Below, piece after piece: positions 1 through 64,000 of a DNA stretch of 64,000 nucleotides. The DNA lies in NCBI GenBank assembly GCA_030789695.1, contig CM061141.1, positions 321,472,452 to 321,536,451 on the forward strand. The letters are read 5' to 3'. Position numbers and translations under genes: made by a program. The first letter of the stretch is position 1; each line of letters starts with the position of its first letter. The stretch comes from Scilla litardierei (Eukaryota; Streptophyta; Magnoliopsida; Asparagales; Asparagaceae). The notes below the pieces were generated by a model, which worked only from the letters and a program-made list of their open reading frames with translations, was not told the origin of the DNA and did not search any database.

Positions 1-1226
1 CAATAACATTTTATATAACATGTTTCATTTAAAACATAGTCCAAGTATATCTATACATATACACAGCCACCCTCCACCTCCAAGGACAACCACGTCACAA
101 CGCAAACTACATCTCACACCAAGTGCTACCCCTGAAACACAACTCCAAGTCACCGCCAACCATGCTACCAGTGCTACCTGAAAAATTGGGGAGGAGCACG
201 TCAATGCGTGCCCCAGTAGGAACCAACTTGGATTTGGAACACCGTTCTAAGGTTATCAAACCACAAGGCATGACAAGAGAAATAAGGCATGTAACTAAGT
301 AATATAATGAAAAGTAAATAGCTAAACAAGGGGATCATACCTGCGGCCCAATGTCGAGTTACTACAAGAAAGGGTTAGCACGAATAATAATAATAATAAT
401 AACACAAGTGTTCAGCAAACATTATCTAATAAGATAAGTACAAGTGCCTGAGGTATGACACATAGTCACAAAGAAGCAGGCAAAGGGAAGGGGGAGTGCT
501 GCCAGCAGAAGGAGTAACATGCAAAAGTCTTATTTTATTATTTTATAATTGAATTAATTGGAAACTTGGGTAAACTGTGTGATACCAGGACTTGTACCTC
601 ACCCCAAATTTGGGGTGAATATAGCACACGACGTAGTGGACACGGGCACTGTACGCCGGGCCTCTCAGCTCCCCCGTCACTGGCAGGAGTGAGACCTCCC
701 ACAATAACACAACCTCTGTATATCCCCTCCACTCCTGGTAAAGGCGAGTGGGTATAAATATCACATATCACATAATCATCTCTCCCAACTTCTTAGTCCA
801 GGCCTCATATCCACAATTTACTCAAATCCCACCTAAACCCGGGTTTTGCTAACTCACCCTCATTAGAGAGGACCGAGACATTCAAAAGTTTCATTTTATC
901 ATTTTAGTAGTAAAGGAGTCATGTTGCATGGCATCACATTCCGTATTCATACCAACATGGGTCATGCACCGAAGTGTCATGCCCTCCATCGTAGTCACAT
1001 CACATATCAACGTGGGCCATGCACCCAAGTGTCATGCCCTTCATCATAGCCATTTCAATTCATTATTCATAACATATGAAACCATGCTTTCTATGACTCC
1101 ATCATTACCAATTTATAGCATGCTTAATGATACATGTATATACAACTCATTTTGCAGGTTTCTCCACTTTGTAACATTGAGGCATTTTCACAAACACTTG
1201 ACAGGCGGCACACACATGACCATTGT
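1..1226 (-). mobile_element. Gypsy-B LTR copy 1, left part
   Basis: This stretch aligns by eye with 16600-17540 and with 31020-31600 plus 44043-44650, which are LTR sequence of gypsy element B. It therefore belongs to another copy of that LTR. Its first ~190 bases lie before the window. It contains a short AAT microsatellite near 384-402 and no credible coding sequence; the small open frames are not conserved between copies. It is interrupted at 1222-1226 by the copia element and continues at 13822. The strand is inferred from the orientation of element B. Confidence 0.75.
1222..1226. repeat. Target-site duplication ATTGT, left copy
   Basis: ATTGT lies directly before the LTR start TGTAATGCCC and recurs directly after the other LTR end at 13817-13821. 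A 5-bp duplication is the expected footprint of a retroviral-type integrase, so the copia element is a complete insertion. Confidence 0.92.
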
Positions 1227-1976
1227 TGTAATGCCCTACAAGCTACTGCACAAGTACTAGAGGGGGGGTGAATAGTACTTTAAAATAATAAGGAGTATAA
1301 TTCCAAATTAAATTGCAAACAACTACCAAATCAATTTGCGGAAGCTTAAATTGAATGACAACAACAAAATTAACAATGCAAACAAATGATGTTAATGGGT
1401 TCGGATCCACCCAAGTCTCCCCGACTTGTTCCCGGTGATCCTACGTCCCAACCACCCGGATCCCCTCCGGATACTTGAGTTAGAAACCCTAACTCAAGAT
1501 TTCCACTATGAATATCTTGTGAAAAACCTTCACAAGATCAAATCATACAACAACGGCAATAGTGAATCCCACAACCCGGGATCACAACCTTCTCTCACAA
1601 CCGAGAGAATCAACAAGCAATATAAATGAGTTATATTGAAATAAGCAAACTTACCACAAAATCCTATACCTTGAGTTTTTCTTACCCAATAGGTGAAATG
1701 AAGGATTTGAGGAAGATGAAGTCACCAAGACCTAGCACCAAGGAAATGACCAGCAATCGGTGCCTAGGGATGATTTGGAGACTTGGATCAAGCAATAGCT
1801 TGAAGATCTCACCAAGAACAAGCTTCTCTCTAGATGGATTCTAGATCTAGAAATGAGAGAGAATGGGTTTCTTGTGAGGAAGAGAGCTTTTGATTTGAGT
1901 GAGAATGGCTATCTCTTTTGATCTCAATGAATCTCTGAATGGAAGCTCTAACCTAGATAGAAATGACCTAGGTTCG

Positions 1977-1985
1977 TATTTATAG
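1977..1985 (-). promoter_or_regulatory. LTR TATA box
   Basis: The minus strand reads CTATAAATA within a region otherwise lacking TATA motifs. It lies about 55-60 bp downstream of the hairpin array, and the gypsy-A LTRs show the same motif and spacing. It is the likely core promoter of the 3' LTR copy. Confidence 0.75.
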
Positions 1986-2040
1986 GGTCCCATAAAAACA
2001 ACTTAGGTCATTCTCCAACGGATAGAAAACTGGGAGAATT

Positions 2041-2576
2041 AGTCGGTCAAAGAACAATCACTGACCGACTAGTTCATCAACTAGTCGGTCAGTCAAACAG
2101 CATGGACCGACTAAGAGAGGAACTGAGAAGAAAGAGAATTTCAGACCTAGAAATCTAGTCGGTCCAAGAAGACTTTCTGACCGACTAGTTTCACAACTAG
2201 TCGGTCAGTCAGAGAACGTAGACCGACTAAGAGGCAAAATGAAATAGTCTGAACACAAGTTGACTTAGTCGGTCCAAGAACAAAAGTTGACCGACTAGAT
2301 TGTCAACTAGTCGGTCACCAAACGTTCTTAGACCGACTAACGATAAACAGTAGCTAAGGAGAAATTTAGCATGAACAGTAAGTCACAACTAGTCGGTCAA
2401 AGAAGCATCACTGACCGACTAGTTCACAAACTAGTCGGTCGGTGAGTCAACGTAGACCGACTAACTGTAAACAGTAAAGTCCAAGAAATTAAGGAATCAA
2501 ACTAGTCGGTCCAAGAAGAGTTGCTGACCGACTAGATCACCATCTAGTCGGTCAGTACTTCTTCTTGTACCAACTA
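2041..2576 (-). promoter_or_regulatory. AGTCGGTC/GACCGACT hairpin array in U3
   Basis: Five units of roughly 70-80 bp each hold four half-sites in the order AGTCGGTC, GACCGACTAG, CTAGTCGGTC, GACCGACTAA. The two inner half-sites form a hairpin with about 14-bp arms and a short loop; the outer two can pair around it. I count about 20 copies of ACCGAC or its complement in 536 bp. ACCGAC is the DRE/CRT core (A/GCCGAC) bound by DREB/CBF factors in plants. Its position just upstream of the TATA box suggests an enhancer; function is inferred. Confidence 0.85.
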
Positions 2577-2978
2577 ACATGCACAAACAAGTCCGAATCG
2601 AAGCGCGACGCTTCGAGGAAGTTAGAATGAACTTGTGCTAAGATCCTAGAGCTACGATATGAGCGATATGAAGATAGAAACGTAAGATATACTCAAGGCT
2701 TAACATTCTATATATCGAAGCTAAAAAGACTATAAATAAAACCTTAATAAACGGTCTTTGAGAGCTTCGATTGATTCTTCATCACTTCCAAAACGGCGCA
2801 AGAGCTTCAACGAAGCTTTGGGCAAGAATACGAGTTTTGTGAAGTGTTGAGATGTCGCTTTGAATGTTCTCGTGAATTTGGCGACGATCTCCAATACTGC
2901 GCTCACAAATTGTTAGTTCATGGATTATTTATGTTTGCTCATCATCAAAACCAAATCCGGGGAGTCCAATATTCAACA

Positions 2979-2992
2979 TTCTCCCCCTTTTT
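2979..2992 (-). other. Polypurine tract of copia element 1
   Basis: The minus strand reads a run of A then GGGGG then AGAA directly before the 3' LTR. This is the primer for plus-strand DNA synthesis. An equivalent tract at 15756-15770 marks the second copia element. Confidence 0.85.
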
Positions 2993-4033
2993 GGTGATGA
3001 CAAACCAACATAAATAATAATCAAAAATAATGATTCAAATGTAAAATACTTACTCCCCCTGCATTGATGACACGTTAATTCCAAAATGAATTTATATGAA
3101 TTGCATCAATCAGATGAGTAAGATAAATAAAGAGAATCAATTTTCGAAATATCGGATTTTGAAAATCCTTATATGTATCTTAACTCCCCCTGAATCTAAC
3201 ATATCAAACTAGATTCTTGGAAATTGAGTTAAATTTTCATTTGCGCTATTTATTATCATTATCATTATCTCTCCCCCTTTGGCATTATCCCAAAAATGGG
3301 GGGCATACAACGACAACAACTAGGAAATGGAAAATCCAACATCGGGAGTCGTAGACAATGACGATGGAACTAATTGACACCAAAGGAAAAATGATGAAAT
3401 CAAATCAAGGTGTGCCAAATTGTCCATTATCAAAAAAATCGAGAAACAAAATCATCAAAAATAATATTTGGTAAAATTTTTTATTTAATGAATAATGAAA
3501 CATACTCTCCAATATTCAATATTCTTCGTTAAATATGTGCATGGAAAACAATTCTATACAAATATAGAAATATAATCTATTTAACCAAGATTTTTAATCG
3601 TCGAGCGACGATTTTACATAGCATGGACATTGAATGAGAATTAATGTGCATGACGAAATTAATATCACAACAATTACATCGATGAACGAAGAAATCACAT
3701 TTCATAAGCGTTGAACGAAGAAATTACATTTCATACCATGTAGACAAAGAGAACGACGATGTATAAATATATGAAAATACCATGAGTACATCCAAAAAGA
3801 TATCGATACATCAAATGCAACATACCCATCATAACAACATTGATACAACATCATCATCTACATCAAAATATAATATCAACATCAACAAAATCCAAAGTAC
3901 ATCAAAATATCCAACACCGACATCCAGAAAACGCAAAAGTACATCAAAACAACTCTCAAACCCCATCCAAACCCAAAATACTCTCACTAAGATATATCAT
4001 CCAAAGCGTAGTGGAGAGTCCTCGGAACAACGA
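2993..4033. other. Noncoding tail between ORF3 and 3' LTR
   Basis: AT-rich internal sequence with no credible gene. It has several CTCCCC-type pyrimidine tracts (for example near 3053, 3182 and 3270) that read as purine tracts on the element's sense strand, which could act as accessory priming sites. Short plus-strand frames at 3782-4238 are antisense shadows of the ORF3 end and flanking sequence. Confidence 0.6.
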
Positions 4034-5725
4034 TCACGAGGAAGTGGCTGGATCTGCAGTCTCCGTGGGTCCAGTCGACGGAGTGGACTCAGGCTCTGCA
4101 GGGAGAAGAGGTGTCTCAACAGACGGGATCGTCGGGGTAGGAGTGGAAACGACTGGCTCAACAGCAGGGGTCTCAACAGCAGCAGGTGAAAGATGTGCAG
4201 GCTCGACAGCAGGGTCAGCAGCAGGCTCAGAAGTCTGAAGTGCTGAAGCAGAAGTCTCTGGAGCACCGGAAGTGGTGCCATCTCCAGGAGTTGAAGTGGT
4301 AGCAGCAGCAGCAGCAGTTGCCTCATCGCCACGGGCTAAGGAAGTGACAAGCTCATCAAAATCCTCATCGTCCATCTCCTCGGCCTCAGAAACTGAAGGA
4401 GGAAGATCAATCCCCATCATCTGAGCCATACGGCAGACGACCTCCTCGGTACGAGCCAAACGCGACTCATGCCGACGAAGAAGGCGTACGAAATCATCTA
4501 AAGTGGCAGGAGGAGCGGGGGCTGCAGCAGCTGAGGGAGTAGACTGGGAAGCAGATGCGGTAGACCTCTGCACGTGACGAAGCGCCACTAGAGATTTCTT
4601 AACGGCCGTCACGTTCAGAGGAGTACCCAAGGGACGCTCATCGTCAGGAGGGAGAGGGACTCGGAAATGACAAAAGACAAGGGTCAGCAGACAAGGGTAT
4701 GGAATATGCGCAGATTTATTGGTCTTGCGTATACATTCGAAAGAGTCCATCTTATCAAGTATCACGCGAGCCCAATTAATCTCGCACCCCAAGAAAAGAG
4801 CGTAGATCAATTTCAAGAACGGCCGGGATGGAAGTGAAGATGATCCATACTTAGGGAGAAGGCATGACTTCAAGATCAGGTTAAGGACCCACGTATTCGG
4901 CTTGAAAGATTTCGATGGAACACCAATGAATGCGGAGGGTATAACATGGAAGATATCTGAAAGAACTGACTGATCCAAGGAGGAAATATCATCGACGGAA
5001 ATGTCCGAAGGAAGGAGACCACACGACGAGCAACCAAGAATCTCCCCCAAGATTTCTGCCGTGAGAACTATAGGAGTTCCCAAGACAGTAGTCTCGATGG
5101 AGTGGCTGGCATCGTACTGGCCTCGAACACGATTGGCATAGAACAATTTCACAAGGCGAGGATAAGGTTTAGGATTCTCCTTGGGGTCAAAGCGAAGATA
5201 ATCAAGAAGGCCACTATAGGAGAGAAGATCAGCAAGGCCGAGAAAATCAGAAAACTGAACGTAATGCTCTAACAACAGTGGACAGTGCTCTATACGGTTG
5301 TACGCTGCGAGACACTGAGGGTCATCGCGGCACAATGATATGTCTACACCGCCGACTGGCATAAGAGATTTACCCTTAGCCTTACGGGTCTTCGGAGGAG
5401 GAGTAGGTTCCCTAGGGCCAGACTCGTCCTCAGGCACGAACTCAGAGTCGGAATCTGGAGGAGTAGCAGGAGAGTGGGGAATGGGCTTTTTGGTTTTAGA
5501 TTTTCTGGGTTTTACCGTCGCTGTCCTCGGCTTCTTAGGAGGAGGCGAAGATGGAGAAGCTTGGGTAGACTTGGCAGGACGCTTAGGCTTAGGCGGATTC
5601 CTAGGGTCGGAAGGCCCTATAGACATAGGAGAAGCCCCAGAAGAGGCGATAGGAATCCTCGTCTTTGCCATGGTCGAGGCACGACGAGTACAACCAAACG
5701 TCGGGAAGATCAAACACCCTAGCAC
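4034..5725 (-). CDS. ORF3 in env-like position, plant-transposon-protein-like domain
   Basis: An intact 563-codon frame downstream of pol, in the place where Sireviruses carry an env-like gene. An alternative start is the ATG at 5671, which gives a cleaner N-terminus (MAKTRIP). Residues ~1-125 are Pro/Lys/Ser-rich and basic-acidic. Residues ~140-370 are a globular region containing YPRLVKLFYANRVRG near residue 188 and then GTPIVLTAEILGEILG, a pattern I associate with the uncharacterised 'putative plant transposon protein' family. Residues ~390-563 are Ala/Thr/Pro/Glu-rich low complexity. I see no signal peptide or clear transmembrane helix, so the label env-like refers only to position. A decayed relative lies at 46250-47058. 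Confidence 0.7.
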   Translation of the reverse strand: MLGCLIFPTFGCTRRASTMAKTRIPIASSGASPMSIGPSDPRNPPKPKRPAKSTQASPSSPPPKKPRTATVKPRKSKTKKPIPHSPATPPDSDSEFVPEDESGPREPTPPPKTRKAKGKSLMPVGGVDISLCRDDPQCLAAYNRIEHCPLLLEHYVQFSDFLGLADLLSYSGLLDYLRFDPKENPKPYPRLVKLFYANRVRGQYDASHSIETTVLGTPIVLTAEILGEILGCSSCGLLPSDISVDDISSLDQSVLSDIFHVIPSAFIGVPSKSFKPNTWVLNLILKSCLLPKYGSSSLPSRPFLKLIYALFLGCEINWARVILDKMDSFECIRKTNKSAHIPYPCLLTLVFCHFRVPLPPDDERPLGTPLNVTAVKKSLVALRHVQRSTASASQSTPSAAAAPAPPATLDDFVRLLRRHESRLARTEEVVCRMAQMMGIDLPPSVSEAEEMDDEDFDELVTSLARGDEATAAAAATTSTPGDGTTSGAPETSASALQTSEPAADPAVEPAHLSPAAVETPAVEPVVSTPTPTIPSVETPLLPAEPESTPSTGPTETADPATSS

Positions 5726-6002
5726 AAACCCTAGAAGCCCTAGATTCCTACAGCAAACTCGAAATGAACAAGCTGCCCTAGAACCCTAGGAGAACTTTGA
5801 AACCCTAGGAGCTAGTACTTGAAATCAAGGAGAGCAAACCCTAGAATAGGAAATGAGACCTAGGAGGAGGGGGGTTTTACCTAGGAGGAGGAGACGACGG
5901 CGGCGGACGACGGCGATGGCCGGAGATCAGGCCGGAGTCGACGGGAATACGAAGGGGCTCGAGAGGGGTTTGAGATTTTTCGGGCTGGAGCTGAAGGGAA
6001 TA
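5726..6002. other. Leader between internal hairpin array and ORF3
   Basis: G/A-rich on the plus strand with a CGG-rich patch (5890-5930). It would be the 5' leader of ORF3 if that ORF has its own transcript. I see no TATA box here. Confidence 0.4.
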
Positions 6003-6384
6003 CCGACTAAAAAGATTTTTAGTCGGACGAAATGAGATTAAGTCGGTCTGGAAATCGAAAAGACGCATTTGCCCTAACCCACTTAGTCGGTCACAGTTCA
6101 AGCACTGACCGACTAGATTACGATCTAGTCGGTCGGTTAATGAGCTTGAACCGACTAAGTCGAAACAGAGGCAAACATGGATTTTTAGGGCTAGAATTAG
6201 TCGGTCGCAGTATACTCACTGACCGACTAATTTTCAATCTAGTCGGTCGGTAAGTGTACTGAGACCAACTAAAGAAAGAAAAAGATAAGAGTAAGATAAA
6301 AGCTTGATCTAGTCGGTCTGAGTTCATTTGCTGACCGACTAGATGAGCATCTAGTCGGTTGACAAATGAACTAAAACCGACTAG
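6003..6384 (-). promoter_or_regulatory. Internal AGTCGGTC/GACCGACT hairpin array upstream of ORF3
   Basis: Three full hairpin units (about 6084-6150, 6198-6272, 6310-6384) plus a partial one carry the same half-site order as the U3 arrays. The array sits between the end of pol (6628) and the start of ORF3 (5725), that is, upstream of ORF3 on its sense strand. It could be an internal promoter or a recombination scar from U3. Confidence 0.75.
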
Positions 6385-6627
6385 AAGAGTCCAAAAATTG
6401 ATAATTGATTTCTCTTCACAAACCACTTGGATGAAACATCTTAACACTCTCATTAGTCATCTAAATTAACCCATAAAATGTCGAAATCTTAAATACGACA
6501 TTGAAATACGAATTCGATCATAAATTCAAACATATCACATAAAATTCCCAAAAATTCAATAAATCTAGCATGAACGAAATATCGCAAAATATAATAGCAT
6601 GCAAGATAATTGAATGAAATATGAATC

Positions 6628-9600
6628 CTATATCTCGGATTCACCCATAATCCCCAATTCTCGACGCAACCACACAAAGGAGTCCTCCTTTAGGGGTTTC
6701 GTGAAAATATCGACGATTTGCTTTTGGGTTTCAACGTACACTAAAATGATGTCCTTTTTAGCAACATGATCATCTAAGAAATGGTGTCGGACATCTATGT
6801 GTTTTGATCGGGAATGGTGCACCTGATTCTTTGAAAGACAGATAGCACTTTGGTTATCCACCATGATAGGGCTAGTATCACAGTGAATACCAAAATCCTT
6901 CAAAGTGTGTCTCATCCAAAGAACCTGGGCACAAGCGGCACCGGCGGCAATATATTCCGCCTCGGTGGTTGAAAGTGATACGGAATTTTGCTTCTTGGAA
7001 AACCAAGAGACAAGAGAATTTTCTAGAAAATGGCAAGTGCCACTAGTACTTTTCCTGTCGGATTTGCATCCCGCATAATCGGCATCACTGTATGAGACTA
7101 ACTCATACGTGCTAGATTTTGGATAAAGTAATCCAAAATCAAGTGTATAACTTAGATAACGGAAAATACGTTTTACCGCTACTAAGTGAGACTCCTTAGG
7201 TTGAGACTGATAACGAGCACATATGCATACGGCAAACATAATATTGGGCCTACTTGCGGTAAGATAAAGTAAACTACCTATCATACCTCGATATAGACGA
7301 ATGTCTACATCCTTACCGCCCGTATCCTTGTCGAGATGCGTAGTCGTGCTCATTGGAGTCTTTTTCCCGGAAGCACTTTCCATTCCAAATCGCTTAAGCA
7401 ACTCCACCGTATACTTCGTTTGGTGGATGAAGATTGCATCGTTCATTTGGCGAATTTGGAGACCTAAGAAATATTTGAGTTCGCCCATGTGGCTCATCTC
7501 AAATTGTTCCTTCATAACATTAGAAAACTCTTCGCAAAGAGTGAAGTTAGTAGCACCGAAAATAATATCATCAACATAAATTTGAACTAATAAAATATCA
7601 TTATTCGCATGCTTAACAAAAAGTGTAGAATCGGCTTCGCCCATTTTAAAATTCAAATCCAAAAGAAAATTCTTTAGGCGATCATACCAAGCTCGAGGAG
7701 CTTATCTCAAACCATAAAGAGCTTTCTTTAGTTTAAAAACATGATTTGGAAATTTTTCATTTATGAAGCCCGGAGGTTAAGAAACGTAAACTTCCTCAAC
7801 AACATCTCCGTTTAAAAATGCACTTTTAACATCCATTTGAAATAACTTAAAATTTTTATGGCATGCATAAGACAATAAGAGTCTAATTGATTCTAATCGG
7901 AGCTATCGGAGCGAAGGATTCTTCGAAATCGATACCTTCCTCTTGGCGATAGCCTTGAGCAACTAACCGAGCTTTGTTCCGGATGACGACTTGATTTTCG
8001 TCGGATTTGTTCTTGAAGATCCACTTTGTCCCTATGACGGTGTGGTTCTTCGATGGCAAAGGAACAAGCTCCCATACCTCATTCCTCTCGAATTGAATGA
8101 GTTCCTCCTCCATGGCAAGGATCCAAGCACTATCTTCGCACGCTTCAACTATATTCTTTGGCTCTATTGATGAGACAAAGGCACTATTGGTGAAGTGGTG
8201 GACTTGAGATCTCGTCTTGACACTATCATGAATATTGCCAATGACTTGCTCATGGGGATGGTCACGAAAGGTATGAAGCCGCTTGGGAATACCTTGATCA
8301 CTAGGCACATTCTCAACAACTTCATTAGTTGGGTTAGTCTCAATTGAATCAATTGAATCAATAGACTTAGAATTTTCAAACGAATCACATAAAACATCCA
8401 TAGAATCATTATCATTTGAAATTCTAGAAGTAGTAAAATTCTCATTAAAAGAGACATGAAGTGATTCCTCGATCGTAGAGGATCTTTTGTTGTATATCCG
8501 GTAGGCTTTGCTACGAGAGGAATACCCAACAAATATCCCCTCATCCGATCTCGGATCAAACTTGTCCAAATTATCATATGTGTTTTTAATAAAACATTTT
8601 GCGCCGAAAACACGAAAATGTTTAACTTGAGGCAATCTACCAAACAACAATTCATAGCAAGTTTGTTTGGTGCCGGGCCTCAAAAGTATTCTATTAAACA
8701 CATAGCAAGCGGTGTGTACCGCTTCCGCCCAAAATTGATAACCAAGTTGACTATCTTCGAGCATAGTGCGAGCACACTCCACAAGCGTTCTATTCTTCCT
8801 CTCAACAACACCATTTTGAGGAGGTGCGCGAGGGAAAGAAAACGTGTGAGTAATTCCAAGATCATCACAAAAATTTGAGAAAGACTCATTCTCAAATTCA
8901 CCCCCATGATCACTACGAATAGTGACAATGGTGGTTCCGATGAGATTTTGTACTTTCTTCACAAATATTGTGAAGTTTTCAAAAGCTTCATTTTTATTAC
9001 TTTAGAAAAATACCCATGTAAATCTTGAATAATCATCAACGATGACTAGTCCATATCTTGCATTTCCTAAGGAAGCAACTCTAGTTGGCCCAAATAAATC
9101 TAGATGTAATAGCTCTAGTGGCCGTTTCGTAGAAATGCTTTTCTTAGGTTTAAATGAAGATTTAGGAAGCTTGCCACGTTGACAAGAATCACAAAAACTT
9201 TTCTTTTCAAAAACGAGCTTCGGAAAACCTTTAATGGAATTTAATTTCGAAAGTTTATAAAGTGTTCCAAAGTTCACATGTCCAAAGCGTCGATGCCATA
9301 AGTGTTGTTCACTTGTGTTGGCAACGAGACATTGTTCATATGACTTAGGAAGATCCAAAATATAAATATCTTTATGGCGTGTGCCGGAAAATAATAATTT
9401 ATTATTATTATTTGAAATATGACACAATCCTTTCGCAAAGCTAACTTTGTAACCTTTGTCACAAAGTTGGCTTATTGAAATAAGATTATGATTTAAACCA
9501 TCAACTAAATAAACATCACTAATTAAGGGTTTAGAAGGGTTACCCACTTTACCAACACCGACGATGGTTCCGCTCTCGTTGCCTCCAAATACGACGCGAT

Positions 9601-9742
9601 TTCCATTTGCAATGGGAACCACTCCGGAGAGCAATTGAGCGTCACCCGTCATGTGTTTTGAACATCCGCTATCGAGTATCCAATTCCCTTTGGAGCTAAA
9701 TTTAAATTTGTTGCTCCTTTTCTTTTTCTTTTCCTTGAGTAC
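6628..9742 (-). pseudogene. Copia pol: protease, integrase, RT, RNase H (broken)
   Basis: The frame opens after a stop at 9743-9745. Protease: WILDSGCSKHMTG near 9690, with the catalytic DSG. Gag-pre-integrase: HLWHRRFGH near 9290. Integrase: LHLDLFGP, SDHGGEFENE and NGVVERKNRT carry the D,D,E triad. RT: YVDD at about 7560-7585. RNase H: YSDADYAGCKSDRKSTSG. Damage: in-frame TAA at 9002-9004 in the integrase, a frameshift near 7900 at the start of RT, and TAA codons at 7777-7779 and 7702-7704 where the family has glutamine. The frame after 7662 is otherwise clean to its stop. This copy cannot make a functional polyprotein. Confidence 0.9.
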
Positions 9743-9796
9743 CTAAAGATAGAAACTTTCATATCATGGTACCCAAGGTCATTGGGTCCTCAAGAG

Positions 9797-12037
9797 TTAG
9801 ACCTTTGGAAGCCAAGTCCAATTGGACTTAGACTTCCCCACATAATTTCTACTATGCACAACATCTGAAAAATAAGCATTCATATACATTTGTTTTTCAT
9901 CCATGCTTGTGTCCTTTGGGCTCCAAATAGTGAAGATTTTGGGAGCCATCATCCTATTGGGTGCATGCATGCGTTGTTGATTTTTACGTGATGCATGTAG
10001 TGGATAGGCATAAGGAACATGATGGAATGGTGCACGCCGAGAATTATTCATATGATGAGGTGGGTGAACATATGCATGTGTGGGAACACGTGCGTGAGGG
10101 TGTCTCACATGGTGTGCACGTGCCCGAGAATGTGTTGCATAAAAATCATCATATGTGTGAGATGGTGGAGTAGGACGTGTGTTCCTACGTGGCATGATAT
10201 TTGTGTACATATAAGCATGCCCCTTCTTTGGAGGTCCACCCAAAGTGGGGTTCTTTCCAAAAGAGGGTGTGGACGAGGTGGAAGCACCATTGGTAGATGA
10301 ACTACCAATAGAGTGTTTGCTACCACTCGTAGAGTCACCGGAAGTTGGCCTAACAAAAGTAGTGGCCGCTTTGGACGAACATCCCATCGTATACCCCAAA
10401 CCAATGTGGTGATTGGCCGGAAGTAAGTCACTTAGGATTTTATCCAAATGGTCCTTACCCTTATTGAATCTATTGATTCGGCCTAATGTGTTCTCATATT
10501 TCTCTTTGAGAGAACGCATAGAAATATCCAAAGTGGATACTTGCGATGTGAGCACATAAACACGAGATTTAAGATTCTCGTTCTCAATACTCAAAGTCGA
10601 GTTTTGAGAAGTTAAATCTGCTATCTTATGTTCTTCTGGATCATCAATGCTAACATGTTCAAGTTTAGATTTGAGATTAACAATCTCATGTCTTAACTCT
10701 TCAACAACGGTGTCGTTGTTGGTGACGATAGTCTTAGGCGAGGTTTGAATGCTAGCTAGGTCATCTTTTACTTTAGTATATCTATTTACTAACTTAGTGT
10801 ATTCAGACCATAAATGAGAGTTAGCATCCCTAAGGTCATCCATAGTTACCTCATCGCCTTCGTCGTCGCTATCATCGGAGGAGGAAGATCCTTGATCATG
10901 CTCCTCTCTTGCCATGAAGCACATGTGCGCTTGCTCCACTTTCTCATCATCCGACTCTCCGCTTGAGGAATCCTCGGAGTCGGTGAATGTTGTTCCGACA
11001 AGTCCCTTTTTGTACCCCTTTTTGTACTTCTTTGACTTGTCGAACTTCGGCGCCTTCCACTTCTCCTTTTGCTTGTTTTGAGGACAATCTGCTTTGATGT
11101 GTCCTGGCTTATTGCATTTAAAGCACAAAGGTGGAGAGGCGTTAGTAGAGGTAAACTTAGATTTTTGTTTGAAGTTACCCTTTCGGAAGAAGCGATTGAA
11201 CTTCTTTGCCATGAGAGCTACGGATTCCATGTCCATTTCTTCTTCCGAGTCCTCATCATCGGTAGAGGTGGATGAAGCCGCCTTGAATGCAATCGCCTTT
11301 TGCTTAGGCACGTCTTGGTTCAAATAGGACTTCATCTTTTCTTGTAACTTCACCTTGCTATCTTTGCGTACCTCGTATGACATCAAAGTACCCATTAATT
11401 GAACTACGGTATATTTATTCATGTCATTACCTTCCTCGATGGCGAAGGTACGTTTTTCCCAAGAAGAGGGAAGTCCTTCAATAAGCTTTGAGCACTTCTC
11501 CTTTTGAGTGTAGGACTTGCCGAGGGCCTCTAACTCGTTTATTATGTCAACGAAGCGAGCGTAATATTCCTTCATCTTCTCGCCCTGTTGCATATGAAAC
11601 ATTTCGTAATCTTTGTTTACGACTACGAGTTTAGAGTCTCTTACCCTACTCGTCCCTTCATGAAGTATGAGGAGGGAGTTCCAAATTTGATATGCACTCT
11701 TACATGTGCATATCTTATTGAAGTCCTCGGGCTCCAATGCGCATTGCAAGGCGTTCATTGCCTTGGCATTGCTTACCTCCGCGGCGACCTCCGCGGTAGT
11801 CCATTTCTCAAAGTCTTCTTCTTCGGGCTCTATGTATTCCTTCATTGTGGTCCTCCATAAGGATGCACTCCGGAGGAAGGTTTCCATCCGGTATTTCCAG
11901 TACCCGTAGTTGGTACCGTTGAAGAATGGAGGCCTCGTAGAGGAATGTCCTTCCATCACCGAAGATGCTCCTTCTCGGTTCCTGAAGGTGTCATAGTTGG
12001 AAGGTGGACGCACGGTCTTGTTGTCGTTGGCAGACAT
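9797..12037 (-). CDS. gag: Copia (Sirevirus-type) Gag
   Basis: A 746-codon frame starting 13 bases inside the primer-binding site. Residues ~35-260 are the copia capsid region (FFNGTNYGYWKYRMETFL; EYYARFVDIINELEALG). A CX2CX4HX4C zinc knuckle starts at residue 305 (CFKCNKPGHIKADC) and is followed by a Lys-rich stretch. Residues ~350-400 are Asp/Ser-rich, and ~410-560 form a likely coiled coil (TSQNSTLSIENENLKSRV). The last part is His/Pro/Ser-rich. The extended C-terminal tail is typical of Sireviruses. Gag packages the genomic RNA in cytoplasmic particles. It ends at a stop about 50 bases before the protease frame, with other stops between. Whether a normal element reads through here I cannot say. 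Confidence 0.9.
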   Translation of the reverse strand: MSANDNKTVRPPSNYDTFRNREGASSVMEGHSSTRPPFFNGTNYGYWKYRMETFLRSASLWRTTMKEYIEPEEEDFEKWTTAEVAAEVSNAKAMNALQCALEPEDFNKICTCKSAYQIWNSLLILHEGTSRVRDSKLVVVNKDYEMFHMQQGEKMKEYYARFVDIINELEALGKSYTQKEKCSKLIEGLPSSWEKRTFAIEEGNDMNKYTVVQLMGTLMSYEVRKDSKVKLQEKMKSYLNQDVPKQKAIAFKAASSTSTDDEDSEEEMDMESVALMAKKFNRFFRKGNFKQKSKFTSTNASPPLCFKCNKPGHIKADCPQNKQKEKWKAPKFDKSKKYKKGYKKGLVGTTFTDSEDSSSGESDDEKVEQAHMCFMAREEHDQGSSSSDDSDDEGDEVTMDDLRDANSHLWSEYTKLVNRYTKVKDDLASIQTSPKTIVTNNDTVVEELRHEIVNLKSKLEHVSIDDPEEHKIADLTSQNSTLSIENENLKSRVYVLTSQVSTLDISMRSLKEKYENTLGRINRFNKGKDHLDKILSDLLPANHHIGLGYTMGCSSKAATTFVRPTSGDSTSGSKHSIGSSSTNGASTSSTPSFGKNPTLGGPPKKGHAYMYTNIMPRRNTRPTPPSHTYDDFYATHSRARAHHVRHPHARVPTHAYVHPPHHMNNSRRAPFHHVPYAYPLHASRKNQQRMHAPNRMMAPKIFTIWSPKDTSMDEKQMYMNAYFSDVVHSRNYVGKSKSNWTWLPKV

Positions 12038-12049
12038 AGCTAAGTATCT

Positions 12050-12062
12050 GGCTCTGATACCA
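12050..12062 (-). other. Primer-binding site, initiator tRNA-Met
   Basis: The minus strand reads TGGTATCAGAGCC, complementary to the 3' end of plant initiator tRNA-Met, two bases inside the right LTR. It primes minus-strand cDNA synthesis and fixes the element's orientation. Confidence 0.95.
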
Positions 12063-12814
12063 AATGTAATGCCCTACAAGCTACTGCACAAGTACTAGAG
12101 GGGGGGTGAATAGTACTTTAAAATAATAAGGAGTATAATTCCAAATTAAATTGCAAACAACTACCAAATCAATTTGCGGAAGCTTAAATTGAATGACAAC
12201 AACAAAATTAACAATGCAAACAAATGATGTTAATGGGTTCGGATCCACCCAAGTCTCCCCGACTTGTTCCCGGTGATCCTACGTCCCAACCACCCGGATC
12301 CCCTCCGGATACTTGAGTTAGAAACCCTAACTCAAGATTTCCACTATGAATATCTTGTGAAAAACCTTCACAAGATCAAATCATACAACAACGACAATAG
12401 TGAATCCCACAACCCGGGATCACAACCTTCTCTCACAACCGAGAGAATCAACAAGCAATATAAATGAGTTATATTGAAATAAGCAAACTTACCACAAAAT
12501 CCTATACCTTGAGTTTTTCTTACCCAATAGGTGAAATGAAGGATTTGAGGAAGATGAAGTCACCAAGACCTAGCACCAAGGAAATGACCAGCAATCGGTG
12601 CCTAGGGATGATTTGGAGACTTGGATCAAGCAATAGCTTGAAGATCTCACCAAGAACAAGCTTCTCTCTAGATGGATTCTAGATCTAGAAATGAGAGAGA
12701 ATGGGTTTCTTGTGAGGAAGAGAGCTTTTAATTTGATTGAGAATGGCTATCTCTTTTGATCTCAATGAATCTCTGAATGGAAGCTCTAACCTAGATAGAA
12801 ATGACCTAGGTTCG

Positions 12815-12823
12815 TATTTATAG
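12815..12823 (-). promoter_or_regulatory. 5' LTR TATA box
   Basis: CTATAAATA on the minus strand, at the same offset in the LTR as 1977-1985. As the 5' LTR copy, this is the promoter expected to drive the element's genomic RNA. Confidence 0.78.
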
Positions 12824-12878
12824 GGTCCCATAAAAACAACTTAGGTCATTCTCCAACGGATAGAAAACTGGGAGAATT

Positions 12879-13414
12879 AGTCGGTCAAAGAACAATCACT
12901 GACCGACTAGTTCATCAACTAGTCGGTCAGTCAAACAGCATGGACCGACTAAGAGAGGAACTGAGAAGAAAAAGAATTTCAGACCTAGAAATCTAGTCGG
13001 TCCAAGAAGACTTTCTGACCGACTAGTTTCACAACTAGTCGGTCAGTTAGAGAACGTAGACCGACTAAGAGGCAAAATGAAATAGTCTGAACACAAGTTG
13101 ACTTAGTCGGTCCAAGAACAAAAGTTGACCGACTAGATTGTCAACTAGTCGGTCACCAAACGTTCTTAGACCGACTAACGATAAACAGTAGCTAAGGAGA
13201 AATTTAGCATGAACAGTAAGTCACAACTAGTCGGTCAAAGAAGCATCACTGATCGACTAGTTCACAAACTAGTCGGTCGGTGAGTCAACGTAGACCGACT
13301 AACTGTAAACAGTAAAGTCCAAGAAATTAAGGAATCAAACTAGTCGGTCCAAGAAGAGTTGCTGACCGACTAGATCACCATCTAGTCGGTCAGTACTTCT
13401 TCTTGTACCAACTA
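12879..13414 (-). promoter_or_regulatory. AGTCGGTC/GACCGACT hairpin array in 5' LTR U3
   Basis: Five hairpin units as in 2041-2576, with one half-site mutated to GATCGACT. The array lies immediately upstream of the TATA box on the transcribed strand. Confidence 0.85.
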
Positions 13415-13821
13415 ACATGCACAAACAAGTCCGAATCGAAGCGCGACGCTTCGAGGAAGTTAGAATGAACTTGTGCTAAGATCCTAGAGCTACGATATGA
13501 GCGATATGAAGATAAAAACGTAAGATATACTCAAGGCTTAACATTCTATATATCGAAGCTAAAAAGACTATAAATAAAACCTTAATAAACGGTCTTTGAG
13601 AGCTTCGATTGATTCTTCATCACTTCCAAAACGGCGCAAGAGCTTCAACGAAGCTTTGGGCAAGAATACGAGTTTTGTGAAGTGTTGAGATGTCGCTTTG
13701 AATGTTCTCGTGAATTTGGCGACGATCTCCAATACTGCGCTCACAAATTGTTAGTTCATGGATTATTTATGTTTGCTCATCATCAAAACCAAATCCGGGG
13801 AGTCCAATATTCAACAATTGT

Positions 13822-15405
13822 CACATCAGCAAATTCAATAATCATTTGCTTAACTAAGCTAGTTTCCAAGTGACAACAATAATTATGAACCATAGAGGGA
13901 AGTTTAGCAACAATACATAATTTAGATCACTACTCAAATGTTTCAACTTGCAGGAAAATTGCAAACAGTCCCAACAATTGACTTATATCACCCAATTGTA
14001 ATAAGAATTTAAAGAAACTTCCTAAATGAAAGTTGTAGGTATGGTATTTTTGGATTCACAGATACAATTTCAGGCAAAAATATTAAGTGATTTATGGTGA
14101 ATTATTTGGTGAAGTCTGTCAAATCTGTTTTTCAGACAGATTTCAGAGTCTGTAAAGATTGCTGTGTTTAGGCATGTTTAGCCATAATTTCGTAAATTAT
14201 GAATTGAGGTGAAGTTATATAAAAACTTGTTAACTTTCCAACGAGACCAAGAACATAAAATTTCATTATATGTGCAGTTACTGAGGTCAATTTTACTAAA
14301 CTGTATCCCGACTAAAGATCAAACAGACATGTTGTAAAGATGGAATTTGTACTCCTAATTTTTGAATTGAACAAGTATCAAAATTTATATGATTTTGGGT
14401 AGAACTTCATGATCTACACATATATATTTATTTCAAAACCTAATTCAAGCTATAGTAACCGTATTACATCAACAACATGCAACAGAATTTCAGGATTTCA
14501 AAAGAGATAATTTTGCTTGGAATTTCAAGGGGTTATGCATGGAATTGAATCATGGCACATTAATTTGATTACCCCAACTACATATTGAATAATCATGATA
14601 GAAAAACATGGTAGAAATGACAATTTCATGGAATTCCAAATCCAAGTAAATTCCTACCTCAAAATTTGATTTTTCCTCTTCTCCTTCTCTTCTTTCTTCT
14701 CCACCTTCTTCTCTCTTGCAACTACTTGTGTTTCATGGTTTTAGGAGGAAGTAATTCGGGTTTTCAATAGAAGAAGGAAGAGAAAAGGGGGTGGGGATGG
14801 CCGGCCATGGCTAGGAAGGGAGACGAAAAAGAGCGATAGAATGAAAGAAGATTAAAGAAAGAAAAAGAAACTTAAAGAGACTTCTACACCATGCTTTAGC
14901 TTATCTCCTAAGCCATGCACAAATCAAAATGAATAAAATACCCTCCCAAGAATACCCCTCAACTTCTAGGTATTTACATGTTTGCCATTACTTTATGCAC
15001 ACACCACTTTAGTATGTACACACAACACCTTTGGTCCAAACGACCATTTTGCCCCTCACCTTTTTAAAAATTTACGGAGGTTTCCATTGACCCCTAACCC
15101 CTTTCACACTAGCATGGCTCTCCCTACACACATCCATGCACATCCATGCATGCCTACACATGCATACATGCACCACACACACGTCCAACACATTCCTGTT
15201 GTTTTACACCCACGACGTCATTCGCACTTCTCCCACACTCATTCTCGCTTTCTCGTCTCTTAGACATGTATTACGGCCTAATCCCCCCTTGTACTACGCC
15301 ACATACATCGAATCCATGTTTATTTCATGCCTACGTATGTATCGTAGGTAGAAATACCACATGTATATAGTAGAATACACGTATATTTCATAACATGGCA
15401 TGACA
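13822..15405 (-). mobile_element. Gypsy-B LTR copy 1, right part
   Basis: Resumes the LTR interrupted at 1226. It matches 44690-46244 in order: the CAGTCTGT...CAGACAGATTT region, a pyrimidine-rich tract near 14660-14720, and the block beginning CCCTTTCACACTAGCATGG. It ends GGCATGACA like the other B LTRs. It contains a patch GGCCGGCCATGG near 14810. No reliable gene. The right flank is copia-2 LTR rather than gypsy-B internal sequence, so this is either a solo LTR or the right LTR of an element extending left of the window. Confidence 0.75.
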
Positions 15406-15755
15406 TCATTTGTGTGTGTGTGTGCAAGATATCTACTTTGGCTTTAACATAATCCTAAGAACTCACATACTACACTGAAACAAGACCTTCGAGAAGCTGA
15501 TCCGGTAGATGTTTGCTTCTCCTGAGTTTGAGTTCTTTCTTCATATAAGCTTGAGCACGAGCTTCATCTTGTGCTTGATGTAGAACTAGCAAATTCGTCC
15601 TCATCTCATGTGTGGTTGAGCTTCTTCGGAGTATGCGTAAAGTCACCGTTCGTCGCATAACATGCACACTTGAGTTGTAGTGTAGTTAGTACACTTATAT
15701 CATTTGTTGTGCTCATCATCAAAACCACTTAGGGGTGGGATTCAATTTCCCATCA
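15406..15755 (-). mobile_element. Copia element 2, fragment of 3' LTR
   Basis: The end (GCTCATCATCAAAACC, then a short GG-rich stretch, then ...CCATCA) resembles the end of the copia-1 LTR at 2935-2978, and a PPT follows immediately. This is the U3 end of a second, older Sirevirus-like LTR, cut on its left by gypsy-B copy 1. A short TG run is at 15411-15424. Confidence 0.7.
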
Positions 15756-15770
15756 CTCTCCCCCTTTTTG
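15756..15770 (-). other. Polypurine tract of copia element 2
   Basis: The minus strand reads TCAAAAAGGGGGAGAG directly next to the LTR end. It closely matches the copia-1 PPT at 2979-2992. A second pyrimidine tract, CTCCCCCT, occurs near 15855 and another near 15958. Confidence 0.75.
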
Positions 15771-16199
15771 ATGATGACACCCAAATGAAAAATGAAGTAC
15801 AACAAATGAATATTGACTTTAATGAAATAACTTACTCCCTTTACTTAGATGCGGTACTCCCCCTGCATCAAAGCCGGTTAGAAAAATAATATTCATTCAT
15901 ATTTAGCAAAACAATATTCATTCATATTCATTCACATTTTTGCATTTCACCACCTTTCTCCCCCTTGTCATCAATCAAAAAGATGACATATATTTCACCA
16001 AGAATTAACCAAGCTTTAACATTAGCAAAACAACGTTAATAGATGAAGATATATAATATGATAAAAACCTGCATAAGACATCAAATCATAAGCACAATCA
16101 GACCATAAGTGTATCAGACCATAACATAGTATAGTTATTACAGACCATAAAATAGTATAGTGTTTAGAGAACCATTGTTTTAGAAACCAAATGAATTAG

Positions 16200-16402
16200 T
16201 TCATGAAGGTCCTCCATTCTTCTTCAGTTCCTTGATCTCGCCAAGGATCAACTTCAGAGTCTCCTCCTTCATCTTGTTGCTGCTTGCCACAAAGTCCTTC
16301 AGATCATCCACCTTTTTGTTGGGACTTTAAATCCATTTTCTTGAGAAATCTTCAATTTCCCAATCTTCTTCAAGAGCATATCTTGAAGTTCAACAAGGTA
16401 TG
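16200..16402 (-). pseudogene. Copia element 2 ORF3, C-terminal piece
   Basis: On the minus strand the acidic run at 46250-46320 would continue across the CCGGT duplication into sequence here encoding AYLVELQDMLLKKIGKLKIS, a short amphipathic coil-like stretch, before the frame is lost. Gypsy B (16408-46244) separates the two pieces. The assignment as ORF3 rests on the other piece. Confidence 0.6.
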
Positions 16403-16407
16403 CCGGT
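16403..16407. repeat. Target-site duplication CCGGT, left copy
   Basis: CCGGT precedes the B LTR start (TGTCACGCC) and recurs right after the other LTR end at 46245-46249. It shows that two LTRs 22 kb apart, each heavily interrupted, belong to one insertion. Confidence 0.9.
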
Positions 16408-18247
16408 TGTCACGCCACGTTTCCCAGAATACCCGGAATTTAAATTTTTTTTCCAAGTATCCTGAAGAGTGAGGGTGAAGAGAGAGGAAAAGAGAGAGAA
16501 AAAGAAGAAACTGAATAAGCAGGCCACTGCGCATATGCTGGGATGGTACAAGTGCAGCTTCATTAATATATCAAACAACTCATGAATAACATAGAACAAC
16601 AACAAATTTATATAACCACTTTCATGTACATACATAGCTCACGTGTACCACTACATATACACCGCCACTCTCCACCTCCCAAGACAACCATGTCACACCA
16701 CAACTACAACTCATACTAAGTGCTATCCCTGAAACCCGACTCCAGGTCACCACCAACCATGCTGCCCCTGCTACCTGAAAAATAAGGAGGAGCAAATCAA
16801 TGTGTGCCCCAGTAGGAACCAACTTGGATTTGGAACGCCATTCTAAGGTTATCAATCCACAAGGCAAGCCAAGAGAAATAGAGCATGTAACTAAGTGATA
16901 TAATGAAAGTTTAATAGCTAAAACAACGGAATCATACCTGCGGTCCAATGTCGAGTTACTGCAAGAAAGGGTTAGCACGAATAATAATAATAACATAAGT
17001 GTTCAAGCAACCAATATCTAATAAGATAAGTGCAAGTGCCTGAGGCATGACACAGAGTCACCAAGAAACAGGCAAAGGGAAGGGGAAGTGCTGCCAGCAG
17101 TAGAAGTAACACACAATTATTATTTTATTATTTCATAATTGAGTTAATTTGAAACTTGGGTAAACTATGTGATACCAGGACCTGGACTTCACCCTAAATT
17201 TGGGGTGAAAATAGCACACGACGCAGTCAACACGGGCATTGTACACAGGCACTGATACATTCAAGAGTTTCATTTCATCATTTTAGTAATGAAGGAGTCA
17301 TGTTGCATGGCGTCACATTTCATATTCATATCAATGTGGGTCATGCACTGAAGTGTCATGCCATCCATCATATTCATCAACCGATCATCACATCACATAT
17401 GGTACCATGCATGACATGCTCCCAATATTACAAGTTCATATCAAATCTCAGTTCATATCCATATGATTGAGCATTTATAACATTTCTGGCATTTGCCTTC
17501 ATTCAGGCATTTTCACAAACACGTGGTGAGCGTGACGTGTGTATCGGTAAGCACATTAGCAGATCAATTGGCATGACATATAATTAATCTAGTTTACATG
17601 TAAAAACAATAATCATGTGCTATAGTGGGTGGAATAACAACAATATACAATTTAACACATCACTTAACCATTCAGCTTGCAGGAATTTGTAGAAGTTACC
17701 AATACATGGGCATATATCATCAGATTTTATTGAGAATTTGAAAAAATGTCCCAAATTAAAGTTATAGATATGTTAGTTCTTGATTCACAGATAAAATTTC
17801 AAGGAAAAATATTAAGTATATGATTTATGGTGAATTAATTGGTGAAGTGTGTCAAATCTGTTTTTCAGACAGATTTTAGGGTCTGTATTGGAAGCCAATT
17901 TTGGGCATGTTGGAGCAAGAAATTCGACATATAAGAACTCTACTGAACTTTTAGAAAAACTTGTTAACTTTCTAACAAGACCAAGATCATAAAATTCCAT
18001 TATGTGTGCAGGTGTCTAGGCCAATCTTACTAAACTGTGTCAACACTGAAAATCAAACAGACATATTGTAAAGATGGATTTATTGGTCCTAATTTCTGAA
18101 TTGAAACTATGTCAAAATTTATATGATTTTGGGGTAGAACTTCAATATCTACAAGCTCATATTTTTTTCGAACCCTAATTCGAGATACGGTAACCACAAT
18201 CAAGGCAAAATCAGACATCGAGATTTCTAAATTTCAAAGGGAGATGT
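16408..18247 (-). repeat. Gypsy-B left LTR, first part
   Basis: Matches 30832-31612 plus 44043-45361. It stops at GGGAGATG, where the truncated gag-only copia begins. Compared with the right LTR, about 575 bp (equivalent to ~45362-45940) are missing between this part and 23813, so a deletion accompanied loss of the nested element's 5' end. Confidence 0.85.
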
Positions 18248-19352
18248 TACGTTATTATAAACAAAACAACATCAAAACCTAATACCAGATTAGGATAGTC
18301 CCTTTTGATTGACAATCATTGTAATAAATCGTTTAAATGATGATTATCGTTAAAAGACTAATTTTGAAAAAAATGTTGTTATTGTCTTACTAAAATCCTA
18401 ATTAGATTGGGGTAGCATAGTTGAACGTATGAACCTTATAGTTGATAAGGACTCAATAAAAATTTTTCAACCAATCCATAAAATTTCGAATTTTAGGATC
18501 CACTAGTTGATAAGGATTAACTAGTTTTAATTAAAAGCCATTTAGTTGTTGGGTGAACATAGAATTGATGAAACTCCTTCAATGGATCATGATATCGGTC
18601 AATGTGCTTGGCTAAGTTTGCTGGACCACCTTAGCTAGTCTAGGGGCCGAGTGGTCCTGACTTAGTCAATTCCCTGGCCACGTCCGCTGGACTGCAAGGA
18701 GTCGAATCATGACTGTGTAAGTCCATCGACTATACCTAAGTCAAATACGATAATAATCTTATTCAATATAAATCGTAGCCCTTCTTGTTTTAGGAGTTGG
18801 CAACTGTAAGACCCGTGTTGCGGTTGTTGAGCTACACTCAAGCTGCGACATGGCAATCTTATAGAAACCGATTTCTTGAAAACATCTTGACTTGACCCAA
18901 ACCGTCGTCTCGTCCCCATACCGAGCACCGGCATAAAGTCTAACCAAAGATGTAGTCTAAGTCCTGACCCAAACCGACGTGTCGTGCATACACCGAGCGG
19001 CAGGGCAAGTCAGGCTAGACATGAAAACAAGGGTCTGACTAGGCTAGCCATTGTGATCCGGATGAGCACACTCATGATCACAAATGACTAGGGGTAATAA
19101 TGATAGGGAATCATATTTAATATGATTGTCAACAAGTTCGTCTACCGACTGCAGAGTCGAACAACTTGTTGAGACACACTCAAGGTTGTCAGACTCAGGG
19201 TAGTCAGATCCCTCTCTCACAAATGTTATTTTTATAATAAACTGTTTATTATTATGGCTTTAATAAATTTAGTGGGAGAATATAGTTTTATTAAAAACCA
19301 TTGAAACTATACCATGAACATATACTGACTAAAGTATCTATAAAATTGCAGA
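18248..19352 (+). other. Leader of the gag-only element
   Basis: No coding potential. It holds CCGA-containing and TGACCCAAACCG repeats (18894-18905 and 18965-18976). A 5' LTR and primer-binding site would be expected upstream but are absent. Confidence 0.5.
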
Positions 19353-20180
19353 ATGGATTCAGGTCTAAGATATATGGTAGAGAAGAACATGCTCGATGGA
19401 ACGAACTATAAAGACTGGCTTAAGAACATTAAGTTAGTCCTTTCTCTAGCCGGGATTGGATACGTGTTGTTCGAGGACGCTCCGGAGAAGCCTGATGATG
19501 ATGCGACCTTCGAGGAAAAAGAAGCCTATAAGTTATACCAGAGGGATGCAGAGAAGGCCAGGTGCCTTACTCTGGCTTCGATGAATAATGAACTGCAGAG
19601 GAAGCATGAACATTTGGATGTTCAAAGTATGCTTCTGAATGCACAAGAGTTATATGGCAAGCGGTCTCGAGCTGCCAAGTTTGAAGCCACAAGTAACCTC
19701 TGGAGCACAAAGATGGAGGCAGGGCCCGTACAAGATCATGTCATCAAGATGATCGGGTACATGGAGGACGCCGCCCAGTTGGGTTTTGTCCTGGACAATG
19801 AGATGTCTGTAGACATTATCCTTAAGTCTTTAACCCCGGCCATCAAGCCTTTCATTACTGGTTTCATAATGAACAGTCTTGAAACGGATCTTCATGGTCT
19901 CCTCAATATGCTTAGGCAGTTTGAAGAGATTGAGAAGAAACCGACTGCATTGGTTGTTGGCTCTGCTTCTTCAGACCAGCCGAAAGGCAAGGGTAAGAAG
20001 AGGCGGGTCCCGCAACCTGCCAAGGCGAAGAAGGGGAAGAAAAAAATCAAAGGGGCCCCGTCAAAATCTGAGTGCTTCCATTGCCATAAGATTGGCCATC
20101 GGAAGAGGAACTGCAAGATCTATCTTGCAGAAAAGAAGAAGGGTCATACTGATACCTCTGCCTCAGGTAAAACAAATTAA
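19353..20180 (+). CDS. gag: Copia Gag of the non-autonomous element
   Basis: An intact 275-codon frame. Residues ~10-200 form the copia capsid domain (MLDGTNYKDWLKNIKLVLSL; NLWSTKMEAGPVQDHVIKMI), followed by a very basic segment (residues ~205-237) and a zinc knuckle CX2CX4HX4C beginning at residue 241 (CFHCHKIGHRKRNC). It ends 21 residues later without protease. Length and layout fit a gag-only protein that could package its own or related RNAs while using another element's enzymes. The uninterrupted frame, unlike those of neighbouring elements, suggests it was under selection until recently. It is clearly different from the Sirevirus gag at 9797-12037. Confidence 0.9.
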   Translation: MDSGLRYMVEKNMLDGTNYKDWLKNIKLVLSLAGIGYVLFEDAPEKPDDDATFEEKEAYKLYQRDAEKARCLTLASMNNELQRKHEHLDVQSMLLNAQELYGKRSRAAKFEATSNLWSTKMEAGPVQDHVIKMIGYMEDAAQLGFVLDNEMSVDIILKSLTPAIKPFITGFIMNSLETDLHGLLNMLRQFEEIEKKPTALVVGSASSDQPKGKGKKRRVPQPAKAKKGKKKIKGAPSKSECFHCHKIGHRKRNCKIYLAEKKKGHTDTSASGKTN

Positions 20181-21418
20181 ATTCAATAAAGCATAATTAT
20201 TTCCAATCACATAGAATGAGATCCTAAGACATGTGTGTAATGTATATAGGTGGCTAAAATAAAGCAAAGATTGGAAGAAGTTCGGAGGACAGTCGACATC
20301 TGAGAAATCATTGCTGCTGGGGCCGTGCGAAGACTTCGAGAGACATGAAGAAGGAGCTGATACTCATTTTAGTTGAATAAAATGTATCATTCCTTAAAGT
20401 TAAAACAATGATTGAGCGTCCAACACTCAAAGTTTATTTGATAAACATATTATGGTTCATCTTTTATGAATCCATTGTTTGAATGAATGTCTCGGAAATG
20501 TGCTTTCTGTTGAAATTGAGATTTGATTGAGATTGGCTTAAATTTCTGTGATTGTGGCTTTCTGAGTTGGTTGCAAAAATTCTCGAACTACGATGCAGAG
20601 CTTTAGAAATTTTTGGTTGTTTTGGAGCTGACTTAATGTTGTAGTCAATCAGTAGTTAAGTATAAGTTCTAGTAGCGTATAAATTATGTGTAAGCACAAC
20701 TATACGCATATTAAGATTAATACTTAATATACTATATTTGATTCTTAAAGAGTTAATATTAAATGTAGTAAAGGGAAAAGTACAGTGTAGGACGTTTGAT
20801 TGAGTGAGTCAATGTCAAGATTCCTTAAACCGATCTTGATTTGACTCATTCGTCAAACCCAACCTGACACTAGTACATTCCATCTAAAGCACATATCAAA
20901 TGGTTATGTCTTCATATATATAATCTAAATATGATTTAGATATAAAATTGAGGTACTTAACTAGGTAATCTTAAAGTCAGTGGGAGCTAGCTCGTATACT
21001 TAGTTCCGGTTTCTCGGACTAAGTAAAAAAGGATTCCAACTTATTTGAATCATCTATGTAGAACATTGAATCAAAATCGTTTTGATTTAATCGACTATAT
21101 AGAGACTTAGGGTGTCAGCATGTACTTGACATGTTGAAACAAGAAAATTGGAATGAGCTGAGACTGACTTATAGAAATGTTAGACCCTACATCTAGATTG
21201 TATAAGCTAATTGTTAGCTATACAAAGAAAGGAAAAATTGATCCAAATCATTTTTCCAAAGGATCAACCTTGTGTGATCAAAGGATGTATTAGTAAATAT
21301 CCATTTAAATGCATTATAGATACTCGTTAGTAAATCCACTCTTAGGTTTGTCATATAAATGTCTAAGTGACTGATATGCTATAACGGTATGAGATACCGA
21401 GATAAATAGCCTAAGTGC
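20181..21418 (+). other. Noncoding internal region replacing pol
   Basis: AT-rich, stops in all frames. No protease, integrase or RT motif is recognisable. It lies where pol would be expected in an autonomous relative. Confidence 0.65.
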
Positions 21419-21428
21419 AAGTGGGAGA
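21419..21428 (+). other. Polypurine tract of the gag-only element
   Basis: AAGTGGGAGA stands directly before the LTR start TGTAGGAGG, the usual place and composition of a copia PPT. Confidence 0.8.
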
Positions 21429-22739
21429 TGTAGGAGGATATATGCCCATAAGGCGATTTATCCTAACAATACGTCTTGTTCATATAATATATGGTGTCCA
21501 TTATTCTAAGTATGAAATCGTTTAAATATTATACTTAGATAATGTCCATAGACTTATAGATAGGTCCGTACGTATCCAGATAAGATCTCGATTATGAGTA
21601 GTAAGCGACCGTATAGAAACGTAAGTCTTAAACGGTTCGTGGTCATAGATGTGTTGAGAACTGGATATCAACACATCGGATAGACCACTGTGTCTTAGTC
21701 TTACCTTAGGGTAATGATAATCTCATAGTCATTCGACTTGGCGAAGTCGGATACAAGACACATGTGCTCATTGGAGAATGAGTTCACTGAACGACCAACT
21801 TAGAGTTATTAAATGGTTAACGTTAACTAAACTGTCTATAATAACTCTAGGGTGGTGATAGGTAAGCTGGTCCTCAAGACCTGAAGTCATTTGTACGAAC
21901 CTGTGAGTGAACAGTGTAGCTTAGACCTATGATCTAGCTTCGAGGCTAGGCCTGCTGAAAGATCTTAGGTTGGGTTGCACTCGAAGCTCTTGAGGCGAGT
22001 AGATGACTAAGATGGGATTCGTCACTTCCGTTAAAGGAAAGTTAGTGTCACAGGCTCAGTACGGTCTTTGTGTTAATCCTCGACCGGGGTACGTCGTAAC
22101 AAGTACAACGTAAATACAACTGAGACCATCGTATACTGACCAATGTTGTCTAATAGGGTTGACAGTAAACCATACCCTAGGCCAACCGGGACACAGTCTT
22201 GACGAAGGGACTATAGCTAACGGCATTCATCACTGACACAGCCAAAGTAAACTCAATGATGCTTTTGTCAATGGGTCGATCACGTTATGATGATTCTGAA
22301 ACAGGGACGACAACTATTGCTCGTAGTGACTGTTGTCTAGGGGTTTCGAGCCCCAACCTGTACTAAGGTAAGGCTGTAGGGTCTCACACCGAGTAACGTT
22401 CGTGTCTTAGTAGTAGAAAGATTAATTCAGAGAGAGATTCATTTGATGATATTGAATAGTTGATATTCACAAAGCTAGTTGTGATAATAAGTCGTAGATG
22501 CAATAGGGACAATGTTGCATTTGATGCAAACAAAGATTAAACGTGTTGTAAATTGGTTACGACAATATTTTTAGGAACGAATACATTGGAAAGGGTTACC
22601 TGGATGACAGGATCATCCCGTTCTAAACACAGGTTCAAACCACGTCCAAATCGGAGCTCAAACGAGCCCAGAAACACGAAAACAGTCCAAGGCAAAGTCG
22701 GTTAGACCCACTGGGCTAACAAGCACATCCGCAAGGACA

Positions 22740-22870
22740 AACGAGCGCGTCCCACTGGCTGCAGCAGGCACGGCCCGCTACACAGCGGGCCAGCACCGCT
22801 GCTTGCAGCGGGCGCACGCCCGCTGCCCAGCGGGCAGGCAGCACGCCCCCTTGCCTTGGGCAGGCGCGCC
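22740..22870. repeat. GC-rich hairpin cluster in LTR U3
   Basis: Repeated short stems such as GCCCGCTACACAGCGGGC and CCCGCTGCCCAGCGGG occur within 130 bp in an otherwise AT-rich LTR, upstream of the TATA box. Function unknown. Confidence 0.6.
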
Positions 22871-23199
22871 AGTAACTTAAGTTGTTTTAGGGTTTTTTGA
22901 AACCCCAAATGATGGCTACGAAAATTGATTTTTTGCCCATCTTTAGGCAATTGTTTGAGGGGTCAAACGAAGTCGAAATTCGTCGTCGTTGGTTCCTACG
23001 CGTTCACCATTCGAAGCCCTTCGAATTGATAGCTTGTTTGGTGTCTAAAGTTTAATGAATGAAGAGAATTAATTCGTTGAAGTTGGCTTTTATGAAAAGC
23101 TTACTAAACTTCAATTAAGCTAAATTAGCTTAATTAAATTCCCTTCAATTTTACAATAGTCTCACATTGCTCACAACGAAATAAGGAGTGCCGACTCCC

Positions 23200-23209
23200 T
23201 ATATAAATA
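23200..23209 (+). promoter_or_regulatory. TATA box of the gag-only element LTR
   Basis: TATATAAATA followed by GGGG and a CTCTCT-rich stretch, a typical plant LTR core promoter, in the sense orientation of the gag. Confidence 0.75.
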
Positions 23210-23812
23210 GGGGTGCACTCTCTTCGTTGAAAAATGCATCAAGTCCTCGATCAAGTAGCTCCAGATATTTGAGCTAGCTCGATCAACGACTAAACTATAC
23301 TCTCTCTCTTCTTCATATTCTCCGGACTAGTCCTAGCAAGACTACGAAGGGGGTGTGGATTCGGATCCAGACGTCTAAGACGCGGGTCTATTCAAGTGAA
23401 ACTTTCTACCGCGTGTGATCGGGTCGGAGGTGGGAGTCAGCTCGGGCAGATCGGTTCGAGGGTGCGAGGCAGCTCGGGTGGATCGAGTCAAGGCAGTTCG
23501 ACTACGAGGAGCATCAGAAGACGGTGCGGTACATCTTGCCCGCCCCAAGGTCAAGATTCCGGGTATGTGGTTAAGCAATTTTAGTGTAGATTTAATTTTG
23601 TCGCTGTAGAATAGATCCATCTTGTGGTGGTCAGATCCACCCCAAGTTGGCATAGATCGGGCTAGGTTCTGGCTCCCTCAGAGCCTAGCTAAATTGTTTA
23701 GCTAGCCTTAGTTTTTGTTTTTGATTTTTCGCTGGGCTTTTATGCCCCTGTGGTCCGTCCAACTTAGGACAGACACATATCCGAGCTCTGAGGGTCCGCC
23801 AAAACCCCTACA

Positions 23813-24116
23813 CTAACCCCTTTCACACTAGCATGGCTCTCCATACACACATCCACGCACATCTATACATGCATACATGCTTCAAACGCACACGTCTAAC
23901 ATATTCCTGTTGTTTTACACCCATGACGTCATTTGCACTTATCCCGCATTCACATTTGGCATTCTCTTCCCTTAGACACGTATTACGGCCTAATCCCCCT
24001 TACACTACGTCACATACATCGATATCTACGCTTATTTCATGCCACGTATGCATTGTAGGTAGAAATACCACATGTGTTCAGTAGAATAAACGTATAATGC
24101 AATATATGGCATGGCA
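23813..24116 (-). repeat. Gypsy-B left LTR, last part
   Basis: Resumes at CTAACCCCTTTCACACTAGC, equivalent to ~45941 in the right LTR and ~15097 in copy 1, and ends GGCATGGCA. Confidence 0.85.
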
Positions 24117-24170
24117 TCCTACCCACCTTAAAGTAAAGTCCGTCCTCGGACTTCTTAGGGCGTGAACCTT
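24117..24170 (-). pseudogene. Gypsy-B pol C-terminal remnant
   Basis: The minus strand encodes KKSEDGLYFKVGR directly before the LTR. The same place in gypsy A (34162-34200) has a GAGGACGGAATTT motif leading into the LTR. Only this end of pol survives. Confidence 0.55.
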
Positions 24171-25423
24171 GCCGAGGTCTGCTAAGTATGATGGTCTTAT
24201 TACCCATGGAGTACAAACAAGAATACGTATCTACACCACACTTATATACTCTATATGCTTCAGTATCATCCATACACATCCGTATCGCACACATGTCACA
24301 GATACATCCTATTACTCACCTAGTAGCACATCCATAGCACTATATGCATCATTACATACACATACATATGTGTTCTTCACATAAACATATATGCACACAT
24401 ATTCACACATTAACATATACATCACATGCTACAATTAGGTCTCTATACGTATTATTACACGTATTTAGATCACTAATCACATTCATGTGCATACGACATC
24501 ACATCGTATCCACATCATGATACCTTCAAGTATAACGACTTATATTCTACCTGGTTATATATATATATACACACACACTATCACGGTGTCACACCGTATG
24601 TACACATAATCCCTATACACCCAATATTTAGTCATATGGGCTCACTTCCATGTATAGGCATATAAATATCTATATACACATATTATTTAGTCTCATCCAT
24701 ACATACATTCACATGAACGTACCAACATATGCATGATCAAGTCACATAGGGTTCACAATCATGCTTTAAATAATTATACACATAACCTCACATTCATAGT
24801 AGTGCACATTTGCCTCACACAGATAGGCACTTATACCACACACAATACACACAAGAGTGCACAACATAACACGTCCCCTGCCATATGCTATATATATAAC
24901 TACTTTTGCAAATCCCACGCGCATACTGCCATGATAGTCAAATAGTTATAAATATTCATATACACTCTACACGCGCGTATACATATAAATTTGCAAACAA
25001 ACACACACATTACAATACCCACATGTCAAACAGTTTCATTCACTTACATTTATCAAACATATATGTACACCTACATTACATATTTTATCACTTTACATTT
25101 ACATTGCACATGTATATACATACATACATGCTTTGGTACAGACTTATATGTATATATACATGCATACAAGCAGAAATACATTTATCCAGGGCATACCGAG
25201 ATACACCTGGATGAACAACCCTATAAGATAGATCAGCAAGTGAACAAACAAGATATGTGTAAGTATATATATACATATATATGTTCATTCATCCAATATA
25301 CACACCATTACATATACTTCTACTGCACATTACACCTACACGAACACATCCCAACACTTCACATTCATACAAGTATGATACATATTCACATATAGGTAAC
25401 AAACAATACTTCACATAGATATT

Positions 25424-25495
25424 CCACATCTAATTATATACACACTCTTGATAACAATGCATTGTTATCAAAAGTGTGTATATAATTAGATGTGG
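25424..25495. repeat. 72-bp near-perfect palindrome
   Basis: Arms of about 36 bp run from CCACATCTAATTATATACAC to its complement, centred on AATGCATT. Part of the left arm recurs in direct orientation at 25508-25540, so the palindrome arose inside a larger duplication. Confidence 0.8.
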
Positions 25496-25547
25496 TATTT
25501 CCAATTAGAAATTATATACACACTCTTGATAACAATGCATACGCTTA

Positions 25548-25705
25548 TTTTATAATATAGATATTATCCAATTTCTATTGTCCAATATCTCTTATTCAAT
25601 TTCTCTTGATAACATCCCTCTTTTATAATATAGATATCTCTTATCCAATTTCTCTTGTCCAATATCTCTTATCCAATTTCTCTTGATAACATCCCTCTTT
25701 TATAA
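25548..25705. repeat. Degenerate tandem repeat (CCAATTTCTCTTG / TCCAATATCTCTTA)
   Basis: Alternating units CCAATTTCTCTTG and TCCAATATCTCTTA, with the longer block GATAACATCCCTCTTTTATA appearing twice (25610 and 25685 regions). It leads into a short (TA)n tract. Confidence 0.7.
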
Positions 25706-25898
25706 TATATATATATATATATACTAGTCATAACCCGTGTCCGCGGGCACGGTTCATTTAAGATTTTCCCCCGCGAAATCTTTGTTCCCAAACATTATTT
25801 ACACAGTCAAATTTGTGCGGAACAAAAAATTCGGCGTAGAACAATAAATTCGGCGAGGGCGCTCTTGAGTCGGAACAATAAATTAGGGTAAAAAAATT

Positions 25899-26619
<721 letters not shown>

Positions 26620-27023
26620 GGGTAAAGTGTTCCTAGGGTGACTCCTTAGATTAAATCTAAGGAGTCGCCCCCATTTTCCCACATCTCCCACAATTTTTTT
26701 TGAATTTTTTTTTCTTGGGATTGTTGTTCACCTCATGGATGATCAACATACCAAAAACCAAGTCAATCCAATACTTTTATAACCCCCATCTACCCCTTGC
26801 AACTTCAACGGTCTGAAAACGTGCTGAAAAACACATAAAGTTGCAAGGGGTAGATGGGGGTTCTAAAAGTATTGGAATGACTTGGTTTTTGGTATGTTGA
26901 TCATCCATGAGATGAACAACAATCCCAAGAAAAAAAATTTCAAAAATAATTGTGGGAGATGGGAGAAAATGGGGGTGACTCCTTAGATTTAATCTAAGGA
27001 GTCACCCTAGGAACACTTTACCC
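26620..27023. mobile_element. Foldback element M1, copy 2
   Basis: 404 bp, the same ends and terminal hairpins as copy 1, with a diverged core. Embedded in (TA)n on both sides (ATACATATA variants on the left). Confidence 0.85.
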
Positions 27024-27050
<27 letters not shown>

Positions 27051-27054
<4 letters not shown>

Positions 27055-27435
27055 GAGGGCTCAAATGACCCCCAAAAATAACCCCCAAAAATGACCCCAT
27101 ATCAAAAATCCTATGCCCCCCATTTTTTCGGAAGATCCGAACCGTTCATCTTGATCTCCACCCTCTAAATACCTGACCCACCAATTTTCAACCCGATCAC
27201 ATGTGTTTTGCCCGTTCATCAACCATTCGCAAAAGTTCTGTTCATGCGAAACCGTTAAATTTGGGTCGGATAGATGAACGGGCAAAACACATGGGATTGG
27301 GTTGAAAATTGGTGGGTCAGGTATTTAGAGGGTGGAGATCAAGATGAACGGTTCGGATCTTCCCCAAAAATGGGGGGCATAGGATTTTTGATAGGGGGTC
27401 ATTTTTGGGGGTTATTTTTGGGGGTCATTTAATCC

Positions 27436-27440
<5 letters not shown>
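27051..27440. mobile_element. Foldback element M2
   Basis: A near-complete palindrome of ~390 bp with ends TGAGG...AAATGACCCCC and repeated CCCCCAAAAATGA motifs near both ends. The centre lies near 27245. Flanked by (TA)n. The sequence is unrelated to M1 apart from architecture, and a core motif around TAGATGAACGGGCAAA recurs in M5 (60634-60980). Confidence 0.8.
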
Positions 27441-27532
<92 letters not shown>

Positions 27533-27534
<2 letters not shown>

Positions 27535-28084
27535 CCATATACACGTTCGCTCATACACACCAGATTCTTATTCTAATAGTAGGTATACATACAGACATGT
27601 ATATATATATACCTATTAAGATCCATGCATTATGCACATACATTACCATGTATGGGCACACATACACCTACACACATACTATACTTATCCTGCTTTTACA
27701 CCTATACAGTCAAGCTACTCAACTATATTAGCAGATAGTCGATAGCTACCCATACCACTATATACATAACATCCAATATGTCCATACTTTTTCTAACATA
27801 CTAGTATATGCACAAATATATGTATTTCAATATTCATACACATTCGATAGATGGCCACATCCGCTATACGTACACATCCATATACTGATACATGTATATC
27901 AAAATAGGGATCATTCACATACATACACATATAGTCACTCACAAGACATGCACCAATACACGTTCAATGACACATATACACAATCACACCACACTAGCTA
28001 CAACACACCCATATACACACAAATATCACATATACCATTATACAATCCCCCTTCATGCCACCATATAGAGAAAAATACATACAC
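27533..28084. other. G-poor spacer
   Basis: A/C/T-rich sequence typical of the internal region of gypsy B. No gene. Confidence 0.6.
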
Positions 28085-28085
28085 T

Positions 28086-28137
<52 letters not shown>
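28085..28137. repeat. (TG)n microsatellite
   Basis: About 26 TG units directly left of foldback M3. Confidence 0.95.
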
Positions 28138-28139
<2 letters not shown>

Positions 28140-28153
28140 AAAAATGGAGAAGA

Positions 28154-28523
28154 GCTGACAGCGCTGGAAATTTTTCCAGCGCTGTCCGCATTTTGGGCGA
28201 GATAAAAGTATTTTTTTTGAAATTTTTTTTTGCAGTAGTTAGATATACGTGTTGGGAAGCTCCCCACAAAATTTCAGCTCGATCCGACACCGTTTGAGCC
28301 TCCGTTCATCGATTTCAAAAACGTTACGCAAAACTGTGGACAGATTTGCGTAACGTTTTTGAAATCGATGAACGGAGGCTCAAACGGTGTCGGATTGACC
28401 TGAAATTTTGTGGGGAGCTTCCTAACACGTATATCTAACTACTGCAAAAAAAAATTTGAAAAAAAATATTTTTATCTAGTCCAAAATGCGGACAGCGCTG
28501 GAAAAATTTCCAGCGCTGTCAGC
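28154..28523. mobile_element. Foldback element M3
   Basis: A ~370-bp palindrome with GCTGACAGCGCTGG at the ends. Each end contains a small hairpin with arms ACAGCGCTGGAAA (28157-28186 and 28491-28519). The centre is around 28335, with a loop of about 20 bases. Flanks are (TG)n on the left and (TA)n on the right. No coding capacity. Confidence 0.85.
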
Positions 28524-28534
28524 ATTGGCCCATT

Positions 28535-28613
<79 letters not shown>

Positions 28614-28615
<2 letters not shown>

Positions 28616-29011
28616 GTAAAGTGTTCCTAGGGTGACTCCTTAGATTAAATCTAAGGAGTCGCCCCCATTTTCTCCCATCTCCCACAATTTTTTTTGAAAT
28701 TTTTTTCTTGGGATTGTTGTTCACCTCATGGATGATCAACATACCAAAAATCAAGTCATTCCAATAATTTTAGAGCCCCCATCTACCCCTTGCAACTTTA
28801 TGTGTTTTTCAGCACGTTTTCAGACCGTTGAAGTTGCAAGGGATAGATGGTGGCTTTTAAAGTATTGGAATGACTTGATTTTTGGTATGTTGATCATCCA
28901 TGATGTGACCAACAATCATATGAAAAATAATTTCAAAAAAAATTGTGGGAGATGTGAGAAAATGAGGGCGACTCCTTAGATTTAATCTAAGGAGTCACCC
29001 TAGGAACACTT

Positions 29012-29016
<5 letters not shown>
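28614..29016. mobile_element. Foldback element M1, copy 3
   Basis: 403 bp, same termini and terminal hairpins as copies 1 and 2, flanked by (TA)n. Confidence 0.85.
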
Positions 29017-29047
<31 letters not shown>

Positions 29048-29049
<2 letters not shown>

Positions 29050-29448
29050 GTAAAGTGTTCCTAGGGTGACTCCTTAGAATAAATCTAAGGAGTCGCCCTC
29101 ATTTTCCCATATATCCCACAATTTTTTTGGATTTTATTTTTCATGGGGTTGTTGTTCATATCATGGATGGTCAACATACCAAAAATCTAGGCATTCCAAT
29201 ACTTTTAGAACCCCCATCTACCCGTTGCAACTTCAAGGGTTTTTCAACACGTTTTTAGACCGTCGAAGTTGCAACGGGTAGATGGGGGTTCTAAAAGTAT
29301 TGGAATGCCTTGATTTTTGGTATGTTGACCATCCATGATATGAACAACAACCCCATGAAAAATAAAATCCAAAAGAATTGTGGAATATGGGGGAAAATGA
29401 GGGCGACTCCTTAGATTTAATCTAAGGAGTCACCCTAGGAACACTTTA

Positions 29449-29450
<2 letters not shown>
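29048..29450. mobile_element. Foldback element M1, copy 4
   Basis: 403 bp, separated from copy 3 by 31 bp of (TA)n. The pair spacing resembles that of copies 1 and 2, hinting at duplication or repeated targeting of the same microsatellite. Confidence 0.85.
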
Positions 29451-29516
<66 letters not shown>

Positions 29517-29518
<2 letters not shown>

Positions 29519-30831
29519 AAATAGTCCAATAGATGTCATTCGACGTGGCACGCATACACACACACACATATATATATACCATAACTCCACTTAACCATGC
29601 AAACCCACAATCTTTCCATGTATACCTGCACTCTATGGTCTCAAATCCTTATATCCATCACATCTACAGATGATACACGTCACACTTATATCCCTATCCG
29701 ATAATAGTCACGGTACAGAGCTAAGACCTCAACTTAGGTGGAGGGGTCTAAAGCACACATACCCACCTTAGGATACATCTATTACAAACACCCTGGAGCA
29801 TTACTCAAACTACCAGTGCATCCACCATTTATCTATATCTCTACGTACACGCTATATATGGCCAAAACACAACACCTATCTTCACGCAATAAAACAACCC
29901 ACAACCATACACCAAAGTAGAACAATATATCGGTACATATAGGCACATAGGCAGCATATACTCATACTCATAGTTATTCAAATCTAACACATGAGGAATT
30001 CATACACTAGCAATGCAACACTAGCGACATATGTATATATACCAGTGCTCCCTACTTATAGCTATACCACTTGCCCATACAAATATACGTATATTCACTC
30101 ACATACACTTTCTCCCCATATACCCACAAGACAATATGGACACTCTGCCAATCTATCCACACAAGGATAAGTATACACACCTTGGTACTTCCCCACACGG
30201 GGACAACCGTAATGTAATAGATAGGAAGACGCTTACATGCACTTATATCTCACACGTACATGTCTTCACTCACACCCTTACAAGGTATATGTCCCCACTA
30301 ACTTATATGTACCCACCAATATACATCCATGAATAAACACGTATATATCACCAATGTCTCAGAGTCACACAAGTATACCACACACCTGCCTCGCATATCC
30401 GTATTATGTACCTTTATAGAGAAGTAGTACACATACCCTTAAGTATTCACCCACCTAGTATATACTCCCATGTCTATCCATCATGCAACTTTCCTGCTAT
30501 TCAAATACAAATATGTATATATATATATACTGAATACAAGTATACATGCGACACATATAATTCAAAAATCCAAGTACAACGACTGCATTTATACACACGA
30601 ATTCTCATTAGTATATATACACTGATACCAACTAATATACATCTATAGTATACTATACTGTAAGAAGTTCATCCGTTGACTTCCTAAGTTAGGAGTTTAA
30701 GGGTGGATCACTTAAGGCTCTAAGGTCTCTACCCACCTTAGGGCTAATGTATCCCAATCACCTATCGAAGCATTACATGTACTATCCTTACGTACATCGC
30801 AGTGCGGTGGCATGCATGGACCGCCAAAAAC
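29517..30831. other. G-poor internal sequence of gypsy B, right side
   Basis: Long A/C/T-rich sequence; open frames are artefacts. The last bases before the LTR (around 30807-30831) are the PBS side and resemble the sequence before the gypsy-A right LTR (GCATG..CC.CCAA.AAA). Confidence 0.55.
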
Positions 30832-31612
30832 TGTCACACCCCTTCCCCAGAATACCCGGCATTTAAATTTTTTTTCCAAGTATCATGAAGAGTGAGGGTG
30901 AAGAGAGAGGAAAAAAGAGAGAAAAAGAAGCAACTGAATAAGCAGGCTAACATGTGCGCACATGTTAGGATAGTACAAGTGCAGCTTCATTAATATATCA
31001 AACAACTCATGAATAACATAGAACAACAAAAAATTTATATAACCACTTTCATGTACATACATAGCCCAAGTGACCACTACACATACACCGCCACTCACCA
31101 CCTCCCAAGACAACCATGTCACACCACAACTACAACTCATACTAAGTGCTATCCCTGAAAGCCGACTCCAGGTCACCACCAACCATGCTGCCCCTGCTAC
31201 CTGAAAAATAAGGAGGAGCACATCAATGTGTGCCCCAGTAGAAACCAACTTGGATTTGGAACGCCATTCTAAGGTTATCAATCCACAAGGCAAGCCAAGA
31301 GAAATAGAGCATGTAACTAAGTGATATAATGAAAGTAAATAGCTAAAACAATGGAATCATACCTGCGGTCCAATGTCGAGTTACTGCAAGAAAGGGTTAG
31401 CCCGAATAATAATAATAATAATAATAATAACACAAGTGTTCAAGCAACCAATATCTAATAAGATAAGTGCAAGTGCCTGAGGCATGACACAGAGTCACCA
31501 AGAAACAGGCAAAGGGAAGGGGAAGTGATGCCAGCAGTAGAAGTAACACGCAATTCTTATTTTATTATTTCATAATTGAGTTAATTTGAAACTTGGGTAA
31601 ACTGTGTGATAC
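30832..31612 (-). repeat. Gypsy-B right LTR, left part
   Basis: Starts TGTCACACCCC and matches 16408-17170. It stops at GATAC, where gypsy A is inserted, and continues at 44043. Confidence 0.88.
31608..31612. repeat. Target-site duplication GATAC, left copy
   Basis: GATAC precedes TGTTACGCCCC and recurs at 44038-44042 after the right LTR. The uninterrupted site GATACCAGGACC exists at 17172, confirming the insertion point. Confidence 0.95.
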
Positions 31613-33422
31613 TGTTACGCCCCGCTTCCCTAAAATGGAGGCGAGACGTGAGAAGGTCCGCTCAGACGTGGAGCCGTGAAGCTTCGCGCCTGATAAGCGT
31701 CAATAAAACATATGCAGGTCCCTTTAACCACGAGCAGAACAAGATAATAACACAAGGAGATACAGAAATAAAATCCCAAATCTCAGCAATGTCCAAACAT
31801 TAAAATTTAGTTCAACATCCAGAAAAGCCACCAGGCTAAACAGAAAGAGTCTAAAGGCCCAGAACAAGGCCAACAAAGACAAACATAAACAGAGTATTGG
31901 TGCTACGCATTGACAACAAAAACAGTCTAAAACGAAGAACACCAGCAGCCTCTACGACTGATCTCCAATGTCCTCGTACTCCTCAACGAACGCAGGCTCT
32001 GACTTAGCGTCAACAAACACCACGTCCTTCGTAGCACTCTCAGGCTCGGGATCTGACATGTGTCACCCAAAAGAGTAAAGGGGCACATGTCAGCAAGTCT
32101 AACGAGACTTGAGCAAGGAAACGAAAGTGAAGGCAAACTAGCAACCTAGTAGTTCTAGTATGATGCATAACATGGCAAGTATAGTATGGAAGTGACAAGT
32201 AAAGGGAAGTACAAATAGCAAGTATGGCATGGATAACAAGTTTTACAAGTAAAAACACGGACAAGTACAAGTCAAGAAGTTCACGTCAAGTAAACACGTC
32301 AAGTGAACACGTCAATTAAACACGTCAAGTAAACACGTCAAGTAAACAAGTTGGGCACAGAGATTTCATCTGCTGGCTAGAGTGGCTGATCGGGCCAACT
32401 CGTAAGCTCAGGTGACCGCTTATCCCTACCCCTCCACGTGTATCGAGCCAGGGCATTACCCCCGAACACGGAATGCTCGCTTCTGGATCACGAGCCAGGA
32501 AGTGTATTTAGCATAGGGTTGTGCCCGCTAAAAAGCAGGTGCCTAGCCTAGCCTAGGGTTATGCCTGCAACGCAGGTGCCTAGCCGAAAACAAGTAAATC
32601 GGGCATTGGCTATCGACCAACACACGTGGCCCGATTCTGGAACACGAGCCAGGAAACACAAGTATTGTAGCGTGTGCTACGAATGTGACATTCAACATGG
32701 ATAGCATGGATGACATGGCGAGTTATAATGCAATGCGTACAGTTATAGTATTAAAACGTGACAGATAAGATGCAAACAATTAAGGAAGTCGGATCTAGCC
32801 TCGTTGTCAAGCTAGATCCTGAAATTGCGCCTAGGCGGGTATAATTTCGTCGCCTAGTCTCTTTTACGCCTACAACAAGATAATGGCCTAAGACATGTCC
32901 TAAATCACTAGTGGCAAGTTTCACTTGCTTGGCACCAAGGTTGACGATCGACAAGCTCGTCACACAAAATTGTTATCTACGGAGAATGGATCACTGTTAT
33001 GGTGAAACAACATTAGAAACGATATCTAAATCCGGTTCTATAAACGAATCCTACGACGTCTAATCTCCATTTTTATTAGGGTTTCATAATATCAAATGTG
33101 GGTGATGAAAATATTAAAGGTTCGAACACTACCGTAGGAAGCGGAAGATCGATGCCGAGCAAGCACGGCAACGGAAGAAACGATCCGGGGAACCACGGTT
33201 CAGATCTGGAATGGATGGAGAAATCTGGAGAAAATGAGGTTTGATGGGGTTTGGGGAAGGCCGACGGCCTAGGGGTAGTGGCCGGCGCTAGAATGCGTGA
33301 GGGGAGCTCGGGGGATGAAGGAATTGCTCAAGAGGAAGGAGGAATGGTTTAGGATTGAAGGGAAATCCATGGGGAAGAACTAGGTTTAGAGGAGAAAAAG
33401 AAAGAAGAAGAAACTGATCGGC

Positions 33423-33431
33423 TATTTATAG
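33423..33431 (-). promoter_or_regulatory. Gypsy-A LTR TATA box
   Basis: CTATAAATA on the minus strand, about 45-55 bp downstream of the hairpin array. The right LTR has the same motif at 43300-43308 and the solo LTR at 37518-37526. Confidence 0.75.
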
Positions 33432-33474
33432 GGATGAACCGGCGTTCGTCCAAAAATTAGGGTTTCTGGGTTGA

Positions 33475-33890
33475 TTAATCGGTCAAAGAAGGGTTGTTGA
33501 CCGACTGGTTTAAGAACTAGTCGGTCGGTTGACTAACTGTGACCGACTAACACCAAACAGTAACTCAGGTCGTCAAAATGGTCAATGAATTAGTCGGTTA
33601 AAGAACAATGGTTGATCGCCTAGTTTGCAACCTAGTCGGTTGAAAAACGTTCTTAGACCGACTAACGATAAATAGTAACTTAGGTGAAATTAATCAAAGG
33701 AACTAGTCGATCTGAGAGCAAGTTCTGACCGACTAGTTACGCATCTAGTCGGTCAGTGGTTGTTCTTAGATCGACTAAGAGTAAACAGTAACCTCTGGAT
33801 TATTGATTCAATGAACTAGTCGGTTTGAGAAGAGTTGCCGACCGACTAGATCTCAATCTAGTCGGTTGGTTCCCCTTCTTGAACCAACTA
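33475..33890 (-). promoter_or_regulatory. AGTCGGTC/GACCGACT array, gypsy-A left LTR
   Basis: Four hairpin units with the same half-site order as the copia arrays, about 12 intact ACCGAC cores, several half-sites decayed (for example TAATCGGTC, GATCGCCT). Spacers share AAACAGTAA with the copia arrays. Confidence 0.85.
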
Positions 33891-34161
33891 AAGTGCACGA
33901 AAAGTGCCGAATTGAAGCGCAAAGCTTTGGGAAGATTTCTATGGCTTCTACGATCACTCTAACTCTAAAATATGAGCGATTTGAAGTTCGTCATGAGTGA
34001 CTTACTCCAAGATCAACGATATAAGGAAGAAGCTAAAGAATCACAACGAAACGAACAAAAATGAAAGCTACGGAGACGGAAACCACACATAAGGAGAAAA
34101 TCCACCAAAACATATATATATAATATAGATAATCCAAATACATGAAAAACCAGTCGTTACA

Positions 34162-34172
34162 TCCTCCCCAAC
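34162..34172 (-). other. Gypsy-A polypurine tract
   Basis: The minus strand reads GTTGGGGAGGA directly before the 3' LTR. Confidence 0.75.
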
Positions 34173-34207
34173 TTAAGAAAAATTCCGTCCTCGGAATTTT
34201 CCAACAC

Positions 34208-35110
34208 TCACGTGTCCGGGAACAAAAGTGGGTTGCGCTCTCTCATCACATCCTCATTCTCCCAAGTAGACTCTCCTGGCGAGCCGTGTCGCCACATCAC
34301 CCTCATAAGATTGACAACCTTGTTCTGGAGTGACTTCTGACGCCTGTCCAAAATCTGCACTGGCTGCTGGTCATACGTCATGTCAGGGCGAATGGTAATC
34401 TCCGAGAAATCCATAGCATGAGATGGATCGCTGATGTATCGACGAAGCTGCGACACATGGAAAACATTATGAACTCCTTCCAAAGATGGCGGCAAGGCTA
34501 AGCGGTAGGCTACCTCACCAACTCTCTCCAGAATGTCAAACGGTCCAATGTATCGCGGGCTCAACTTCCCTCGCTTCCCAAAGCGAATCACTCCACGATT
34601 CGGGGAAATCTTCAAGAACACATGGTCGCCCGGCTGAAACTCCAAAGGACGGCGTTTAGCATCCGCCCAATGCTTAAAATAGTCCTGAGCAATCCTTAAC
34701 CTCTCCCGAATATTCCTGACAATATCCACAGCCTCCACAATCATCTCAGGTCCCAACTGCTCCCGATCACCAACGTCATCCCAACTCAAAGGCGATCGAC
34801 ATTTCCTCCCATAAAGCGCGGCGAAAGGCGCCATGCCAATACTCGCCTGGTAGCTGTTGTTGTAAGAGAACTCCACCAGATGTAGATGGTCCTCCCACGA
34901 ACCCTTGAAATCCAACATGCACTCCCTCAGTATGTCCTTCAAGATCTGAATCGTCCTCTCAGACTGGCCATTTGTCTGCGGATGGTACGCCGTGCTGAAA
35001 CTCAGACGTGTACCCAAACTCTTCTGCAAACTCTGCCAGAATTGAGAAATGAACCTCGTGTCTCTGTCTGACACGATACTCACAGGGACTCCATGAAGTC
35101 GTACGCTCTC
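34208..35110 (-). pseudogene. Gypsy-A integrase C-terminal half and chromodomain
   Basis: SIVSDRDTRF supplies the second catalytic Asp and NGQSERTIQILKDILR the Glu. GPFDILERVG..AYRLALP is the GPY/F module (~34560-34500). The last ~60 residues (YDQQPVQILDRR ... WRHGSPGESTWENEDVMRER) resemble a Tekay-type chromodomain, which directs integration to marked chromatin. The frame is open from 35110 to the stop at 34208, but pol as a whole is broken. Confidence 0.88.
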
Positions 35111-35181
35111 CTGAACGATTCACGTTACATCACTATCTAAACTAGGAAAAGGAAATAGAAATGGAGAGTAAAAGAATTTAC
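35111..35181 (-). other. Putative 71-bp intron in integrase
   Basis: The conserved integrase frame breaks after RYME and resumes at ESVRLHGVPVSIV. Between them, on the minus strand, is a T-rich 71-bp sequence with a GTAAAT start and a TTCAG end; removing it restores frame exactly. It may be a real intron or a small insertion. Confidence 0.5.
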
Positions 35182-35742
35182 CTCCATGTATCTCCTCGCT
35201 AGCGCCTCAGTGGACTGTCCTACTCGGAATGGAATAAAGTGCGCGGATTTGGTCAATCGATCTACGATCACCCAAATCGCGTCATTCTGCTTCGGACTCC
35301 GAGGTAGTCCAGTCACGAAATCCATAGTGATGTGTTGCCACTTCCACTCCGGAATTGGAAGCAGTTGTAGCAACCATGCCGTATGCTAATGCTCCGCCTT
35401 TACCTGCTGGCAAACCAAGCACTTGGCTACACTCTGAGCCACACTCCTCTTCATACCATGCCACCAATAGTTCAGACGAAGATCCTTGTACATCTTGGTG
35501 CCACCAGGATGCACAGAATACGGCGAACTGTGTGCCTCCACCAACAACTCCTCCCTGATATCCCCAGCTGGCACACACACCCTAGCTCCATACCTCAGCG
35601 AGCCATCCTCATGAATCAAAAAGTCAGTCCGCAGACCGGCTTCTACCTGCTCCCAAATCTTCACCAGCTTCGGATCCTCTGCCTGACCAGCCTTGATCCG
35701 ACCCACGATCGTCGACTGTATCTGCATACACATCAACGGAGA
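35182..35742 (-). pseudogene. Gypsy-A integrase N-terminal half
   Basis: Contains the H2C2 zinc-binding region (HPGGTKMYKDLR ... CLVCQQVKAEH) and MDFVTGLP with the first catalytic Asp. An in-frame TAG at 35383-35385 falls where relatives have glutamine. The upstream joining codons are interrupted by the solo LTR. Confidence 0.85.
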
Positions 35743-35747
35743 AGCCT

Positions 35748-38258
35748 TGTCACGACCCGCTTCCCTAAAATGGAGACGAGACGTGAGAAGGTCCGCTCAA
35801 GCGTGGAGCTGTGAAGCTGCACGCCTGATAAGCGTCAATTTAGTATAAGCAGGTCCCTGTAAACGCAAACGGAACAACAATAATAATAATAGAAAAAGGA
35901 GACGGATATGAAATACCAATCCCAAAGTTTGTCCACAAAATATTCAACATCACAGAAAAAGCCACCAGGCTAACAGGAAAGAGTCTAAAGGCCCAGAACA
36001 AGGCCAAACAAAACACAAACATAACAGAGTATCAAACTAGGTGCCACGCACCGACAACCTAAGCAATCTAACAAAAACCAGACATAGACACTAAGACTGA
36101 TCTCCAGTGTCGAAGAAGTCCTCGATCAACGCTGGTTTTGACTCAGCGTCAGCGAACACCGCGTCCTCAGCAAGTATCTCAGGCTCGGGCTCTAACATGT
36201 GTCACCCAAAAGAGAAAAGGGGCACATGTCAGCAAGTCGAAAGACTTGTGCAAGGAAACTGAAAGAAAGGTACACTAACAACCTAACAGTTAAAGTATGG
36301 TGCATGGCATGGCAAGTATAGTATGGAGATAACAAGTAAAGTGAAGTACAAGTATCAAGTATCAAGTGGTAAGTGTGACAAGTATTGTCAAGTAACAAGT
36401 ACAAGGGATCACCCACACATGGATGCACTATTGCCCGCAGGCTGTGGTCATGTACAAGGGATCACTCAGAGAGTGCCCTATTACCCGCAGGCTGTGTTGA
36501 CCTCGTTTTCTGGAACACGAGCCAGAATTGTAATTGGCCTAGGGTTGTGCCCGCAGAACGGGTGCCTAGCCGGAACAAATAGTACAAGTATGTAGCGAAG
36601 CTACGCAATCACGATGAGTGTTCAAGCATGCAATGACATGAGCAGATATTCACGTACCGTTAATTGAAATTAAACGTGACAGGCAAAATGCAATGACATG
36701 AACATATTCGCGTACCGTTAATTTAAATTAAACGTGACAGGCAAAATGCAATGACATGAACATATTTGCGTACCGTTAATTTAAATTAAACATGGCAGTT
36801 AAAATGCAATAGCAGTTAAGGATGCATGGATGACATGAACAGTTAATACGCGTACCGTTAAGGGAAAGTAAACGTGACATACAAGCATGATGAAGGTGAC
36901 GGACCAAGCTTCGTTGTCAAGCTAGGTCAATGGCGTCCAGACGGCTATCCTTTCACCGTCTAGTCTCTTTTACGCTAAAGCAAGGTAATGGCCTAAGACA
37001 TGGCCCAAATCAAGAGATGCAAGTTTCACTTGCCTGATACCGGGATTGACGAGCAATGAAGATCGTCACACAAGCTAACTACGGAATAGATCACTGTTAT
37101 AGCAAAACAATTATTAGAACAACGATTCTAAATCGATTTCTTAATAGAATCCTAATCGTCTAATAATCCATTTTATTAGGGTTTCACAAATGTCAATGTG
37201 GGTTATGCTAAAACTAAAGAATCGAGTATTACCGTGAAGAAGCGGAGGAACGATGCCGAGCAACCACGGCAACGGAAGAACGATCCAGCTCAAATCTGGA
37301 AATGAGGAAAAATCTGGAGAAATAGGTTTTGATATGGGTTTTGGGGGTTTGATGAAGGTTTGAGGAAGGTGGAAGGTGGAAAGTGATAAGTGAGGGTTTG
37401 GATGATGGAGGATGAGCTTGGAATGAAGGTTTGAGGGTTTGGGGAAGATGAGAGCTTAATGGGGGAGAAATTAGGTTTAGAGTTGAAGAAGAAGAAGAAG
37501 AAAATGTTTGGGATGGGTATTTATAGGGTTTGATGTCGGCTAGGGCAAAATTAGGGTTTACTGCACTGATTAGTCGGTCAAAGAACAACTGTTGACCGAC
37601 TTGTTTGAGAACTAGTCGGTCGGTTGACCAACGCAGACCGACTAAGTGTAAACAGTAGCTCCTGACGAAAACCTGAACTAAGAGTTAGTCGGTCAAAGAA
37701 CAACTACTGACCGACTAGTTTGACATCTAGTCGGTCGATGAACGTTCTTAGACCGACTAAAAGTGAACAGTAACTGGTACCAAAAATAGTTAATGAGTTA
37801 GTCGGTTAAAGAAGCATTGCTGACCGACTAGTTTGTAACCTAGTCGGTCAACCAACGTTCTTAGACCGACTAACGATAAACAGTAACTCCTGAACATTTA
37901 TCAAAGCCCACTAGTCGGTTCAAGAAGGTTTTCCGACCGACTGGATCGTCATCTAGTCGGTCGGTGCCCCTTCTTACACCGGCTAATGTGCACTGAAAGT
38001 TCCGAAATGGAGCACAAAGCTCCGGGATGGTTTCCTAAGTCTCCTAGGCTCGTTCTAACTCTAAGATATCGACGTTATGAAACCCGTCACGAATGACTTA
38101 CTCCAAACACGCCGACCGACGGAAGAATCTAGAGAATCACGACGAAACGAACGAAAATGAAAACTACGGAGACGGAAATGGAAATCGCAACCAAGGAGAA
38201 GCAACCAAATATATATATATATATAATAAAATCCATACATGAAAAACCAGTCGTTACA
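35748..38258 (-). mobile_element. Solo LTR of gypsy-A family
   Basis: 2511 bp, TGTCACGACCC...GTCGTTACA, flanked by AGCCT at 35743-35747 and 38259-38263. It carries TATA 37518-37526 and a hairpin array 37570-37985. It interrupts pol between RNase H and integrase: the pol frame stops at 38259 and resumes at 35742. A solo LTR with perfect TSD results from LTR-LTR recombination that removes the internal region. Confidence 0.93.
37570..37985 (-). promoter_or_regulatory. AGTCGGTC/GACCGACT array, solo LTR
   Basis: Four hairpin units, about as well preserved as in the full gypsy-A LTRs, though the rest of this LTR is clearly diverged from them. The array starts about 45 bp upstream of the TATA box. 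Confidence 0.82.
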
Positions 38259-38263
38259 AGCCT

Positions 38264-38906
38264 CCCCAGGAAGAACAATCTCAAATCCAGACTCGCAAAA
38301 ATCCTGTTGCAATCTCCACTGCGAAGTCAACAACATCACCGATGGAAGCCTACTCAGCGCATCCAGAACCACATTCACCTTGCCAGGGTGATACTGCAAA
38401 TCAATCTCATAATCCGCCATGAGCTCCAACCATCGACACTGTCGCATGTTGAGCTCCTTCTGAGTAAAAATATACTTCAAGCTTTTGTGATCGGTGAAGA
38501 TCTTCACTTTCTCACTCAGCAGGAAGTGCCTCCAAATCTTGAGCGCAAACACGACAGCATCCAACTCCAAGTCATGCGTCGGGTAATTCTTCTCATGAGT
38601 CTTGAGCTGACGCGAAGCATATGCCACAACATGCACGTGCTGATGCAACACACAACCGAGACCCTTGCCAGAAGCATCGCAAAAGATCTCAAATCCTCCA
38701 CTGCGATCAGGCACAACCAGAATAGGGACAGTCGTTAATCTCTCCCTCAGGACACCGAAGGCATTCTCACAATCACCCGACCAAACAAAAGGTACATCCT
38801 TCTGTGTCAATCTGGTCATCGGCTCAGAAATACGGGAAAAGTCCTTAATGAAACGTCGATAGTAACCAGCAAGCCCAAGGAAACTCCAGATCTCAGACGC
38901 TGACTA
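38264..38906 (-). pseudogene. Gypsy-A RNase H
   Basis: [29 protein letters not shown] and [11 protein letters not shown] are typical gypsy RNase H motifs; DALSRLPS follows near 38340. TAG at 38904-38906 separates it from the RT frame, where relatives have glutamine. Confidence 0.88.
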
Positions 38907-40117
38907 CGGAACAGGCCACTCTCTGATGGCCTTAATCTTCTCGGGATCCACTGAAATTCCCTCACCAGTCACCATATGCCCGAGAAATGCAACTCTGTCC
39001 AGCCAAAACTCGCACTTCGAAAACTTGGCATACAAACGATGCTTCCTCAAAATCTCCAATACTGTCCTCAAGTGCGAGGCATGCTCCTCCTCTGACTTAG
39101 AATAGATCAGAATGTCGTCAATAAAGATAACGACAAACTTATCTAAAAAGTCATAGAAGATCAGATCCATCAGATTCATGAAAACTGTGGGTGCATTGGT
39201 TACACCGAAGGGCATAACCACAAACTCGTAGTGTCCATACTTCGTCCTGAATGCTGTCTTCGGAACATCTTCCTTCTTCACCTTCAGCTGATGATAACCA
39301 CTCCTCAGATCCAACTTCGAAAACACCCTCGAACCTCCAAGCTGATCAAAAATATCATCGATGCGAGGCAACGGGTATTTATTCTTCACGGTCACCGCAT
39401 TCAGCTCCCGATAGTCTACGCACATGCGACGCGAACCATCCTTCTTCTTCACCAGCAGCACCGGTGCTCCCCACGGAGACACACTAGGATTGACATAACC
39501 CTTCTGTAAAAGCTCATCCAGCTGCTTCCGCAATTCCTCTAACTTTGCGGGTGTCATACGATAAGGCACTTTCGAAATCGGTTGCGCTCCCGGAATAAGA
39601 TCAATCGAAAACTCGAGAGCTCGATCGGGTGGCAATCCAGACATCTCCTCGGGGAAGACGTCATCGAAGTCCCGCACAACCGCTGGCCTCTCCAGCTCCA
39701 TCTGCATAGCCACAATCTTCACCGGCCTGGCCCGAAATCTGACAGGGCCAAGCGAACTGCTACCTCGGCTGAACTCAAATACTGGATGTCCGGGAATCTC
39801 GAACACCACCTTCTTCCTCCGACAGTCGATCGTAGCATAGAAGCTCGCAAGCCAATCCATCCCAAGGGCCGCATCATAGTTGATGATGTCGTGGACAATG
39901 AAATCAGCGTAAAGCTCATATCCACAAACCACCAACGGGCAAGAATTGCAACCACGATGCACCGAGATCACGCCATTCCCTGTAACGATATTCCAACTCT
40001 TGGAAAGAGGGGACGTCGACAAGGAATGCTTCTCCACGAAGCTCCGAGAAATAATGCACATCGATGCACCAGAGTCAAAGAGGACTCGTGCAGGAAATGT
40101 GCAAACCAGAATCACAC
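38904..40117 (-). pseudogene. Gypsy-A protease and reverse transcriptase
   Basis: Protease: [58 protein letters not shown] and FIDDILIYS (catalytic Asp pair at about 39105-39135). The frame is open across protease and RT and ends at TAG 38904-38906. The frame also extends to an ATG at 40139, but that ATG lies inside a putative intron. Confidence 0.9.
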
Positions 40118-40229
40118 CTACAAACAGCCTAACAATCAAATCCTATTCTATCAACAAACATGTGCAAGCAACCAAACATAATCTAACAATCAAACTAACT
40201 AAGGAAGAAACAGCTAGAAGGAGAGTTAC
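40118..40229 (-). other. Putative 112-bp intron between gag and protease
   Basis: On the minus strand, a T-rich segment with a GTAACT start and a TTTGTAG end separates VDEVIT from [16 protein letters not shown]. Its removal leaves one continuous frame. No protein-like conservation is apparent inside it. Confidence 0.5.
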
Positions 40230-41357
40230 ATGTGATAACCTCATCCACAGCCATGCTCTCCACCTCAGTCATCAGAAAAGCCTGCCCACTCGGCTGCACG
40301 GCCTGCTGAAAAGCCTGCCTCTACGAAACAAGAGCTGCTCCACGTCCAGCAGGAACAGGCGATCTCTGCTGCAACGGCCGTGCTGCAACAGGTGCCTTCC
40401 AAGGCTGCTTCGACCTCGGACAATCCTTCATGGTATGGGTAGGATCTCCACAGACAACACACTGGCCCAGAAATCTCCTACACTGATCTGTGATATGCCC
40501 GGTCTTACCGCAGAAATGGCAAGTCTTCTGAATAAGCCCTCCTGGCCTCTTGAACTGAACTGGCTGGTTAGGCTTGAAACCAGGCCTAACCACCGCTCTG
40601 GCCTGCTCCATAGGCCTCTTCCTAGCTCCAGCAACATGTCCCCTCCTCTGGCTCAGGTTCAGCTCCTGGCTCCTCGCAGCAACCACAACCTTCTGATAAG
40701 AGTCCAGATCAGAGAAAGGCACAAAACTCTGAAGCTCCAAAGCAAGTCCCTGCAGGAACCTCTGAGCCCTCTCATCAGCATCATGCACCATCTTCGGTGC
40801 GAACCGACTCAGCCTAGTGAACTCTTGGTGGTACTGGTCCACCGTCAAGCTCCCTTGCTTCAGCTCAATAAAACGCTGCAGCATATCCTTCATGGAGCCT
40901 TCGGAAAGAACTCTTCATCAAACATGGACTTAAAGGTAGCCCAAGCTATCGGCTCCACCAGCATCTTCTCTTCCGCATCCCACCAGTTTCGAGCATTATC
41001 CTTGAGCTGCCTCTTCGCCAAATCAACCCATCCAGCCGGGCAGATCTTCGCCATCTTCAAATTATCCTCTATGTTCCGAATCCACTCATCGGTAGCTAGA
41101 GGACTCTCAGACCCGTCAAAATAAGCCAGACCCAGCTCCCGAAACTGCTTCGCTCCTGGCTCGGAACGAGGGGCCTCTGGAATAGCCCGAGCAGCTCGAA
41201 CAACTGGAGCATTCTGGACTTGCAGGAGCACGCCCTGCTGCAACTGCATCATCTGAAGCATCATCCGCATCATCTCCCCATTGGTGGGATCCCGCTCAGG
41301 CTACTCGTCATGAGGGGGCGCGCTACCACCACCACGGGTAAATCGCCTTCCTGCCAT
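40230..41357 (-). pseudogene. gag: Gypsy-A gag with two zinc knuckles
   Basis: The ATG at 41357 starts MAGRRFTRGG. The capsid region includes FDGSESPLATDEWIRNIE and WATFKSMFDEEFFP; KQGSLTVDQYHQEFTRLS follows after a one-base frameshift near 40893. Two CX2CX4HX4C knuckles lie at about 40420-40521 (CHFCGKTGHITDQC and CVVCGDPTHTMKDC). In-frame TAG codons occur at 41301-41303 and 40318-40320. Confidence 0.88.
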
Positions 41358-41501
41358 CTAATGACGCAGAAAACGAAACAAATTAGACTCATAGCTTATT
41401 GCTCGGATGTCGAACTTAGTTTATTGGACATTCTAATATTATTATCGTTATTCCGACAATTCGTAGTTACAGAGGGACCTGCATGGGCCACCAACAAAAC
41501 C
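41358..41501 (-). other. Gypsy-A leader and primer-binding region
   Basis: The sequence CCTGCATGGGCCACCAAC next to the LTR is conserved before the LTR at 49644 and partly before 30832, so it is probably the PBS side. I could not assign the tRNA with confidence. Confidence 0.55.
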
Positions 41502-44037
41502 TGTCACGTCCCGCTTCCCTAAAATGGAGGCGAGACGTGAGAAGGTCTGCTCAGACGTGGAGCCGTGAAGCTTCGCGCCTGATAAGCGTCAATAAAACAT
41601 ATGCAGGTCCCTGTAACCACGAGCAGAACAAGATAATAACACAAGGAGATACAGAAATAAAATCCCAAATCTCAGCAATGTCCAAACATTAAAATTTAGT
41701 TCAACATCCAGAAAATCCACCAGGCTAAACAGAAAGAGTCTAAAGGCCCAGAACAAGGCCAACAAAGACAAACATAAACAGAGTATTGGTGCTACGCATT
41801 GACAACAAAAACAGTCTAAAACGAAGAACACAAGCAGCCTCTACGACTGATCTCCAGTGTCCTCGTACTCCTCAACGAACGCAGGCTCTGACTCAGCGTC
41901 AACAAACACCACGTCCTTCGCAGCACTCTCAGGCTCGGGATCTGACATGTGTCACCCAAAAGAGTAAAGGGGCACATGTCAGCAAGTCTAACGAGACTTG
42001 AGCAAGGAAACGAAAGTGAAGGCAAACTAGCAACCTAGCAGTTCTAGTATGATGCATAACATGGCAAGTATAGTATGGAAGTGACAAGTAAAGGGAAGTA
42101 CAAGTAGCAAGTATGGCATGGATAACAAGTTTTACAAGTAAAAACACGGACAAGTACAAGTCAAGAAGTTCACGTCAAGTGAACACGTCAATTAAACACG
42201 TCAAGTAAACACGTCAAGTAAACAAGTTGTGCACAGAGATTTCGTCTGCTGGCTAGAGTGGCTGATCGGGCCAACTCGTAAGCTCAGGTGACCGCTTATC
42301 CCTACCCCTCCACGTGTATCGAGCCAGGGCATTACCCCCGAACACGGAATGCTTGCTTCTGGATCACGAGCCAGGAAGTGTATTTGGCATAGGGTTGTGC
42401 CCGCTAAAAAGCAGGTGCCTAGCCTAGCCTAGGGTTATGCCTGCAACACAGGTGCCTAGCCGAAAACAAGTAGATCGGGCATTGGCTATCGACCAACACA
42501 CGTGGCCCGATTCTGGAACACGAGCCAGGAAACACAAGTATTGTAGCGTGTGCTACGAATGTGACATTCAACATGGATAGCATGGATGACATGGCGAGTT
42601 ATAATGCAATGCGTACAGTTATAGTATTAAAACGTGACAGATAAGATGCAAACAATTAAGGAAGTCGGATCTAGCCTCGTTGTCAAGCTAGATCCTGAAA
42701 TTGCGCCTATGCGGGTATAATTTCGTCGCCTAGTCTCTTTTACGCCTACAACAAGATAATGGCCTAAGCCATGTCCTAAATCACTAGTGGCAAGTTTCAC
42801 TTGCTTGGCACCAAGGTTGACGATCGACAAGCTCGTCACACAAAATTGTTATCTACGGAGAATGGATCACTGTTATGGTGAAACAACATTAGAAACGATA
42901 TCTAAATCCGGTTCTATAAACGAATCCTACGACGTCTAATCTCCATTTTTATTAGGGTTTCATAATATCAAATGTGGGTGATGAAAATATTAAAGGTTCG
43001 AACACTACCGTAGGAAGCGGAAGATCGATGCCGAGCAAGCACGGCAACGGAAGAAACGATCCGGGGAACCACGGTTCAGATCTGGAATGGATGGAGAAAT
43101 CTGGAGAAAATGAGGTTTGATGGGGTTTTGGGGAAGGCCGACGGCCTAGGGGTAGTGGCCGGCGCTAGAATGCGTGAGGGGAGCTCGGGGGATGAAGGAA
43201 TTGCTCAAGAGGAAGGAGGAATGGTTTAGGATTGAAGGGAAATCCATGGGGAAGAACTAGGTTTAGAGGAGAAAAAGAAAGAAGAAGAAACTGATCGGCT
43301 ATTTATAGGGATGAACCGGCGGTCGTCCAAAAATTAGGGTTTCTGGGTTGATTAGTCGGTCAAAGAAGGGTTGTTGACCGACTGGTTTAAGAACTAGTCG
43401 GTCGGTTGACTAACTGTGACCGACTAACACCAAACAGTAACTCAGGTCGTCAAAATGGTCAATGAATTAGTCGGTTAAAGAACAATGGTTGATCGCCTAG
43501 TTTGCAACCTAGTCGGTTGAAAAATGTTCTTAGACCGACTAACGATAAATAGTAACTTAGGTGAAATTAATCAAAGGAACTAGTCGATCTGAGAGCAAGT
43601 TCTGACCGACTAGTTACGCATCTAGTCGGTCAGTGGTTGTTCTTAGACCGACTAAGAGTAAACAGTAACCTCTGGATTATTGATTCAATGAACTAGTCGG
43701 TTTGAGAATAGTTGCCGACCGACTAGATCTCAATCTAGTCGGTTGGTTCCCCTTCTTGAACCAACTAAAGTGCACGAAACGTGCCGAATTGAAGCGCGAA
43801 GCTTCGGGAAGATTTCTATGGCTTCTACGATCACCCTAACTCTAAAATTTGAGCGATTTGAAATTCGTCATGAGTGACTTACTCCAAGATCAACGATATA
43901 AGGAAGAAGCTAAAGAATTACAACGAAACGAACGAAAACGAAAGCTACGGAGACGGAAACCACACATAAGGATAAATCCACCAAAACATATATATATAAT
44001 ATAGATAATCCAAATACATGAAAAACCAGTCGTTACA
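41502..44037 (-). repeat. Gypsy-A LTR, right (5' LTR)
   Basis: TGTCACGTCCC...GTCGTTACA, nearly identical to 31613-34161. TATA box 43300-43308, hairpin array 43352-43767. This is the promoter copy of the element. Confidence 0.93.
43352..43767 (-). promoter_or_regulatory. AGTCGGTC/GACCGACT array, gypsy-A 5' LTR
   Basis: Four hairpin units upstream of the TATA box at 43300-43308. It retains AGTCGGTC and GACCGACT at two positions where the left LTR has TAATCGGTC and GATCGACT. Confidence 0.85.
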
Positions 44038-44042
44038 GATAC

Positions 44043-46244
44043 CAGGACCTGGACTTCATCCCAAATTTGGGGTGAAAATAGCACACGACGTAGTGGACAC
44101 GGGCACTGTACACCGGGCCTCTCAGCTCCCCCGTCCCTGGCAGGAGTGAGGCTCATATCACAACATCCGTTTGCCCCTTCCCCTCCACTCCCGGTAAAGG
44201 CGAGTGGGTATAAAAATCCCCTCCACTCCCGGTAAAGGCGAGTGGGTATAAACTCAACATATCACATAATCGCTTCCCCCAACTTCTCAGTCTAGGCCGC
44301 ATACCCACTGTTTACTCAAATCCCAGCTAAAACCGGGGCTTTGATAACTCACCCTCATTAGAGAGAACTGAGACATTCAAGAGTTTCATTTCATCATTTT
44401 AGTAATGAAGGAGTCATGTAGCATGGCGTCACATTTCATATTCATATCAACGTGGGTCATGCACTGAAGTGTCATGCCCTCCATCGTATTCATCAACCCA
44501 TCATCACATCACATATGGTACCATGCATGACATGCTCCCAATATTACAATTTCATATCAAATCTCAGTTCATATCCATATGATTGAGCATTTATAACATT
44601 TCTGGCATTTGCCTTCATTCAGGCATTTTCACAAACACGTGGTGAGCGTGACGTGCGTATCCGTAAGCACATTAGCAGATCAATTGGCATGACATATCAT
44701 TAGTCTAGTTTACATGTAAAAACAATAATCATGTGCCATAGTGGGTGGAATAACAACAATATACAATTTAACACATCACTTAACCATTCAGCTTGCAGGA
44801 ATTTGTAGAAGTTACCAATACATGGGAATATATCATCAGAATATATTGAGAATTTGACAAAATGTCCCAAATGAAAGTTATAGATATGTTAGTTCTTGAT
44901 TCACAGATAAAATTACATGGAAAAATATTAAGTATATGATTTATTGTGAATTAATTGGTGAAGTGTGTCAAATCTGTTTTTCAGACAGATTTAGGGTCTG
45001 TATTGGAAGCCAATTTTGGACATGTTGGAGCCAGAAATTCGACATATAAGCACTCTGGTGAATTTTTAAAAAAACTTGTTAAATTTTCAACAAGACTAAG
45101 ATCATAAAATTCCATAATGTGTGCAGGTGTCTAGGACAATTGTACTGAACTGTGTAAACACTGAAAATCAAACAGACATGTTGTAAAGATAGATTTATTG
45201 GTCCTAATTTCTGAATTGCAACTATGTCAAAGTTTATATGATTTTGGGGTAGAACTTCAATATCTACAAGCGCATATTTGTTTCGAACCCTAATTAGAGC
45301 TACAGTAACCACAATCAAGGCAAAATCAGACATCAAGATTTCTGAATTTCAAAGGGAGATGACTTTGCTAAGAAGTTCAAAGCGAAATTGTGAAATTGAG
45401 CCATTGCATGTAAAAATTGAATATCCTTATCACATATTGGATAAAACATGCTATAAAAACATATTAGCAAAAATTAATTTGATGGAATTCCAAACCAAGA
45501 GAGTTCCTACCTCTAAAGCTTAATTTCCTCTTCTCTTCCTCTTTCTTTCTTCTCCATCTTCTTCCCTCTTCAAGCAAACATGGCTTCCTTCTATTTGTGA
45601 ATGGAAATTAGGATTTGCATTTGTTAAATGAGGGGGAAAGGAGAATAGGGGTGGCCGGCCTTGTTGGTGCAAGGAAAAGAAAAGAAAAATGAAAAGGGAA
45701 GAGAAAAGAAAGGTAAAGAAGAATGGAGAACTTTCTCCAAAAATATCCAATACTAGAACCTCCCTTAAGATAAGCATGCACATCGTAAAATGACCAAAAT
45801 ACCCCTCCATATTCTAGGTATTTACAAGTTTGTCATTACTTTACGCACACACAACTTTAGTATGTACGCACATCAGCTTTGGTCCAAATGACCGTTTTGA
45901 CCCTAACCTTTCTAAAAGTTTACGGGGGTTGCCATTGACTCCTTACCCCTTTCACACTAGCATGGCTCTCCATACACACATCCACGCATATCTATACATG
46001 CATACATGCTTCACACGTACACGTCTAACACATTCCTGTTGTTTTACACCACGACATCATTTGCACTTCTCCTGCATTCACATTTCGCATTCTCTTCCCT
46101 TAGCCACGTATTACGGCCTAATCTCCTTGCACTACGTCATATACATCGATATCTACGCTTATTTCATGTCCACGTATGCATCGTAAGTAGAAATACCACG
46201 TGTGTTCGGTAGAATACACGTATAGTGCAATATAGGGCATGACA
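44043..46244 (-). repeat. Gypsy-B right LTR, right part
   Basis: Continues the LTR interrupted at 31612 and ends GGCATGACA before the TSD CCGGT (46245-46249). It contains two tandem copies of CCCCTCCACTCCCGGTAAAG (44174 and 44218 regions) and a GGCCGGCC motif near 45650. This is the most complete B LTR sequence in the window. Confidence 0.88.
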
Positions 46245-46249
46245 CCGGT

Positions 46250-47058
46250 GGTTCTTCTTCTTCTTCTCCCTCTTCACCATGATTCTCTTCCTCTTCCTCA
46301 TTTTTATCAGTAAGAAGAGGTACTTTGCCTTTCTTCTTTGACGATGGTGATCCTCCTTCAGCAGCGAGCTTTTCCTCTGGAATATTCTGGTCGAGATCTT
46401 TATGAAGATTCATTCGGCCAAGAGCATGTATATCAAAGATGCGAGCCGGTTCCAGATTTTCAGTTTCATTATCCAAAGGTATGTTATAGCCAATAAACAA
46501 GATGGTAAGACAGTGACCATAGGCTAGGGTAGATGAAGGTCTATCAGAAGAAGCAGATGCAAGGATGGAGTCCATGATGATTTTGGCCCAATTTACACGA
46601 ATATTTCCTAGCATGGCGTAAGTGCACTAAGCTTGCTTCTCAGATAACACAGAGTGGCTTCCAGATTTTTGAGTAATATTATACGAGAATATATTTGCTA
46701 GTATTCTTCCAGGATATCGAAGATCGCTACATGGTAGTTTTGTTTGGAAGTATCTTCCAGGAAAATACATTTTCTCCAGAATATTCTCATCGACCATCTC
46801 TATGTTATCCAATAACATTCCAGTGTAAGGGATTCATAAAGCTTCTCCTAGAGATTTGACAGTTATAGCAAGTTTGGTGTCTAGAACTTTAGTGATGAAT
46901 CTACACTTAGTAAGATCATAATCCATGTTGGCATAGAAAAGATGCACAAGCCTAGGATAACATAGATAGATATTTTCAGAAGAAAAAAGATTGGTCAAGT
47001 TTTGAAATTCTAAGATACTATCAATGCCATAGTTCTCAAGATGGTCAATTTTGACCAA
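46250..47058 (-). pseudogene. Copia element 2 ORF3, N-terminal and central part
   Basis: The minus strand has the pattern YPRLVHLFYANMDYDL, then KVLDTKLAITVKSLGEAL, closely paralleling YPRLVKLFYANRVRG and the following region in copia-1 ORF3. Further on are MLLDNIEMVDENILEKMY, LGNIRVNWAKIIMDSIL (compare LGCEINWARVILDKM in copia 1) and a Glu run at 46250-46320. Stops near 46826 and 46620 break it. Confidence 0.75.
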
Positions 47059-47724
47059 CCTCTCAATAAGGATTTGGCTATTAGAAATTAGTCAGGTAAT
47101 ACTCACATAGTTCAATCACTTTATATATGTCGTAATAGTAATACAGACATCAACACACGTATAATTATAATACACTCCCTCATACATACGCATTCATCGT
47201 ATAGTCACACATATGTAACATGTATATTCACAGCATAGCCTACTACCTATAATTAGCATACCAACACCTATACATACATAATTAAGATGTGCAATAGTCG
47301 TGTATACCTCACGGTATGCACGCATGCAACATCCCGCAAAAGCAAGCAATACCAATCAAAATTATAGTCCTACTACCATATGCATAACACCTCTATACTC
47401 AGGCAACAAAACATAACTACTTACGCATAAGCACAATACATATCTACCTACGAGCACATACTCATACGTACTAATATAAGGGTCATATAATAGGCCTACT
47501 TACTTATCTATACGTTCACCTATTATTATCACACCTATCATACACATAGCTTCACCAAATCAAATTATTTCAACCATTATAAGTATCTCTTACTACATAC
47601 ACAACTTAGATATTTCAACGCTAACTCTTATATACACAGGCATCCCTAGTATAGTATAGCTATCCACACAAAAATCTATAACTACTAACACACAACAACT
47701 TCATACTATCACGAATAACTCCGA

Positions 47725-47795
<71 letters not shown>

Positions 47796-47893
47796 ACACA
47801 ATAGGCAAGCATCAATATACTACGGGGGGTACACTCATTCAAGCCCACGTACACAACTTAGGTACGTGCACTACGACTACCTCACAAGATCCA
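47059..47893. other. G-poor sequence with (TA)n
   Basis: A/C/T-rich sequence like that in gypsy B, with a (TA)n tract at 47725-47793. No gene. It probably derives from the internal region of another element of the B type. Confidence 0.55.
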
Positions 47894-49546
47894 AGGGCCT
47901 ACTAACAATTAAGGGTTGACACAGACATTGACGGACCCTAAGGCCTAAGCAATAAAGAGAGGTCGAGAGCGTGGCGGGGGAAGGATCGATAAGCACGAGT
48001 TCAGATAGGACGAATACAAGGGGACAGCTTGGTTAGACGAAACTTGGCTCAATGGTGATGTTTAGGTTGAGGGAAAAAGGGAGGTGTAGTGATGCTTATA
48101 TAGGAGGGGGAAAAGAAATAGGGTAAATAGCATCAGCTAAAATACGCAAAACTGAAAACTGTTGTACTAAAAAAATTTGGAATTCCTCATCTGTATAAAA
48201 TATTTGAAGATCGATAAAGCGAGTTGAAATAAGTTTGAGTCGAATATTCATAATAAGGGGAAATGGTCTATTGATTTATATAAAATCATTTTAATAGGAA
48301 GTAAAACCATTTACACGAATATTAAGGACGTAGTTTTTTTTAAAAAAATATTATACGGCAGTAATTTAATATAATTTTGGCAAAAATTTTGAAAATTCAA
48401 AGAATGAAATTAAAGTAACTGAAGAATTTAAGCTTGTGTTGAACGCTTTCAAAGTTTTTAAGTCATGGAAAGAAAATTTAAAACGATCAAGATTGGAACT
48501 ACTTTTAGAGGAACCAGGATGTGCAAAAAAAATTAAAACTGGTTTACACAAAACCCTTAGCATACGAGCACAACGAACCTGGTACGGATAAAAATAGTTG
48601 AAATTCATTTTAGTCTAGCAATTTTTTTTTCTAAAAGCGTGTATGGTGAGCGGAAAGAAAATAATAATGACTTAGCATAAGAATTATCAAGTTCGAATAG
48701 CAAATCTTTAAAATCAAATCAGGGAGGGTCTAAAGCAGGAAGAGGTTATGAAAATAGTAATTTTGCAAAAATCTGAAGTAGCGAAAACGACGAGCAAAAA
48801 AAACCAACTTGCTGAAAGCTGAAATTCTATGTGTCTTGAAAGTATATTAAGGTAAACACGACGTACCATTCGTATAACACAAATAAGAAGGAAAATTATA
48901 AATCGAATTGGGCAAAGCAAAAGTACGGTACGAAAAATATAGGCTGGAAAATATTATAAGCTAGTGTTCAGAAATTCCGACAAGGTTTTAAAATTTTAAA
49001 TCAACGAAGGAGGATGAAGTATAAGTATATGTGCATTAAAATTTGGAACAAGGTTAAACTTCAGAAAGGAGGAAGTCGAAAAATACTTTCAAGAGTTTCA
49101 AGGTTCGTAATGGAGAGGTTCGAAAATTGACGACGATCGTCATGAGGCGATCTCGTGAATCGAGGCAAGAAAATTGGTCGGATGATCAAAACATAAATAC
49201 GCCTCGAATATGAATCTGAAGGATCAACGGGAAAACTCCTACGGTCGACCACTAAAGATTAAGAACTAAGCGCTAAGACTTTCTAAGGAGCTAGACGGAA
49301 ACGAAATGCGTTCAGCTTGGTCCGAAATCGATGAACCCAATCGAACGACTAAAGGAAATTCTTGAAGTCTAATATGGTCAGGGGTAGACAAGGACCACTA
49401 AGGTAACTCCTACGACAATTAAATCAATTGCTAACAGGGAGTCTAACTAACAATCAGAGGCCTCTAACTAGCAAGCACAGACGTCTAACTAAGTCTTCTT
49501 ACCACCTAGTGTCGTAGGAAAACGGGTAGACTCGGGGCTTCAGGCT
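47894..49546 (-). mobile_element. Degraded LTR-like sequence
   Basis: A minus-strand TATATAA at 48096-48102 sits in the same relation to G-poor sequence as an LTR beside a B-type internal region. Ends are not clear and no coding sequence is present. Tentative. Confidence 0.35.
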
Positions 49547-52500
49547 CGGATGTTGCAATTTATTTAATGGACATTCTGTTATTATCGTTGTTCCGTTAAT
49601 TCGCAATTGCAAGACTGGACCTGCATGGGCCACCAACAAAACCTGTCACGCCCCGCTTCCCAAAAATATGAAGGCGAAGCGTGAGAAGGTCCGCTCAGAC
49701 TTGAAGCTACAAAGCTGCAAGTCCGATAAGCGTCAATCAAATTTAAAACTGCAGGTCCTTGCAACGCGAGCGAAACAAGATAATAATAATGAAATGAGAC
49801 AAAAGAATAATCTCAGAATATCCATAAATATAAATTCCAACATCGCAGAAAAGCCACCAGGCTAAAAGAAAAAGAGTCTAAGGGCCCAAACATGGCCAAC
49901 AAAGTACATCGTACAAAACAAAGGTGACACGCACCGACAACTAACAACAAACCTAAAACAAAAGAAAGCTCAGCAAAGTCACCAAGAAAGATCACTGGCA
50001 TCCACAAACCTCCTCCTAGGCAGACATGGACTCAGGCTCAGCATCAGCAACACATCACGTACTCAGCAACGGTCTCTGGCTCAGGTCTAACATGTGACAC
50101 CCAAAAGAGCAAGGGGCACATGTCAGCAAGTCTACAAGAGACTTATGCAAGGAAACTAAAAGTAGGTAAAAGTAAAGCAACCTAGCAGTTCTAGCATGAT
50201 GCAATGACATGGCAGTTAAAGTAATGAGTGCAACAGGTAAGGTAAAGTAAAGTAAAGTACGAGCATGGCATTTAAACATGGCATGGATGACAAGTATTAC
50301 ATGAATCATTCACAAGACAAGTACAGGACAAGTAAAGTAAGCACCTCGTGCACAGAGATTCCGTCTTTTGGCTAGAGGGCTGATCAGGCCACTCCTAAGC
50401 TCAAGTGACCGTTTATCCCTACCCCTCCACGTGTATCGGGCATTGGTTTTCAGCCAACACATGAGGCCCGCTTCTGGACCACGAGCCAGGAAGTGTTTTA
50501 AACAAGTATGGCCTAGGGGTGCACCTAGCCGGAAACACGGAAACACGGATTTGTACAAGTATTTTGTAGCGTGTGCTACGATGCAACAATCAATTTGGAT
50601 GACATGTAAGATGCAATGCATGGCAGTTAAAAGTACGTACAGTTAAGGAAAGTAAACGTGACAGTTTTGTATGCATGAACAACAAGTTTAAAGGGTTGGA
50701 TCTAGCTTCGTTGTCAAGCTAGATCAATTAGGTGACGGATCTAGTTTCGTTGTCGAACCAGATCAAGTAGGCGCCTAGCCAGCTATCATTTCACCGACTA
50801 GTCTCTTTTACGCTGAAAACAAGGAAGTGGCCTAAAAACATGGCCCTACACAAGAGTTGGCAAGTTTCACTTGCCTGCAAGTACAACGTCTGAGCACACC
50901 GTCCAAGAGAGTCCAAAAATCACAATTATCCTACGTGCACAGGTCCACCGGCCTAAAGTCCATATTATTAATCTTGATTAGTGAATTTAAAGCATTTAAA
51001 ATACTTAAAAAATGCTGATTTTAGTCTTGATTAGCAGGCAATGGGTTGGGGGTCCTAGGGGTGCAAAGCGTTACCTCAACACGACGCGAAAGCTACACCG
51101 GCGTCGGGTAGCGACGCCGGGGGTTGGAATAAGAGAACGCGCTCCAAGTCCAGATTCCAAATTAGTTTCCTCGCTGGAAAGTTCAGAGCATCAACCGGAG
51201 CAACGGTTCCAGATTCCAAAGCTAGCACGTGCGACGACGGGCTACGACGTGTCGCAACGTCGTACGCGACAAATCGTCGGAGAGAAAGCACCTAGGTGGG
51301 GCCCACAGTAGTCCTAGGGACCTTTGGGGGACCCACAATACCTCTGGAGAACTTGGGGGGCCCACGGTGGCAAGTGGTGCGACGGATGCGGGGTTGCGAC
51401 GAATGGCTCTCGGTCGTACACAGCCAATGCGGGGGATTCCATCGGTCGGGCTCATGCGGCGGGGCTGTGCAGCGCTTAGGGTCGGTGCGGGCCTTGGTGC
51501 GGAGAGATTTGTCGGTCGGGCGCTTGGGGCGGCTCGGTCACAGCGCTGTGCGGGCGTTGCAACGTTGCAACGTTGCAACGAAGCGGCGATGCAGCGTGAG
51601 CGGGGGAGAGATTCGGTCAGGCACGGAGGAAGGCGAGGTGCGGAGCGGGCTTTGGTGCGGGGCTTGCAGCGATGCGGGGAGCGGCGATAGCGGGCGACAG
51701 CTCTCGGTCTGACCGAGAGAATCCATCGGTCGGACACGGCTGAAGCGGGGCGATGGATGTGCGGAGCGGGCGGGGGCTGGGTGCGGAGGCAGCTGCCGGT
51801 CAGAGCGGGGGAATGGGGCTGATTCCGTCGGTCAGTGCGGGAGATCTTCGTCGCAACGTTGCGACGATTCGTCGCAACGTTGCGACGATTCGTCGCAACG
51901 TCCAATTTGAGTTTTGGGAGCAGCTAGGGTTATTTTCTTGCGAAAATAGGTCTTCCTAGAGGTTGTTTATATAGTGTAGATGGGTTGACTAGGTCTAGGG
52001 CTAATCCTAATGAGATTAGGAGTTTAAAATAATTTAAAATTTGAATCTCAACTTCTCCAACTCACCCAAGGATTTGACTTGGTCCAAATGAGCTGGAAAT
52101 TGGCTCAAAAATTATTTAAAATGTTTAAAACTCAAATAAATTTTATTTGGCCGAAATTAATTTAAAAATTAATTATTAAAAATATTATAAACCTTGTTAA
52201 AAATATAAAAGTGGTCAAATAAACTCCAAAAATTATAAAATAAATATCGGGGTGATCGTGTTAACGAGAGTGAGCTAACTAAGCAGACGGATTTCAATTT
52301 TGATGTCGAACGACGAAACTAAAAATAGAAACGTCTCCCGTCAAAAGTGAAAATCGTCACGTCTCATCGAGTAAGATTAAATTGTGGGAAAACGACTCGA
52401 GAAATGTCGTTCCAAGATAGTGCCACTATTTAATACTCTCAGAGGCGTTCACAACGGCATATCACACGAAAGTGTTCACAAACAAACAAAGTCTAAAACA

Positions 52501-52560
52501 AACACGTGCATGGCCAAAAGCACGTGCACGAACAATGTACGACGAAAAGTGGTCGTTACA
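49547..52560 (-). mobile_element. Gypsy-C 5' LTR with adjoining leader
   Basis: 49547-49643 parallels the gypsy-A leader (GCTCGGATG...CCTGCATGGGCCACCAAC). The LTR then runs 49644-52560 (2917 bp) from TGTCACGCCCCGCTTCCC to GTCGTTACA, the same ends as gypsy A. A TATA box (TATATAAA on the minus strand) is at 51966-51973. The 51060-51900 part is GC- and CpG-rich; frames there are not credible genes. The rest of the element is missing. No TSD partner was found. Confidence 0.75.
51838..51902. repeat. CpG palindrome repeat (GTCGCAACGTTGCGAC)
   Basis: GTCGCAACGTTGCGAC, a perfect 16-bp palindrome, occurs twice in direct tandem with spacer GATTC, followed by a partial third copy. Related GTTGCAAC repeats are at 51556-51582. 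Confidence 0.85.
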
Positions 52561-52700
52561 GAGATCGGGGCATCATGAGTTAGATCTTCAGGAGACACTG
52601 CTTCGGCGGTCTCCGATGCAACGGCTACAGTCTCCTCAGTGATAGTGGGGCTGATGTCTTGTGCTAGAGATTTGTCCACCCCAGTGACCATTTCGATCTA
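52561..52700 (-). pseudogene. Unidentified acidic ORF fragment
   Basis: The minus strand encodes MVTGVDKSLAQDISPTITEE and continues Ala/Glu-rich until the LTR boundary at 52560. It resembles low-complexity acidic regions of retrotransposon ORF3 or gag; I cannot assign it. The LTR may have inserted in it. Confidence 0.3.
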
Positions 52701-52717
52701 TTCGAAGATGACTCCTA

Positions 52718-54300
52718 TGTTGGGAAAATTTCAATCTCCATCACTACGGTGTTGTGATTAACCCAGAGATCAACACCAGCTTATGATGGCAGAAAATCTA
52801 TGTACACCGAAGGGTCTATTCCATCTCAGTCCACGATCTATCTACTTCGAAGCATGAGGAAGAAGAAGATGAAAGGCATGTGAACAGAGGAGAGGACTAC
52901 TTTACTCCGTCGACGGCAAAACTAAACGGAGAAGAAGATGGCAAAGGCGAGAGTAAGCGCAAACTCTTCAAAAAGCAGAGGAACGGCTCTCTCCAACCCT
53001 CATTCACTATTTAAACAGAATTGCACTCCCCTAAGGCAAGCTCAACCAATCGATCTCGGACAGATGTCGACATCTCAGGGCAACGACACTCCGAGTTCCA
53101 TGCACTTTTGGTGCGTAAATCCTAGGGTATGGTGTTTTGGTGGCCTACATTAAATGCATCATCTAGACTGTCGTGCACATCCAGTCAGTACGTGTCACAT
53201 CACCCGACCCAAACCGCCACGTCAATTGAACTCAGGAGATGAGGGCCATTGATACATCAGTATTATCCCGGCCTAAGCTGCAGCCCAACGACCCAGAAGT
53301 CCACACGAGAGGCCGGCCATCTCTCCATTTAAGGTGACAGCCACGCTGACAGTTGGGCTTCTTCATTCAAAGCGCCCGCTCATAACGGAAGCATTCAATG
53401 CCCGACCGTTACGTTCAACAGCTCAATCAATAAAAGAATCTTAAAGGCTCAGACATTACCTTCTAACGTCCCACCTATAAGTACTCTCTCAGAAAATGAA
53501 AGAGGAAGGACTTTTCATAGACAACTCAAGCTGAGACAACTTCCCCCTCAGGCAATCTCAGGTCATGTACCCTTAAATTCAGGATCTGTTCCGACCTAGC
53601 TTTCTACATTTCCTCTATAGCTTGGTGTGATAATTATCGGGCGATCTCCCAACAGATCGGACATAGTTACCACGAGCATCATTTGAGTCTTCATCTGGCT
53701 TAAATATCGGAGGGGATTAGGTCGGACTCTGGATCCGACCCTCCCTAATAAACTATGTGGTGCAGGAAGCCGAAAGAGCCCAGAAATAGCTTGGACTAGA
53801 TCATAAACAGTTCGAACTCGGTTGTCAGAGCTCAAACCAGAGCACAGATAGTTCGAACGTGGCCGAAATAGTGCGGGCTTGGCTTCAATAGCTCGGACAG
53901 GGGATCACTCAGCCAAGGATCGACTTGCCTAGGACCCAGGAGGATGAACGTGGCCCGGAAAGCTCGGACCTGGCAGACACAGCTCGAACCCAGTGAACAT
54001 ATCTCGGACTCGGATACAACAACTCAGACCAAGGTCCATTCGGCACGAGGTCAGCTCGCCCAGTACCTAGTGAACCGCCAATAGGTCGGATTGAGGCCTG
54101 TTGAGCCCGAGGCTAATTCATCCAGCGTCCAAGCCACCGCAACATCAACCCCACTGGGGGTCGACCATCATCCATCAATGGACCGAGGCCGGATCATCAC
54201 AGGGTCAGCTCGCCCAGGGTCCATTCAGCCGCCAAAGTCATCCTGCGACTAGCTTCTGTAACTATACACTCATGTTATAATATATATGATGAGAAAACAC
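52718..54300 (+). mobile_element. LTR-like block with GCTCGGAC motifs
   Basis: Begins TGTTGGGAAAATTTC, an LTR-type start. A CCTATAAGTA TATA-like motif is at 53475-53485 and repeated GCTCGGAC/GCTCGAAC/GTTCGAAC motifs at 53800-54020. No coding sequence. The right end is not certain and no TSD was found. Confidence 0.4.
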
Positions 54301-55600
54301 CCATAAACATCTTCAACCTTTATTTTTTCCTATATTCAAGTAGAACTAAAGGTGACCTGACATCTAGTCTGATTGTAGCTTGTATATCAATATTTGGCTA
54401 CTTGCGAAAAAGAGATTATCCCTCAAAATTCTTTTATTCCAATGTAAAGTGCAACCAAACAGCCTTTTTAACTTGTTTCATGTTACAGGAAATGAGAAAT
54501 CTTTACATAATTACTTGCTTCTTTTTCTTAGGCGTTGTACCTTCAACCTTTTTTTAACTTTCACTCAGTAAGCATAGAATTGCCCAGATTCATCTTTTTT
54601 TCCAACGCAAATAGAGAAATTTATCCTTCTCCAACACAAGATTTCAATATGTTTATTCATTAGATACTAAAGGGATTAGAATTAATTTTAAACACGTTAA
54701 TGGAGTAAAAAGTGTGTGACAAAATGAAAGACATTTGTCTTCAGATTCTAATGCATCCACTTGTTTGTTTTTTCCTCAACCTACATACATGGCTCTTCAA
54801 CAAAGGACTTCAACTGTTAGTGGAGATTAAGATAACATTAGTGCTGTAATTAAAGAAACAAACCCATTGAACTGACATTATAGTAATTAGCAAAAATGGA
54901 GAAGTCTTTGCCGTTCGGAAAAAAGGACTTAAGCAAGATTCTTAATCGTGATTAAGAAAGATCAAAAGATCCATTAAGGCCTCACACGTCTCCTCGGATG
55001 CAAGAATCATTCTACGAGGAGATAAGATAAGTTTTTTTCCCTCTGTGTTTGAGTTCTCAAATTCATTTGACATGCAATGAGTGCGTTCAGAATTATTCCC
55101 CTAATCGGCTTTTTATCATGATGATCACTTTAGACGAGGAATATGTGGGTGATTATTAGGCACTAATCGCATGAGGAATAGTTTTGCTTTGGATTCTGAT
55201 TTGTTCTTGTGCACAGGAGGTGGAGATGAGAATACTTGTAGGATAACATTAGCTGTAATTCAATTCTAATTAGAGAAAGCAAGTAATTAATTGATACCCA
55301 GCAAATAATAACAAGCAATCATTTGTTGGAACAAGGACAGTAGTTTTTGAAGAGAGCTTTGTTTCAGCTCCTTTCAGAGCTTTTGGACAGCAAACCAGTG
55401 CTAGAAATTGAACAGTGTACTGCAACAATCCAATGTAATCATTCAAGTCTCAAAGAACTCTGATCTATATTCATTTTTGCAACAGATCAACTGCAGAGCT
55501 ACAAGTTTCTGACAAGAATAAAAGGCACTTTCTGTAGCATCTATGCCCTTCATCCATTGAGAGTTTATGTACATGGCTGGTTCTTATGGTAAGAATCAAG
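54301..55600. other. Intergenic, no gene seen
   Basis: AT-rich, no conserved frame or recognised repeat. Probably sequence downstream of the RRM gene. Confidence 0.5.
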
Positions 55601-55945
55601 ATTGTTACATGAGAAAGCTGTAGAAGATTGTTACATGAGAGCAAGGCCAAGCTTAACAGATACCAAACAAAGCGTATTTCTGTAACAGTTCATACACCAG
55701 CAATACAAATACGGAGCCCCGACAGGCACAAAAAGGAAACAATTCATGATGTCAAGTAGATAATAAGAAAACCAATGTAATATCATGCAGTGGCCATACG
55801 TTTTAAATTAAATATACATTAACATGTATTATATTTAACAAAAACTAGAATAACATTAGTTGCGGCAGTGAAATCTTTAGGGGGCTCAGTGCAGGAGGGC
55901 TCTGTATTGACGCTTCGCCCTTCCGATAAACCTGCAATGAAATAT

Positions 55946-56035
55946 TCAAACCTGCCCGTTTGCATAGGTGGATCCATCTCTGGTGCCTGCTTCCTCGCCG
56001 GTACCAACTTCAGCCATAGCAACATCAACAAGCAG
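55946..56035 (-). CDS. Terminal coding exon
   Basis: 30 codons including TGA; acceptor TTCTTGACAG. LLVDVAMAEVGTGEEAGTRD then GSTYANGQV. A longer frame through the same DNA (55819-56061) is out of phase with the upstream exon and is rejected. The 3' UTR probably runs on to about 55600; I see no clear polyadenylation signal. Confidence 0.72.
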   Translation of the reverse strand: MLVDVAMAEVGTGEEAGTRDGSTYANGQV

Positions 56036-59000
56036 CTGTCAAGAATAAACGCTAAGAACATTCAAGACCAACATCAGGTAGTTAAAGAGCAATCTTTGTT
56101 CGAAGCAACATGCACTTCTGTACGCAAATTGCATCAAATTACAGCAGTAAGGAGAACATCCATGCACAAAGTTCTTTCAAATCTTGGCACGCATCTTGTG
56201 CCCAGGCAAATTCTAACCAATTTCATTTACATTCCAAAGCTTTTAAATTCTTCCCCAACTTGCATGCTATCATAACTATTATAGCCCTAATGATATCTGA
56301 TGTGACGATTTGATGACATTATATGCACAAGTATATTTACACTAATGCTTACCTTAATCGTTTTGCCAGGCATTCATAAAATGTAGTTGCTGTGCTTGCA
56401 AAAGAGAAAAAAAGAAAAACCGAAACATCTGAAGACCAAAAGATTGAAAGACTAAAAGATTAACCAATTTTGTTATTTATATTACCAAAGTTGAGCACTA
56501 AGATGTCATTTGGCAATAGGTTAAGGCCGAGGCCAACCCATATTAGCAAAAGGGAAGATAATGAGTGTATCCGAATCACATTAAATCTTATGCATTTTTA
56601 GTTTTCGGATAGTATGTTTCAAAATTTAGATAATAAATTTGACAGCATAAAAACGCTCAAGTGCTTTTCAATAGACTAAATTCTGTTATTTTGTCTATTT
56701 TATGATTATCTCAATCCGACTTTTTAGTTAATAACCCAATGTTAGTAGATAACCCCCGTATATGCAAGGATTAGTAAACTCTCATTTACCCCAGTTTAAA
56801 TATCATAATCTCTTGTCCCGAATTAAATCAAAAAAAATTGTTTGGCAATATAAACCTCGTTAATCGCTCGTAAACCATGGTTTAACCCAATGCCAAACAT
56901 ACCCTACAAGTTTTGTACTGACTTGTATATTCATGCTGATATAAAAGAGCTACTTAAAATATACCATACAGCTTTTCAATCTATCAAATCTTCCAACACA
57001 GAAAAATCGGCTAAGTTAATCAGTTTTTAAATTCAAATATTTTACAGAAAGTATTTCCATGCAGCAAGTAATATTTAATGAGAAACTGGTAGGATTTCTA
57101 CATAATTTTAAAGTTGAACATAAAGAACAAATTAGACACTGAATTTATTTCAAAGAAAGCCATCTAATAAGATAATATGTCAATCATTTTTACAAACTCC
57201 AGCCTCAGCTACAATTCTAGACTTCTACACGGATATTGCTTCTATCCTACAATTTTGACTACTTTCGACTTCTAACTGGTCTAGAACAGTGTTAACAGAT
57301 TTGTAGTGCATCAAACTTTACGGATACACTGTATGTACTTAAGGTGGCATGCGGTAAGAGGGTATAGGTGTTGGCTGGCAGTTATTTGTGACATGGAATT
57401 CACCGTAACATTTTGATATTATTGCATGAACTATATTGGTGTTTTCACACAAATTACATGTACATTGCCCATTCAAATAGATATCTATGGAGGAAAGGAG
57501 GTTACTACTTTAATGAAAAAAACAAAGTACATAATAGCAAATGGAGTTATACTAAATTACCAAAATCCAAACTACAAATCCTATAGCATGGTCTTGAAAT
57601 CGGCAAATAAGTCCAATAAAGGGGAAAACAAAGAAATACTACAGCAAAATTCTTTGGCATAAATTTTACACTTCCTCCATTTTTGGGCCACAATTGTTGG
57701 TGAATCAGAGGAGATATGAAAAAGAAGGGTGGTAATGATGATGAGTATTTGTGATTCAAATTAGGCTCAAAGGTCGCATTTTAAAATTTATCACATCATC
57801 ACATTAGATTTTGTTACGTTCTATTGGACCATATCCAGATGGCTTAACCAATTAGATATTTCAATAGTTCAATAGTAGCATCCTTCAATGCGTAGGATAT
57901 TGATGGATTACGGTTATGGATATTGATTGACTACGGTTATGGGTTTGGCTGTGTTAATTCAAATCTCATCAAATTTGGCCTGACCATCCAAACAATAACA
58001 CATGAATTGTTCATTGGTTTCAGCATATAGTAAAGTGTAATTTTTCTTCCTTTTTTTTTAATTTTTTGAGAAAGGCCCATAGGTTACAAAGCCCTTAATG
58101 AAGATATGAACATGCCACAACGGCGGGGAAAGAAATTCTATAGAGAGAATTAACTCATACAACTAACTCCTAGTCCTTCACCCAAATCACAACGAATCTC
58201 TGCAAACCGCTTTAGTCTTTCATGTAGCTTCCATGCACCGTGTACGTGATGAATTTATGCCCCTGCATTTTTCATTTGAAAAATCCACTCGCACGCTGCT
58301 GATAGGGAGACTCGAACATATGACCTCCCACAAAGAAAGAAAATGTTCACCGCTTGGGCTAAGCTCAATTGGTTATAGTAAGATGTAATTGATCAACCTT
58401 ATGTGTAAAAGATCTTACACTCTAGCACACCTGCAATGATACACTCGCAGGTAATTTACCTGCAGAATTTTCATTTGCATTGATTACTTTTGCACCGCAT
58501 GTGAGAAGTCTACACAACATAGTTTGTTAAATATCCATGTTGAACCAAAGACTTGTGCCAGACTTGATTCACATTTGTTTTCTCCGTACTAATTATATGA
58601 AACTCTAAAATTTATATTTTGCATAATTCCATGGGGATCTTATTTTGGGTATAATCTTAACAACCTCTAGAATAACGATATGGAAACAAAATGCTCTTAA
58701 CAACATAAAATCTGGCAACTATTCAGGAATTAACATGGATTCAACTCCGGCAAATCAATAGTAAACATACAGATTTATCTTCTGGCCAAGCTTGTTGACT
58801 AGTGTAGTAGAAAACACATGAAATGAGACAGCACTACCTTAAGTTCTTGCTCAGAACTTTTGAGCCTTTCATTATAGTCTTGTGTCTGCAGAAAACATCT
58901 ATTCAGCTGCACAAGGTAAACAAAAGCATAAATCAAGTCTAAGCTTCTCTGAACACATTAAACTGTCAAATTGATCTCAAAAATGTTGACGACATTATGG

Positions 59001-62000
59001 GACGATCATCTACCTTTGCTAACATTGATTGCCGTTGAGATGTGAGCTTCTTTGCAGCAGCTAATGCATCCTCCAGTTTCTGCATATTTAAAACAGTTGT
59101 GTGTGTCAGCTTTTATGGACTTTTCATACGGTTAGATACCATTTAATTTCCATGGAGTAGAAAACTGAAGGGAATTGGCAACAATATAACTTCCTAAGAA
59201 TACCTGACATTTCTTTTGTAAATCAGACACAGCCTGCTCGCGCTCATCAACCTTTCCATTTATCAGTTGTAGCTGATACGGTACAAGTACATTCAGCAAC
59301 TTCATAAATTTTGATAGATGCGCACTTACAGACTCGGCCAACAGAATCAGACGCTCATCATCAGATGAATACAGAACTTGCTAAATATCAGCTTTTTTCT
59401 GGAGACCTTGCTTAATTATATAGTTTTCATCTATGAAATTGAAGTTTCAATATACCAGAACAAAACTGACACAGACATCAGAAAACTTTTCAATAATCAG
59501 GATAAGTGCATAGTTAGGAGTTTGGACAAATTATAAAAAGTAGAATGTAAATTTAAAAATGAGTTAGACAATGGTTAAATGAAAAATTATTGCATGTTAC
59601 CCTCCAAGCAAGCTGACAAAATATTTTGGAAATGAATTGGAAAAGAAAGAACCACATATCTTCCCATTTATTTAAACAGGGAAAAATTTACCAACCAATA
59701 GACATTTGACACTCCATATATCACTGTTACAACGATGGAATCCTTTCATAAATCAGCAATGTTCCAGATATCAATCCGATATCCACAATATCGATCACAC
59801 TATCGGAAAAAACAAGTGGCCGATACAATTTTTATGATTTTATTCTGGTTTCTGATTTTCAACTGGTATCGACCACAATTTCGGAATCGATATTTTTGTT
59901 AGAAATATCGCCAATTTCAGCTTTTTTTTTGTTTTAAGTTTTTTTAGATCGGATCCAATTAACATTAAATCCGACCTGACCGGAAGATAATAATAGTTAT
60001 TTAAAAGGGAAAGAGGGAGTAGGCCCAATATGCAACCATGATTTTATCGAAAACTTTTCGACTCCACCATTGGTTGATATCACTTTCTTCCTCCTCTCAA
60101 TATCTTCTACGATCTGAGCCGTGATGGTTGAGCCGTGATGGTTCGATCTTCCTCATCTTCATACTTTTGGTCTCAGACCATCGCGCTCTTACCATCTCCT
60201 TCTTCCTCCTCATTCTTTCTCCTCTATCTCGGTTCAAGGATGGTGACAATCAATAAAACGAAGCTCATCGCCCTTATATGTTAGGTCTACCATGCTAACA
60301 CTAAGTTCTCAGCACGAACTACATTCAAGAACTTCTCGAAAAGGTCCAAGATTTTTTGTTCTTTTTTATTTTTTAATATAATCAGGTATACTTTTTACTT
60401 GATTTTATTCCGTTTAAATTGATTTATGATCCAATTGTGATGTGGTTAATTGTGATGTGGTTAACGTAAAAATATTACATTTTAAAAAAAAATAATCTTT
60501 AATTTTCATTGAGAATTTATCATGATTTAGTTTAGTGTAATAATAATAGTAGTAGTAATAATAATAATTTAGGTTCAATGACTTTTTAATTTATATAGAA
60601 TAAAATATAAAAGAAGAGAATAGAGGTTATAATATGACATATGAGGCCTGGCCTCATATACGCCTCCGAAACTCACACCTCCAGATTTTTTGAATGATCA
60701 GAACCGGGCATTTTGATTTACATGTTCTAAAACCCCAAACAACAAATATAGGTTGAACCTAAGGGGTTTTGCTCAGTAATTTATCCGTCACAAATTTAAT
60801 GGCTTTGTATGAATAGAACTTTTACGATGGGTAGATGAACGGACAAACCCCTTGGGTTCACTCGATATTTGATGTTTTGAAATATGATCACAATGAATAG
60901 CTCCAATCCTCTAAAAAATAACGAAGATGTAAGTTTGAAGTCTGCATATGCGGCTAAGCCTCGTATGTTATATGATACCCATTATTCTCATAAAAGAATT
61001 AAAAAATATGTCATTTTTTATCATCGGCCACTGCTACCATTGCTAATACTACGACTATTCTCTCGTTTAGAAATTCTTCGAGATGTATTTATAATAACAG
61101 AGAAAGGGGGATAACATGGAAAGAAAAATAAAAGATGATACTCGATTGGTTTGTAACTACTTAACGAAATTAGAAAAGTTTTCTAACAGGTTGATGGTAG
61201 ATACAAATTTAATGCAGCATATTGAGCTAAATATACCTTAAACATACTTTTATATAAGTTTATATAGTTTATATCTACATAGATATATGTATGGCATACA
61301 TATGACATCTATTTTTAACATCTGATGACATTCTGATATTTAATGAACATCCCCGATATTTCTCCGATATCTGTTATTCGATATCATATTTTTCAAGCCA
61401 ATACGTGACCGATATCCTAAATTTAGAACACTAGGGATCAGTGCAAAAACTGGAGGCTGAAGATGTAATGCTTAGGGAGTTTGAATAATAGTTTTCTGAA
61501 TGATGGATGACTTCTAATCAAAAACAATTTCAGATTATAGTGCTTACAGTCACAAGTATGAACCAGATATTCTTAGCAGAATAATTATAATAATAACAAA
61601 TTTTAAAAAATCCAGTGGATACACTAAAAAGATGCACAATATTATAATTCTAAAATACGGAGAGAGAAAAAGAAAGCATCAAAGTGTTTGGTCAATTTCT
61701 TCATGTACCGTTAAGACATGAGCATGATTAAGGTCGTCTGCAGAAAGCCTAAAATTTTAAGCCACAAGAAACCATGCAATTGTACACTTAAATGGAAGCC
61801 TACTGAACCCAAATATGGAAAACTAAATGTTTGCCTTGGCATAAGTGATAGATATATATGGTTTGACTACAAGAATTGTAATGTTAGTTGATAGAATGGA
61901 TCAAATATTAAAGACCTCCTTTTGAAGCTCCCCACTCCTCTGGATGGATATATCCAGTTCTTCTTTCACCTAAGATAACATATCAAAAAACGGGATCAAT

Positions 62001-63213
62001 AAAATCAAGGGCATCACTTGGGTCAATTGTATTAGCTACGCATTATGCTCCTGTTACCTGGTGCTGATATTCATCACTAGAATCAGATGATAATTCTCTG
62101 CTCCGACGATCATCTGGATGGGCACTGCAGAAACCAAACAGCAAATGTGATGGAAGAACTCATCGCAAAAAAAGCTTTTGACATTGCTTTCGATAATACC
62201 ATGCAGGCAAAGTTAAAAATCCACATTGTATTATGGATGATACAAAGCAAACAAGTTACTTTGAGTGATAATTTGTTCGGTGCATTGCATATTTTGTGCA
62301 AACAGCCTCTGAATATATTAATAGTATACTAGCCGCTTGCATTACATTAAACAAGCACATCTACAACTGAATCTACTAATGAGTTACAAGTTAGAATATT
62401 GCTGCTGAGTTCTGATTCTTCTGACCCTTTATGTGAATAATACCCTTGGAATACATATAGCATTTGATTTAAATACCATGATAAGGTTATATTAGAAGCA
62501 ACTTCAAGGACAGGAAATAAGCAGAAAGTGTTAAGCTAAAATATCCAAGCATACCTATGTCTATTTCTTGACTGTAGCTCCTTATCTCTGGCTACATCAT
62601 AATTTTTTGCTTTATCCATCTCCTGTTCTTGGTCCCAATCAACATCACGGTCGTGTTCCCGTGCACGTTCTTGACCATGGACACTGCGATCCCGGGCGCG
62701 ATCAAAGGTATGATCTCTTGCTCGATCAAATTCACGCCCTCTGTCATAGTCTCTATCCCTATCACGATCTCGAGAACGCTCAGTATTCCTATCTCTGTAG
62801 CGGTCTCTGTCACGAATATGATCACTGTCCCTGTCCCATTCGCTATCCCTCCCAGCATCCCGATGGAAATTTTCCCGATGAAAATTTGGCCTACCACCCC
62901 TTGTTCGAACTTCATTTACTCTTACAACTCTTCCACCAATAGTCTATTTTAAAACTTTGCAATGTCAGGCTTTAGAAAATGGAAGGAAAAAATCTGCATC
63001 TTTTTCCTCTGAATAAACCAGCTACATCTAACTACCGACAACTAAATTCAGAACATGTGTGCATTTAGTAAAGGTAGAAATGGGCATTTATTGAAGGTAG
63101 AGATATACCCTGCCATTCATTTCATTGATAGCATCGATTGCAGACCTGGGATTAGTAAAAGTTACAAAGCCGTAGCACTTTCCGCCGACTTCACGGTCAT
63201 TAATTATCTGCAA
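55946..63213 (-). CDS. RRM RNA-binding protein with RD-rich region and coiled coil (3' part)
   Basis: Exons inferred from splice sites and continuous frame: 63109-63213, 62555-62943, 62058-62124, 61916-61969, 59204-59380, 59014-59079, 58838-58906, 55946-56035 (TGA at 55946-55948). All introns are GT-AG; the exons total 1017 bp, 338 codons plus stop. The N-terminus, including RNP2, lies beyond the window. Order: RRM second half with RNP1 (KCYGFVTF), then an Arg/Asp-dipeptide region, a Ser/Asp-rich stretch, and a coiled coil (KEELDISIQRSGELQKE; DEREQAVSDLQKKCQ; DYNERLKSSEQELK) ending GSTYANGQV. RRM plus RD dipeptides suggests a nuclear pre-mRNA processing factor. Function is inferred; I do not recognise a named gene. 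Confidence 0.82.
56036..58837 (-). other. 2.8-kb last intron
   Basis: AT-rich with GT-AG borders. It contains a possible small exon at 56353-56389 with good splice sites and in-frame stop. No repeat was recognised with confidence. Confidence 0.6.
58838..58906 (-). CDS. Exon: coiled coil
   Basis: 69 bp, acceptor TTGTGCAG, donor AAG|GTAGTG. LNRCFLQTQDYNERLKSSEQ. A second possible acceptor TTCTGCAG 21 bases inside would shorten it by seven residues in frame. Confidence 0.78.
59014..59079 (-). CDS. Exon: coiled coil
   Basis: 66 bp, acceptor ATATGCAG, donor AAG|GTAGAT. KLEDALAAAKKLTSQRQSML. Confidence 0.8.
59204..59380 (-). CDS. Exon: coiled coil, main part
   Basis: 177 bp, acceptor ATATTTAG, donor CAG|GTATTC. 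SSDDERLILLAESVSAHLSK and DEREQAVSDLQKKCQ show heptad-like spacing. Confidence 0.8.
59757..61437. mobile_element. Intronic insertion with GATATC-rich ends
   Basis: The left end (GATATCAATCCGATATCC) and right end (ACGTGACCGATATCC) are rich in CGATATC motifs in mostly inverted arrangement, suggesting terminal inverted repeats. It lies in the 2.5-kb intron and contains foldback M5. No transposase is visible. Boundaries are approximate; the superfamily is unknown. Confidence 0.45.
60634..60980. mobile_element. Foldback element M5
   Basis: A diverged palindrome of about 345 bp. The left end holds the self-complementary ATATGAGGCCTGGCCTCAT; the right end has a decayed counterpart around CATATGCGGCTAAGCCTCGT. 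The core GATGAACGGACAAACCCC resembles M2. Older than the M1-M3 copies, given the mismatches between arms. Confidence 0.6.
61916..61969 (-). CDS. Exon: start of coiled coil
   Basis: 54 bp, in-frame both ends. VKEELDISIQRSGELQKE. Donor GAG|GTCTTT is somewhat weak. The following intron is 2535 bp because of inserted repeats. Confidence 0.78.
62058..62124 (-). CDS. Exon: Ser/Asp-rich linker
   Basis: 67 bp, acceptor TTTCTGCAG, donor CAG|GTAACA. Encodes SAHPDDRRSRELSSDSSDEY and the following QHQ, with several acidic-directed Ser sites that could be phosphorylated (inference). Confidence 0.8.
62555..62943 (-). CDS. Exon: end of RRM and Arg/Asp-rich region
   Basis: 389 bp. TIGGRVVRVNEVRTRGGR completes the RRM. 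The rest is dominated by RD, DR and RE dipeptides, such as RSRDRDRDRDYDRGRE, resembling the RD/RE domains of splicing-associated proteins. The minus frame 62592-62915 is an out-of-frame shadow. Confidence 0.85.
63109..63213 (-). CDS. Exon: RRM second half
   Basis: 35 codons, acceptor TTTTCCAG, donor AGG|GTATAT. LQIINDREVGGKCYGFVTF includes RNP1, followed by TNPRSAIDAINEMNGR, the alpha-2 helix. An alternative acceptor TTGCAG six bases further in would remove two residues. Confidence 0.85.
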
Positions 63214-63447
63214 CTGGAAAATACATGTTAAAAGAGAGGATAAAGTAATGAATTTTCAGATGGAAAAGATGATCAAAATATTGTGAAAGAGATATGGGAC
63301 GGAAAATCTCAAAAAATTAAAGTATGGATTGGTTGTAAAGTTTTGGGAACATATACACGAGTAAGGATGTTTCAGTTGCCACCTTGGATTGACACGCAAA
63401 CCAGTTAAGTTAGCCCTTGCATAAATTGCAAATCTTATGCTTGCATT

Positions 63448-63522
63448 ACTATATAATATATATACACACACACACATATGTATATACATATGCATATATA
63501 TATATATATATACACATATATA
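63448..63522. repeat. (TA)n/(CA)n microsatellite in intron
   Basis: Interrupted TA and CA repeats directly left of foldback M4. Confidence 0.85.
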
Positions 63523-63898
63523 GTGTAAAAAATGTGCATGTGCACATGCGCAGGTAAGTTATCCGCACATGTGCAAATATTCTCCCATTTCCCACAATTT
63601 TTTGAATTTTTTTATAGGGTTGTTGTTCACCTCATGGATGATCAAAATACCAAAAATCAAATAATTCCAATACTTTTTGAGCCCACATCCTACCTCTTAC
63701 AACTTGTTTTTCAACAAGTTTTTGCAAGGGTTAGATGTAAGCTCAAAAAGTATTGGAATCACTTAATTTTTGGTATGTTGATCATCCATGAAACAACATG
63801 TTTATGAAAAAAATTCCAAAAACTGAAAAATAGGGGGGAAATGAGCACATGTGCAGATAACTTACATGCGCATGTGCACAGGCACATTTTCCGCGTGT
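63523..63898. mobile_element. Foldback element M4
   Basis: A ~375-bp palindrome with ends AAAATGTGCATGTGCACATG and a close complement, GCACATGTGC motifs forming terminal hairpins, and a core (CTCATGGATGATCAA, TTCCAATACTTTT) clearly related to M1. It lies beside a (TA)n tract in the intron upstream of the RRM exon. Confidence 0.82.
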
Positions 63899-64000
63899 AT
63901 TTGTATTTGTATTTTCGTACAATCAAGTTAACACGAAGTTGTGGTGCAGAGAGTTATCAACAAAGCATGGATGTGGTAAAGATGCAAATGTTGTATATAT

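Follow-up and report, generated by a model that had tools for sequence, protein, structure and literature searches.

A promoter block probably shared by descent between Sirevirus (Ty1/copia) and Ty3/gypsy retrotransposons of Scilla litardierei

The window analysed here, a 64,000-bp stretch of Scilla litardierei DNA, is part of contig C12; the genome comprises 3.68 Gb in 7266 contigs. The window carries several LTR retrotransposons that appear to be of plant type, and those described below, with their parts, are all on the minus strand. The first, copia-1, is a Ty1/copia element of the Sirevirus type, whose 3' LTR (1227-2978) is paired with a 5' LTR at 12065-13816 (99.6% identity, 7 mismatches in 1752), and which is flanked on either side (1222-1226 and 13817-13821) by ATTGT, a target duplication of 5 bp. 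The gag and pol region (6628-12073) is split over several open reading frames with gag_2, zf-CCHC, gag_pre-integrs, rve and RVT_2 domains; the superfamily domains matched were PF14223 (Retrotran_gag_2), PF07727 (RVT_2), SH3_retrovirus and gag_pre-integrs. Between pol and the 3' LTR, in the ENV position, lies an extra ORF (4034-5785, 583 amino acids from stop to stop) that matches PF20167, a putative plant transposon protein, and a structure prediction of this domain from the single sequence gave a mean pLDDT of 37.5, too low to be of use. By eye, polypurine tracts of the GGGGGAG type are present near 2984, 3053, 3183 and 3272, before the 3' LTR. The LTR contains an array of half-sites, AGTCGGTC and GACCGACT, that alternate at distances of 22, 20 and 22 bp. 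At 2041-2575 there are five units of four half-sites each, the final half-site being degenerate, and the copy in the 5' LTR is found at 12879-13413. The array is 55 bp away from the TATA box (CTATAAATA, 1977-1985), and on its other side lies a distal block (2576-2735) that runs from GAATCGAAGCGC to GAAGCTAAA and is collinear with DNA in gypsy elements. A third array with the same half-sites, absent from a preliminary description of this DNA, is located at 6001-6382, downstream of pol and upstream of the extra ORF. The observed/expected CpG ratio of the copia-1 arrays is 0.96 in the LTR and 1.31 upstream of ENV, at a G+C content of just 0.42-0.43. Three copia-1 units stand out by the high complementarity of their spacers (10, 11 and 11 of 14 bases, with a mean of 7 overall), two of them at 6199-6382 and one in the LTR at 2504-2575.

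The second element, gypsy-A, belongs to Ty3/gypsy and has a 3' LTR at 31613-34161 that is 98.1% identical to the 5' LTR at 41502-44037, with the target duplication GATAC at 31608-31612 and 44038-44042. A solo LTR (35748-38258) breaks up its coding region (34208-40914); this LTR belongs to a nested relative, gypsy-B, and has the target duplication AGCCT. There is a weak match to the chromodomain PF00385 (E 0.0028), under its cut-off. Arrays of four units occupy 33477-33889 in the 3' LTR and 43354-43766 in the 5' LTR of gypsy-A, where the TATA box is at 43300-43308, and the gypsy-B array is found at 37572-37984. The adjoining distal blocks are located at 33890-34039 and 43767-43923 in gypsy-A, and reach to about 38104 in gypsy-B. 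Within the window, the arrays of gypsy-A are confined to its LTRs. The preliminary description had proposed that copia and gypsy elements share one U3 promoter block, and much of its anatomy is borne out. The arrays are where it had placed them, and the array to TATA distance, given as about 45-60 bp, measures 55 bp in copia-1 and 45 bp in both gypsy-A and gypsy-B. The elements do belong to different superfamilies, as RVT_2 and Retrotran_gag_2 in copia-1 stand against gag, RVP_2, RVT_1, RT_RNaseH and SH3_Tf2-1 in gypsy-A. In copia-1 and gypsy-A, the ordered U3 motifs show an exact or almost exact match (ATTTGAGCGAT in the 43352 copy), but they are degraded in gypsy-B (GAAATGGAGCAC, ATATCGACGTT, GAAGCTAAA absent). 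Two assignments needed correction: the interval 2041-2760, given for the U3 of the copia-1 LTR, is one part of an LTR that extends over 1227-2978, and 37570-38150, taken for a gypsy-A LTR, is part of the nested solo LTR. The GAAGCGCGAAGCTTCGGGAAG stretch of gypsy-A (43791-43811) matches the consensus of a three-unit heat-shock element (nGAAnnTTCnnGAAn), and the three-unit spacing is not kept in the copia version. At 26019-29516 and 63450-63890, both strands carry a dense cluster of long self-matches, direct as well as inverted, with an identity of about 88-95% inside the first region and lower with the second, and they have the look of nested large palindromes.

In the sense of transcription, each LTR begins with the element's own tip, followed by the distal block and the array; the TATA box comes 45-55 bp further on, and then the element's own R-U5. 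About 150 bp of collinear DNA beyond the array is common to copia-1 and gypsy-A. When aligned from the last half-site outward, copia-1 and gypsy-A scored 357 compared to a mean of 234 for dinucleotide shuffles (z 6.5, 0 of 500), and the same span of the other gypsy-A LTR gave a z of 6.0 (0 of 500), so the likeness beyond the half-sites is above chance. The pairwise comparison of copia-1 with gypsy-B alone was not significant (z 1.0, 86 of 500 shuffles). We then used a profile built from copia distal blocks and starting beyond the array. This array-free profile matched all eight of the first gypsy blocks (E 3e-19 to 6e-7), four of four gypsy loci from the listed array families (E 2e-15 to 1e-7), and all eight gypsy loci among 20 sampled array loci (E 2e-5 to 3e-19). 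The E values within the window were 1.2e-18 and 3.1e-19 for the 3' and 5' LTR of gypsy-A, and 4.1e-7 for gypsy-B. The total of 20 out of 20 gypsy blocks is partly non-independent, as gypsy-A and L010/L011 were each counted twice as LTR pairs. A motif of the distal block served to locate the first loci, and the first eight gypsy blocks were excised by similarity to the distal blocks of the window; the four array-list families and the 20 loci with a longer spacer were selected independently of the distal block. Two of 20 stretches, L009 and L014, contained no array and were excluded before the counts. A single chance-like match occurred elsewhere (L024, E 0.011), and a reversed-sequence control of 343,916 bases contained no match to the copia profile at E values up to 10. 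The reciprocal gypsy profile, which included about 6 bases of the last half-site, matched copia blocks down to 3e-24. In L033 and L035 the distal match spans just about half of the block. Outside the block, the LTRs are dissimilar, as had been described: neither R-U5 of copia and gypsy-A (27 of 200 shuffles equally good) nor the U3 tips of copia and gypsy (103 of 300) showed similarity. The TATA-proximal stretches, compared with copia, were matched by 5 of 500 shuffles for gypsy-A and 0 of 500 for gypsy-B, a likeness that by eye consists mostly of TATTTATAGG itself. Judged by these sequence comparisons, a common origin of the array and the distal block in both superfamilies is well supported. 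What the three window elements have in common is an array and distal block of one origin, a near-fixed spacing, and a similar place before the TATA box; the surroundings differ.

The 20 sampled loci were drawn from 50 listed places on contigs C1-C3 with a one-base longer spacer. By a reading of their matches, they comprise 11 copia LTRs, 8 gypsy LTRs, and one array upstream of ENV, and the copia profile matched 10 of the 11 copia and all 8 gypsy loci. On C1, the first 100 exact pairs listed (23,777-407,395) fall into 16 clusters by hand count. Among the matches listed, 12 clusters are the LTR pairs of six elements, two are of the ENV type, and one matches the LTR of L001; the 16th, at the edge of the matches listed, begins with spacers resembling those of a gypsy cluster. 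Four of these C1 elements were inspected, three of which have a reverse transcriptase (RT) that is 74-93% identical to that of gypsy-A; for the fourth, the part examined contained nothing beyond an LTR and a border that look gypsy-like. A genome-wide satellite, as a source of the likeness, was rejected since all 20 sampled arrays lie in elements. The gypsy lineage with arrays is deep, with RT identities of 74-76% between gypsy-A and two other array families. L010 (4599-7262), L011 (819-3424) and a stretch at C1:54795-61574 (G000) are gypsy-like, with an array promoter and an internal region of about 3.5 kb, and these short elements are probably non-autonomous. No RT match was found in L032.

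The spacing of the half-sites was determined across the window plus the 28 loci collected first, allowing up to two mismatches. Forward-reverse pairs occurred 366 times at 22 bp, compared to once at 21 and twice at 23 bp, and reverse-forward pairs 192 times at 20 bp, compared to once at 19 and never at 21 bp. Smaller peaks at other distances (106 forward-reverse pairs at 18 bp and 30 at 26 bp, 103 reverse-forward pairs at 24 bp) are ascribed to GGTCGGTC read in a shifted register. Genome-wide, AGTCGGTC-N14-GACCGACT is present at 500,384 places, with 2 for the backward control, and the N15 variant at 456 places, with 0 for the control. The N14 pattern is its own reverse complement, so equal counts on the two strands are identical places. 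With about six exact pairs per cluster among the matches listed on C1, the genome would contain, very roughly, 80,000 arrays. Across 61 thinned units, the bases G12, T34, A39 and C61 are nearly invariant as well, thus the actual site is longer than the half-site, and the fixed spacing reflects in part one longer conserved unit. Of the 20 sampled loci, seven have an exact TATTTATAG on the expected side of the array, at a distance of 44 bp (two gypsy), 55 bp (four copia) or 67 bp (one copia), and the other 13 had no exact match there.

A further gypsy LTR in the window, gypsy-C (49644-52560), has a related R-U5, no array, and a different U3. When compared with the LTR of L010, a 1233-bp R-U5 end is about 80% and a 118-bp tip about 86% identical, and the middles do not match (z 1.2, 8 of 60 shuffles as good). 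Its R-U5 is clearly related to that of gypsy-A (0 of 100 shuffles), and its U3 matches none of the tested parts of the gypsy-A or copia U3. Since the gypsy-C U3 is conserved at 90-92% in two further copies, it represents a retained alternative rather than debris. On the evidence of sequence, gypsy-C and L010 demonstrate a promoter replacement between gypsy relatives. By RT, a gypsy-C-type element falls between array-bearing families, two of which are more distant from gypsy-A (74-77%), which makes loss of the block likelier than never having had it, and gypsy-C most likely did lose it. For the same reason we rejected gypsy-C as a sign of an original gypsy lineage without the block, and the likely loss gives no evidence on the direction of transfer. 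One of the two further copies of the gypsy-C U3, L058, contains no AGTCGGT; judging by its position, it belongs to the L018 element, as the outlying part of an LTR that a copia insertion has split. The RT of the L018 element, with stops, is 88% identical to that of gypsy-A, and L057, the expected site of its other LTR, matched none of the references. A gypsy internal stretch, L028, was considered as an array-less relative and dropped, as another insertion is located at its LTR border. The leader of gypsy-C (51849-51907), downstream of the TATA box, contains a repeated palindrome, GTCGCAACGTTGCGAC, that by eye is unrelated to the AGTCGGTC array.

Sirevirus LTRs have been described to carry palindromic repeated motifs (RMs) in many copies, with a CGG-CCG core, shortly upstream of a conserved TATA box (Bousios 2010, PMC2829016). 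The same paper describes further RM clusters upstream of ENV, where ENV is present, lists 13 elements in its Table 3, gives related cores such as CGGTC..GACCG and TCGGTC..ACCGA, and mentions Sireviruses without RMs, some with ENV among them. Copia-1 has a palindromic repeated motif with a CGG-CCG core at both places, before the TATA box and before ENV, and its arrays are thus of the known RM kind in a spaced form. The palindromes in Table 3 of PMC2829016 are compact, with halves 0-4 bases apart by our reading, whereas here spacers of 14 and 12 bases separate the halves in a fixed 22/20/22 pattern, and the block is present in Ty3/gypsy LTRs as well. The preliminary description knew of no described case of this module. 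This does not hold for the array, which is of the described Sirevirus type, but it does hold for Ty3/gypsy, for which no report of RM arrays was found in the literature covered by our search. As far as this search goes, the novelty lies in the presence of the array with its flanking DNA in Ty3/gypsy, and in the rigid spacing.

We favor, with a rough probability of 0.62, the explanation that a gypsy lineage received, in a single transfer, a Sirevirus U3 enhancer made up of the RM array plus the distal DNA next to it, and that this enhancer forms a platform for a DNA-binding factor. The recipient would have been the U3 of a chromovirus-like Ty3/gypsy lineage before the present families diversified, and this lineage would have retained its own LTR tips, the integration ends, and its own R-U5. 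Possibly, a gypsy 3' LTR received a piece of a Sirevirus LTR within its U3, and as this U3 is copied into both LTRs in the next generation, the piece would have spread to both. Template switching may be an alternative route. We infer both the route and the enhancer function; the direction, from Sirevirus to gypsy, is suggested by the RMs published for Sireviruses (PMC2829016). The reference points of the four half-sites in a unit can be placed 21 bp apart, which is two turns of DNA, and a host factor would bind along one face and activate the TATA box about 50 bp away. The two-turn spacing, the many copies and the proximity of the TATA box fit an enhancer that collects one factor along one DNA face. 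The half-site contains ACCGAC, the DRE/CRT core of DREB/CBF factors, and this makes a stress-linked AP2/ERF factor the first candidate for binding the array.

The arrays might instead act as RNA or DNA hairpins, either as a small-RNA source or as cruciforms, and be shared for silencing or evasion. Palindromes in maize Sirevirus LTRs are described as hotspots for small-RNA mapping (PMC5311732), and single units reach 10 or 11 of 14 paired spacer bases despite the mean of 7.0, as in the ENV units at 6199 (10) and 6311 (11) and the copia LTR unit at 2504 (11). However, over 68 units the pairing inside a unit (7.0 of 14) was no better than that between units (7.2; shuffled 3.6). This lack of unit-specific stem pairing favors DNA sites over RNA hairpins, and the features that have been kept are the half-sites and their spacing, not stems. 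We therefore rejected selection for RNA hairpins as the main cause, and consider a hairpin function in general unlikely.

The history of the block was examined with an unrooted tree of 52 blocks, built from the distal block together with the final 80 bp of array, and omitting seven near-duplicate blocks and three sampled loci (L044 and L055 without a profile match, L046 with a partial one). The 19 gypsy blocks were separated from the 33 copia blocks (support 88.5/98), as expected for one old transfer. With midpoint rooting, the gypsy blocks did not form one group, and L033 and L035 came to lie on the copia side, which counts against a firm assignment of the direction of transfer. Clear gypsy partners in the same order were found for two of the five copia LTR units: the unit at 2504 matches the last units of gypsy-A and gypsy-B at 0.75 and 0.70 of the spacer bases, and the unit at 2267 matches those at 43469 in gypsy-A and 37800 in gypsy-B (both 0.72). 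The remaining three units match gypsy units at 0.62 or less, and the resemblance of copia LTR units to the ENV array of copia-1 is less close (0.45-0.65). It is conceivable that the block originated among the gypsy elements and that the Sireviruses of this plant acquired it from them, since by eye the gypsy blocks in the trees are at least as diverse as the copia blocks and the root is not fixed. This reversal seems doubtful to us, as RM arrays have been published for 13 Sirevirus elements of distant monocots and eudicots (PMC2829016), and as copia-1 has the ENV copy too, whereas gypsy-A in the window has LTR arrays only.

The same unrooted split would also result if copia and gypsy elements had each captured the block from one source, a host promoter or a third element. 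Against this stand the 20 of 20 sampled array loci that lie in copia or gypsy elements, and the 15 of 16 C1 clusters that, among the matches listed, are LTR pairs, of the ENV type, or an LTR array already known. This sample, which is small against 500,384 places, contained no orphan source. We regard two captures as improbable, and of the two explanations offered in the preliminary description, exchange between elements is the simplest account, whereas capture from a host promoter is unsupported. Another reading extends the favored transfer: one Sirevirus-derived enhancer would drive both superfamilies and be activated by the PF20167 protein of the Sirevirus extra ORF. This is quite a long shot, suggested solely by the presence of the same array upstream of that ORF. 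If true, gypsy elements would be parasites of a transposon-encoded activator, presumably comparable to VANC of the Arabidopsis VANDAL elements. Convergence on the sites of one factor, with a chance likeness outside the half-sites, might account for the non-significant comparison of gypsy-B with copia-1, but is excluded for practical purposes by the shuffles, the array-free profile that matched 20 of 20 gypsy blocks, and the empty reversed control.

Du et al. 2010 reportedly described autonomous and non-autonomous soybean elements that swap LTRs. This resembles the LTR exchange between gypsy-C and the L010 family, but is said to occur within related elements and not across superfamilies. The CpG islands in the U3 of Del elements (Ty3/gypsy; PMC4029996) are likewise a variable 5' LTR region in a gypsy chromovirus lineage, but they were described for monocots only and not for eudicot Del, and the main text of that paper contains no word beginning with "palindrom-" and names Sirevirus once, in a cited title. 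Stress-type cis elements are present in the LTRs of several heat-responsive COPIA families, including ONSEN, COPIA37 and TERESTRA, and CRT/DRE motifs are mentioned in MCIRE (PMC5059998). According to that paper such cis elements arose repeatedly and independently, whereas here a block of 550-700 bp would be shared by descent. In the classification of LTR retrotransposons, copia and gypsy are treated as separate lineages. A shared, inherited promoter block would mean that regulation can move between superfamilies like a cassette, and that families can thereby switch their mode of activation with their genes unchanged. With 500,384 exact pairs in a genome of 3.68 Gb, the block may place the activity of numerous copia and gypsy elements under one common factor, and our findings suggest that copia and gypsy elements can trade promoters.
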